This document shows, piece by piece, positions 1 to 38,609 of a DNA stretch of 38,609 nt. Position 1 is the first letter of the stretch. Every line of letters starts with the position of its first letter. The position numbers and the translations under genes are program-made. The DNA lies in contig JAHDEB010000015.1 of NCBI GenBank assembly GCA_020629055.1, positions 1-38,609 of the forward strand, written 5' to 3'. The notes under the pieces were generated by a model that ran no database searches, had not been told where the DNA came from, and worked only from the letters and a program-made list of their open reading frames with translations. The stretch is from Chloroflexota bacterium (GTDB lineage: Bacteria > Chloroflexota > Anaerolineae > Promineifilales > Promineifilaceae).

Positions 1-63
1 ACTTGTTTCTGCCCTCTGACAGGGATCGAAAAGAACTTCGAGTTCACGTTATTACTCAAAAGT

Positions 64-1731
64 TTAGTTTCGCCTCGCCCGCTCAATAATCGCATCAAAA
101 TCAACAGTTGATGGCAAACCCCCATATGCGCCGGACCAACGGGGGGCCAAACGAGAGGCGCAAAAGGCGTCTGAAACGGCCGACGGTGCATGTTGTACCA
201 GCAACGCACCCTGTAGCGTGATGGCGATCTGCTCTGTCAGCGCCCTGGCCCGTAGCTCTAGGTTTTCTCGATTGTGAAGTTCACTTTCTAAATAGTTGAT
301 CGCCCCATCGAGCAACCCGTTTGCACCTTTCGCAAGTGAAAGCTCAGCCATCAAGGCGGGGATCGCATTGGGCGTCCGATGCATGGCGCGTAAAACATCT
401 AAGCACATCACATTGCCAGACCCTTCCCAAATGCTATTAAGCGGGGCTTCACGATAAAGGCGAGGCATGATCGACTCTTCGATATAGCCAGGGCCGCCGT
501 GACATTCAAGCGATTCAGCCACATGTCCGGCGGTCCGTTTACAGTTCCAATATTTGGCAACGGCGGTGCCTATGCGGGCAAATGCGGCGGCATCTTCATT
601 CGTGTCAGCCTCGTCAAGCGCCCGAGCCACCCGCATCGAAAGCGCCAATGCCGCTTCTACTTCAACCGCTAAATCAGCCAGCACATTTTGCATCAGCGGT
701 TGTTCAATCAACGCTTTGCCAAACGCATGGCGGTGCTGGGTGTGGTGCAACGCTTGGACCAATCCTTGGCGCATCATCCCGGCCGAACTGACAGCACAAT
801 ACAGTCGATTGCCCGCCACCATGTCGATAATCGTCCGGATGCCGCGCCCTTCATCCCCCACCATGATTCCCCATGCATCGTGCAGCTCAATCTCGGTTGA
901 TGCGTTTGAGCGGTTGCCCAGCTTGTCTTTGATCTTTTCTAAAAACATCCCGTTCCGCAAGCCATCCGGCCGCCAACGGGGGACCAAAAAGCAGGACAAG
1001 CCTCCTTCGGAGTAGGCCAACGTCAAAAACGCATCACACATGGGTGCCGAACAGAAATATTTATGGCCTGACAGCAGATATTCGGTGCCGATGCCCCTGC
1101 TCGCACCGGCCGGGGTTGCCTGGGTCGTATTGGCCCGCACGTCCGAGCCACCCTGCTTTTCGGTCATAAACATGCCGATGGTCGAGCCATGCTTCTCCGC
1201 GGCCGGAATATCTCGCTGGTCGTATGTGGTTGAAAGCAATCGGGGAATCCACTCATCAGCAACGGCCGGGGTCGTTTGCAACGAAGGAAACGAGGAGTAG
1301 AGCATCGCCATCGGGCACATAACACCCCCTTCGACCTGATTAAATTGATAGATGAGAGCGGCGTTCCCGACATGTCCCCCTTTGCCCAGGTTATTCCAAG
1401 CGAAGTTCCCGACCTGATGTTTGATCGCCAGTGACATGAGGTCATGATAAGTGGGGTGAAAAATCGCCTGATTGACCCGCATCCCATACCGATCATACGC
1501 TCTAAGCTCTGGGGGAAACCGATTGGCCTGATCCGCCTTGTCGAACGTTTCGGCCGACCCGGCCGCTTTACCCAGCGCCGCCATATCGGCTTCAGCCCAG
1601 CCAGCCCCCTCACGACGAACAGACTCTTGCAGAGCCACATCATCTTGCCATAAATCTTGGTCCCCCATGTGTGGGGGCATATTGATCACATCGTGGGTGG
1701 GCAGCTGTGCCAACGGTTTTTGTGGGGTCAT
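64..1731 (-). CDS. AidB-like acyl-CoA dehydrogenase
   Basis: A 555-residue flavoprotein of the acyl-CoA dehydrogenase superfamily, closest in style to E. coli AidB (541 residues), the alkylation-response member related to isovaleryl-CoA dehydrogenases. Seen: MTEKQGGSDVR at residues 189-199 (FAD/substrate-site segment of AidB-type proteins), CHGGPGYIEE at 410-419 and REAPLNSIWEGSGN at 427-440, the most recognisable AidB signature. AAGGAG lies 6 bases before the ATG, supporting the start. The gene diverges from the IclR regulator across a 175-bp gap, so it may be an IclR target. Family members bind FAD; AidB binds DNA, but nothing here separates a DNA-protection role from acyl-CoA oxidation. 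The neighbouring catabolic operon makes an acyl-CoA dehydrogenase role plausible. Family sure, substrate unknown. Confidence 0.9.
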   Translation of the reverse strand: MTPQKPLAQLPTHDVINMPPHMGDQDLWQDDVALQESVRREGAGWAEADMAALGKAAGSAETFDKADQANRFPPELRAYDRYGMRVNQAIFHPTYHDLMSLAIKHQVGNFAWNNLGKGGHVGNAALIYQFNQVEGGVMCPMAMLYSSFPSLQTTPAVADEWIPRLLSTTYDQRDIPAAEKHGSTIGMFMTEKQGGSDVRANTTQATPAGASRGIGTEYLLSGHKYFCSAPMCDAFLTLAYSEGGLSCFLVPRWRPDGLRNGMFLEKIKDKLGNRSNASTEIELHDAWGIMVGDEGRGIRTIIDMVAGNRLYCAVSSAGMMRQGLVQALHHTQHRHAFGKALIEQPLMQNVLADLAVEVEAALALSMRVARALDEADTNEDAAAFARIGTAVAKYWNCKRTAGHVAESLECHGGPGYIEESIMPRLYREAPLNSIWEGSGNVMCLDVLRAMHRTPNAIPALMAELSLAKGANGLLDGAINYLESELHNRENLELRARALTEQIAITLQGALLVQHAPSAVSDAFCASRLAPRWSGAYGGLPSTVDFDAIIERARRN

Positions 1732-1825
1732 TCAAAACTCCTTGTGGTTGAGATAACGGGAAAACTTTCTGAATTCTACTCCAGACAATTGAAAAGCAAA
1801 GCGAGTAACAGTCGGTAGCAACGGT

Positions 1826-1898
1826 TTGACAATGGTTGCAATTTGACAAAATGTGCGTTAAGATTACGAAATTCGGACACATGTTCACAATGCGGACA
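1826..1898 (+). promoter_or_regulatory. Divergent promoter/operator region before the IclR gene
   Basis: Two TTGACA hexamers (1826-1831 and 1843-1848) are possible -35 boxes; the second has a weak TACGAA -10 sixteen bases on. CGGACA occurs twice, at 1874-1879 and 1893-1898 (19-bp period), flanking a palindromic ACATGT. This lies just before the IclR ATG at 1907, where no Shine-Dalgarno is seen. It is a reasonable place for IclR autoregulation and control of the divergent dehydrogenase, but the site is inferred by position only. Confidence 0.4.
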
Positions 1899-1906
1899 TA
1901 TTTATT

Positions 1907-2644
1907 ATGATTCAATCAGTTGACAGGGCATTTTCAGTTTTATTCGCCATCGCCTCATCCGGCGATAGTCTCAGCGTTGCTCAATTGGCGCGGGACATCG
2001 ACCTGCCCCGCACGACGGTGATTCGCTTGCTCAATACGATGCAAGAAATCGGAGTTATCGCCAAAAACGGCCAATCGGACCACTATCAGCTTGGCGAGAA
2101 AATACTCACTTTGCTGAATCATGCGGCCGGTGAAGAACAGCTCGAAGTGATGGTCCAAAATGCGATGCAACAGCTGTCGGCCGAAACCGGTGAAACGATT
2201 TATTACTGCGTCCCCTCTGGTGATGAAGTGCTCTACGTCTCCCAAATCAATGCCCGCCACGCCATTCAGATGGAAGATTGGACCGGTCGGACTGTGCCAC
2301 TCTACGGGACGGCGGTTGGCAAACTTCAGCTCGCCTTTAGCCCACCCGTTAAGCAAGAGGCATATCTGTCTCAACCGCTTGCACAATTTACCCCGCTCAC
2401 TCAAACCGATCCTGAAAAAATACGCTCAGAACTCGACACCATCCGCCGGAATAAATCGGCTTGGAATCGGAATGAATTTGAAGCGTCTGTCTTTGCCGTC
2501 GCCGCTCCAATCTTCACCAATGACCAAGAACTGATTGGCATGCTTGCCATCGGTGGCCCTGAATTCCGCCTCAAAGACAGCGGTGAGCGGTATGAAAATT
2601 TAATCAAATCGGCCGTTGAAAAGATAACGAGTCGATTGAAGTAG
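1907..2644 (+). CDS. IclR-family transcriptional regulator
   Basis: A 245-residue regulator of normal IclR length. The N-terminal winged helix-turn-helix (about residues 3-60, with SVDRAFSVLFAI and LARDIDLPRTTVIRLLNTM) is followed by the effector-binding domain (about 75-245, including TVPLYGTAVGKLQLAF and the late FAVAAPIF...GMLAIGG strands). IclR proteins usually control small-molecule catabolic operons and bind a pathway metabolite. Here it sits between the AidB-like dehydrogenase (divergent) and the aldolase/amidohydrolase operon (same strand, 92 bases downstream), so both are likely targets. No clear ribosome-binding site precedes the ATG, so leaderless translation is possible. The effector cannot be read from the sequence. 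Confidence 0.92.
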   Translation: MIQSVDRAFSVLFAIASSGDSLSVAQLARDIDLPRTTVIRLLNTMQEIGVIAKNGQSDHYQLGEKILTLLNHAAGEEQLEVMVQNAMQQLSAETGETIYYCVPSGDEVLYVSQINARHAIQMEDWTGRTVPLYGTAVGKLQLAFSPPVKQEAYLSQPLAQFTPLTQTDPEKIRSELDTIRRNKSAWNRNEFEASVFAVAAPIFTNDQELIGMLAIGGPEFRLKDSGERYENLIKSAVEKITSRLK

Positions 2645-2647
2645 GTG

Positions 2648-2703
2648 GTTGGTTAGTTGGATAGTTTGTGATTCTCGCTCAACCAACTAATTCACTAACC
2701 AAC
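2648..2703. repeat. Intergenic inverted repeat
   Basis: GTTGGTTAGT at 2648-2657 is a perfect complement of ACTAACCAAC at 2694-2703, and TTAGTTGG (2653-2660) can also pair with CCAACTAA (2683-2690). It is built from repeated GTTAGTTGG-type words, has no T-tract, and fills the gap between the IclR gene and the aldolase gene. It is one of several hairpins of this style in the window. Confidence 0.6.
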
Positions 2704-2736
2704 AAACAAACTTTCCCACTCAATTAGGAGAATCCC

Positions 2737-3471
2737 ATGAACGATCAAGAAAAACAAGCCCGAATCGACCTAGCGGCCGCACTTCGCTGGACCGCCCGCC
2801 TTAATTTGCATGAAGCGGTTGCCAACCACTACAGCGTGGTGATTGGTGACGAAAACCCACAGATTTTACTCAACCCGAAACTCAAACATTTTTCACGCGT
2901 CAAAGCGAGCGACATCGTTAAATTTGATCTCGATGCGACCGATGTGCTGAGTCGGCCGGATGCGCCCGACATTTCAGCGTGGTATTTGCACTCACATCTG
3001 CACAAACAGTTGCCACGTGCGAAGGTGATCTTTCATACCCACATGCCAGACACGCTGGCACTCGCCTGTATCAAAGATTTTGAGTTTATGATGCTCGATC
3101 AAAACGCCTGCCGTTTTTACGGCCGGATCGCCTATGATCGTGATTACAACGGCCTCGCTATCGATGACCAAGAAGGGGAACGTTGCGCTCAGCTTCTGGG
3201 GGATGGCAAGAGCATCCTGTTTATGGGCAACCATGGGGTGATGATTATCGGCGAGACGATCGCTGATGTGTTTGATGAGATGTACTACCTAGAAAAAGCG
3301 GCCGACACGCAGGTCAAAGTACTTGCCAGCGGCCGTGAACCGGCCATCATCCCTGACGACATCGCCGAGATGGCGTGTGAGCAGTGGCATGAATATCCAG
3401 GCTTCTCTAACTACCATTTCAACGAACTCAAAGCGATCCTCGATGAGGAAGAACCGGCTTATAAGAATTGA
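2737..3471 (+). CDS. Class II aldolase/adducin-family protein
   Basis: A 244-residue class II aldolase-fold protein. The metal-binding signature is present: HTH at residues 100-102 and the later NHG at 165-167, which supplies the third histidine in this family. Members are divalent-metal aldolases, epimerases (RpiB/AraD type) or decarboxylases such as 3,4-dihydroxyphthalate decarboxylase. The start is supported by TTAGGAG upstream of the ATG. It is the first gene of an operon with an amidohydrolase, a Rieske ferredoxin, a small protein and a PanB-like protein. That company suggests C-C bond cleavage or decarboxylation in a catabolic route (inference). Substrate unknown; it is not recognisable as a specific FucA, AraD or RhaD. 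Confidence 0.88.
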   Translation: MNDQEKQARIDLAAALRWTARLNLHEAVANHYSVVIGDENPQILLNPKLKHFSRVKASDIVKFDLDATDVLSRPDAPDISAWYLHSHLHKQLPRAKVIFHTHMPDTLALACIKDFEFMMLDQNACRFYGRIAYDRDYNGLAIDDQEGERCAQLLGDGKSILFMGNHGVMIIGETIADVFDEMYYLEKAADTQVKVLASGREPAIIPDDIAEMACEQWHEYPGFSNYHFNELKAILDEEEPAYKN

Positions 3472-3538
3472 CGATTTTAGATTTTCGATTGACGATTTGA
3501 CCGCACACTCCAATCGTCAATCTGAAATTCTAAATCAA
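3467..3538. repeat. Intergenic direct and inverted repeat
   Basis: ATTGACGATTT occurs at 3467-3477 and again at 3488-3498; the second copy pairs with AATCGTCAATC at 3512-3522 (11 bp). Outer words TTTTAGATTT and AAATTCTAAATC also pair imperfectly. The element starts at the aldolase stop codon and runs to just before the amidohydrolase start. No T-tract, so it is more a folded intergenic element than a normal terminator. Confidence 0.6.
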
Positions 3539-3545
3539 ATATCCC

Positions 3546-4685
3546 ATGTCTTCCAAACGCCAATCCCTCGAAGAGATGCTCGTCGTTGATGTTGATGTCC
3601 ATCTCCATGAAAAACCGGCCGAAATGGCCGCCTACATCGATAAACCCTATCGGCAATCGATGGAAATCGCCGGTAGCTTTCAAGATGATCGTTATCTAGC
3701 CCTCCCCGGTTTTGCCCCCGGCGATACCTTCTACTTCCCGATGTATCCTGGCGGCGGTGAAGCGGGTCGGGCCGTCTGGGGCATCCAGCAGATGCGGGAT
3801 GAACTCGACAAAATCGCCATCGACATCGGCATCTTATTCCCCGACCACCTGCTCAAACTGGCCGTGCATCCGGTCAAAGATTATGCGGCTGCTATCGCCC
3901 GAGCCTACAACGCTTGGATGGTGGACCGCTGGTGTTCGCGTGAAAAGGGGATTTTGGGGCTGATCATCGCCGCCAATCAAGACCCTGAAGATGCAGCCCG
4001 TGAAATCGAAAAGTATGCCAAAGAGCCGACCGTTGTCGGGGTCTATCTGCCGACGGCCGGGGTGCAGCCGCTGTGGGGAGATCGCAAATACGACCCGATT
4101 TTCCAAGCGGCCCAAGATGCGGATCTGCCGGTTTTGCTCCATAGCGTTACTGTAGTTCATCCGGTATTTCCTAGCCAGATCCAAGAGTATGAAACGGCCT
4201 TGGGGCAGCACTCCGTCTCTCATCTGTTTAACATGATGGCAAATATGGTCCGCATGGTCGAAACCGGTGTCCCTGTACGCTACCCTGATTTGCGGGTCGC
4301 TTTTACCGAAGCAGGTATCTCGTGGGTGCCGGGCATGCTCCATCGACTTGATAAAGAGTACCTTGAACTCCGGCGGGACATTCCGATGTTTAAGCAACGG
4401 CCGTCAAAGCACCTAGAAAAATATTACTATGCCACCCAGCCGATTGGAGAGCCGGAAAATCCGCAAGATATTGTCGATTTGATTCGGCTATACAACGGCT
4501 TTAAAACGACAATGTTTGCTTCTGACTGGCCCCATCACGACTTTGATCACCCGCGTGCTGTTTACAAGCTCCCATGGCCCAGCGAAGAGGTGCGGCGGGG
4601 TGTGATGGGTGAAAACGCGCTTGAGTTTTTCAAAATTGATCGAAATGGATATCGGCTCAACCTCAAGACAAAGGGGGGAGAATAG
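3546..4685 (+). CDS. COG2159-type metal-dependent amidohydrolase
   Basis: A 379-residue protein of the ACMSD/gamma-resorcylate decarboxylase branch of the amidohydrolase superfamily. Seen: the strand-1 HxH metal ligands (DVDVHLHEKP, His19 and His21), a strand-5 His at 199 in DLPVLLHSV, and the late Asp at 327 in FASDWPHHDFDHP. Family members cleave or decarboxylate aromatic or heteroaromatic acids with Zn or Mn. The next gene starts one base after this stop, and a Rieske ferredoxin beside this type of amidohydrolase is a pairing I recall from Actinobacteria and Chloroflexota. The start has no Shine-Dalgarno; Met11 at 3576, preceded by a GAAGAG, is an alternative. Specific reaction not assignable. 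Confidence 0.88.
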   Translation: MSSKRQSLEEMLVVDVDVHLHEKPAEMAAYIDKPYRQSMEIAGSFQDDRYLALPGFAPGDTFYFPMYPGGGEAGRAVWGIQQMRDELDKIAIDIGILFPDHLLKLAVHPVKDYAAAIARAYNAWMVDRWCSREKGILGLIIAANQDPEDAAREIEKYAKEPTVVGVYLPTAGVQPLWGDRKYDPIFQAAQDADLPVLLHSVTVVHPVFPSQIQEYETALGQHSVSHLFNMMANMVRMVETGVPVRYPDLRVAFTEAGISWVPGMLHRLDKEYLELRRDIPMFKQRPSKHLEKYYYATQPIGEPENPQDIVDLIRLYNGFKTTMFASDWPHHDFDHPRAVYKLPWPSEEVRRGVMGENALEFFKIDRNGYRLNLKTKGGE

Positions 4686-4686
4686 G

Positions 4687-5046
4687 ATGGGGAAAATTCA
4701 TCAGGTCGCCACGACGGCTGAACTTCCTGTTGGGGCCAAAATGGTGATCAACATCGGCAAACGCTCGATTGGGCTGTTTAACGTCAATGGCGCGTATCAT
4801 GCTTTGCCAAACCTGTGCCCCCATCAGATCGGCCCACTGTGCGAGGGAAATGTCTCTGGCACCACCGATGCTCGGGCTGAAACCGGCTGGAAGGTGGAGT
4901 GGGTCAATGAGGGGGAGATTGTCGCCTGTCCGTGGCACGGGATCGAATACCATATCCCGACCGGCCGCTGTTTGCCATTTCCAGAGATCAGCATCCGCAC
5001 CTACAAAGTTTGGGCGGAGGATGATGCTGTCTTTATTGAACTGTAG
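4687..5046 (+). CDS. Rieske [2Fe-2S] ferredoxin-like protein
   Basis: A 119-residue soluble Rieske protein. Cluster ligands are Cys44-x-His46 (LCPHQIGPLC) and Cys81-x-x-His84 (CPWHGIEYH). About 34 residues separate the two ligand pairs, roughly twice the 15-17 of ordinary Rieske ferredoxins; the extra stretch is around residues 52-78. The start at 4687 follows the amidohydrolase stop by one base and has a GGGGGAG ribosome site inside the preceding gene; upstream in-frame starts would overlap the amidohydrolase deeply. It should carry electrons to an oxygenase or reductase, but no oxygenase large subunit lies in this window, so the partner is elsewhere or the role is different. Confidence 0.88.
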   Translation: MGKIHQVATTAELPVGAKMVINIGKRSIGLFNVNGAYHALPNLCPHQIGPLCEGNVSGTTDARAETGWKVEWVNEGEIVACPWHGIEYHIPTGRCLPFPEISIRTYKVWAEDDAVFIEL

Positions 5047-5256
5047 ATGTCACATAAACCAGCTCAAGACCACTCGCTCACCCTCATCGAATCAGATGAT
5101 GAGATTATTGTTGCATGGGCTGATGACCCTGAAGATTGGGTCGCTCGCTTCAAAAAAGATGGAGCGTTTCCCGCCCGCTATTGGGCGAGCCGGATGCAAT
5201 CTTTGTACATAGAACAGAAACAATCACCCCACATTATTGATAGGATGATGGAATGA
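5047..5256 (+). CDS. Small conserved-looking operon protein (69 residues)
   Basis: The ATG directly follows the Rieske stop codon (TAG ATG) with no ribosome site of its own, so translation is probably coupled. The product is acidic at its N-terminus (about residues 8-29) and rich in Trp, Tyr and Arg in the middle (WADDPEDWVARF, ARYWASRMQSLY). No signal peptide or membrane segment. I do not recognise a domain. The tight placement between Rieske and PanB-like genes argues it is real and works with them, perhaps as a small subunit or partner protein. Confidence 0.65.
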   Translation: MSHKPAQDHSLTLIESDDEIIVAWADDPEDWVARFKKDGAFPARYWASRMQSLYIEQKQSPHIIDRMME

Positions 5257-5289
5257 GTTGTGGATTGCTTCTCACCGTATCATCCTATC
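5239..5289. repeat. Inverted repeat overlapping a gene end
   Basis: GATAGGATGAT at 5239-5249 is the exact complement of ATCATCCTATC at 5279-5289, an 11-bp stem with a 29-base loop. The left arm lies inside the 3' end of the 69-residue gene and the right arm 16 bases before the PanB-like ATG. No T-tract follows. Confidence 0.6.
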
Positions 5290-5305
5290 AACCAATCAAT
5301 TAAAC

Positions 5306-6148
5306 ATGAAACCAAAAAGAATTTATGATTTCGGCCGGAAACCGGCCAAGCGGAACTACACCGTTGCGGATCTAAAAGCATTGAAAGGGACCGGCAAAAA
5401 GCTCAGCATGAGCAATCCGGCCAACGCCACCGAACTGCGCGCCTGTATCGATGCGGGTATCGATCTGCTGGTGGTGTGGGACAGCCAGCTCGACGAGTGT
5501 CGCCAAATCGCCCCGCATCATTTTATGGGGATCGGGAGCACGTGGACCCAGTTTGGGACGGCTGATGAAATTCTGAGCCATGCGGTTGACCTGATGGGGC
5601 GAGGTGGCGACATGTACTACACCCTGCGTTCGTTTGACGTGATGGAAAAGCTCGCCAACGAAGGGATTCCGGTCCAGAGCCATATCGGCCTCATTCCAAC
5701 CTTTGCCCATTGGGCGGGTGGATTGCGAGCCTATGGGCGCACGGCCGATGAAGCGATGGAGATCTATCGGACGCTTAAACGGATGGAAGATGTTGGGGTA
5801 TTCGCCGTCGAAGCGGAATGCATCGCTGAAGAGGTGCTAGAAGCGGTCAACGATAAAACATCAATCGTCACCTTCTCGCTTGGCTCTGGCAAGGCGGGGG
5901 ATGCGATCATGTCGTTTGTGGCTGACATTTGTGGTGAGGAGAGTGAAGAAGAAAAACCGCCTAAACACGCCCATGCGTTTGGGAATCTCGCCCGATTACA
6001 TAAGCAAATGTACGAAGAGCGGGTCACAGCGATGAAGGCGTTTCATGATGAGGTTCGGGCTGAGAATTTCCCTTACTCCCAAACAAATATTTCGATGCAC
6101 CCGAACGAAAAAGAAAAGTTTTTAGAGGCGTTAGATAAAGCATCTTAG
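5306..6148 (+). CDS. PanB-like protein (ketopantoate hydroxymethyltransferase superfamily)
   Basis: A 280-residue protein with the TIM-barrel pattern of 3-methyl-2-oxobutanoate hydroxymethyltransferase (E. coli PanB is 264). Clear matches: AGIDLLVVWDSQLDE (PanB first metal-Asp strand), GIPVQSHIGLIPTFAHWAGGLRAYGRTADEA (PanB has GIPVMGHIGLTPQ...GG...QGRT), and VFAVEAEC (the catalytic-Glu strand). The strand between them that normally has the second metal Asp and the K-E pair is not recognisable, so activity may differ. It closes the aldolase/amidohydrolase/Rieske operon, away from pantothenate genes, which suggests a catabolic aldol or retro-aldol role (inference). A longer frame opens at 5258, but the ATG at 5306 fits the family N-terminus better. 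Confidence 0.78.
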   Translation: MKPKRIYDFGRKPAKRNYTVADLKALKGTGKKLSMSNPANATELRACIDAGIDLLVVWDSQLDECRQIAPHHFMGIGSTWTQFGTADEILSHAVDLMGRGGDMYYTLRSFDVMEKLANEGIPVQSHIGLIPTFAHWAGGLRAYGRTADEAMEIYRTLKRMEDVGVFAVEAECIAEEVLEAVNDKTSIVTFSLGSGKAGDAIMSFVADICGEESEEEKPPKHAHAFGNLARLHKQMYEERVTAMKAFHDEVRAENFPYSQTNISMHPNEKEKFLEALDKAS

Positions 6149-6163
6149 ATCATGGAGAGACTG

Positions 6164-6802
6164 TTATTTCTTGCCTCCAAGCTGAACGCCCAATTTCCCA
6201 TCCCACTGTCTATCCGCTACTGCATCGACCATGAACCTGGCGACATCGGCTCTGGGAATCGGCTGCATGAAAGTGGCGTTTTGTTTTTGGGTAGCGCGGT
6301 AACGGCCGTTGCCCGGCTTGTCTGTTAAGGCATAAGGGCGTACCAGCACAAACGGAACGGCCGTTTCCTCACGGATGCGCCTGTCCGCTTTTTCAAAATC
6401 AGCGATGGCCCCCTTCCCAGCGATTAGGGTCAGCATGAACTTAATCAGCCACGATGTGCCACCAAGCCCGACACTTGAAATCATGATACATCTGGGAGGG
6501 TGTGGCTGTTTGGCGGCCGCGGTCATGATGTTGTTGTAGGCGGTCTGCATGATGAGGCGTTTGCCCGTCCCCCCAAGGCAACTCACAACAACATCAACGT
6601 CGGCGACGGCTCGTTCGACATCGGCACTGTTCAGTGCATCCCCTTCAAGTATCTCGATCTTGTCAGCCACCGCTTGACTCAATTTCGCCCGGTTTCTGGC
6701 AAACGCCCGCACCTGATACCCCACCTGCAAGGCTTGCTCAACAAAATGGGTGCCGACTTTTCCCGTTGCCCCAAACACTACAATTTTTGTTTGCGGGTTC
6801 AT
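6164..6802 (-). CDS. NAD(P)-binding NmrA-like atypical short-chain dehydrogenase
   Basis: A 212-residue Rossmann protein with a glycine motif at the N-terminus (VVFGATGKVGTHF, about residues 8-20), then ALNSADVERAVADVDVVVSCLG, typical of the NmrA/atypical-SDR flavin-reductase group. Members are NADPH sensors or quinone/biliverdin-type reductases. It follows the DoxX-like gene by 5 bases and is surely co-transcribed with it. A DoxX-like membrane protein paired with an NmrA-like reductase is often part of a redox or electrophile response (general knowledge). Exact substrate not assignable. Confidence 0.88.
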   Translation of the reverse strand: MNPQTKIVVFGATGKVGTHFVEQALQVGYQVRAFARNRAKLSQAVADKIEILEGDALNSADVERAVADVDVVVSCLGGTGKRLIMQTAYNNIMTAAAKQPHPPRCIMISSVGLGGTSWLIKFMLTLIAGKGAIADFEKADRRIREETAVPFVLVRPYALTDKPGNGRYRATQKQNATFMQPIPRADVARFMVDAVADRQWDGKLGVQLGGKK

Positions 6803-6807
6803 TCGGT

Positions 6808-7164
6808 TTACCGTAGGAAGTAGAAAGCAATGGTTAAGATCATGACCACGATTGGGCCAGGATAGGCGGCCGATGGGGCTTTGGCGCGCATGAACATGAA
6901 TAGCTCTACAACTTTTAGCACAATCATTAATCCGACCGCATAGGGAACCAGTTGATCATTCACGCTACCCCGGTTGAACAGGCTGAATAAAATAACCCCG
7001 ATGACGCCCATTTCTAAGCCGCCAAAGGCACTCATGAACGGCCGTGATACACCGATCATGTTCATCCAATCAAGTGCCATTTTCTGTCCCACTATCTTGC
7101 CAATGCCAGCGACAATCTCCCATGCGACGAGCGCAATGCTCACAATCCAAAATAAAACAGTCAT
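6808..7164 (-). CDS. DoxX-like integral membrane protein
   Basis: A 118-residue protein with four hydrophobic segments (about 3-20, 45-62, 72-92 and 102-117). The pattern fits the DoxX-like family: an N-terminal helix followed by a G/K-rich loop (AGIGKIVGQKMALDWMNMIGV). AAGGAG sits at good spacing before the ATG. First gene of a two-gene operon with the NmrA-like reductase, 98 bases downstream of the Crp/Fnr regulator on the same strand, which may control it. DoxX-type proteins are linked to quinone/redox functions; the exact role is unknown. Confidence 0.78.
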   Translation of the reverse strand: MTVLFWIVSIALVAWEIVAGIGKIVGQKMALDWMNMIGVSRPFMSAFGGLEMGVIGVILFSLFNRGSVNDQLVPYAVGLMIVLKVVELFMFMRAKAPSAAYPGPIVVMILTIAFYFLR

Positions 7165-7262
7165 CTTTTTCTCCTTTTCTGATCGGCTTTCGGCCGAATT
7201 AAATGTGATAAAGATGATGCTAAAGCAGCAGGCGAATCATGTCATTAACAAATGTAAAGAGG

Positions 7263-7841
7263 TCAGACGATCAGCCCCATATCTCTACGGATGCGGCTCA
7301 ATGAGACGGGTGAAATACCCAGATAAGAAGCGATCATATGTTGTTTGATACGGTTCTCCAGATGGGAATACTGTTCGCGAAAATGAGTGTAGCGTTCCCG
7401 CCCTGTCAGGCTCATCAGCCGAATTTCTCGCTCGCTTTTTCCGGCCGATTCCAAGGTCGTTAAGTCAAGCAATATTTTGTTCCACCAAGCGGTCTCCCGA
7501 AACGGCTCAACCCATGCTCTGTAATCAACTTCCCACACTATCGAATCCTCAATCGCCTGCACAGAATAATGAGCCACTTCAAATGTCCTCATCGCATGGC
7601 ACTCGTAGATAAACCCATTTTCGGCCGTAAAGCCAAACGCACAATTATCTCCTTTTTCGGTACCATAGACGTTTTGAAATAGGCCACTTTCTACATACCC
7701 CAATCGATTGGTCTCAACTCCCTCTTCAATGAAATAGCTCCCTAAATTGATTTTGTTTCGTTTGGCAAGCATAACGAATCGCTCGATTTCGGCTTGGGGT
7801 AGATTGCCAATCGATTGTAACGCGATCCGCATTTGTCTCAT
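7263..7841 (-). CDS. Crp/Fnr-family transcriptional regulator
   Basis: A 192-residue regulator with an N-terminal cyclic-nucleotide-binding-type beta barrel (about 5-125; IEEGVETNRLGYVESGLFQNVYG) and a C-terminal helix-turn-helix (about 150-190; MIASYLGISPVSLSRIRRDMGL). The length and the late ISPVSLSRIR helix match the short Crp-like regulators common in Bacteroidetes. The canonical cAMP phosphate-binding cassette is not visible, so the ligand is unlikely to be cAMP. A consensus TATAAT ends 6 bases before the ATG with no Shine-Dalgarno, so the mRNA is probably leaderless. It likely controls the DoxX/NmrA pair just downstream. Confidence 0.88.
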   Translation of the reverse strand: MRQMRIALQSIGNLPQAEIERFVMLAKRNKINLGSYFIEEGVETNRLGYVESGLFQNVYGTEKGDNCAFGFTAENGFIYECHAMRTFEVAHYSVQAIEDSIVWEVDYRAWVEPFRETAWWNKILLDLTTLESAGKSEREIRLMSLTGRERYTHFREQYSHLENRIKQHMIASYLGISPVSLSRIRRDMGLIV

Positions 7842-7912
7842 GCCTGAATTATACGCAGTGGGTACCTTTTATCGTAATTCATTTTAAATCCTTAGATCGC
7901 TTCACAGCCATC

Positions 7913-8131
7913 TCACGAATTATCTAGGGTGAGGTTACTCCTTGTGTAACGGGCGGATTGGGCTAGGAGCTGTCGCCATGATGAAGTTTCTCGGGCCCAT
8001 TGCCCCCTTATGAATAAGTAGATCCGGTAAGGGCGTGATACCCGCATCTTGAAATCAACTGGCTCAAGCCAATATTGAGGGTAACCCGCCCCGTGCTCAA
8101 TTCGACCATGACAACGGTCGCCTTCAGGCAT
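7913..8131 (-). pseudogene. Possible transposase remnant, low confidence
   Basis: A 72-codon open frame without a ribosome site inside a 420-base gap. Its start (GDRCHGRIE, residues 4-12) resembles the HGRIE motif downstream of the catalytic core in ISAs1-type DDE transposases, followed by YWLEPVDF. The rest matches nothing I know, and no terminal inverted repeats or target duplications were seen. It could also be chance. The rest of the gap (7842-7912 and 8132-8260) holds only the Crp promoter near 7850. Confidence 0.2.
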
Positions 8132-8260
8132 CTATAGGTCAGAAAGGCGAATAAAAGATTTCTTACCAGATGTGGCCCCAAACCGCTAGCAGGCTCCCCA
8201 TTTATTGATTGAGCCGGCGAAAGCTCTTAGTCTCTCATAAGTGGCTCCAGCCCTATATCT

Positions 8261-8500
8261 TTACGACGACTTTGGCATTCTCAAATAGCTTATGCCGGAT
8301 TTAACCGCCCAAATCAATAGAATAACGATGCCAAAAATAAGCATGATCATTCCAAGGGGCAAGCCAAGGGTCTCTTGTAAAACCAATGATCCGTCCGCTG
8401 TTGTATAAGAATAGCGATTGGTATAGTAGGCGTTGTATGCAATGCCCGTAATCCCCACAATGATAAAAATAAAGCTGGTATATAAAGTTTTATTCCTCAT
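8261..8500 (-). CDS. Small two-helix membrane protein, unknown function
   Basis: A 79-residue protein with two predicted membrane helices (about residues 7-24 and 46-65) separated by a polar loop with Tyr/Asn/Thr residues (NAYYTNRYSYTTADGS). The start at 8500 is chosen because AAGGAGAT lies 8 bases before this ATG; a longer in-frame start at 8548 has no such site. It is divergent from the TetR gene across the TetR operator, so it may be part of that regulon. No family recognised. Confidence 0.6.
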   Translation of the reverse strand: MRNKTLYTSFIFIIVGITGIAYNAYYTNRYSYTTADGSLVLQETLGLPLGMIMLIFGIVILLIWAVKSGISYLRMPKSS

Positions 8501-8623
8501 AAAACGATCTCCTTGTTTAAGCCCTATTGGTCTTGGCCAATGGGCCAATTATTTAACAAGGTGCAATATAAGCGACCCAGCTAGTTGTTTCAAACACCTG
8601 AGTGCTTCGTTTGTCGAACTCTC

Positions 8624-8677
8624 TTGACAAAGATTTCTGTTTTGATTAATCTTTTCATTGACCGAACGTTCAATCAA
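8624..8677 (+). promoter_or_regulatory. TetR-gene promoter with overlapping operator palindrome
   Basis: TTGACA at 8624-8629 and TAATCT at 8647-8652 with 17-base spacing form a good promoter for the TetR gene. Directly downstream, 8658-8677 is a 20-bp imperfect palindrome (TTGA, core GAACGTTC at 8664-8671, TCAA; 16 of 20 positions symmetric), ending 5 bases before the ATG. Size, symmetry and position fit a TetR autorepression operator. Confidence 0.65.
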
Positions 8678-8682
8678 CAATT

Positions 8683-9264
8683 ATGCCAAGATCAAATAAA
8701 CAAAATGAAGCGATGCGCTTAGCCACACAACAAGCGATTTTGAGTAGCGCCATGCGACTATTTGCCCAAAACGGATATGCCCATACGTCGATCCGTAAAA
8801 TCGCCACCGAAGCCGAAATTTCGGCCGGTTTGATGTACCACTATTACCCGAGCAAAGAGGCGCTGCTAGAAGCGGTTTTTAACCAGACGATGCAGCAAAT
8901 CGATGAAGCTCTCGAACCGATCATTCTCTCTCAACCACCCGGCCGACGCGTGCAAGCGACCCTTGAAAAGATTTTTGCCATGTTAGACCAAGACCCACAA
9001 TTTTGGCAGCTCTTTTATACATTACGCAGCCAGCCGGCCATTATGGAAATTTTAGGGGATGGATTTCGGGTACGCACCATGGCGCTGCGCCAATTTTTTG
9101 AAGGGGAATTTATCTTTGCTGGCCACCCCACACCACGCATCCAGTCTTACATCGTTTACAGCCTAATTGAAGGCACCATTCAACAATACTTACTAGAGCC
9201 ATCGGCTTACCCTTTGCAAGAAGTCGTTGATGGTATCTACAAGCAAATAATGGAGATAAAATGA
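8683..9264 (+). CDS. TetR/AcrR-family repressor
   Basis: A 193-residue TetR-type regulator. The N-terminal DNA-binding domain (about 12-60) has AILSSAMRLFAQNGYAHTSI followed by ISAGLMYHYYPSKEALLEAVF, a textbook TetR recognition helix. The C-terminal ligand domain (65-193) is typical in size. Its stop overlaps the start of the next gene by 4 bases (ATGA), so the two are translationally coupled, and a palindromic operator sits over its own start region. It probably represses itself and the SRPBCC gene. Ligand unknown; the lipid-binding-type SRPBCC partner suggests a hydrophobic small molecule. Confidence 0.93.
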   Translation: MPRSNKQNEAMRLATQQAILSSAMRLFAQNGYAHTSIRKIATEAEISAGLMYHYYPSKEALLEAVFNQTMQQIDEALEPIILSQPPGRRVQATLEKIFAMLDQDPQFWQLFYTLRSQPAIMEILGDGFRVRTMALRQFFEGEFIFAGHPTPRIQSYIVYSLIEGTIQQYLLEPSAYPLQEVVDGIYKQIMEIK

Positions 9265-9734
9265 ACCAATATATTGTGCAAGAAACGGCCGTTATCGACG
9301 CATCGGCCGAAACGATCTACCGGATCTTAATCGACTACAACGACCCAAATGCCCACCCGGCCATCACCCCGAAACATTTTTTTACAAAGATAGAAGTTGT
9401 TTCTGGCGGCATCGGAGACGGAACTGTCGTGGATGTTCATTGCAAAGTGCTAGGGCAGACAACGCAATTGACAATGACTTTAATCGAAGCAGAGAAAAAC
9501 CGGCATCTGATTGAACAGGACGAAGCCAATGGGGTACGCTCCGAGTTTTTTCTACGGCCGATTAATGAAAACAAACAGACCGAAGTCACCATAAAAACGA
9601 CAGGTTCTTTGGGCGGTGGGCTGAGAGGCTGGATTGAGAAAAGGATAACACCAAGGCTGTTACGCCCCATCTATGCAGAGGAACTTGAAAATTTGAATCA
9701 GATCGCCATGACGAGGGAACAAGCACTCGTATAA
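9261..9734 (+). CDS. SRPBCC-fold (polyketide cyclase/lipid transport-like) protein
   Basis: A 157-residue single-domain protein with the START/SRPBCC pattern: N-terminal ETAVIDASAETIYRILIDY strand-helix, a run of antiparallel strands (VVSGGIGDGTVVDVHCKVLG, TEVTIKTTGSLGG) and a long C-terminal helix (RGWIEKRITPRLLRPIYAEELENLNQIA). Such proteins bind hydrophobic ligands in a cavity; a few are cyclases. It overlaps the TetR gene by 4 bases and is presumably under its control. No catalytic residues can be named. Confidence 0.85.
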   Translation: MNQYIVQETAVIDASAETIYRILIDYNDPNAHPAITPKHFFTKIEVVSGGIGDGTVVDVHCKVLGQTTQLTMTLIEAEKNRHLIEQDEANGVRSEFFLRPINENKQTEVTIKTTGSLGGGLRGWIEKRITPRLLRPIYAEELENLNQIAMTREQALV

Positions 9735-9793
9735 TAGTGCTAGTGGTAAATGGCTCACTTGGTTTTACGTCGTAAGTGCAACAAAGTGGAACA

Positions 9794-9821
9794 AGTAGCA
9801 AGCTGAGATAAGCTTGCTACT
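9794..9821. repeat. 11-bp stem hairpin between SRPBCC and kinase genes
   Basis: AGTAGCAAGCT (9794-9804) and AGCTTGCTACT (9811-9821) form a perfect 11-bp stem with a 6-base loop. No T-tract follows. It may act as a terminator-like or mRNA-end structure for the TetR/SRPBCC operon. A TACGTCG at 9766-9772 upstream resembles half of the NarL-type boxes found further on, but without a good second half. Confidence 0.55.
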
Positions 9822-9848
9822 AGCCACCAACTCAAAATAAACACTTCT

Positions 9849-9866
9849 ACTCAGCTTGCCGAAGGG
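9849..9866. repeat. Degenerate copy of the CCTTCGRCARGCT intergenic repeat
   Basis: Read on the minus strand this is GCCCTTCGGCAAGCTGAG, a variant of the element at 26983-27003. It lies 38 bases before the histidine kinase start. Confidence 0.45.
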
Positions 9867-9904
9867 CATTGGCGGAAATTCATTGGTTACATTCGAGGCA
9901 ATAG

Positions 9905-11419
9905 ATGACGCAAAACTCCTTCTCTGAAATGTCACTTTCAAATAAAATAGCCCGTATGGGGATAGCTTATCTTAATTTGGACGGAGAAATATCCCATTCT
10001 AACCAAGTATGGGAAAGCTATTTTTCTAGAGATCTAAAAGAGTCAGAATTCTATTTAATAAATTTAGAAAAATTTACAAAGCTAGAATTTAGAACCATCG
10101 TCAGACAAATTCAGATTTCTAAGCAGCAAGTGATTGCTGACGTAGAATTGATGACTCTTGGGAATTCATTTCATTGGCAAATAGTGTTTGACCCAAAAAT
10201 TAATAATAATGGATTAGTGTCTTCTATTTTGGCCTGCGCACTTGAAGTTTCTTTTGAAGAAGCAACCAAAAATTCTCTCAAGATGCGGATGGAGGATCGG
10301 GCAAACAAGCTCCAAGCCGTTTTTGATGTCATTGCAGTTGCCACAGAAGCACATGAAAAAGAATTGGGCACTGTACTTCAAGGATGTTTAGAACAAGTAA
10401 TTGATTCAACCTATGCAAGCGGCGGAGCCATCCAATTACTAGATGCAGATGGTGATTATCTTGAACTGCATGCCCATGCGGGACTGGAAAAAGAAATTGT
10501 GACAGAGATGCAAGAAAGTTCGGCCGAGAGCGGTTTGTTTGGCTGGGCAGCATCGCATCAAGAACAATTAGTGTTACGGGATCTAACAAGCGACTGGCGC
10601 ACAAGTGAAGTGATTCGAAATAGTGATGTGAATGTCTATGCTGGCGTTCCGATGAATGCTGAGGGTGAATTGGTTGGGGTACTCAGCATCTTTCGTGAGA
10701 AGAAAAGAGCTTTTAGCCCCGATGATATTTCGATATTAGCATCTATTGCAGATCAGATTGGTGTGATTATTTCAAATCATCGGTTAAGAGCTGAAAATGA
10801 TCGACTGGTTTTATTGGAGGAACGCAACCGACTCGCAAGAGAGCTTCATGATGCGGTCACACAATCGCTTTATAGTAGTGTTTTACTGACGGAGGCCTTA
10901 AAAGTACAGGCCGGAAAACAAAACATTAGCAACGTAGAACAAATCGCTGAGCAACTCCAAACAAATGCGCACCAAGCCTTAAAAGAAATGCGGTTACTGA
11001 TTCACAATTTGCGGCCGTCAATTCTGTCTTCGGTAGGGCTGATTCGAGCGATTAGGCATCGGTTAAAAGCGGTAGAAGAAAGAGCTGGCGTCAGCCATCA
11101 TTTTAGCGTGAGTGGGGATATTAAAATACCTAAGCAGATCGAAGAAGCCTTGTATTTTGTGGTGCAAGAGGCATTAAATAATGCATTAAAGCATGCGAAA
11201 TCAAGCTTTATAGAGGTTTCCATCGATCAATCAAATTCTGAATTGGTTATTATAGTTCGAGATGAAGGGTGCGGATTTGATCCAAATAATTTGGATGAAG
11301 GTGGATTAGGTTTAATTAGCATGCAGGAACGCATCCATCAAATAAATGGGGAGCTAGACATTTTATCTGAACTAGATCAAGGCACTTCAATAAAAATTCG
11401 CTGGGAAGGAAAATTATGA
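9905..11419 (+). CDS. Soluble GAF-domain sensor histidine kinase (NarX/LuxR type)
   Basis: A 504-residue cytoplasmic kinase with no membrane segment. Domains: a PAS-like N-terminus (about 10-115), a short coiled linker, a GAF domain (about 145-292), HisKA_3 dimerisation/phosphoacceptor (about 305-375, ERNRLARELHDAVTQSLYSS with phospho-His315), and HATPase_c (about 408-504: N-box EALNNALKHAKS at 422-433, DEGCGFDP G1 box at 453-460, GGLGLISMQERI). GAGG precedes the ATG. It overlaps the response regulator gene by 4 bases, so the pair is a coupled two-component system. The GAF and PAS domains suggest an intracellular small-molecule or redox signal; no Cys/His cofactor ligand set is obvious. Confidence 0.95.
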   Translation: MTQNSFSEMSLSNKIARMGIAYLNLDGEISHSNQVWESYFSRDLKESEFYLINLEKFTKLEFRTIVRQIQISKQQVIADVELMTLGNSFHWQIVFDPKINNNGLVSSILACALEVSFEEATKNSLKMRMEDRANKLQAVFDVIAVATEAHEKELGTVLQGCLEQVIDSTYASGGAIQLLDADGDYLELHAHAGLEKEIVTEMQESSAESGLFGWAASHQEQLVLRDLTSDWRTSEVIRNSDVNVYAGVPMNAEGELVGVLSIFREKKRAFSPDDISILASIADQIGVIISNHRLRAENDRLVLLEERNRLARELHDAVTQSLYSSVLLTEALKVQAGKQNISNVEQIAEQLQTNAHQALKEMRLLIHNLRPSILSSVGLIRAIRHRLKAVEERAGVSHHFSVSGDIKIPKQIEEALYFVVQEALNNALKHAKSSFIEVSIDQSNSELVIIVRDEGCGFDPNNLDEGGLGLISMQERIHQINGELDILSELDQGTSIKIRWEGKL

Positions 11420-12069
11420 TTCGAGTTTTTCAAGCTGATGACCACGCCATTGTGCGAGATGGTATGCGCTGGTTACTCATGGGGGAAGATGATATTGAGT
11501 TGATTGGAGAAGCTGCCGATGGAGAGGCAGCCATACAAAAAATTGAAGAACTCAACCCCGACGTTATATTACTTGACTTACAAATGCCCAAAATGAGCGG
11601 TTTGGAAGCTATCCCTGAGATTCAGCGGGTTTCACCTGCGTCCAAAATTATTATTATCACCAGTTTTAGTGATGATGATCATGTTTTTCAAGCGATCCAA
11701 TCTGGTGCTGTAGGCTACTTGCTAAAAGACACAATGCCTCAAAAGATTTTGAAAGTGATTCGGGATGCGGCTGCAGGTCAAGCCTCTCTTGAGCCTGATA
11801 TAGCTCAGAGAGTTTTAGAGCGTGTGATGAAATCTACGAGATCTCAAAAGCCCTTAACAAAAGAACCCTTAACAGCCAGAGAGGTTGATATTTTAAAGTT
11901 CGTCGCAAAAGGTGCCACAAATATCGAAATTGCAGATCAATTGATTGTTAGTGAAAGAACTGTGCGCACGCATGTAAGTAATATTCTTGGCAAGTTGCAT
12001 TTAGCCAACCGGACCCAAGCAGCTTTATATGCTCTAAGAGAAGGAATCGCAAAACTAGACGATGAATAA
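11416..12069 (+). CDS. NarL/FixJ-family response regulator
   Basis: A 217-residue two-domain regulator. Receiver domain (1-120) with acidic pair DD at 8-9, phospho-acceptor Asp54 (VILLDLQMPK) and Lys104 (YLLKD). C-terminal LuxR/GerE helix-turn-helix (about 147-212, LTAREVDILKFVAKGATNIEIADQLIVSERTVRTHVSNIL). Encoded with the overlapping GAF kinase. NarL-type regulators bind paired heptamers in a 7-2-7 arrangement, and exactly such sites occur downstream of this gene and in the neighbouring carrier/ligase and transporter promoters, so those genes are its likely targets (inference). Confidence 0.96.
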   Translation: MIRVFQADDHAIVRDGMRWLLMGEDDIELIGEAADGEAAIQKIEELNPDVILLDLQMPKMSGLEAIPEIQRVSPASKIIIITSFSDDDHVFQAIQSGAVGYLLKDTMPQKILKVIRDAAAGQASLEPDIAQRVLERVMKSTRSQKPLTKEPLTAREVDILKFVAKGATNIEIADQLIVSERTVRTHVSNILGKLHLANRTQAALYALREGIAKLDDE

Positions 12070-12077
12070 GGCCAGCC

Positions 12078-12093
12078 TACGTCATTTGTCTTA
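12078..12093. promoter_or_regulatory. NarL-type 7-2-7 box, copy 1
   Basis: TACGTCA-TT-TGTCTTA: the left heptamer is identical to the perfect palindrome at 13589, the right matches 5 of 7. It lies 9 bases after the response regulator stop, ahead of the structured segment ending at the 12198-12230 terminator. A weaker TTAGTCA-TT-TGTTGCT follows at 12103. Confidence 0.5.
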
Positions 12094-12109
12094 GTTCAAA
12101 AATTAGTCA

Positions 12110-12230
12110 TTTGTTGCTTCAGCCTACTTACCAGTTTCTAGTAATCTATTGGTACTGCGTAGGTGTGCCTACGGAGAAATTGAGGAGAAGAACCTCTGAG
12201 CCATATCCACGTGATATGGCTCTTTTTTTT
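12110..12230 (+). ncRNA. Candidate structured small RNA or 3' UTR
   Basis: After the regulator gene the sequence folds into successive hairpins: TACCA/TGGTA (12129-12133 with 12150-12154), CGTAGG/CCTACG with a TGTG loop (12158-12173), GAGG/CCTC (12182-12196) and then a 10-bp intrinsic terminator. No coding frame with a start fits. It could be the structured 3' UTR of the two-component operon, or an independent small RNA driven from the NarL-type box at 12078. The 5' end is a guess and no clear -10 was found. Confidence 0.35.
12198..12230 (+). terminator. Rho-independent terminator
   Basis: GAGCCATATC (12198-12207), a 5-base loop and GATATGGCTC (12213-12222) form a perfect 10-bp stem followed by eight T residues. 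It ends plus-strand transcription after the two-component operon or the candidate small RNA. Confidence 0.9.
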
Positions 12231-12280
12231 CATGCAGCCCAATGTAGGCGAATAATTGATCACGATTGAGCTACATGAAA

Positions 12281-12321
12281 TTAGCCGGATTCTCGCAAAA
12301 AAATTGCGAAAAAACGGCTAA
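12281..12321. terminator. Nested hairpin between convergent transcripts
   Basis: TTAGCCG (12281-12287) pairs with CGGCTAA (12315-12321), and inside it TCGCAA (12293-12298) pairs with TTGCGA (12304-12309). On the minus strand the arms are separated by T-runs. It lies 46 bases beyond the SET-gene stop and probably ends that transcript. Confidence 0.45.
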
Positions 12322-12366
12322 GTCAATGATTGTCTATCTAGTTTGTGGGGTTCCGTTAACAACGGT

Positions 12367-12891
12367 TCAGCGAACAACCTGTTTATGTTGTAGTCGAAAT
12401 ATTCGATTACGAATATACGGAGAGAAATATTCCCAATACTTTTCTTGAAGCTCAGGGATCATCCAGTCATTTCCTGTCACAATTCCTCTGCATTGTGGAG
12501 CGCCACATTGACAGGTGAATTCATCATAGGTTGACCCATCACTCATTGCATAATCGAAACAAATTTCGTCACCTGAAAAAATGTCTCGCATTGCAACCAA
12601 AGTGATTGACCCTTGCAACCCAGCGTTCGGATCACAAGAATGGTTGACATAATCGGCCGGCTCAGCAGCTTCTAATGGGCCATAGGTTTGAAATAGATTC
12701 TCGTTGACCTGCAATCCGTGAGATCGGTTTTCATAGGGTAATTTCTCAAACTCGTCAATACTCCAAATATTGCCGCCCCACAGGCAAAGCAATTCACCAG
12801 CTTCGATATTTTGAGTCGCAAATACACCATACCCGTTCATTTCGGGTACAAATTTACCTTCTAGTTTTGGTGAAATATAAGATCGTGCCAT
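12367..12891 (-). CDS. SET-domain protein lysine methyltransferase-like protein
   Basis: A 174-residue protein consisting of one SET domain plus post-SET motif. Seen: GYGVFATQNIEAGELL (SET-N SAM-binding strand, about 20-35), NHSCDPN at 83-89, DEICFDYA at 108-115 with the catalytic-type Tyr114, and post-SET cysteines 127, 129 and 134 (FTCQCGAPQCRG). All key SET residues look intact. SET enzymes methylate protein lysine using SAM. It is read convergently with the two-component operon and on the same strand as the PRC-like and LysW-like mini-genes, 25 bases downstream of the former. A target within this system (for example a Lys of the carrier) is attractive but unproven. Confidence 0.88.
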   Translation of the reverse strand: MARSYISPKLEGKFVPEMNGYGVFATQNIEAGELLCLWGGNIWSIDEFEKLPYENRSHGLQVNENLFQTYGPLEAAEPADYVNHSCDPNAGLQGSITLVAMRDIFSGDEICFDYAMSDGSTYDEFTCQCGAPQCRGIVTGNDWMIPELQEKYWEYFSPYIRNRIFRLQHKQVVR

Positions 12892-12916
12892 CGCTAAATA
12901 AAAATCCTGATTTAGG

Positions 12917-13147
12917 TTATAAATGAAAAATAGAGTGTTTGTTTATATTGAGCATGACATGACCAGCAGAAATACGGTCAACATAATACAGATGAAGGTC
13001 AATAAAGTTTTGATCAGCTTCTAACTGTACTTGAATCGCTGAATCTGGTGTCTGTCGCACATCGACCACCGTGCCGATGTAGCCATCAATTGCACTAACC
13101 GGGTGGCCGATTAAGCTATACAACTCAAAATCTAAAAATTGGAACAT
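12917..13147 (-). CDS. PRC-barrel-like mini-protein (76 residues)
   Basis: The segment SLIGHPVSAIDGYIGTVVDVR (residues about 11-31) follows the PRC-barrel pattern (LIGxPV...DGxxIGxVxDV), and the rest is strand-rich (IQVQLEADQNFIDLHLYYVDRI). The ATG at 13147 is preferred because GGGGG sits a few bases upstream; a GTG at 13153 would add two residues. Lies between the SET and LysW-like genes in the same direction. PRC barrels are small protein- or RNA-interaction modules; no further function can be given. Confidence 0.55.
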   Translation of the reverse strand: MFQFLDFELYSLIGHPVSAIDGYIGTVVDVRQTPDSAIQVQLEADQNFIDLHLYYVDRISAGHVMLNINKHSIFHL

Positions 13148-13195
13148 TCGCACCCCCGTCTTTAAGGGACCTAATGCTATTTATAAGATGGGGAT

Positions 13196-13447
13196 TTACC
13201 ATCCCTGTGGGTCTGAATAGTAATCGTAGTTATCGTCGTAATCTGAATATGGGTTGTCAGCCGTATCCTCATAGTCAAAGGCCCAATCAAGGGTTAATGG
13301 GTTAAGCTCAACAATTTCCAGTTCAGTCCTACAAGATTTGCAGGTAAGTTTCTGCCCCAGCCTAGCTTTTGCATAAACTGACACCATACCATCACAAGAT
13401 GGGCAGTAGGCGGTTCTTTGACTAACTTTTGGATTGTTTTTGGACAT
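13196..13447 (-). CDS. LysW-like zinc-ribbon carrier protein with atypical C-terminus
   Basis: An 83-residue protein closely patterned on LysW, the amino-group carrier protein of LysW-mediated lysine/arginine synthesis. It has zinc-ribbon pairs Cys15/Cys18 and Cys36/Cys39 and the LysW-like run LG-x3-TC-x2-C-x3-LEIVELNPLTLD (residues 30-54). LysW normally ends in EDWGE, whose terminal Glu takes the substrate. Here the protein goes on for about 28 residues in an Asp/Tyr/Asn-rich tail and ends in SDPQGW, with no terminal Glu. GGAG precedes the ATG. It is divergent from the ATP-grasp-like gene, and NarL-type boxes lie between them. Most likely a carrier or scaffold for a novel conjugate; a precursor-peptide role is the main alternative. 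Confidence 0.78.
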   Translation of the reverse strand: MSKNNPKVSQRTAYCPSCDGMVSVYAKARLGQKLTCKSCRTELEIVELNPLTLDWAFDYEDTADNPYSDYDDNYDYYSDPQGW

Positions 13448-13553
13448 GATTTATCTCCAGAATATGGAACTGTTTTCAAATTTTGCAGTTCGATATTAAC
13501 GTTGCGTTTCAGCTTTTGTTCTCATAGTTTAAGAATGAGAAAAGAAATTAAAC

Positions 13554-13569
13554 ATCGCCATTTGACTTA
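13554..13569. promoter_or_regulatory. NarL-type 7-2-7 box, copy 2 (degenerate)
   Basis: ATCGCCA-TT-TGACTTA: the right heptamer matches TGACGTA at 6 of 7, the left is 4 of 7. Its centre is 35 bp from that of copy 3, in the shared promoter region of the carrier and ligase genes. Confidence 0.4.
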
Positions 13570-13588
13570 AGTTTTTAGGGTAAATCTT

Positions 13589-13604
13589 TACGTCATTTGA
13601 CGTA
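13589..13604. promoter_or_regulatory. NarL-type 7-2-7 palindrome, copy 3 (perfect)
   Basis: TACGTCA-TT-TGACGTA is a perfect inverted heptamer pair with 2-base spacing, the geometry of NarL binding sites (TACYYMT pairs). It lies between the divergent carrier and ATP-grasp-like genes. A possible -10 TACAAT at 13650-13655 would put the box about 65 bases upstream of the start of transcription, a plausible activator position. Confidence 0.65.
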
Positions 13605-13674
13605 GTCGAATTAAGAAAATCGGCCGATCCATATTTCAAAGGTCGCTCCTACAATGACGATTAGCTCCAACTAG

Positions 13675-15156
13675 ATGACCCGAAGGTCTATTTTCCAAAC
13701 CTCAAAAGCAAACAGAAAAAATATCATGACTTCTGCTTCACAACTGATTACACCTGGTCAATTTGACCCTGCCAAACACTGGTACGACAAAGCCTTAAAC
13801 GCTCAAATACACCCTCTTATTCACTTCTTTTTGAACCTTTCTTCCGATCGAATTATTAGTCGTTATTGTCATCTACATCCCTCAGCAAACAAACAAGCAT
13901 TAACAAATTTACTTGCATATAAGCCCAAATATTTCGCATGGTCCGGCAGCGATCTTTTGCATGTCACTTCAGCAACTGGGAAGCGGCAAATGATTATCGT
14001 TGAAACAAATTCTTGCCCTTCTGGGCAAAAGTCGATGCCATTGGTAGACGAAACCAATGAACAAGGTGGATACCGGCGTTTAATGGAAAACACGCTGATG
14101 CCGCGAGTTTTAAACAAAAGAAATCTGCCTAAAGGAGCTTTAGCGGTTTTATTTGATAAGAACCAAATGGAAGCCAGTGGTTATGCATCTGCAATGGCTG
14201 ACCTATTTAATGAACCTGTTTACCTAGTCAATACTTTCCATGAAAACCACTTAACAAGATGGAGTGATCGCAAACTAGAAATTTGTTCTGGGGATGGTAA
14301 ATGGATTCCAATTCGGGCTGCATTTCGCTATGTGACGCAGAGACCATGGTCGTCTATTCCTATAAACACCAAAACATTTATTTTTAATCCGATTATTGCT
14401 TGTTTGGCTGGCGGCCGAAACAAAATGGTTGCAGCGAAAGCTTATGATTTCTTCAATGGGGATATGGCGGAAAGCCAACTAAAAATACTAACACCAGAGA
14501 CGATCTGGGATGTGAGTAAAGCAGAAATACCTCTTTGGGTGAACCGGTTAGGAGGACAGGCTGTTGTGAAGGTCCCCTATAGCAATGCGGGCCAAGGTGT
14601 TTACACAATCGTCAATCAGGATGAGCTTAGTCATTTCATGTCCCAATCGTTCTTTTATGATCGCTTTATCGTGCAGAGTCTTATCGGAAATTTCAATTGG
14701 AGTTCGACCGGCTCAACGGGTAAGTTCTATCATGTTGGCACCGTGCCAAACTTAAAGGGGAACAGCTACGCGGCCGATTTGCGCATGATGATTCAATCAA
14801 CGAAAAAAGGCTTTAGACCCATGTCAATGTATGCGCGTCGAGCTGAGAAACCTCTCGTAAACACATTGAGCAATGGGGAGGACTCATGGTCTGTGCTCGG
14901 AACCAACCTATCAATCAAAAATACAGATGGCTCTTGGGGATCAAGCACAAATCGACTCTTGCTTGTTGATCGGCGCGACTTTAACAAGTTGGGAATTGGT
15001 TTAGATGACCTCATCGATGGATTTATTCAAAGCGTGATGGCAACCGTTGCGATCGACAAGATGGCGGAAAATCTGATTAACTCAAAAGGGATGTTAAAAG
15101 CACGCCTGTTCAAATCATTAAACGATGACCCCGCTTTGATTGAGGAGATATTTTGA
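13675..15156 (+). CDS. ATP-grasp-like ligase
   Basis: A 493-residue soluble protein. The best motif is GGQAVVKVPYSNAGQGVYTIV (about residues 297-317), the Lys-plus-glycine-loop segment of ATP-grasp enzymes; MIIVETNSCPSGQKSMPL (about 105-122) and a late LLLVDRRDFNKLGIG are also compatible. The size exceeds LysX/RimK-type ligases (about 280-300), so this is a different branch, with some flavour of glutathionylspermidine-synthase-like ATP-grasps. ATP-grasp enzymes join a carboxylate to an amine via acyl phosphate, fitting loading of the LysW-like carrier or peptide-bond formation. It is followed two bases later by the AstE-like gene. No ribosome site marks the start; Met18 at 13726 is equally possible. 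Confidence 0.62.
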   Translation: MTRRSIFQTSKANRKNIMTSASQLITPGQFDPAKHWYDKALNAQIHPLIHFFLNLSSDRIISRYCHLHPSANKQALTNLLAYKPKYFAWSGSDLLHVTSATGKRQMIIVETNSCPSGQKSMPLVDETNEQGGYRRLMENTLMPRVLNKRNLPKGALAVLFDKNQMEASGYASAMADLFNEPVYLVNTFHENHLTRWSDRKLEICSGDGKWIPIRAAFRYVTQRPWSSIPINTKTFIFNPIIACLAGGRNKMVAAKAYDFFNGDMAESQLKILTPETIWDVSKAEIPLWVNRLGGQAVVKVPYSNAGQGVYTIVNQDELSHFMSQSFFYDRFIVQSLIGNFNWSSTGSTGKFYHVGTVPNLKGNSYAADLRMMIQSTKKGFRPMSMYARRAEKPLVNTLSNGEDSWSVLGTNLSIKNTDGSWGSSTNRLLLVDRRDFNKLGIGLDDLIDGFIQSVMATVAIDKMAENLINSKGMLKARLFKSLNDDPALIEEIF

Positions 15157-15157
15157 A

Positions 15158-16132
15158 ATGACAGCTGATAATCTTGATGAGATCCCAGTCATAAAAGCAA
15201 TCGACATCGAATCGATACCACCAGCTTCCGTTCAAAGATACTGGCTGTATTTAACATCAGATGGCATAGGAACCCCGCAATATATTCCTGTCATCATTGT
15301 TCGAGGCATAAATGACAAGCATCTGGTTGGAATTACTGCAGCAATTCATGGAAATGAGCTTAATGGCATTCCTGTCATTCAAAGGTTAATAGGCAAAATC
15401 GATCCAACCAAACTTGAAGGGGTTTTGATATGTATACCCGTAACCAATGTTCCAGCGTTTTTACGCAAGCAGAGAGATTTTCTAGATGGTAAAGATCTAA
15501 ATCGAATTATGCCTGGCAATCAGCTTGGAAATGAAAGTGATATCTATGCTTATCGTTTGATTTCCCGTGTAATCAATGAGCTTGACTATCTAATCGATTT
15601 ACACACTGCAAGTTTTGGAAATATCAATTCGTTTTACGTTCGAGCTAATATGAACTTGCCGGACGTGGCTCAAATGGCATGCATGCTCAACCCTCAAATA
15701 ATTGTGCACAAGAAAAGTGAAGGTACCCTCAGATATGCGGCAGAAGATTTGGGCATTCACGCAGTTACCGTCGAAATTGGAGATCCCAACCGATTTCAGG
15801 AATCAATGATCTCAAACGCTTTAGAGGGAATCTTAAACACACTTAAAGGGTTGGGCATGATCAAGGGAAAGGTCAAGGCTGCCACTCAACCACCTGTCGA
15901 GTGTGATGGCTCTTATTGGTTGCACACGAATCAAGGGGGATTGGTAGATGTTTACCCTGAATTAGCTGATTTTGTAGAACAAGGGGAGGTGGTAGCTAGA
16001 GTCTACAATGTATTTGGAGATGTCTTAGAAACTTACCAAGCTCCCGAATCTGGGATTGTTATTGGCAAAAACACGTACCCTGTTAACCAAACTGGCGGCC
16101 GAATATTACACTTGGGCATACCCGTTGATTGA
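15158..16132 (+). CDS. AstE/AspA-type zinc hydrolase (succinylglutamate desuccinylase/aspartoacylase family)
   Basis: A 324-residue M14-related enzyme. Zinc and catalytic residues are all present: His64 and Glu67 (AAIHGNELNG), DLNR at 113-116, His149 (YLIDLHTASFG) and the general-base Glu206 (VTVEIGD). A C-terminal beta domain (about 240-324) is typical of the family. The start at 15158 has TGAGGAG upstream; a start at 15140 would overlap the ligase. Family members remove acyl or aminoacyl groups by amide hydrolysis, so here it could release the product from the carrier, the role LysK plays in LysW pathways (analogy, not homology). Translationally linked to the ATP-grasp-like gene. Confidence 0.88.
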   Translation: MTADNLDEIPVIKAIDIESIPPASVQRYWLYLTSDGIGTPQYIPVIIVRGINDKHLVGITAAIHGNELNGIPVIQRLIGKIDPTKLEGVLICIPVTNVPAFLRKQRDFLDGKDLNRIMPGNQLGNESDIYAYRLISRVINELDYLIDLHTASFGNINSFYVRANMNLPDVAQMACMLNPQIIVHKKSEGTLRYAAEDLGIHAVTVEIGDPNRFQESMISNALEGILNTLKGLGMIKGKVKAATQPPVECDGSYWLHTNQGGLVDVYPELADFVEQGEVVARVYNVFGDVLETYQAPESGIVIGKNTYPVNQTGGRILHLGIPVD

Positions 16133-16147
16133 TTTCATATGCCAGTT

Positions 16148-16163
16148 TACGTCATTTGTCGCA
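16148..16163. promoter_or_regulatory. NarL-type 7-2-7 box, copy 4
   Basis: TACGTCA-TT-TGTCGCA: the left heptamer is perfect and the right matches 5 of 7. It lies at the start of the 218-bp gap before the MFS gene, about 200 bases from its ATG, so the transporter may have its own regulated promoter. The rest of the gap shows no further feature. Confidence 0.5.
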
Positions 16164-16350
16164 TTAAATTTGCTCTAAATGATGGATGTCAACGAAATCG
16201 GAACTCATTTCCATTTTAACTATTGGCAGATGGCGGTTTTTTCAACTGCAACGAATCCATCCATCAAAATCTGATTCCAACCCGATCTGTTTTCGATAGG
16301 AAGCTCTTTTAATCTAACTTTCCACCGAAAACATAAAAGGGATTTTTCCC

Positions 16351-17538
16351 ATGCTTTATAGACGATCTGTATTAGTCAATCAAATTCCGGCCGATGCAAA
16401 TTCTTCTCTAGGCCGATTGGCCGCTGTTGAAGGATTTGTGCGAGCCGTCATGGTTGGTGTTATCCCGTTGGTAGCTTTCGAGATTTTTGGGGACAAAGAG
16501 TCAATTGCTCGCATCTACTTTTTTAGCACCCTATTCACACTTTTGTTCACGCTCAACTTACAAAGATTGGAGATACTTCTAAAACGACGAGGCTTAGTTA
16601 CCTTGAGTACCGTTTTATTAATTATTGCAATCATCTTTTACTGGAGTGAAAGTCCCGTCCTATTTGCAATTGCAGTCGGTGTACAAGCAGCTGGTGCATC
16701 AATCTTTTCTGTTTGCATATCACTTTATGTGATGGATTATATTGGGAAAACAGACTTTACCCGTGCTGAATCTAGCCGGCTTCTATATGTCGGCTTCGCT
16801 TGGCTCATTGGCCCAACATTGGGCGGGTGGCTGTTTGGTATTGGCTCTGCAAGTTGGGTGTATCTCACAGCAATTTCAGCCTCGGTCGTCTTAGTCGCTT
16901 ACTTTTGGTATTTGAGAATGGGTGATGATGTTGTTATTAAACCTGCAGTCTCTCAATCAACTAATCCACTTAAAGCGATTCGAATGTTTTTCAAACGGCC
17001 GAACTTGCGCATCGCTTATTTAATTACATTGAGCCGGGCTTGTTTTTGGGCGATGCTATTTACATATGGGCCGATTTATATCATAGAAGCTGGGATGCCT
17101 GCTTGGGCAAGTGGAATGCTGCTTTCTGGAGCAAGTGGGCTACTGTTTCTTAGTCCCATCATCAAGCGACTGGCAGATCAAGTTGGAACTAGGCAAGTCA
17201 TTATTTTTAGCCTATTGCTGATTGGATCTAGTCTGATCGGGCTTGGCATCATTGGGCCAGCTAGACCAATCGGTTTGTTATTTTTCATAACAGGCTCGTT
17301 AGGTGGTGCAAGCATGGACGTATTGAGCAATATCCCTTTTATGCGTATGGTTAAGCCTTCAGAACGTACAGCAATGACTACAGTTTTCTCTACATGGCGA
17401 GAAAGTTCGTCATTCTTGACACAGGCAATGGTTGGCATTACTCTGGTTGTTGCTCCATTCTGGGCTTTCTTCTTTGTTTTAGCAGGGCTCCAAATCGTAA
17501 CAGCCATAGCCTCGACTTACCTGCCACGCCGAATCTAA
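16351..17538 (+). CDS. MFS transporter
   Basis: A 395-residue polytopic membrane protein with about 12 hydrophobic segments in two halves, and a central cytoplasmic loop around residues 195-215 (SQSTNPLKAIRMFFKRPNLR), as in the major facilitator superfamily. Drug/metabolite exporter-like overall; a substrate cannot be read. It follows the ligase/hydrolase pair on the same strand and has an upstream NarL-type box, so it is best read as exporter (or importer) for the product of the carrier system. The ribosome site is weak (AAAAGGG). Confidence 0.85.
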   Translation: MLYRRSVLVNQIPADANSSLGRLAAVEGFVRAVMVGVIPLVAFEIFGDKESIARIYFFSTLFTLLFTLNLQRLEILLKRRGLVTLSTVLLIIAIIFYWSESPVLFAIAVGVQAAGASIFSVCISLYVMDYIGKTDFTRAESSRLLYVGFAWLIGPTLGGWLFGIGSASWVYLTAISASVVLVAYFWYLRMGDDVVIKPAVSQSTNPLKAIRMFFKRPNLRIAYLITLSRACFWAMLFTYGPIYIIEAGMPAWASGMLLSGASGLLFLSPIIKRLADQVGTRQVIIFSLLLIGSSLIGLGIIGPARPIGLLFFITGSLGGASMDVLSNIPFMRMVKPSERTAMTTVFSTWRESSSFLTQAMVGITLVVAPFWAFFFVLAGLQIVTAIASTYLPRRI

Positions 17539-17625
17539 TTTGATACCTCAAGGCAACATTGGTCACAACTTAGGTTTATTCTAATTATTTGTAATGCGGA
17601 GCCTTTTTTAGGGAGGATTTTATCC

Positions 17626-18417
17626 ATGGCTAAAGTTTATTATATCGGCGACTGGGCGGTTCAATTGGGTCCCGTCTATGCAGAAACACCTTTTAATCAT
17701 TCCCCCAAAGGGCTCGATTTTATCAATTATGGCAAATGGCTGGTTACGGCCATTGAGTCCAGCGGCCGGCATGAAATCACCAGCGTACCAACCTGGGAGT
17801 TCTACAACATGCCCCCCGGTGAGTATGAGAAAGTCTTGGCCGAATATGACATCATCATTTTCTCTGATGTGGAAGCGAAAAACTTTCAGCTACATCCCCA
17901 ATTCTTCAATCGCCATTTGTTTGGCACAAAAATCTTAACCTTTCCTGATCGCATTCGACTAACCGTTGAAGCGGTGCAAAATGGAACCCATATGATGTTT
18001 CTTGGTGGCTGGCTAAGCTTTAACGGTGAGATGGGTAAAGGGGGATGGGGGCGAACCGATCTACACAAAATATTGCCTTGCGAATGTCTAGAAGTCGAGG
18101 ATCTAAGAGAGAATACAGAAGGGTTTTTCGTCGAAGCCACCGCCCCAGATCATCCGATTCTCACAGGTATCGATCTATCGACGATGCCGCCGATTCTAGG
18201 ATTTAACATTGTGAAACCGAAGGCTGGTTGCGAAGTCATCGCGTCCTGGAAAGGAGAGCAATCTCCAGCGATTTCGGTCGGCCAATTTGGAAAAGGGCGG
18301 GTGCTGGCATATACGTCTGATCCGGCCCCACACTGGGGCTGTAATTTTGTTTTTTGGGACGACTATGCCAAACTTTGGACCAATGCGTGTGATTGGCTAA
18401 CGGCCGAGTCAGAATAA
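17626..18417 (+). CDS. ThuA/DUF1355-like glutamine-amidotransferase-fold protein
   Basis: A 263-residue soluble protein of the class-I-glutamine-amidotransferase-like fold. GGWLSFNGEMGKGGWGRT (about residues 126-143) and the late GKGRVLAYTSDPAPHWG are typical of the DUF1355/PF07090 group. The usual GATase nucleophile-elbow cysteine is not evident, as is common in this group, so enzymatic amide transfer is doubtful. AGGGAGG lies before the ATG. It is 87 bases after the MFS gene with a different CGGCCG density, so I treat it as outside the carrier system, together with the downstream flavoprotein. Confidence 0.75.
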   Translation: MAKVYYIGDWAVQLGPVYAETPFNHSPKGLDFINYGKWLVTAIESSGRHEITSVPTWEFYNMPPGEYEKVLAEYDIIIFSDVEAKNFQLHPQFFNRHLFGTKILTFPDRIRLTVEAVQNGTHMMFLGGWLSFNGEMGKGGWGRTDLHKILPCECLEVEDLRENTEGFFVEATAPDHPILTGIDLSTMPPILGFNIVKPKAGCEVIASWKGEQSPAISVGQFGKGRVLAYTSDPAPHWGCNFVFWDDYAKLWTNACDWLTAESE

Positions 18418-18451
18418 GTAACAAGTTTCAGCAAGCAGTCAGCGAGGATAT

Positions 18452-18997
18452 ATGAACAAAAATCAATTACGTGAAAAGTATGGCGAACCATCAAAACGTG
18501 CGTCCGAGAAAATAGTCCCTTATATGACCGATTGGGTACAATCATTTATCCAAAGCTCACCATTTGCGGTTTTGGCCACGGCCGATGGCGATGGAAATTG
18601 CGATGCTTCTCCACGGGGCGGAAAGCCAGGTTTTGTCAAAGTCTTAGATGAAAAACGGCTGTTGATCCCCGATATTCGGGGCAATCGGATATTTGATAGC
18701 TATGGCAACACGGCCGAAAACCCCAAAGCTGGACTCGTATTTATGATTCCCGGTTTTAACTACACGGCACGGGTTAACGGACGGGTCCGTTACGTTGAAA
18801 AATCTGAAATAGACGAACTGGGCATTGAGGGTGAGGTCTTTGACCCAGATGAAGGTGCGATCACGCTCCAAGCGATCTTGCTGGAAGTGGATGAGGCATA
18901 TGGGCACTGCCCTCGCTCACTCTCGTTCGGCCGAGTGTGGGATGTGGAGCAGATCGAGCACAACAAAGCCAATCCGCCTAAATCGATTTTTGCTTAA
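18452..18997 (+). CDS. PPOX-class FMN-dependent flavoprotein (MSMEG_1061-like)
   Basis: A 181-residue protein of the pyridoxamine-phosphate-oxidase-like split-barrel fold. FIQSSPFAVLATADGDGNCDASPRGGKPGFVKVLD (about 31-65) and IPDIRGNRIFDSYGNTAENPKAGLVFMIPG are the FMN-binding face of the MSMEG_1061 family; HCPRSLSFGRVWD near the C-terminus is also typical. Such proteins bind FMN or F420; substrates are mostly unknown. GAGGA precedes the ATG. It is 34 bases after the ThuA-like gene, probably co-transcribed. Confidence 0.85.
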   Translation: MNKNQLREKYGEPSKRASEKIVPYMTDWVQSFIQSSPFAVLATADGDGNCDASPRGGKPGFVKVLDEKRLLIPDIRGNRIFDSYGNTAENPKAGLVFMIPGFNYTARVNGRVRYVEKSEIDELGIEGEVFDPDEGAITLQAILLEVDEAYGHCPRSLSFGRVWDVEQIEHNKANPPKSIFA

Positions 18998-19026
18998 TCA
19001 ACTAATTTTTTTTAGATTTAGGTCTT

Positions 19027-19102
19027 TAGCTGGGAGGGGGAAAGCAAACTGCGGAAATTGGTCAGATTTCCGCAGTTAATGCCCCTCAATTTAGCCCAGC
19101 TA
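19027..19102. terminator. Large nested palindrome between convergent genes
   Basis: Three nested stems: TAGCTGGG/CCCAGCTA (19027-19034 with 19095-19102), GAGGGG/CCCCTC (19034-19039 with 19082-19087) and an inner 12-bp stem AACTGCGGAAAT/ATTTCCGCAGTT (19047-19058 with 19066-19077). It fills the gap between the convergent flavoprotein and secreted-protein genes. No T-tract on either strand; probably a bidirectional mRNA-end structure. Confidence 0.6.
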
Positions 19103-19109
19103 GAGCCTG

Positions 19110-20570
19110 TTACGGCCGGTTAACCCACGGCAAAAAGTTAAACATATCAAACCCGTCTGTTGGGACCGCCGCTGAATCGTCTTGATCGATATGAACCTGC
19201 AGCGCCTTAATCGAAAAACCATCCCACTGATTTTCATCGGTCACACAAGGGTTTCGTGGGCCAATGGTCCATTGGAATGAATTATCTCCTTCTTGTAACC
19301 AAGATGGGTCCAGTTCGATGTAAAACGTCTTCCAATTGTTGCTTATGCAGTTCGGCTCACTGTATTGATCCGGTTCTACTTCGATATTCGGCCGACCATT
19401 GATACTCAGCAGCACCTGCCCTTTCATCGGCTGGTTAACTTGCCCGATTAATACGGGATTGGGACCAACACGGGGCAATTTGATGTTAACCGTCTCAGTT
19501 TCACCAATCTCCCGGCTGCCATTCCGTTGTAAATAAACGACGTTGTCCGCGTCATAGGCATCATGACGGCCGACGACAGGGCCATCAAAGCGAATGTTGT
19601 CCCAGTGAAACGTAAACGTGTCATTGTTGTTGTCTTTACTGGGGGTGTACGAATGCGTCTTGAACATCACAATCCCACGATCAAACGGCATGCCATCAGG
19701 GACTTCAACGATGTATTCATCAAAAGTGCCATCAGCTTTCTCAATTCCCCAGACAATCTGACTGTCCTGCAACTGTAAGCGCATCGTGCGCCGGATTCGT
19801 CGATCCGTTACGGCTGGGTCATCCGGATAAAGCGCGTACCAATAGTTCCAATCATATTCACCTTTGTCTCGCTCATTTACCAACCATCCTTCAGGGTCGA
19901 TCCCAGCTGTACCAACTTTAATACCGCGAGTGGCTCGTCTGTATTCAAACACAATGCGATCGGCCGGATAATGTTCATCGATTGGAGAATCTTCGGGGCC
20001 AGCCCCCAGCCGAATTTGGTCACGGGGAACAATCATCACCTCGAACCAATGGCGAAAGGTGTGGCCACGGTTAATATTGACATCAAATTCCACCACACCC
20101 CCATCGCTAAAATCAAACTCTTGTCGAGGCCAAAAGGCGGTGACCGAATAAGGGTCAACTTCACCCATCGACGTCATCATATGGTTTTTACACAAGAAAA
20201 AACTCTGATCAGGGTTTGAATTACTGCTCTTGTGGTCTGAAATAACTTGATGGCTTGGCAGCGGGGAAACCTCGGGGTTCGGGCCTGCACAATTTTCCGC
20301 ATGATCGGCCGGGAATGGGCCAAACTGCTTGGTAAAATGTTCTTGAGGGTGACTACGATGAGTCACCACATAGTTCATGCTTCGAGGAAGCAATGCCTGT
20401 GATGGTGATGCGGGATCCCCATCAAATGTTTCTTCAAACGCCCAACTTGATTGCCCATGAGAAGGACTTATGCCCGCTTGCTGAACAAACGCTGCTGTGC
20501 CAATACCTACACCTAAAATAAGAACAATCCGCCAAGCAAAGCGCCCCTGAAAAATAAAGCTCTTAAACAT
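19110..20570 (-). CDS. Secreted beta-rich protein, unknown function
   Basis: A 486-residue protein with an N-terminal signal or anchor (basic MFKSFIFQGRFAWR, then a hydrophobic stretch to about residue 33). The mature part looks all-beta: a jelly-roll or lectin-like first half (FDFSDGGVVEFDVNINRGHTFRHWFEVMIVPRD, FTFHWDNIRFDGPV) and a second beta module from about 345 (VNIKLPRVGPNPVLIGQVNQ ... CISNNWKTFYIELDPSWLQEGDNSFQWTIGP) like carbohydrate-binding modules. Several Cys could pair outside the cell. AAAGGAG sits before the ATG. It may bind or cut a polysaccharide, but no catalytic motif was recognised. Single gene, convergent with the flavoprotein. Confidence 0.7.
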   Translation of the reverse strand: MFKSFIFQGRFAWRIVLILGVGIGTAAFVQQAGISPSHGQSSWAFEETFDGDPASPSQALLPRSMNYVVTHRSHPQEHFTKQFGPFPADHAENCAGPNPEVSPLPSHQVISDHKSSNSNPDQSFFLCKNHMMTSMGEVDPYSVTAFWPRQEFDFSDGGVVEFDVNINRGHTFRHWFEVMIVPRDQIRLGAGPEDSPIDEHYPADRIVFEYRRATRGIKVGTAGIDPEGWLVNERDKGEYDWNYWYALYPDDPAVTDRRIRRTMRLQLQDSQIVWGIEKADGTFDEYIVEVPDGMPFDRGIVMFKTHSYTPSKDNNNDTFTFHWDNIRFDGPVVGRHDAYDADNVVYLQRNGSREIGETETVNIKLPRVGPNPVLIGQVNQPMKGQVLLSINGRPNIEVEPDQYSEPNCISNNWKTFYIELDPSWLQEGDNSFQWTIGPRNPCVTDENQWDGFSIKALQVHIDQDDSAAVPTDGFDMFNFLPWVNRP

Positions 20571-20796
20571 AACTTATGTCTCCTTTAAATCATCGCACCT
20601 GCTGGTAAATCAGGACAAATGCGAAGGAACAGAACCTGTTGCATCCGTGCAACCTACTCTGGCATACTAAAGACTTGCCCGGCCAATTTGCTATAAAATA
20701 GGGATCAACGGTCCATTTTTGCTCATAACCGGCTTAAATTACACACAACCAGCCTCCATTCAACCGGAACGGTTAAGCTTTACTAAAAAAGACAGT

Positions 20797-21432
20797 ATGA
20801 ATATAACGCCTGAAGATTTGTTACCCGATGAGAAGCTGCTGCTAAGCAAAAACAGCAATGCGGTCATTGCACTATCCGATTACGGATTAAGCCAATTTGC
20901 GTTCGACAAATACATGTGGGTGGTCGGCATGAAAAATAAAGAGGCGATTGGGGGGAAATTACACCTGACCAACTACAGGCTCATTTTTAAGTCTCATTCG
21001 ATAAATCGACTAACAGGCACCTTTAGCATCATCCTGCCCGCCATCACTCAAATTCAAGACTCATCGTTTTTGATGACCCGAAAAATGTCTGTTGACACCC
21101 GCTTTAATCGCTTTGATTTTGTCATTTGGGGGGTAGCAGATCTCATCAAAAAAATTGAGCAAGCTCAGAAAGAGTTCTCTGAAGATGACTTCGACAGGCT
21201 ACGATCCAACATTGTAATTTCCTATGATAAATTTGGCGGTGGGCTGGAGGTCTTTGGTGGTGTGGAAGGCATTAACAAAGCTTTTTTGTGGGGCGACGGT
21301 GCACAACAGCTTTTCGAATTGGCGGCCGACCCATTTCAAGCCATTGGTGTGCTGATGCTTGAAGAGCTTTTTGATCAAAAGCTGTCGGATGATTGGCAAA
21401 AGTACTTCGATCCGCCTGACCATTCCGGTTAG
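20797..21432 (+). CDS. GRAM-domain-like protein
   Basis: About 211 residues from the ATG at 20797. The pattern LLPDEKLLLSKNSNAVI...GKLHLTNYRLIFKSHSINRLTGTFSIILPAITQIQDSSF matches a GRAM/PH-like fold (LTxxRLIF is its hallmark), which binds lipids or proteins at membranes in eukaryotes; bacterial roles are unknown. A longer frame begins with TTG at 20719; the ATG is preferred for its fit to the domain, although it has no ribosome site. Acidic C-terminal half with a helix-rich end (QAIGVLMLEELFDQKLSDDWQKYF). Upstream, 20571-20718 holds a possible TATAAAAT -10 near 20692 and nothing else. Confidence 0.6.
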   Translation: MNITPEDLLPDEKLLLSKNSNAVIALSDYGLSQFAFDKYMWVVGMKNKEAIGGKLHLTNYRLIFKSHSINRLTGTFSIILPAITQIQDSSFLMTRKMSVDTRFNRFDFVIWGVADLIKKIEQAQKEFSEDDFDRLRSNIVISYDKFGGGLEVFGGVEGINKAFLWGDGAQQLFELAADPFQAIGVLMLEELFDQKLSDDWQKYFDPPDHSG

Positions 21433-21545
21433 CAGACAAACCGGTTTTTACAAAAGAAGATGGCAGCAAGCCGGTGATCGTACAGAATGCGTCTTCGCTA
21501 AAATAAACCTAATAAATATCAAAACAAACAACTCTCTTAAGCCTT

Positions 21546-22154
21546 ATGAAGCCTAAAACAGCAATCGAAAAACAATCACTACCATTTACATTATCTGAAT
21601 CAAACGGGCGCCGGGCTCGCAAGATTCTATCCAAGCTAGCATGGGGGGTATTTTGCCTATTCATGGCGGGTGCTTTTGTTTCCTCAGCCTACTCCGGTTA
21701 CAGCGAGGAACCATCTCTGATCGGACTATTCTTTGTAATCGTTTTTACGCTTTCCATGCTATTTCTGGCTTGGAGCAATCTGGATAGTTTGGTCAAACAA
21801 TATGTTTGGTCATACACCTTTACGGAAACAGAAATTATTGTACGGAACCTGTTTCGTGAAAAACGGTACCAGGTCAGCGACCTAAAGGTGATGTCGCTTG
21901 AGAGCGAAATTCGGGCAACCCCCAAACGATATCGCCCCCACTCAAAACGGGAAGCATGGTTTTTAGAGTTGCTCTTCAAGGAAGATATCAGCTTGCGTAT
22001 TGAGGGATCTGAAAACGGTTACCGAGAAAACAGAATGACCAAATCGATTATTCTGCACGAAGCCTCGGCCGTCGATGCCGACGAAGACAAGCTGCTGTTA
22101 GAAGGTTTAATGAATCTGCTACGCCCCATCTACCTGCCACATCAGGCACCTTAA
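21546..22154 (+). CDS. Two-helix membrane protein with PH-like domain
   Basis: A 202-residue protein. Two membrane helices (about 30-48 and 58-77), then a soluble C-terminal domain that begins YTFTETEIIVRNLFREKRYQVSDLKVM, the strand pattern of bacterial PH (DUF304-like) domains. Follows the GRAM-like gene in the same direction and ends 4 bases before the nucleotidyltransferase-like gene. Function unknown. Confidence 0.6.
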   Translation: MKPKTAIEKQSLPFTLSESNGRRARKILSKLAWGVFCLFMAGAFVSSAYSGYSEEPSLIGLFFVIVFTLSMLFLAWSNLDSLVKQYVWSYTFTETEIIVRNLFREKRYQVSDLKVMSLESEIRATPKRYRPHSKREAWFLELLFKEDISLRIEGSENGYRENRMTKSIILHEASAVDADEDKLLLEGLMNLLRPIYLPHQAP

Positions 22155-22158
22155 TCGT

Positions 22159-22644
22159 ATGCAAAACGCTCAGCTAAAACGGGGGCTAACCCTCGGCAAA
22201 TATGCTCCGTTTCATCGGGGGCACCAACTGGTGATTGATACAGCCCTAGCTGAAATGGATGAGCTGATCGTGATCATTTATGATTCACCCGAGGTAACCC
22301 CCATTCCGCTAAATGCCCGCGCCCATTGGATCAAATCGCTGTATCCGGCCGTGCAGCTGATAAAAGCTTGGGGCGGGCCGAGCGAAGTAGGCTACACGGC
22401 CGAAATTAAGCAGGCACACGAAGATTATATTATTCAAGAGTTAGGCATTTCAGGGATCACCCACTTTTACTGTAGCGAGCCATACGGAGAGCACATGAGC
22501 CAAGCCTTGCATGCGATAGACAGGCGGGTTGACCCCGGCCGTCAACAAGTCCCAATTTCCGGCACCGCGCTCCGATCAGATCCGACGCTGTGGAAAGAAT
22601 TTGTTCACCCCATCGTCTATCAAGATCTGGTCACATACCGTTAG
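22159..22644 (+). CDS. NadR-type nicotinamide-nucleotide adenylyltransferase-like protein
   Basis: A 161-residue single-domain nucleotidyltransferase. GKYAPFHRGHQ (about residues 13-23) is the HxGH motif of the NMN adenylyltransferase superfamily and ISGTALRSDP (about 133-142) corresponds to the ISxTxxR motif. It matches the central domain of NadR, lacking the N-terminal HTH and the C-terminal ribosylnicotinamide kinase. Reaction expected: NMN or NaMN plus ATP to NAD(+) or its precursor. Four bases after the membrane-protein stop, so probably in the same transcript. A related sugar- or lipid-nucleotide cytidylyltransferase is less likely. Confidence 0.8.
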   Translation: MQNAQLKRGLTLGKYAPFHRGHQLVIDTALAEMDELIVIIYDSPEVTPIPLNARAHWIKSLYPAVQLIKAWGGPSEVGYTAEIKQAHEDYIIQELGISGITHFYCSEPYGEHMSQALHAIDRRVDPGRQQVPISGTALRSDPTLWKEFVHPIVYQDLVTYR

Positions 22645-22647
22645 CGG

Positions 22648-23568
22648 TTAGAGCTTTATATCTTTCCCCAAGCTTTTAGCGATTTTAATTTCTAGATGCT
22701 CTTTCGCCAGCATCGGCCGGTATTTTGGTGGATTCGACTCATCATGACACCCATCAATGCACTCGATCAGTGCATTTGGGTTGGGATTATGGAAAAAAGC
22801 CATTGACTGTCGCCGCTGCCCCAGCGTTTCAGCATGCGGCACCACTTGATGCAAAGTCGATATCCATTGATCATTGGTCCAATTCATCATTAAATCACCG
22901 ATGTTGATAATAAAATGATCGATCGGGGCCACCACATTCACCCATTCCCCACTGCGGGATTTCGCCTGCAAGCCACGTGAATCGGCCGACCACAAAATCG
23001 TCAACGTCCCATAATCGGTATGCGCCCCAGCGCGAGATAGATTCACCTTTTCAGGATCGTACGCCGGATAATTGAGCAGGCGCAAAATCGTGCGCGGGTC
23101 GTCCGTTTTGTCATCAAACCAAGTTTCCGGCAGATCAAGGGCCAAAGCGAACAAGCGCATCAAGTGAACTGAAAGGTCAAGCAAGGCTTGATAATATTTG
23201 TGACAATCGGCACGCAGCTCAGCCGGTTGTTGGGGCCAAATCCCATCCTGAATCGGTAAAATCAAATTGAGCGATTCTTTTAGATCTTGTACCGCTTCAT
23301 CGTCTAAGCTCGCCGCCAAGTTTTCACCGTCTGGGCCGATATAGCCCATTCCGCCAGGAGAAATCACACTGCGTTTAACCTCTTGGGAAGAATCAAAAAA
23401 GAGCTTGGCGGCCGCGTTTGCCTGCTCAATCGTTTCGAGCGGAATGCCATGGCCGCTAATCGTAAAAAAGCCGATCTCTCGGCAGGCTTGGCCGATCTGC
23501 TGGGCCACGCCGTTTTTATCTGTGCCGTCTAAATACGGCTGAATGTTGATAATTGGTATGTTTGTCAT
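22648..23568 (-). CDS. Isopenicillin-N-synthase-like Fe(II)/2-oxoglutarate oxygenase
   Basis: A 306-residue cupin-fold oxygenase. The 2-His-1-Asp iron triad is His183-x-Asp185 (GAHTDYGTLTIL) and His240 (STLHQVV), with the co-substrate motif R-x-S at 253-255 (RRQSMAFF). N-terminal DIOX segment IPIINIQPYLDG...CREIGFFTISGHGIP is intact. The ATG at 23568 fits this segment; a start at 23595 would add nine unrelated residues. Members hydroxylate or oxidise small molecules. It is convergent with the NMNAT-like gene and downstream of the Cys/Met enzyme, which need not be related. Confidence 0.9.
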   Translation of the reverse strand: MTNIPIINIQPYLDGTDKNGVAQQIGQACREIGFFTISGHGIPLETIEQANAAAKLFFDSSQEVKRSVISPGGMGYIGPDGENLAASLDDEAVQDLKESLNLILPIQDGIWPQQPAELRADCHKYYQALLDLSVHLMRLFALALDLPETWFDDKTDDPRTILRLLNYPAYDPEKVNLSRAGAHTDYGTLTILWSADSRGLQAKSRSGEWVNVVAPIDHFIINIGDLMMNWTNDQWISTLHQVVPHAETLGQRRQSMAFFHNPNPNALIECIDGCHDESNPPKYRPMLAKEHLEIKIAKSLGKDIKL

Positions 23569-23627
23569 CTTTTTTTGGGAAGCATGAAGTCGCAAGTAGA
23601 ATGCACTTCATACTTAAACCTTATCCC

Positions 23628-24827
23628 TTAAATACCCGCCAATGCGGCATCAAAGTCAGCGATCAAATCTTGCGCATCTTCCAATCCGGCCGAAACCCGA
23701 ATCATCCCTTGAGCGATATTCATTTTGTTCAGCTGCTCTTCAGGAATATCTAAAAACGCCATGGTAGCGGGAACCTGCGTGGTTGTGCGCACCCCGCCCA
23801 AGCTAGCGGCAAATGTCGCTAATTTCAAGCTGTCTAGCACTTTGACGGCCGACGCGCCGTCTTTCACCTCAAAGGTCAGCATCCCGCCAAATTTCGGCAT
23901 TTGCGCCAAAGCCACCTCATGCTGCGGATGTGATTCTAGCCCCGGATACCAAACCCGGTTCACTTTCGGGTGGCTTTCAAAATGTTTTGCCAACGTCATC
24001 GCCGTTTGGCACGCCCGTTCAACCCGCACGTGTAATGTCTGAATGCCGCGCAATAACAACCAAGCATTAAACGGTGAAATCGGTGATCCCCATTTCACCA
24101 TGGTGTTCCAGCGAATTTGTTCCAAGAAATCGGCCGGCAATAAATCTGACTTCATGCAAATCGCACCGCCAATCGCATCACTGTGGCCCCCGATAAATTT
24201 TGTAGCACTTTCCAGAACAAGATCAACGCCCCATTCGAGCGGCCGCATCACATACGGGCTAGCAAAAGTATTGTCACACACAACGACGATGTCTTTGCTA
24301 TGGGCCAGTTCAACAAGGGGGGGCAATGCCGAAACCTTCATCGATGGGTTCGCGATCGTTTCTACATACAACACCTTGGTGTTGGGCTGAATGGCGGCCG
24401 CCACGGCGTCAACGTCGGCCGTATCAACGAAGGTCGTGGTAATCCCATAGTCGGTTAACCGATGATCGAGCATTTCATGGGTCGAGCTATAGGTGGTCCA
24501 GTCACACACAATATGATCGCCACTTTTCAGCAGTCCAAACAGAGCCACCGTGATCGCAGCCATACCAGACGCGGTGGCTAAGCAAGCATCTGCATTATGC
24601 ACCTGCATCATCTGTTCTTCAAATTGATATTCTGATGGGTTGCCGCACCGGCCGTAAATATTTACCGTTTTGCGCTCCCCATCTACCACGCGTTGATAGA
24701 TTTCAGCATCGTACTGAAAACTAGACGCCATGTAGATAGGGGCATTTAATGATTGAGTGGCAGCTTCAGGTGGGTAGTAGACGGCCCGACTGTCAAAGGA
24801 GAGTTTTTTTCGTTGTTCTTCGTTCAT
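23628..24827 (-). CDS. Cys/Met-metabolism PLP-dependent enzyme (cystathionine gamma-synthase/methionine gamma-lyase family)
   Basis: A 399-residue fold-type-I PLP enzyme. PLP Lys210 (ESATKFIGGHSDAIGG), Asp185 (VVCDNTFASPY), Tyr58-Arg60 (YGRCGNPSE, contacting PLP phosphate) and GMAAI near 88-92 identify the trans-sulfuration family. Possible reactions are gamma-elimination of methionine, cystathionine synthesis/cleavage or O-acyl-homoserine sulfhydrylation; the exact type cannot be set by eye. The sulfur theme matches the taurine locus downstream, but that may be chance. GAGG lies about 7 bases before the ATG. Confidence 0.88.
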   Translation of the reverse strand: MNEEQRKKLSFDSRAVYYPPEAATQSLNAPIYMASSFQYDAEIYQRVVDGERKTVNIYGRCGNPSEYQFEEQMMQVHNADACLATASGMAAITVALFGLLKSGDHIVCDWTTYSSTHEMLDHRLTDYGITTTFVDTADVDAVAAAIQPNTKVLYVETIANPSMKVSALPPLVELAHSKDIVVVCDNTFASPYVMRPLEWGVDLVLESATKFIGGHSDAIGGAICMKSDLLPADFLEQIRWNTMVKWGSPISPFNAWLLLRGIQTLHVRVERACQTAMTLAKHFESHPKVNRVWYPGLESHPQHEVALAQMPKFGGMLTFEVKDGASAVKVLDSLKLATFAASLGGVRTTTQVPATMAFLDIPEEQLNKMNIAQGMIRVSAGLEDAQDLIADFDAALAGI

Positions 24828-24934
24828 TCAGTACCTCGTGTATTCTGGAATTTTGGGTGAATGCACGAAGTATCTATCATGAATTGAAATTGCTCAAACG
24901 TTAGGGGGTCTATGAACGATGCTAAATATTCTCA

Positions 24935-25006
24935 GTAGGGGTCGACGGGGTCGGAACCAACTCATCTCTTCGGAGCCAGATTGAACCCGACCCCGTCGAC
25001 CCCTAC
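24935..25006. repeat. 20-bp inverted repeat downstream of pta
   Basis: A perfect 20-bp inverted repeat: 24935-24954 (GTAGGGGTCGACGGGGTCGG) and 24987-25006, with a 32-base loop. It sits 9 bases beyond the pta stop and within the 187-base gap before the Cys/Met gene. No T-tract. It may end the pta transcript or be a mobile palindromic element; an internal GTCGAC is part of the stem. Confidence 0.75.
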
Positions 25007-25014
25007 ACTTATAG

Positions 25015-25962
25015 CTAACTTTGCACCGCAGCAATTACGGCCGCCATCGCAATATCTTCCGCTTTTGATCCTCGCGATAAATCGTGAATCGGTTTGGCAA
25101 ACCCTTGAAGCAAAGGGCCTATCGCTTGGGCGCCACCGATCCGTTCAGTAATTTTATAGGCGATGTTGCCTGCATCTAAGTTTGGGAAAATATAGACGTT
25201 CGCCTGCCCCGCAACGGCCGACCCGGCCGCCTTGCGCTCACCCACACTGGGGACAAACGCCGCATCAAACTGCAGTTCACCGTCTAGCATCAGCTCGGGG
25301 GCCATCTTTTGGGCGATGGCGGTCGCCTCGCGCACTTTGGCCACAGAGTCTGAATCTGCGCTCCCTTTGGTGCTGAACGACAGCATGGCGACCTTCGGCC
25401 CTTCACCGGTTAATTGGGTATGGGTCGCGGCCGATTTCACCGCAATGTTGGCCAACTGCTCGGCATCAGGATCAGGTACCATGCCACAGTCCCCATACGT
25501 CAGTGCCGTTCCATCCTGCAAAATCATCAAGAAGACGCTGCTGGCTAAATTGTTCCCTTCTTCTAAACCGATCAGCTGTAGCGCCGCCCTTAACACATCG
25601 CGTGTCGCATGGACCGCCCCGGCCACGCAGCCATCGGCCAATCCGGCCCGAACCATAAGCGCCCCAAATGTGAGCGGGGCAGCAACACCTTCATAGGCGG
25701 CCTCGGCCGTGACCCCTTTATGCTGGCGCAGCTCAAAAAACAGGTCGGCCATCGCTTGCCGCTGGTCACTGTCTTCAGTTTGGATCGTTTGAACACCGGG
25801 GTGATCAGTTTTTCCGTTCAGCAAAATCGGCCGAACGGTCCCTTCGTCTGCCAAAATTTCGGCCGCACGCACCACACGCGGGTCGTTTCCTTCCGGCAAT
25901 ACGATTGTTTTTTCGGCCGCTTTGGCTCGAGCTTTTAAGTTATTGATTACAGAATTAGTCAT
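25015..25962 (-). CDS. pta: Phosphate acetyltransferase
   Basis: A 315-residue short-form phosphotransacetylase (usual length about 320-340). Seen: KTIVLPEGNDPRVVRAAEILADEG at the N-terminus, PELMLDGELQFDAAF (about 218-232), and the C-terminal signature ANVYIFPNLDAGNIAYKITERIGGAQAIGPLLQGFAKPIHDLSRGS, the classic Pta block. It interconverts acetyl phosphate and CoA with acetyl-CoA and phosphate in the cytoplasm. In taurine pathways Pta takes the acetyl phosphate made by Xsc; xsc lies about 2.5 kb upstream on the same strand, so a joint role is likely although two other genes and a terminator intervene. No clear Shine-Dalgarno. Confidence 0.92.
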   Translation of the reverse strand: MTNSVINNLKARAKAAEKTIVLPEGNDPRVVRAAEILADEGTVRPILLNGKTDHPGVQTIQTEDSDQRQAMADLFFELRQHKGVTAEAAYEGVAAPLTFGALMVRAGLADGCVAGAVHATRDVLRAALQLIGLEEGNNLASSVFLMILQDGTALTYGDCGMVPDPDAEQLANIAVKSAATHTQLTGEGPKVAMLSFSTKGSADSDSVAKVREATAIAQKMAPELMLDGELQFDAAFVPSVGERKAAGSAVAGQANVYIFPNLDAGNIAYKITERIGGAQAIGPLLQGFAKPIHDLSRGSKAEDIAMAAVIAAVQS

Positions 25963-25977
25963 GAGTTTAATCGATAG

Positions 25978-26062
25978 GGAGATAGAGAAGGATAGAGACA
26001 GAGTACAGAGATAGGGAAATTGCTCACGAGCCTCTTTTCTCTATCTCTTATCTCTATCCTTC
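25978..26062. repeat. GA/CT-rich hairpin-forming intergenic repeat
   Basis: The left half is made of GATAGAGA-type words (near 25978-26010), the right half of their complement CTCTATCTCTTATCTCTATCC (26040-26062). The two halves can form a long imperfect stem. The same vocabulary appears in the tpa/xsc gap at 28379-28454. It spans the gap between cupin and pta genes. No start or stop signals inside. Confidence 0.6.
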
Positions 26063-26077
26063 CCCACCCTTGAAAAT

Positions 26078-26467
26078 TTATTGATATTGATAATCGACTT
26101 GTTTAAAGGAGTCTACCGGAAAAGAATAAAAGACGAGCAACTTTTGCTCACCCGTTGCACCGATTGTATGGACGGCGTTCCCCGGTATAAAGACGGTGGA
26201 CCCGCTTGACACCGCATGGCGTTCGCCATCGCATAGCACAAACCCTTCCCCACCGATTATATAGTAGCTTTCGGCCGGTGTATGTTGATGAACCGTCAAT
26301 TGTTCCCCAGGCGGGATTTCGACAAAGCCGTGGGTTAGCCCAGCCGTTGGGGTTTTGTCTGAACTCATCAGCGTTTTCCAACGGACTCGGCCGTGTTCTG
26401 TTTCAGCATACACATCCCGCGTTTCCCATGGCAAATCTTGCTGCCTAACAATCGTAGCTTTGCCCAT
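26078..26467 (-). CDS. Single-domain cupin protein
   Basis: A 129-residue cupin. Motif 1 is PPGEQLTVHQHTPAESYYIIGGEG (His-x-His-x4-Glu, residues about 54-76) and motif 2 is GSTVFIPGNAVHTIG (His near 101). The metal-binding set is complete. Start supported by GGAGG. Single-domain cupins may be dioxygenases, isomerases or sensors, so no reaction can be given. Lies between pta and an unknown gene on the same strand, in the tail of the taurine neighbourhood. Confidence 0.85.
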   Translation of the reverse strand: MGKATIVRQQDLPWETRDVYAETEHGRVRWKTLMSSDKTPTAGLTHGFVEIPPGEQLTVHQHTPAESYYIIGGEGFVLCDGERHAVSSGSTVFIPGNAVHTIGATGEQKLLVFYSFPVDSFKQVDYQYQ

Positions 26468-26482
26468 TCATCCTCCAAACGA

Positions 26483-26911
26483 TCAGCTCGTCGGCCGTTT
26501 TAAAAACTCACCTTTTAAGCATGGTGTAGACCAAAACCAACCGACCCAATCTGCGTACAAAACCCCATCTTGCTTAATGTTGGACCAAACTTGATTAGAC
26601 AAATTGTGCCTATCCTGCAAAAAAAGGTGATTGATTCTAGAGGGTACAAACTTGAGTTCACCCTGCCAAAGAATCACGCCTTCGTCCCCAAAAATACGCA
26701 AATAATCGCCTGAGTGCAAAAAATAGCCCCGGCCGCCGTTCACAGATTCTCGATCATCATTAGGAACAAAAACATAGTCAAAGCCCCCTTCCATCCCTTG
26801 TTCCCAATATGGTTCGATGAAACCAGAAACAAGTTCACCCTCAGGCCAGTCGGCCGTTTGAAGCTCGCTTTGACGTTGAGGCAGCAGTCGGTCTAATAAA
26901 GCTTTGATCAT
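26483..26911 (-). CDS. Hypothetical protein (142 residues)
   Basis: A soluble protein with no signal peptide or membrane helix, unusually rich in Trp and Gly (GFIEPYWEQGMEGGFDYVFV, YADWVGWFWSTPCL). Strand-like segments dominate (YFLHSGDYLRIFGDEGVILWQGELKFVPS). No domain recognised. It is 15 bases upstream of the cupin gene and shares its direction, so they are probably co-transcribed; a terminator at 26926-26960 separates both from tpa. Confidence 0.55.
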   Translation of the reverse strand: MIKALLDRLLPQRQSELQTADWPEGELVSGFIEPYWEQGMEGGFDYVFVPNDDRESVNGGRGYFLHSGDYLRIFGDEGVILWQGELKFVPSRINHLFLQDRHNLSNQVWSNIKQDGVLYADWVGWFWSTPCLKGEFLKRPTS

Positions 26912-26925
26912 GGCACAATGGTAAC

Positions 26926-26960
26926 AAAAAAGGGTGGCACCTGAAACCAGATACCACCCT
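26926..26960 (-). terminator. Rho-independent terminator after tpa
   Basis: On the minus strand AGGGTGG (26954-26960 side) pairs with CCACCCT (26931-26937 side), with an inner CTG/CAG stem and a GTTT loop, followed by six T residues (A-tract at 26926-26931 on plus). It ends the xsc-tpa transcript. Confidence 0.8.
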
Positions 26961-26982
26961 GAATGCTAAATACTGACAACTG

Positions 26983-27003
26983 GCCCTTCGACAGGCTCAG
27001 GGC
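26983..27003. repeat. CCCTTCGACAGGCTCAGG palindromic intergenic repeat
   Basis: A short imperfect palindrome (GCCCT ... AGGGC arms) just beyond the tpa stop. I recall this CCTTCGACAGGCTCAGG word as a common intergenic repeat in many bacterial genomes (from memory). A degenerate copy is at 9849-9866. Confidence 0.55.
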
Positions 27004-27006
27004 AAG

Positions 27007-28371
27007 CTAAATAATCTTCTTCAAGCCATTCTCAACCGCACCAACGATACGGTCAGCTTCCGCTTTGGTAATCGTCAATGGTGGTGATAGAACCAGAACG
27101 TTGCACAGACCGGGAACGGTGTTGCCGTTTTTACCGATAATCACACGCTCTTCTTTCGCACTACCGATCACTTTATCGATCAAGGCCGGGTCGATGGTTT
27201 CGCGTGTTTCTTTGTTCGCAACCAGCTCGATACCAAACAGCATCCCTTTGCCGCGAACCTCACCCACGTTAGGGTGCTCAAGCAGTTGGTCAAACTGTTC
27301 CTGCATATATGCGCCCATCTCGGCCGAACGTGTGACCAACCCTTCACGCTCGATGATCTCGATGTTTTTAAGTGCAACGGCCGTTGCCACCGGATGCCCA
27401 CCATAGGTGTTGATATGACGATAGTGACTCATGTCTCCAGGATTGCCGATAAAGGCATCATAGATTTTTTGGTTCACAATCGTTGCTGCCAACGGTTGAT
27501 AGCCGCTAGCGATACCTTTCGCACAGGTGATAATGTCCGGTTTAACATCCCAGTGTTGATGTCCAAACATCGTTCCGGTACGGGCAAAGCCTGACACCAC
27601 TTCGTCAAAGATCAGCAACACGCCGTATTTGTCACAAATTTCCCGCACCCGAGGTATATAGTTGTCAGGTGGGATCAAGACGCCACCACCGGAAATCATC
27701 GGTTCCATGATGAACGCCGCAACCGTTTCTTGACCTTCATAAATGATGGTTTGCTCAAGCTCGGCCGCAACCTGCTCCCCGTGCTCTTCAGGGGTCAAGT
27801 TCATATGACGACGATATGGATAGGGTGGGTTGATGTGGCGAATTTCGGCCGGTTGGTTACCAAAGCCAATTTTGCGTTCCGCTTGACCCGTTGCCCCAAT
27901 TGCTGCATAGGTATTACCGTGATACGCACGGTAGCGTGAAATAATTTTGCGGCGTAAATAGCCGCGTGGTTCACCAGACTGTTGGTGATACTGCCACACC
28001 ATCTTGAATGCCGCTTCGTTCGCTTCAGACCCTGACGGGGTGAAGTAAACGTGCCCATTCATTTTGGTGAGTTCTAAAAGTTTTGCTGCTAATTTTGCTG
28101 TGGGTTCCGCAATAAATGAAGGGCTTAGATAACCTAAATTCAACATTTGGTCATAAGCCACTTTGGCAAGTTCTTCACGGCCGTAGCCTACGTTTACGCA
28201 CCAGATGCCTGCAATCGCATCTAGCCACTCGTTGCCGTGCTCGTCGGTTAAAGTCGCGCCTTCGCCTTTTACAATAACAGGGGGTGGGGCTTTTTGAATA
28301 TTTTTGTGTTGCTTAAGCGGGTGCCACAAAGAGTCAACACTGGTTTGGGAAATATTTGTTAAGGTAGCCAT
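27007..28371 (-). CDS. tpa: Class III aminotransferase, probable taurine:pyruvate aminotransferase
   Basis: A 454-residue fold-type-I aminotransferase. PLP Lys285 (DIITCAKGIASGYQPLAA), Asp256 (LLIFDEVVSGFARTG), the phosphate-cradle FTPSGSEANEAAFKM (about 110-124) and YHGNTYAAIGATG (about 150-162) are typical of class III omega-aminotransferases. The Tpa call rests on context: 92 bases downstream of xsc and inside a tauABC locus. It would convert taurine and pyruvate to sulfoacetaldehyde and alanine. Alternative amine donors in the class (beta-alanine, GABA, putrescine) cannot be excluded by sequence alone. No Shine-Dalgarno near the ATG, so coupling to xsc is likely. Confidence 0.85.
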   Translation of the reverse strand: MATLTNISQTSVDSLWHPLKQHKNIQKAPPPVIVKGEGATLTDEHGNEWLDAIAGIWCVNVGYGREELAKVAYDQMLNLGYLSPSFIAEPTAKLAAKLLELTKMNGHVYFTPSGSEANEAAFKMVWQYHQQSGEPRGYLRRKIISRYRAYHGNTYAAIGATGQAERKIGFGNQPAEIRHINPPYPYRRHMNLTPEEHGEQVAAELEQTIIYEGQETVAAFIMEPMISGGGVLIPPDNYIPRVREICDKYGVLLIFDEVVSGFARTGTMFGHQHWDVKPDIITCAKGIASGYQPLAATIVNQKIYDAFIGNPGDMSHYRHINTYGGHPVATAVALKNIEIIEREGLVTRSAEMGAYMQEQFDQLLEHPNVGEVRGKGMLFGIELVANKETRETIDPALIDKVIGSAKEERVIIGKNGNTVPGLCNVLVLSPPLTITKAEADRIVGAVENGLKKII

Positions 28372-28378
28372 TTCTAGT

Positions 28379-28454
28379 AAAGAGTAGAGAGATTAGAGAC
28401 AAGAGATGCTGAACTAAATCCAACCTCCTATCTCTATCCTCTCTTCTCTATCCT
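28379..28454. repeat. GA/CT-rich hairpin in the xsc-tpa gap
   Basis: AGAGTAGAGAGATTAGAGA-type words on the left (28379-28407) and TATCTCTATCCTCTCTTCTCTATCC-like complement words on the right (28429-28454) can pair imperfectly. Built from the same words as 25978-26062. It occupies nearly all of the 92-base gap between the xsc stop and the tpa start. Confidence 0.55.
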
Positions 28455-28463
28455 TTTGTCTGT

Positions 28464-30194
28464 TTACGCGTTGGTTGATTCGTATTTTTTGAGCTTGCGC
28501 GCTGGCAATTTCAAAGCGTCGCGACGGAATGGTTCAGCCAATACAGCCTCTCCACCCTCGATGACAGCGTCGATTACAACCGGCCGGTTTGCAGCAATCG
28601 CTTCAGCAATCGCATCACCAACTTGGTCTTGATGGGTAATCTTAATACCTACTGCGCCCATGTTTTTCGCCAGTTCAGCGTAATCTGGGTTGGTGCGCAA
28701 GTTAGAACCGATATAACGATCGCCGTAGAAGTCGATTTGGTTTTTCTTCTCAGCGCCCCATTCTTTGTTGTTCGCGACGATGGTGATTACAGGAATCTCT
28801 TCACGAACAAGTGTCATGATCTCAGCTAAACCGCCGATACCGTATGCACCATCACCGGTGAAGGCAAATGATGGCGCATCTGGGCGACCCAATTTCGCAC
28901 CCATCGCTGCACCCACAGAGAAGCCGCAGTTACCCCAGCTAAGTGCTGAAATGTGCTGACGAGCTCCTTCAAAGTGGAAGTAGTCGTTTGACATTGAACA
29001 AGTGTTACCGATATCGGTAGAAACCATCGCGTTCTTTGGAACCGCTTTTGATAGTTCAGAAAGCAAACGACGTGGATGCATCGCTTCGGTGACTTGATCT
29101 GCACCCCAGTTATGTTTTTCTTCGTTCCAACGCGCATTTTCGGCGTCGATTTTATCCATCTTTTCTTCGTCTGGTCGACGACCTGGATCAGCAGCCATAA
29201 CCATGCCGGTGAACTCACGGGTGAACTCTTTCACGTCAGCCAAGCTGGCCACGTCAACTTTCATCGTCAAGCCCAACACTTTGTGGTTGACATCAACCTG
29301 GATAATCTTGGCATCTTTTGGCCAATATTCCATGTCGTACTGTGGCAAGGTACCAAATGGTCCAAGACGGGTGCCAAGAGCCAATACAACGTCAGCTTCT
29401 TTGATTGTGCGCATCGCAGCTTTAGATCCGCAATAGCCGATCGGGCCAACGGCCAATGGATGGTCGTTCGGGAAGCTGTCGTTGTGCAAATAGGTGTTAA
29501 CAACAGGAACAGTTAGGTACTCGGCCAACGCTTTCACTTCTGCTTGAGCATCAGCTTGAGAAACACCGCCACCTGCTAAAATCACAGGGTTCTTCGCATT
29601 CATGACCAATTGAAGCGCTTCTTCTAGGTTGGCACGTGGGCCAGCACCACGGGTAATGTCAAGGCTTGGGTACACTTCGTACTCAGCTTCGCCGTAAAAT
29701 TTGTTACGTGGAATGTTAAGCTGGGTTGGGCCGTTTTCTACTTTTGCACGGTAGAAACATTGGCGGGCCAATTCAGCCATACGCTCATGATCGCTTACAC
29801 GCACTTGGTAAACGGTTTGTTTTTCGAACATTGGCATTTGGTCTAGCTCTTGGAAGCCACCGTTGCCAAGTCCCATAGAACCGGTTTCTGGGGTAATACA
29901 CACAACGGGAGAGTGTGCCCAATAAGCTGCGGTAATCGCACTAACAAAGTTAGCGATACCAGGGCCGTTTTGAGCGATACAAACCTGTGGTTTACCGGTA
30001 ACACGGGCCAATGCGTCGGCCGCGTGGGCTGCCGCTTGCTCATGTGCTACAGAAATAAAGCGAATTCCCGCACTTGGGAAAAGGTCCAATGCGTCCATAA
30101 ACGCAGAACCGACGATACCGAATACATATTCAACCCCTTCAGCTGCTAGTGTTTCTACTAGTGCCTCACTGGGTGTCATGAGTTGTTTTGCCAT
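28464..30194 (-). CDS. xsc: Sulfoacetaldehyde acetyltransferase
   Basis: A 576-residue ThDP enzyme of the acetolactate-synthase group with the Xsc-specific N-terminus MTPSEALVETL...FGIVGSAFMDALDLFP and AAYWAHSPVV, TPETGSMGLGNGGFQE. ThDP residues: Glu52 (HEQ) and the Mg-binding GDGA at 447-450 through NN at 475-476. It converts sulfoacetaldehyde plus phosphate into acetyl phosphate plus sulfite, the desulfonation step of taurine breakdown. AAGGAG precedes the ATG. It begins a transcript with tpa from a promoter carrying ATTGGT boxes. The sulfite outlet (exporter or sulfite dehydrogenase) is not in this window. Confidence 0.95.
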   Translation of the reverse strand: MAKQLMTPSEALVETLAAEGVEYVFGIVGSAFMDALDLFPSAGIRFISVAHEQAAAHAADALARVTGKPQVCIAQNGPGIANFVSAITAAYWAHSPVVCITPETGSMGLGNGGFQELDQMPMFEKQTVYQVRVSDHERMAELARQCFYRAKVENGPTQLNIPRNKFYGEAEYEVYPSLDITRGAGPRANLEEALQLVMNAKNPVILAGGGVSQADAQAEVKALAEYLTVPVVNTYLHNDSFPNDHPLAVGPIGYCGSKAAMRTIKEADVVLALGTRLGPFGTLPQYDMEYWPKDAKIIQVDVNHKVLGLTMKVDVASLADVKEFTREFTGMVMAADPGRRPDEEKMDKIDAENARWNEEKHNWGADQVTEAMHPRRLLSELSKAVPKNAMVSTDIGNTCSMSNDYFHFEGARQHISALSWGNCGFSVGAAMGAKLGRPDAPSFAFTGDGAYGIGGLAEIMTLVREEIPVITIVANNKEWGAEKKNQIDFYGDRYIGSNLRTNPDYAELAKNMGAVGIKITHQDQVGDAIAEAIAANRPVVIDAVIEGGEAVLAEPFRRDALKLPARKLKKYESTNA

Positions 30195-30280
30195 TTTTTC
30201 TCCTTAAGAAGTTCAGAGGTGTCTTACAGAATGTTTTTAATGATGGGAATAAACACAGCGCATATCCCCATCCAAAATTT

Positions 30281-30356
30281 ATATTAGATTCGCAACATAT
30301 TAACCCAAATTGGTACGGTTGCAAGAACCAATTACATAGTCTTTCATGGTACCAAT
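30281..30356 (-). promoter_or_regulatory. xsc promoter with three ATTGGT boxes
   Basis: Minus-strand -35 TTGGGT (30303-30308) and -10 TAATAT (30281-30286), 16 bases apart, about 90 bases before the xsc start. ATTGGT occurs next to the -35 (30309-30314, plus) and on the minus strand at 30327-30332 and 30351-30356. The same word is found upstream of tauB and tauA, so these are candidate TauR-like binding sites. Confidence 0.45.
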
Positions 30357-30371
30357 CATTCCAATTTTACA

Positions 30372-30410
30372 TAAAAAAAGGCCGATGACATAAGCGTATA
30401 TCATCGGCCT
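30372..30410 (-). terminator. Rho-independent terminator after tauC
   Basis: AGGCCGATGA (30379-30388) pairs with TCATCGGCCT (30401-30410), with further inner pairs, and on the minus strand the stem is followed by a T-run (A-tract at 30373-30379 on plus). It separates the tauBC transcript from xsc-tpa. Confidence 0.9.
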
Positions 30411-30480
30411 CCAAGATTGTTTAGGTTCGGTTAGAAATTAACCCGATGAACCATCAGTAACCAGTGGAAAATCGGAAGTT

Positions 30481-31356
30481 TTATCCTTTACCACGCCATG
30501 GAATCAGCCAGCCTTCAAGGACGCGCATCAACACGTCCATCGCGACACCGATGATACCAATTAAAACGATACCGATAATAACGATTTCTGTCAGGAAGAA
30601 CTTCTGAGCAACCCAGATCATCTGACCCAAGCCTTCTTGCGCACCCAACAGTTCGGCCGCAACCAGCGTACCCCAGCAAACACCAAGGGCCACACGCATA
30701 CCGATAAAGATCTCTGGTAAGGCATTGGGCAATATTACATAGCGCAGCACCTGCCACTTGGATGAACCAAGCGAATAGGCGGCATGTACTTTGGATAGCT
30801 TCACACCCAAAACCCCAGATCTCGCAGCGATCACCATAATCCATAGTGCAGCTAGAAACAGCAGAAGCCGTTTTGATTCTTCGCCAATCCCGAACCAGAT
30901 GATAACTAGAGGGATAAAAGCAAGAGGTGGAATAGGGCGGAAGAACTCAACGATAGGGTCGAATAACCCTCGCAAGGTGTTTGACAAGCCCATCGCTAGG
31001 CCGAGCGGAATGCCCACAAGGCATCCGTACCCAAAGCCCCACAAAATGCGCGACAAACTTGCACGTACATGTTCACCCAGCGTCACACGCCGATACCCTT
31101 CAAGGGCAACTTCGCGATATTTTTCCCAAACCGAGCCGGGGCCTGGTAGAAACTCTGGGTCGGTCCATTCAAAACGAGCCGACATCACCCATAAAGTAAC
31201 CAATACGACGATTCCGACAATGCTCCAAAACAAACTACCGGTGATAGCCGAGCCATCACCAAATGTGACAGTTTTACGTTCGGTTGTACCAACTCGGGTT
31301 AACCCTAGGCCGGCCAAGATACGTGTCATTAAACTTTTTTCTGTTTCAGCAGCCAT
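30481..31356 (-). CDS. tauC: Taurine-type ABC transporter permease
   Basis: A 291-residue inner-membrane permease of the TauC/SsuC family with about six helices. The EAA cytoplasmic loop is HAAYSLGSSKWQVLRYVILPNALPEIF (about residues 190-216), which contacts the ATPase. The N-terminal about 45 residues are polar (MAAETEKSLMTRILAGLGLTR). The ATG is three bases past the tauB stop and has GAGGAGAGG before it, so tauBC is one unit. Imports taurine or another sulfonate with TauA and TauB. Confidence 0.9.
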   Translation of the reverse strand: MAAETEKSLMTRILAGLGLTRVGTTERKTVTFGDGSAITGSLFWSIVGIVVLVTLWVMSARFEWTDPEFLPGPGSVWEKYREVALEGYRRVTLGEHVRASLSRILWGFGYGCLVGIPLGLAMGLSNTLRGLFDPIVEFFRPIPPLAFIPLVIIWFGIGEESKRLLLFLAALWIMVIAARSGVLGVKLSKVHAAYSLGSSKWQVLRYVILPNALPEIFIGMRVALGVCWGTLVAAELLGAQEGLGQMIWVAQKFFLTEIVIIGIVLIGIIGVAMDVLMRVLEGWLIPWRGKG

Positions 31357-31359
31357 AAT

Positions 31360-32424
31360 TTATAACACCTCTCCTCTACTACCCATGATCTCTTCTTCCA
31401 TTTCCCAAATGAGAGACAGAATTTCTTCTCGTTTTTCGATGAACTCAGGGGATGTTTTTAACTCACGTGGGTTTACAACAAGCCCCTGTTCTGCAAATGG
31501 TAAGTCATATTCCCGTTCGATACGGCCGGGACGCGGTGCCATAACAAACAGACGGTCCCCTAAAAATAGCGCTTCTTCAACAGAGTGGGTGACCAAAATA
31601 ATCGTTTTACCGGTCTCTTTCCAAAGCTTTAAAATCAACCCCTGCATTTTTTCACGAGTCAACGCATCTAGCGCCCCCAATGGCTCGTCCATCAAAATAA
31701 CATCAGGGTCATTGGCCAAGCAGCGTGCCAAAGCGACACGTTGCTGCATACCACCAGACAGTTCGTAAACCGCCTTATCACCAAAGCCGCCTAACCCCAC
31801 GGTGTCCAAGTATCCATCAACGATGGCGCGTGACTCTTTCTCTTTTGCCGTTTTTAAGTTTGCACGCATCCAATCACGAATGGGAGGTATCAGGAAGCGC
31901 AAAATGGCAAGTGAGATGATAAGTGCAATGATATACACGGCGGCCAAGTTGTTGATCAGCGGCATTCGGGCGATCGGCGTGTTGACGATGATTGCCGATA
32001 CCAAAGAGACCATAATGGCCATGACGATCAGGCTGACAACAACGTATGCCACATTGATTAAAGTATTGCGCAGAAAGCGCATGACCTTTTCGCCGGGATC
32101 GGTGTTCATGTTCAAACCAAATCCCACATTTTCAGCAACAGAGAGCCATTCAAATAAGGCCCCCTGCTGAAAGACCATCCCGCGGTCTTGCCCGGGTCCC
32201 TGGATACGTTTGTTATCAAGGGTTGCTTCACCGCTGGTCGGTGCTAGAAATCCTGCCAAAATGTTTAATAGTGTGGTTTTACCACAGCCAGATGGCCCCA
32301 AGAGGGCCAAGATGCGGCCGGTTTCCAGCTCGAACGAAACATCTTTTAAGGCTTCGACTGAACCCCCGTCAGGGAGTTTGTAGATCATGCCTACCTTATT
32401 TGCTCGCAGATCTTTATCCTGCAT
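31360..32424 (-). CDS. tauB: Taurine-type ABC transporter ATPase with membrane-helix insertion
   Basis: A 354-residue ATPase of the TauB/SsuB family, about 90 residues longer than usual (about 255-265). Walker A GPSGCGKT at 43-50, Q-loop Gln86, signature LSGGMQQ at 222-228, Walker B VILMDEP at 242-248 and H-loop His280 are intact and in one frame. Between Q-loop and signature, residues about 108-190 are extra, with two long hydrophobic stretches (about 119-147 and 159-180) that look like transmembrane helices, a very unusual place for them. All nucleotide-handling motifs should work, but the helical subdomain must differ. GGGAAG precedes the ATG. Confidence 0.9.
   Translation of the reverse strand: MQDKDLRANKVGMIYKLPDGGSVEALKDVSFELETGRILALLGPSGCGKTTLLNILAGFLAPTSGEATLDNKRIQGPGQDRGMVFQQGALFEWLSVAENVGFGLNMNTDPGEKVMRFLRNTLINVAYVVVSLIVMAIMVSLVSAIIVNTPIARMPLINNLAAVYIIALIISLAILRFLIPPIRDWMRANLKTAKEKESRAIVDGYLDTVGLGGFGDKAVYELSGGMQQRVALARCLANDPDVILMDEPLGALDALTREKMQGLILKLWKETGKTIILVTHSVEEALFLGDRLFVMAPRPGRIEREYDLPFAEQGLVVNPRELKTSPEFIEKREEILSLIWEMEEEIMGSRGEVL
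31855..32103 (-). other. TauB insertion coding for two hydrophobic helices
   Basis: Codes for roughly residues 108-190 of TauB (ends approximate). Contains TLINVAYVVVSLIVMAIMV and AAVYIIALIISLAILRFLI type segments separated by a short polar loop and followed by a basic amphipathic stretch (DWMRANLKTAKEKESR). Frame is open and continuous with both flanks. Confidence 0.8.
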
Positions 32425-32553
32425 ATTTCTTCTTCCCGGTAATTAGATATAAATTTATTGGCTTCCGATTGTTGCACCTAGTTGCTTGCATATTGAACCC
32501 CATTCATACAGATATATCTAAAAAATATTACAAAGTTTTTGAAAAAGCTTGGC

Positions 32554-32562
32554 ATTGGTTCC
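32554..32562. promoter_or_regulatory. ATTGGT box upstream of tauB
   Basis: ATTGGTTCC, the same word as in the xsc and tauA promoter regions, 130 bases before the tauB start. The 278-base gap between tauB and tauA (32425-32702) otherwise holds only the tauA terminator and an AT-rich stretch near 32510-32540. Confidence 0.35.
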
Positions 32563-32644
32563 TTTTAACACGTTCATGATAGACACAAACCATAGGAAGT
32601 GAGGGGCCAAAGTTTGTTCGCTTTGTTATTTAGTTGTAGCTATT

Positions 32645-32681
32645 AAAAACCCGGCCGGTTACCAAAATAACCGGCCGGGTT
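32645..32681 (-). terminator. Rho-independent terminator after tauA
   Basis: A 14-bp perfect stem, AACCCGGCCGGTTA (32648-32661) with its complement at 32668-32681 and a 6-base loop, followed on the minus strand by TTTTT. It ends the tauA transcript, so tauA and tauBC are separately expressed or only read through in part. The stem contains a CGGCCG hexamer in each arm. Confidence 0.92.
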
Positions 32682-32702
32682 GGTCTAAATCAAAATCAGA
32701 GA

Positions 32703-35700
32703 CTAGCCCTCTGGATAAGGAGCTGTGTCTGGTGCTTCGAATTGTCCAGAAACAATGTCGAAGCTTAGGTTGCCATCAGCATCTGCTGACCAACAACCGA
32801 CTTGCAAGGTACGTGAAGCACGTTGTACTTCGTCGAATTGCGAAGGCGAAATGCCCATGCCGTCAACTGAACCTAAGTCGATCATTGCTTGTAAGAACTG
32901 AGGACCTGTGATTTCAGCAGAGCCAGTGGTGTTCACTGTGCGTACCAAAATCTCTTGAGTAACCAAGAACTGGCCTAGTGTCGTCAAGTAGGTGGTCGAG
33001 CGATCTTCTTCTGGTCGGCCGGCAGCTTCAAACAGTTCATTTGCAAGTGCCACACCTGGGATGTCTGTATCGTTCCAAGTTGCATATGGATGCGGTCCGC
33101 AGTATCCGTCCATTAGGGCTTGGTTATCACCTAAGAACGCAGGTACGTCGTTATGCATCGACCAGTTCACACCAGAAACAACAACGTTGTCCCATTGACC
33201 TAGCGCATGAACGGTACCGATGACCTGTGCCACGGTAAAGCTCAAGCTTTGGTTCCAGATGACGTTTGCGCCACCAAGAAGAAGGTTCTGTACTGGACCA
33301 GAAGCGTCAGCGTCTGGAGAAAGAGCGATCTCTTCAAGTGGCAACACGGTAATCCCTAGAGATTCAACATATGCCAATGATTCAGGTGTGGTTGCACCAG
33401 CGCCATAAGAGTTAGCCCAACCAACAACACCGATTACGATGTCATCGCCTGCACCTTCTGGTTTCAAGGTGTCCCAATTTTCTTGCAGATATTCTGCGTA
33501 ACCAGCGAACTGGTCAGAGTAGATTGGGGCCATACCTAGGGTGTAGCCACGTGGCGGATCGTACATTGCAGGACCATTTAGGCCGGCCGCAAAGTTAACG
33601 ATTTCTTCTTCAACCACACGGTCTTTCAATGCAACGGTTGCACCTGAAGCATAGGTGTAAACCAAGAACGGACGTGGGTCAGAAGCCACTGCACTTTCAA
33701 ATGCTGCAACCTCTTTCTCGGTGTCGTAGTTGGTTTCAGTGAAGCGAACTTCGAGTTCAGCACCACAGATACCGCCACCTTCACCGTTGATCCAGCCAAG
33801 AGCGTCTTCGGTAGCAAATGCGAACCCTTGACCCAGTAGTGCAGCCAATGGACCTTCACGACCAGCTTGTTGATAAACAACGATGGTTTCGCCAGTAAGA
33901 TCTACTTCACAAGCTTCTGCACCCATCATTGCGCCATCATCCATCATGGCTGCTTCAGCCGAATGAACGGTTGAAAGCATGCTGGTGTTGACGAAGCCAT
34001 CGTAGCTGTCAAGTGAAGATTCAAGTTCACCTTGTTCTACGAAGAAGTCAGCAACTTCTTTCACGAAGTTTTGCACTGTTCCACCCATCCAAGCATCTGA
34101 AAGTTGCTCGTCTGCGGTTGGGAAGCTAAAGGTGTCCAAGTTTGCTTGGGTTGCATCAAGATCCATACCGGCCGCTTCTGCGATCGTGTCGATCATAGAT
34201 CCAGGATCTTTGGCGTATGCAGCATTGGCATCTTCGGTAACTTGCAAGAAGTCAGCGATAACGTCAGCATGGTTTTTGGCAAAGTCGCCGGTGGTTGAAA
34301 CGACGTCGAATACTTTCAATCCGATTTCGTCTTCCATCTCAGCACCAGTCATGATGATGTTGCCTTCTTCCTTCATACGAGCCAAACCGCCACCCCAGCC
34401 GCAAGACATAGCGACGTCGCCACGTTTTAGGGCTGCAGCGCCATCTGCTGGAGCAAGGTCAACCAATTCAAGTTGGCCTACATCGACGCCAAGATATTCC
34501 ATCTCTTTCAGCATCTTGTAGTGGGCCACAGTACCGATTGGTACCGCTACTTGTTGGCCGTGTAGGTCAGTTACGTTGTCACGGTTAATACCTAGGTCGG
34601 CGCGCGCAACACAGTTATCGTTTTCAGCATAGCTAACAGCGATACCAACCATTTGCAGGTCAACACCGGCCGAAACCGCGTTGGCAAATGGAACTAAACC
34701 TTGTGAATAAGCGATATGAACGTCGCCAGACGCCATTGCGGCCGACATAGCCACACCGGTGTCGAAGCTAACCCAATTTACTTTCATGCCGAGCGCTTCA
34801 TCATAAAGCTCTTCTAGCTGTGCAAACTGGTTAGGCGTTGGCCATTCAAGGAAGTATGCAACGGTGATTTCTTCAGGGCGTTCCATTGATTCCATCATGC
34901 CGTCGTCCGTAGCTGAGCCATCAGCCATCATCGCTGGAGCTGAGTCGACGCTAGCCAAGAAGCTGGTGTCTACAAAGCCGTCATAGCTAGCAAGTGATGA
35001 TTCTAGTTCACCTTGTTCTACAAAGAAGTCAGCAACTTCTTTAACAAAGTTTTGAACCGTTCCACCCATCCATGCGTCTGAAAGTTGTTCATCTGCGGTT
35101 GGGAAGCTGAAGGTGTCCAAGTTCGCTTGAGTCGCGTCAAGGTCCATACCGGCCGCTTGAGCGATCGTATCGATCATTGAACCAGGATCTTTAGCAAATG
35201 CAGCGTTTGCATCTTCGGTAACTTGCAAGAACGCGGTGATCACATCGCCATGGTTTTTAGCGAAGTCACTGGTTGTTGAAACGACGTCGAATACTTTCAA
35301 GCCGATTTCATCTTCCATTTCAGCACCGGTCATGATGATGTTGCCAGCTTCTTTCATGCGAGCTAGTCCACCACCCCAACCACAAGCCATGGCGACGTCG
35401 CCACGTTGTAGTGCGGCCGCGCCGTCTGCTGGTGCAAGGTCAACCAATTCTAGCTGTCCTACGTCAACGCCAAGATATTCCATCTCTTTAAGCATTTTGT
35501 AGTGAGCCACGGTACCGATTGGGACAGCCACTTGTTGGCCGTGTAAATCAGTTACATTGTCACGCGAAATACCTAAGTCGGTACGCGCCACACAGTTGTC
35601 GTTTTCAGCATAGCTAACAGCGATACCAACCATTTGCAGGTCAACACCGGCCGAAACCGCGTTGGCAAATGGAACTAGCCCTTGCGAATATGCGATATGC

Positions 35701-36062
35701 ACATCGCCAGAAGCCATAGCAGCTGACATCGCTACACCGGTATCAAAGCTAACCCAGTTAACTTTCATACCTAGCGCCTCATCATATAACTCTTCTAGTT
35801 GAGCAAATTGATTTGGGGTAGGCCATTCAAGGAAGTAAGCGACGGTAAGTTCTTCTAGGTCAGACATCATCGCCTCACCTTCTTCTTCCATCTCTTCTTC
35901 AGGCTCTTCCATCTCCTCTTCCGGCTCTTCCACTTCTGCTTCAGGCTCGGCTGCGGCAGGTTCTTCTTCCGCTGGGGCAGGTTCTTCACCTACTCCTCCT
36001 GTACAAGCCACAAACAAGAGTGCTAAAAGCATGAGCATAAGCACAAAAGACTTTCTCTTCAT
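32703..36062 (-). CDS. tauA: Three-domain sulfonate-binding lipoprotein: tandem TauA domains plus LivJ-type domain
   Basis: A 1119-residue lipoprotein, about three times the usual 330-residue TauA. Signal MKRKSFVLMLMLLALLFVAC ends in the lipidated Cys20, then a Glu/Pro/Ala linker (21-69). Domain 1 (about 70-380) and domain 2 (about 397-705) are near copies (period 327 residues; about 93-94 percent identical by eye) of a TauA/SsuA-type binding protein (VAYFLEWPTPNQFAQLEELYDEALG, GDVHIAYSQGLVPFANAV). Domain 3 (about 720-1119) is a different type I periplasmic-binding fold like LivJ (VVYQQAGREGPLAALLGQG). AGGAG precedes the ATG at 36062; a start at 36098 would put residues before the signal. Feeds TauBC. 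Confidence 0.9.
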   Translation of the reverse strand: MKRKSFVLMLMLLALLFVACTGGVGEEPAPAEEEPAAAEPEAEVEEPEEEMEEPEEEMEEEGEAMMSDLEELTVAYFLEWPTPNQFAQLEELYDEALGMKVNWVSFDTGVAMSAAMASGDVHIAYSQGLVPFANAVSAGVDLQMVGIAVSYAENDNCVARTDLGISRDNVTDLHGQQVAVPIGTVAHYKMLKEMEYLGVDVGQLELVDLAPADGAAALQRGDVAMACGWGGGLARMKEAGNIIMTGAEMEDEIGLKVFDVVSTTSDFAKNHGDVITAFLQVTEDANAAFAKDPGSMIDTIAQAAGMDLDATQANLDTFSFPTADEQLSDAWMGGTVQNFVKEVADFFVEQGELESSLASYDGFVDTSFLASVDSAPAMMADGSATDDGMMESMERPEEITVAYFLEWPTPNQFAQLEELYDEALGMKVNWVSFDTGVAMSAAMASGDVHIAYSQGLVPFANAVSAGVDLQMVGIAVSYAENDNCVARADLGINRDNVTDLHGQQVAVPIGTVAHYKMLKEMEYLGVDVGQLELVDLAPADGAAALKRGDVAMSCGWGGGLARMKEEGNIIMTGAEMEDEIGLKVFDVVSTTGDFAKNHADVIADFLQVTEDANAAYAKDPGSMIDTIAEAAGMDLDATQANLDTFSFPTADEQLSDAWMGGTVQNFVKEVADFFVEQGELESSLDSYDGFVNTSMLSTVHSAEAAMMDDGAMMGAEACEVDLTGETIVVYQQAGREGPLAALLGQGFAFATEDALGWINGEGGGICGAELEVRFTETNYDTEKEVAAFESAVASDPRPFLVYTYASGATVALKDRVVEEEIVNFAAGLNGPAMYDPPRGYTLGMAPIYSDQFAGYAEYLQENWDTLKPEGAGDDIVIGVVGWANSYGAGATTPESLAYVESLGITVLPLEEIALSPDADASGPVQNLLLGGANVIWNQSLSFTVAQVIGTVHALGQWDNVVVSGVNWSMHNDVPAFLGDNQALMDGYCGPHPYATWNDTDIPGVALANELFEAAGRPEEDRSTTYLTTLGQFLVTQEILVRTVNTTGSAEITGPQFLQAMIDLGSVDGMGISPSQFDEVQRASRTLQVGCWSADADGNLSFDIVSGQFEAPDTAPYPEG
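33984..34874 (-). repeat. tauA tandem repeat, second unit
   Basis: Coding repeat of about 890 bases, in phase, 981 bases (327 codons) from the first unit. Long stretches are identical, for example the segment around 34620-34680, and many differences are third-base. Confidence 0.9.
34965..35855 (-). repeat. tauA tandem repeat, first unit
   Basis: The N-terminal of two near-identical coding units. By eye the encoded proteins differ at about 20 positions, for instance VARTD/VARAD, GISR/GINR, LQRGD/LKRGD, NHGD/NHAD. Confidence 0.9.
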
Positions 36063-36125
36063 TTCTTCTTCTCCTAAATTGTCTAAAACCCAAACCAACT
36101 ATTTGTTTTGGGAAATGGGGGAAAG

Positions 36126-36165
36126 TAAAAAAAAATCCTCCACAGGCGAAACGCAAGGGAGGATT
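36126..36165 (-). terminator. Intrinsic terminator in the tauA 5' leader (candidate attenuator)
   Basis: Reading the minus strand, AATCCTCC (36158-36165) pairs with GGAGGATT (36134-36141) across a 16-base loop and is followed by a run of about nine T residues. It lies about 65 bases before the tauA ATG and downstream of a candidate promoter, so it must be bypassed for tauA expression. Confidence 0.75.
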
Positions 36166-36223
36166 AAAAACACAAATAAATTAGCGTGCCAGAAACTGTG
36201 GCGACGACACTTGGCAAACGCAT
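36164..36223 (-). other. Possible leader peptide ORF (19 codons)
   Basis: ATG at 36221-36223 opens a 19-codon frame ending in TAA at 36164-36166, which overlaps the first bases of the leader terminator stem. No ribosome-binding site is visible. Upstream hairpin-forming words GCCA/TGGC lie within it. Might be a leader peptide in an attenuator, or chance. Confidence 0.25.
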
Positions 36224-36242
36224 GTAATTGTTCGAAAATTCG

Positions 36243-36272
36243 ATTTTAAAACGACTATTATCTACCATGCAA
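36243..36272 (-). promoter_or_regulatory. Candidate tauA promoter
   Basis: Minus-strand TTGCAT (36267-36272) and TAAAAT (36243-36248) with 18-base spacing; start of transcription would be near 36236, giving a leader of about 175 bases that includes the terminator at 36126-36165. Confidence 0.45.
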
Positions 36273-36318
36273 ATACGAACCTAATTCTTTGAAAATAGTT
36301 GAATTAACAGAGCGTTAA

Positions 36319-36361
36319 TGGTATTTTCAAATTGGTATTCCGGCAAGTGCCAATTTTGGCA
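36319..36361. promoter_or_regulatory. Candidate TauR-like operator between tauA and tauR
   Basis: TGGTATT direct repeats at 36319-36325 and 36333-36339 (14-base period; the second is part of ATTGGT), followed by a perfect 14-bp palindrome TGCCAA-TT-TTGGCA at 36348-36361. MocR/TauR-type regulators usually bind direct repeats, so the first element is the better candidate for this regulator. Confidence 0.45.
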
Positions 36362-36437
36362 TTGTATATGGTGCCGATTTTTGCCCTATGCTTCGTCTGA
36401 ATATATTCTTAAAAATTAACTTAAAAAAGGTTTATTC

Positions 36438-37946
36438 ATGTCAAAAACACGCTCCGCTTTGGTCTTTAGCGGAATATCTTTAGAGCGAAACAGCGAAATG
36501 CCATTATATCGGCAGCTCTATGAGTTTTTGAGGGAGCAAATCTTATCCGGACGACTTTCACCAAACACGCTATTGCCAGCGACACGAAGTTTAGCGCAGG
36601 AACTAAGAATATCACGAAACACCGTATTAAACGCCTATAAACAATTATTAGCAGAGGGATACTTAGAATCAACCGGGGGTGGCTACACGCGCGTCACCAG
36701 TACATTGCCAGAACAAGTGCTGTCTGTTGAGGAAAAAAATCGGCCGGTTGAACGGTATCACCCTACCGGTGAAGATCGGGTTGAGGTCGCCAAGCTATCA
36801 GATTGGGGAGAAGCGATCACGTCACTGCCTTATCCATATTGGGACCGATCTGGCAATCGGCCGTTTTCATCGGCACAACCAAGTGTTGGGGATTTCCCCA
36901 AAAAGGTATGGGAAAAATATTTACTAGCAAGCTGGCGCAACGTCGATAGCAAAGAATTAAGCTATCCGAATACTTTAGGGTATCGTCCTTTGCGCGAGAC
37001 ATTGACTGAGTATTTGCAGGTTACCCGCGGGGTCCAATGCACAGCCGATCAGGTGGTCATCACCAATGGCACGCAACATGCCTTAACCACAATGTTTAAA
37101 CTTTTGCTAAATAAAGGGGACAAGGTTTGGATCGAAAACCCAAGCTACAACGGGGTAAAAATCGCCCTCAACCAAGTAGAAGCAGACATCATACCTGTAC
37201 CGGTTGATGAAAACGGGCTTATTTTTGAGGAGGGAATCAAAATGGCACCGCACGGCCGAATGGCATGTATTTCTCCATCTCACCAATACCCACTCGGCGT
37301 CACGATGAGCCTCACCCGCCGCTTAGAGCTATTAGAATGGGCCAAACAAAATCAGGCGTGGATTATCGAAGATGACTATGACAGTGAGTATCGATATGCG
37401 GGCTACCCAATTGAAGCATTGCAAGGTCTAGATGGGTCTGGCCGGGTGATCTACATGGGAACCTTTAGTAAAGTTCTCTTCCCCGCGTTGCGTTTGGGGT
37501 ACATGGTATTGCCAAAACCATTGGTTGAGCCGTTCCGGGCGATTCGCGCTTTTTCAGATCGCGGTACTCGCCTGCTAGAACAAGTAACAGTTGATTGCTT
37601 TATAAAAGACGGTCATCTAGCCCGACACATTCGTAAAATGCGAATTTTATATGCAGAGCGCCAAACGGTGCTGATAGAAATGGCCGAAAAATTCTTAGGC
37701 GATATGCTTGAATTAGAACCCAACGATGTTGGGCTTCATTTAGTCGGTTGGCTTCCATACCATATGGATGACAAGATCGTCTCTGAGCATCTGCTGGCAG
37801 ACGGTATTTATGCACCACCTCTCAGCTATTTTTCTTTGGTGCCCCTGCCAAGGCCGGGGTTGGTGATCGGTTACGCGGCGGTTCCGGCCAATGATATCGT
37901 TTCGGCCGTCAAGAAAATGGGATGGAGTTTAGCTAAATTGTTTTAA
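36438..37946 (+). CDS. tauR: MocR/GntR-family PLP-binding regulator, TauR-like
   Basis: A 502-residue regulator combining an N-terminal GntR winged helix (about 20-90: LYEFLREQILSGRLSPNTLLPATRSLAQELRISRNTVLNAYKQL) and an aminotransferase-like domain (about 140-495) with PLP-type Lys345 (YMGTFSKVLFPALRLGYM) and VVITNGTQHAL, IEDDYDSEYRY. This is the MocR layout shared by PdxR, GabR and TauR. Divergent from tauA, it is very likely the activator of the tau genes, sensing taurine through PLP (family knowledge applied to context). A GabR-like role is the alternative. Confidence 0.9.
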   Translation: MSKTRSALVFSGISLERNSEMPLYRQLYEFLREQILSGRLSPNTLLPATRSLAQELRISRNTVLNAYKQLLAEGYLESTGGGYTRVTSTLPEQVLSVEEKNRPVERYHPTGEDRVEVAKLSDWGEAITSLPYPYWDRSGNRPFSSAQPSVGDFPKKVWEKYLLASWRNVDSKELSYPNTLGYRPLRETLTEYLQVTRGVQCTADQVVITNGTQHALTTMFKLLLNKGDKVWIENPSYNGVKIALNQVEADIIPVPVDENGLIFEEGIKMAPHGRMACISPSHQYPLGVTMSLTRRLELLEWAKQNQAWIIEDDYDSEYRYAGYPIEALQGLDGSGRVIYMGTFSKVLFPALRLGYMVLPKPLVEPFRAIRAFSDRGTRLLEQVTVDCFIKDGHLARHIRKMRILYAERQTVLIEMAEKFLGDMLELEPNDVGLHLVGWLPYHMDDKIVSEHLLADGIYAPPLSYFSLVPLPRPGLVIGYAAVPANDIVSAVKKMGWSLAKLF

Positions 37947-37983
37947 CCAACTGAAAAGTCAGGTTAAGCAAACACAAAAACTG

Positions 37984-38604
37984 ATGATGAATGAACTTGA
38001 AACAGAAAAAGTGGAAGAGATATTGCGATTTTGGTTCGGAGAAATCGAAGAAGGATTTCCGGTTGATGATATGAGCTGGTTATGGTGGGGTGGCGGAGAA
38101 GGGATCGATCGCAATATTCGCGAACGTTTTGGTGACTGGGTTGAACGTGCGGCCGCTGGCAAGTTAAGCCACTGGGCAGGGTCGGCCGAAGGTCGCCTCG
38201 CACACATTCTTCTGCTAGATCAATTTACGCGCAATATTTATCGCAAATCGGCCCAGGCCTTTGCCCACGACGCAGACGCTTTACGCTTATCGCTTGAAGG
38301 CATTGAGCAAGGTCATGATCTGATGCTGCCACCGATCCAGCGCATCTTTTTATATTTGCCGCTTGAACATGCGGAAGATCTAGCGATGCAGGATCTATGT
38401 GTCGCCAAATTCAGAGAAACCCTTGAACCCTATATCAATGACCCAGATAAAAAAGTGACCGGCTTTTTTGAAGCGGCAGCTGATCATCGCAACATCATCA
38501 AGCGGTTCGGCCGCTTCCCCCACCGAAACGAAGTCTTGGGGCGCGAATCGACGGCCGAAGAGTTGGAATATTTAGCTGGGGATCACAAAAGCTTCGGGCA
38601 GTAA
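37984..38604 (+). CDS. DUF924-family protein
   Basis: A 206-residue protein of the DUF924 (PF06041) family. Hallmarks: ILRFWFGEIE near the N-terminus, DRNIRERFGDWVERAAAGKLSHWA, the core ILLLDQFTRNIYRKSAQAFAHDADAL, and FLYLPLEHAEDLAMQDLCV, then FGRFPHRNEVLGRESTAEELEYL. All-helical, cytoplasmic, function unknown. Ends just inside the window edge and follows tauR by 37 bases in the same direction; relation to taurine use is doubtful. Confidence 0.93.
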   Translation: MMNELETEKVEEILRFWFGEIEEGFPVDDMSWLWWGGGEGIDRNIRERFGDWVERAAAGKLSHWAGSAEGRLAHILLLDQFTRNIYRKSAQAFAHDADALRLSLEGIEQGHDLMLPPIQRIFLYLPLEHAEDLAMQDLCVAKFRETLEPYINDPDKKVTGFFEAAADHRNIIKRFGRFPHRNEVLGRESTAEELEYLAGDHKSFGQ

Positions 38605-38609
38605 ATGTG

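Follow-up and report, generated by a model that had tools for sequence, protein, structure and literature searches.

A predicted ATP-grasp ligase and AstE-type hydrolase pair conserved across bacteria, probably of small-molecule metabolism, beside Chloroflexota signalling genes

Background

A block of eight genes from a Chloroflexota bacterium (contig JAHDEB010000015.1) raises the question of what an ATP-grasp-like ligase and an AstE/AspA-type hydrolase might act upon when they are encoded beside a LysW-like zinc ribbon and a two-component pair. A preliminary description of the window (by which we mean the whole stretch of DNA analysed, 38,609 nucleotides) took the ribbon to be a covalent carrier, loaded by the ligase and relieved of its cargo by the hydrolase. 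LysW is defined by a C-terminal Glu within the motif EDWGE, which is the site of cargo attachment (PMC10433800), and the carrier reading may therefore be weighed against one in which the ligase (F0) and the hydrolase (F1) handle small molecules.

Results

The block is a unit in its genus

All eight genes are intact open reading frames, and ORF checks and profile searches return the families that had been described for them (Table 1). In a sister genome, G002, the same eight genes stand in the same order at 53-82% identity, while the flanks of the block are unrelated between the two genomes on both sides; the run from kinase to MFS transporter, including the two-component pair, SET protein, mini-protein and ribbon, is consequently, as had been proposed, a unit in this genus and not a chance assembly, with full synteny seen in two genomes (the window and the one sister genome with full context). 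The G002 block holds one extra gene, encoding a C45-type acyltransferase/hydrolase (AAT, PF03417), and its MFS gene starts 8 bases after F1. In the window the regulator frame overlaps that of the kinase by 4 bases, and a candidate terminator hairpin lies 3' of the regulator, between converging units. The SET protein was not found in G001 and G004, two congeners that lack F0. The mini-protein, which has no family match in the profile search, is possibly PRC-like, its best Foldseek match being to RimM (E 0.024) from a weak, low-confidence model. Searches for a phage or plasmid origin gave no match in a phage collection or a plasmid collection, and the motif TGACGTA, considered as a regulator-binding site in the intergenic region between ribbon and F0 of both species, proved no commoner than chance.

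Table 1 Features of the eight-gene block, with positions in the window
Feature	Position	Strand	Basis
Soluble kinase, GAF + HisKA_3 + HATPase_c, 504 aa	9905..11419	+	Profile matches; 66% identity to G002 counterpart
NarL/LuxR-type response regulator, 217 aa	11416..12069	+	Profile matches; G002 counterpart 81% identical
Intrinsic-terminator-like hairpin, 10 pairs + T run	12198..12222	+	Consensus scan only
SET-domain protein, 174 aa	12367..12891	-	PF00856 1.3e-14; 73% in G002
Mini-protein, 78 aa	12917..13153	-	53% in G002; possibly PRC-barrel-like (low-confidence model)
LysW-like zinc ribbon, 83 aa, acidic tail, without EDWGE	13196..13447	-	PF21344 1.3e-9
F0, ATP-grasp ligase, GSS/GshA fold	13726..15156	+	Predicted fold and alignment of relatives
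F1, AstE/AspA/DoeB-like zinc amide hydrolase	15158..16132	+	PF24827 2e-31
MFS transporter, 395 aa, closing the syntenic block	16351..17538	+	PF07690 1e-25; 64% in G002

The ligase and the hydrolase

F0 lies within a 493-aa frame opening at 13675 (13675-15156, + strand), its likely start, judged from relatives, being the ATG at 13726. The window protein has no NCBIfam match and no Pfam match at E<=1, and the best Pfam match among its relatives is to RimK, at an E of only 0.006. Since none of 31 close relatives can be placed in a Pfam family, F0 founds an undescribed family of predicted ATP-grasp enzymes, one that has no curated model. The ATP-grasp assignment itself, previously offered as a likeness, is upheld by the predicted fold: the AF2 model (pLDDT 88, pTM 0.90) finds its best structural match in 3k1t, a GshA-type gamma-glutamylcysteine synthetase (Z 17.9 over 327 residues), also matches 2hgs and 3kal, and gives 60 Foldseek matches at E<=0.001, nearly all of the 50 listed being ATP-grasp proteins. 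LysX and Ddl match at a Z of about 13-14, covering only the core ATP-grasp region, and so do not outrank the GSS/GshA match. The preliminary description had noted a ligase that is not LysX-sized and a hydrolase that is AstE-type rather than LysK; a GSS/GshA fold is now predicted for the former.

Eukaryotic glutathione synthetase and bacterial GspS/YgiC/YjfC, all GSS-type ATP-grasp proteins, are full-length Foldseek matches to F0. Alignment of F0 with its relatives reveals an invariant E110-x-N112-S and an invariant K299-PYxNAGQGV, the former (as E-x-N-[ST]) resembling the EINT of human glutathione synthetase (144-147) in a correspondence judged by eye. F0 differs from this GSS-type group in its partners and in having no match to GSP_synth (PF03738), a family with no match at E<=0.001 in the window genome. 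The GshA of the Acidithiobacillus/Methylobacillus kind (PF08886, 3k1t) offers the closest fold and a similar length, and many F0 genes have a GshB-like companion, which recalls the arrangement of glutathione synthesis; however, identity over the structural alignment is approximately 12%, F0 has no PF08886 match over the cut-off, and it is paired with an AstE-type hydrolase. PF08886 was absent from the matches of all 32 F0 members at E<=1, gave nothing over the cut-off in 14 F0-bearing genomes, and, when member sequences were sought for a profile-profile test, yielded none in the 148 genomes of the phylum of G457. Given this last result, and given that F0 fails curated sequence models, its kinship with GshA is solely one of predicted fold. 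The possibility that F0 serves as the GshA of its own genome was rejected, since canonical GshA and GshB are present there on contig C74, and F0 hence need not make a glutathione precursor.

The F1 frame opens with a TTG at 15140 (15140-16132, + strand), and its relatives point to the ATG at 15158 as the likely start. Residues H64, E67, H149, R106 and E206, which comprise the zinc ligands (two His, one Glu) and catalytic positions, are invariant in 30 relatives, in agreement with the full catalytic set previously reported, and mark F1 as a predicted AstE/AspA-type zinc hydrolase with its catalytic residues intact. Like the DoeB, AspA and AstE deacylases it has the catalytic domain with its zinc ligands and, at the C-terminus, the beta-domain. 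Its scores nevertheless fall far short of the equivalog cut-offs (for DoeB, 78 bits where 403 are required), and the residue that follows DLN, an Arg in the window protein, is replaced by His, Thr or Gln in 19 of the 30 relatives.

A partnership conserved across phyla

F0 and F1 are adjacent in 30 of 37 loci from many phyla, and again in 28 of 30 loci of a second, order-level sample that partly overlaps the first; the evidence for their partnership is very strong. With an ATP-grasp fold predicted and co-occurrence this strong, the pair withstands both objections that the preliminary description had itself foreseen, namely that the ligase might prove not to be an ATP-grasp enzyme and that the linkage might not be conserved in relatives. 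The description had extended this linkage to the carrier, and here it fails, no zinc ribbon having been found adjacent to the F0-F1 loci of other phyla in either sample.

The usual third partner is instead F2, a GshB-like ATP-grasp ligase, found beside F0/F1 in 20 loci (25/30 in the second sample) and in varying gene orders (F0-F2-F1, F2-F0-F1, F0-F1-F2). All 14 of the F2 proteins searched match PF02955 (GSH-S_ATP), at up to 1e-42, and comparison of F2 with E. coli GshB gives 7.5e-42; the F2 of locus L041 may be nearer to RimK, as may some further members. Cassette hosts include cultured Neolewinella and Acanthopleuribacter, together with many uncultured lineages. In the genus of the window the cassette has no F2 and an MFS gene takes its place; an F2 elsewhere in the window genome was sought and discounted, the best match being the canonical GshB of contig C74.

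Discussion

A probable glutathione-like cassette

We consider it probable that F0 and F1, in most lineages with F2, constitute a glutathione-like amide ligase/hydrolase cassette acting on small molecules, which in the genus of the window lies beside a signalling module. What we observe are the gene families, catalytic residues that are all intact, an ATP-grasp fold (as predicted) and the conserved partnership; from these we infer the reactions, their order and the small-molecule nature of the substrate. To judge by its class, F0 would activate an amino acid or small peptide by phosphorylating a carboxylate, which it would then couple to an amine. The GshB-like F2, in the lineages that have it, would lengthen what F0 makes, and F1 would hydrolyse an amide bond, either of the product or of a protected intermediate, so as to release it or turn it over. 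In the window genus, transport of the substrate or the product is presumably the task of the MFS protein, and the cassette shares a block with the kinase/regulator pair, the SET protein, the mini-protein and the acidic-tail ribbon. The tie of F0 to F2 and F1 would then mark a widespread small-molecule pathway whose product, as far as we found, has been named by nobody; our literature search found no paper describing the ligase-hydrolase combination.

A more specific proposal, which we regard as rather unlikely, is that F0 and F2 make a gamma-glutamyl dipeptide and then a tripeptide, possibly a new low-molecular-weight thiol, with F1 trimming it. The best fold match of F0 to GshA and the best match of F2 to GshB are in keeping with this, as are ten F0-bearing genomes (Lewinellaceae, other Bacteroidia, and Thalassovita-labelled and Lokiarchaeota MAGs) that have no PF04262 and at most marginal PF04107 matches, so that no clear canonical GshA is seen in them. 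However, the window genus carries canonical GshA and GshB alongside F0 and has a cassette without F2, and glutathione synthesis as it is known involves no such hydrolase.

The zinc ribbon as carrier or signalling protein

The description of the ribbon as a LysW-like carrier is correct as regards its globular domain, which exceeds the curated cut-off of PF21344, and incorrect as regards its end, the LysW C-terminus being absent. Against the lysW model TIGR01206 it scores 23.8 bits, where the cut-off is 53.2; its tail reads ...DPQGW in the window and ...RNGQY in the sister species, with neither EDWGE nor a C-terminal Glu, and among its relatives, nearly all of which carry an acidic tail, the C-termini vary. 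The window genome keeps a true LysW (ending EEDWGE) beside LysX on another contig, whereas the ribbon of the block has no adjacent LysX/ArgX-type ligase, its neighbour being F0, GSS/GshA-like by predicted fold. Moreover, this Chloroflexota ribbon family lies near kinase/response-regulator genes in 28 of 43 loci, as opposed to 0 of 17 LysW loci. The ribbon is thus most likely a component of the signalling part of the block and not a covalent carrier of the LysW type; we rejected the latter identity because of how the protein ends, because the genome has a true LysW of its own elsewhere, and because no carrier was found linked to the cassette outside the genus.

In another reading the ribbon is itself modified: F0, and Ddl-like ligases elsewhere, might add amino acids to the Asp/Glu side chains in its acidic tail in a signal-linked manner, with F1 or the AAT-type hydrolase reversing the modification; this would be likened to tubulin glutamylation or RimK, and not to a biosynthetic carrier. 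The acidity of the tails fits such tagging, and next to the same ribbon, along with kinase/regulator genes, one repeatedly meets an ATP-grasp gene of one type or another and an amide hydrolase that is either AstE or AAT; in G010 kinase, regulators, AAT, ribbon and Ddl stand in a row. Yet most ribbon loci have no ATP-grasp gene nearby, F0-F1 occur in other phyla with no ribbon found beside them, and the closest folds to F0 act on small molecules, and we hold tagging to be rather improbable. A composite of the two roles is quite unlikely in our judgement: a modular Chloroflexota signalling system in which interchangeable ATP-grasp ligases (F0, Ddl-like) and amide hydrolases (AstE- and AAT-type) would place amino-acid tags on the acidic-tail ribbon and remove them again under kinase/regulator control, while the same F0-F1(-F2) genes serve glutathione-like metabolism elsewhere.

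The LysW-type pathway of the preliminary description, with the ATP-grasp enzyme loading cargo on the ribbon, the hydrolase freeing it and the MFS protein exporting it, is highly doubtful: it has in common with LysW/LysX/LysK systems a PF21344 ribbon whose neighbours include an ATP-grasp enzyme and a metallohydrolase, the ribbon gene is divergent from and adjoins F0 in the two genomes of the genus that have full context, and in 7 of 43 loci related ribbons adjoin an ATP-grasp gene of another, Ddl-like type (KamA being present in 4), so that some tie between ribbon and ligase may exist, but the missing attachment site, the unconserved tail, the true LysW/LysX pair elsewhere in the genome, the fold of F0, the non-LysK hydrolase, and the loci of other phyla, where no adjacent ribbon was found and a GshB-like ligase is the usual third partner, all speak against it. 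Besides the small-molecule cassette that we favour, Chloroflexota thus show a further recurrent association, that of acidic-tail zinc ribbons with kinase/regulator genes.

A conserved block of eight genes

All eight genes of the block (9905-17538), which lies in a Chloroflexota MAG, have intact reading frames where the preliminary description had placed them, and profile matches bear out the families it named, except that the ligase (F0) fits no curated family and the 78-aa mini-protein has none. Sister genome G002 keeps all eight in sequence (kinase, regulator, SET, mini-protein, zinc ribbon, ligase, hydrolase, MFS) at 53-82% identity, with one additional gene inside the block, for a C45-type acyltransferase/hydrolase (AAT, PF03417, 8.7e-19). 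Beyond the block no window protein was matched in the 19.9 kb of G002 examined, and since gene order is kept while both flanks differ, the kinase-to-MFS stretch is a unit rather than a chance neighbourhood. Full synteny rests on two genomes, because a short contig of the congener G003 carries only the ligase, the hydrolase and part of the MFS gene. The SET gene is absent from two congeners without the ligase (G001 and G004); at two loci from Bacteroidota, genes for SET-domain proteins ~28% identical to that of the window stand a short way upstream of the cassette (L011:2784-3407, L012:7965-8585).

Ligase and hydrolase

Searches of the F0 sequence against Pfam, NCBIfam and PDB were essentially blank. 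An AlphaFold2 model based on 32 sequences has high confidence (pLDDT 88, pTM 0.90), and Foldseek matched it to eukaryotic glutathione synthetases across nearly its full length (E 2e-9). In VIA-align the top match was 3k1t, a putative γ-glutamylcysteine synthetase (Z 17.9, 327 residues), followed by homoglutathione and glutathione synthetases (Z ~14), whereas plain LysX, RimK and Ddl enzymes aligned over the core only (Z 12-14). The predicted fold thus supports the proposal of an ATP-grasp enzyme, and the suggestion that it differs from LysX is right. Invariant in F0 are K299-x-PYxNAGQGV and, in the N-terminal half, E110-x-N112-S, which by eye rather than by superposition resembles EINT (residues 144-147) of human glutathione synthetase, whose Glu and Asn are Mg ligands.

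The hydrolase F1 is an AspA/AstE/DoeB-type enzyme (2e-31), with 3cdx, 3na6 and the DoeB structures 6twl/6twm as nearest solved relatives. Numbered from the ATG at 15158, its zinc ligands H64, E67 and H149 are invariant in 30 sequences, as are R106, R133, D113, N115 and E206. In aspartoacylase the residue following DLN is an Arg that binds the substrate carboxylate; 19 of the 30 sequences have His, Thr or Gln there, which suggests that another substrate may be used. A homologue 45% identical to the window F1 (L094:2923-3912, + strand), whose gene neighbours encode a receiver-domain protein on one side and a Ddl-like ATP-grasp enzyme on the other, has lost zinc ligands (HGNALNG, DVQTA) and is likely a pseudo-enzyme. 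At one F1-F0 locus a GNAT acetyltransferase gene (L033:8495-9025) overlaps the F1 start.

Distribution and partnership

Scanning 84,980 species genomes yielded 37 F0 loci, from Bacteroidota, Chloroflexota, Planctomycetota, Acidobacteriota, Pseudomonadota-labelled genomes, Schekmanbacteria, Halanaerobiales, Vallitaleaceae and a Lokiarchaeota MAG; many of these genomes are MAGs, so isolated odd placements could be binning errors. The co-occurrence of ligase and hydrolase held up well, with F1 adjoining F0 in 30 of the 37. Among the other seven, three contigs stop too early to tell (L011, L037, L039), L041 and L042 are two F0 fragments of one genome, and at L017 and L026 F1 was not found within reach of F0 (21 kb fetched for L026). 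At L026 (9995-14252), the Lokiarchaeota locus, F0 stands between a permease-like gene and an opposite-strand YcaO and RimK/GshB-like pair. Two related loci, of which one is Planctomycetota-labelled, have a gene for an Sfp-type 4'-phosphopantetheinyl transferase immediately after F0-F1 (L025:12433-13065, L036:2075-2749).

F0 occurs in 40 of 199 genomes of the Lewinella order, and 30 loci fetched with 1.5-kb flanks (four genomes shared with the 37-locus set) include F1 in 28 and F2, a GshB-like ligase, in 25. GSH-S_ATP was matched in 14/14 F2 proteins, and the best solved match is E. coli GshB (7.5e-42). The orders F0-F2-F1, F2-F0-F1 and F0-F1-F2 were all seen; that the partners stay together while their order changes is good evidence that they share a pathway.

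Of 400 genomes from its phylum, the window genome was the sole carrier of F0, and its genus therefore probably acquired the gene. The window clade is sister to Bacteroidota in the F0 tree, with moderate support, and is placed differently, on a very short branch, in the F1 tree.

Canonical GshA and GshB genes are adjacent in the window genome and likewise in G002, and F0 is therefore an addition to them. Of 14 F0-bearing genomes checked outside the genus, four have strong PF04107 matches; the other ten have no PF04262 and marginal or no PF04107, and a glutathione-like role of F0 and F2 in Bacteroidota is consequently possible but unproven.

The zinc ribbon and the proposed pathway

LysW is defined by attachment of cargo to the C-terminal Glu within EDWGE (PMC10433800). 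The zinc ribbon had been read as such a carrier, a view that we do not support: it ends in DPQGW in the window and RNGQY in the sister genome, the tails of its relatives are variable and mostly acidic, and the window genome has a true LysW (…EEDWGE) on another contig (C65), beside LysX and lysine/arginine-type genes. Homologues, LysW and non-LysW kinds together, occur in 47 of 59 relatives.

Surroundings were fetched for 60 loci (43 non-LysW, 17 LysW), with query genes picked after some loci had been viewed, so that the counts describe a pattern rather than an unbiased test. A kinase or response-regulator gene lies within 3.5 kb of 28 of the 43 non-LysW ribbons, against 2 at distances of 5-8.5 kb (270 versus 204 kb surveyed), and near none of the 17 LysW genes. 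Ddl-like ATP-grasp genes lie within 3.5 kb of 7 of the 43; lysine-2,3-aminomutase-like (4), GreA-like (5) and AAT (1) genes were also seen, and in one genome (G021) a SET gene stands 3.8 kb away. Signalling genes keep steady company with the acidic ribbon; ATP-grasp genes recur beside it as well, but in a minority of loci. Four Chloroflexota loci (L111:8346-10756, L125, L145, L150) share a possible beta-amino acid pathway, a module in which a winged-helix regulator (its receiver domain weak and not evident in every case) and an acidic zinc ribbon accompany a lysine-2,3-aminomutase-like gene and a Ddl-like ATP-grasp ligase.

The most likely role of F0, together with F2 in those loci that have it, is to use ATP in joining amino-acid-like substrates into a small amide or peptide. 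Alternatively, the ligases might tag the acidic tail of the zinc ribbon. Under the small-product reading, F1 would cut an amide, in release, trimming or turnover of the product, while in the window genus the MFS protein would transport a substrate or the product, with the kinase/regulator pair presumably responding to some signal. We infer the order of the reactions, their substrate, the direction of export, the regulation and what the SET protein does. The cassette itself is real and conserved, and apparently undescribed.

Other genes of the window

Features elsewhere in the window
Feature	Position	Strand	Remarks
Multi-domain ABC binding protein, 1131 aa, one frame	32703-36098	-	Two tandem NMT1/TauA-like substrate-binding domains
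ABC ATPase, taurine/nitrate kind	31360-32424	-	ATPase match split by ~85-residue insertion
Taurine-use-like gene set	25015-36098	-	Phosphate acetyltransferase, class III aminotransferase, TPP enzyme, ABC transporter

The tandem domains of the binding protein share a 300-nt core, 84% identical, at a spacing of 981 nt. After them comes a third periplasmic-binding-like region, which differs from both and makes the architecture unusual. By eye, the insertion in the ATPase looks like transmembrane helices, and the TPP enzyme appears Xsc-like.
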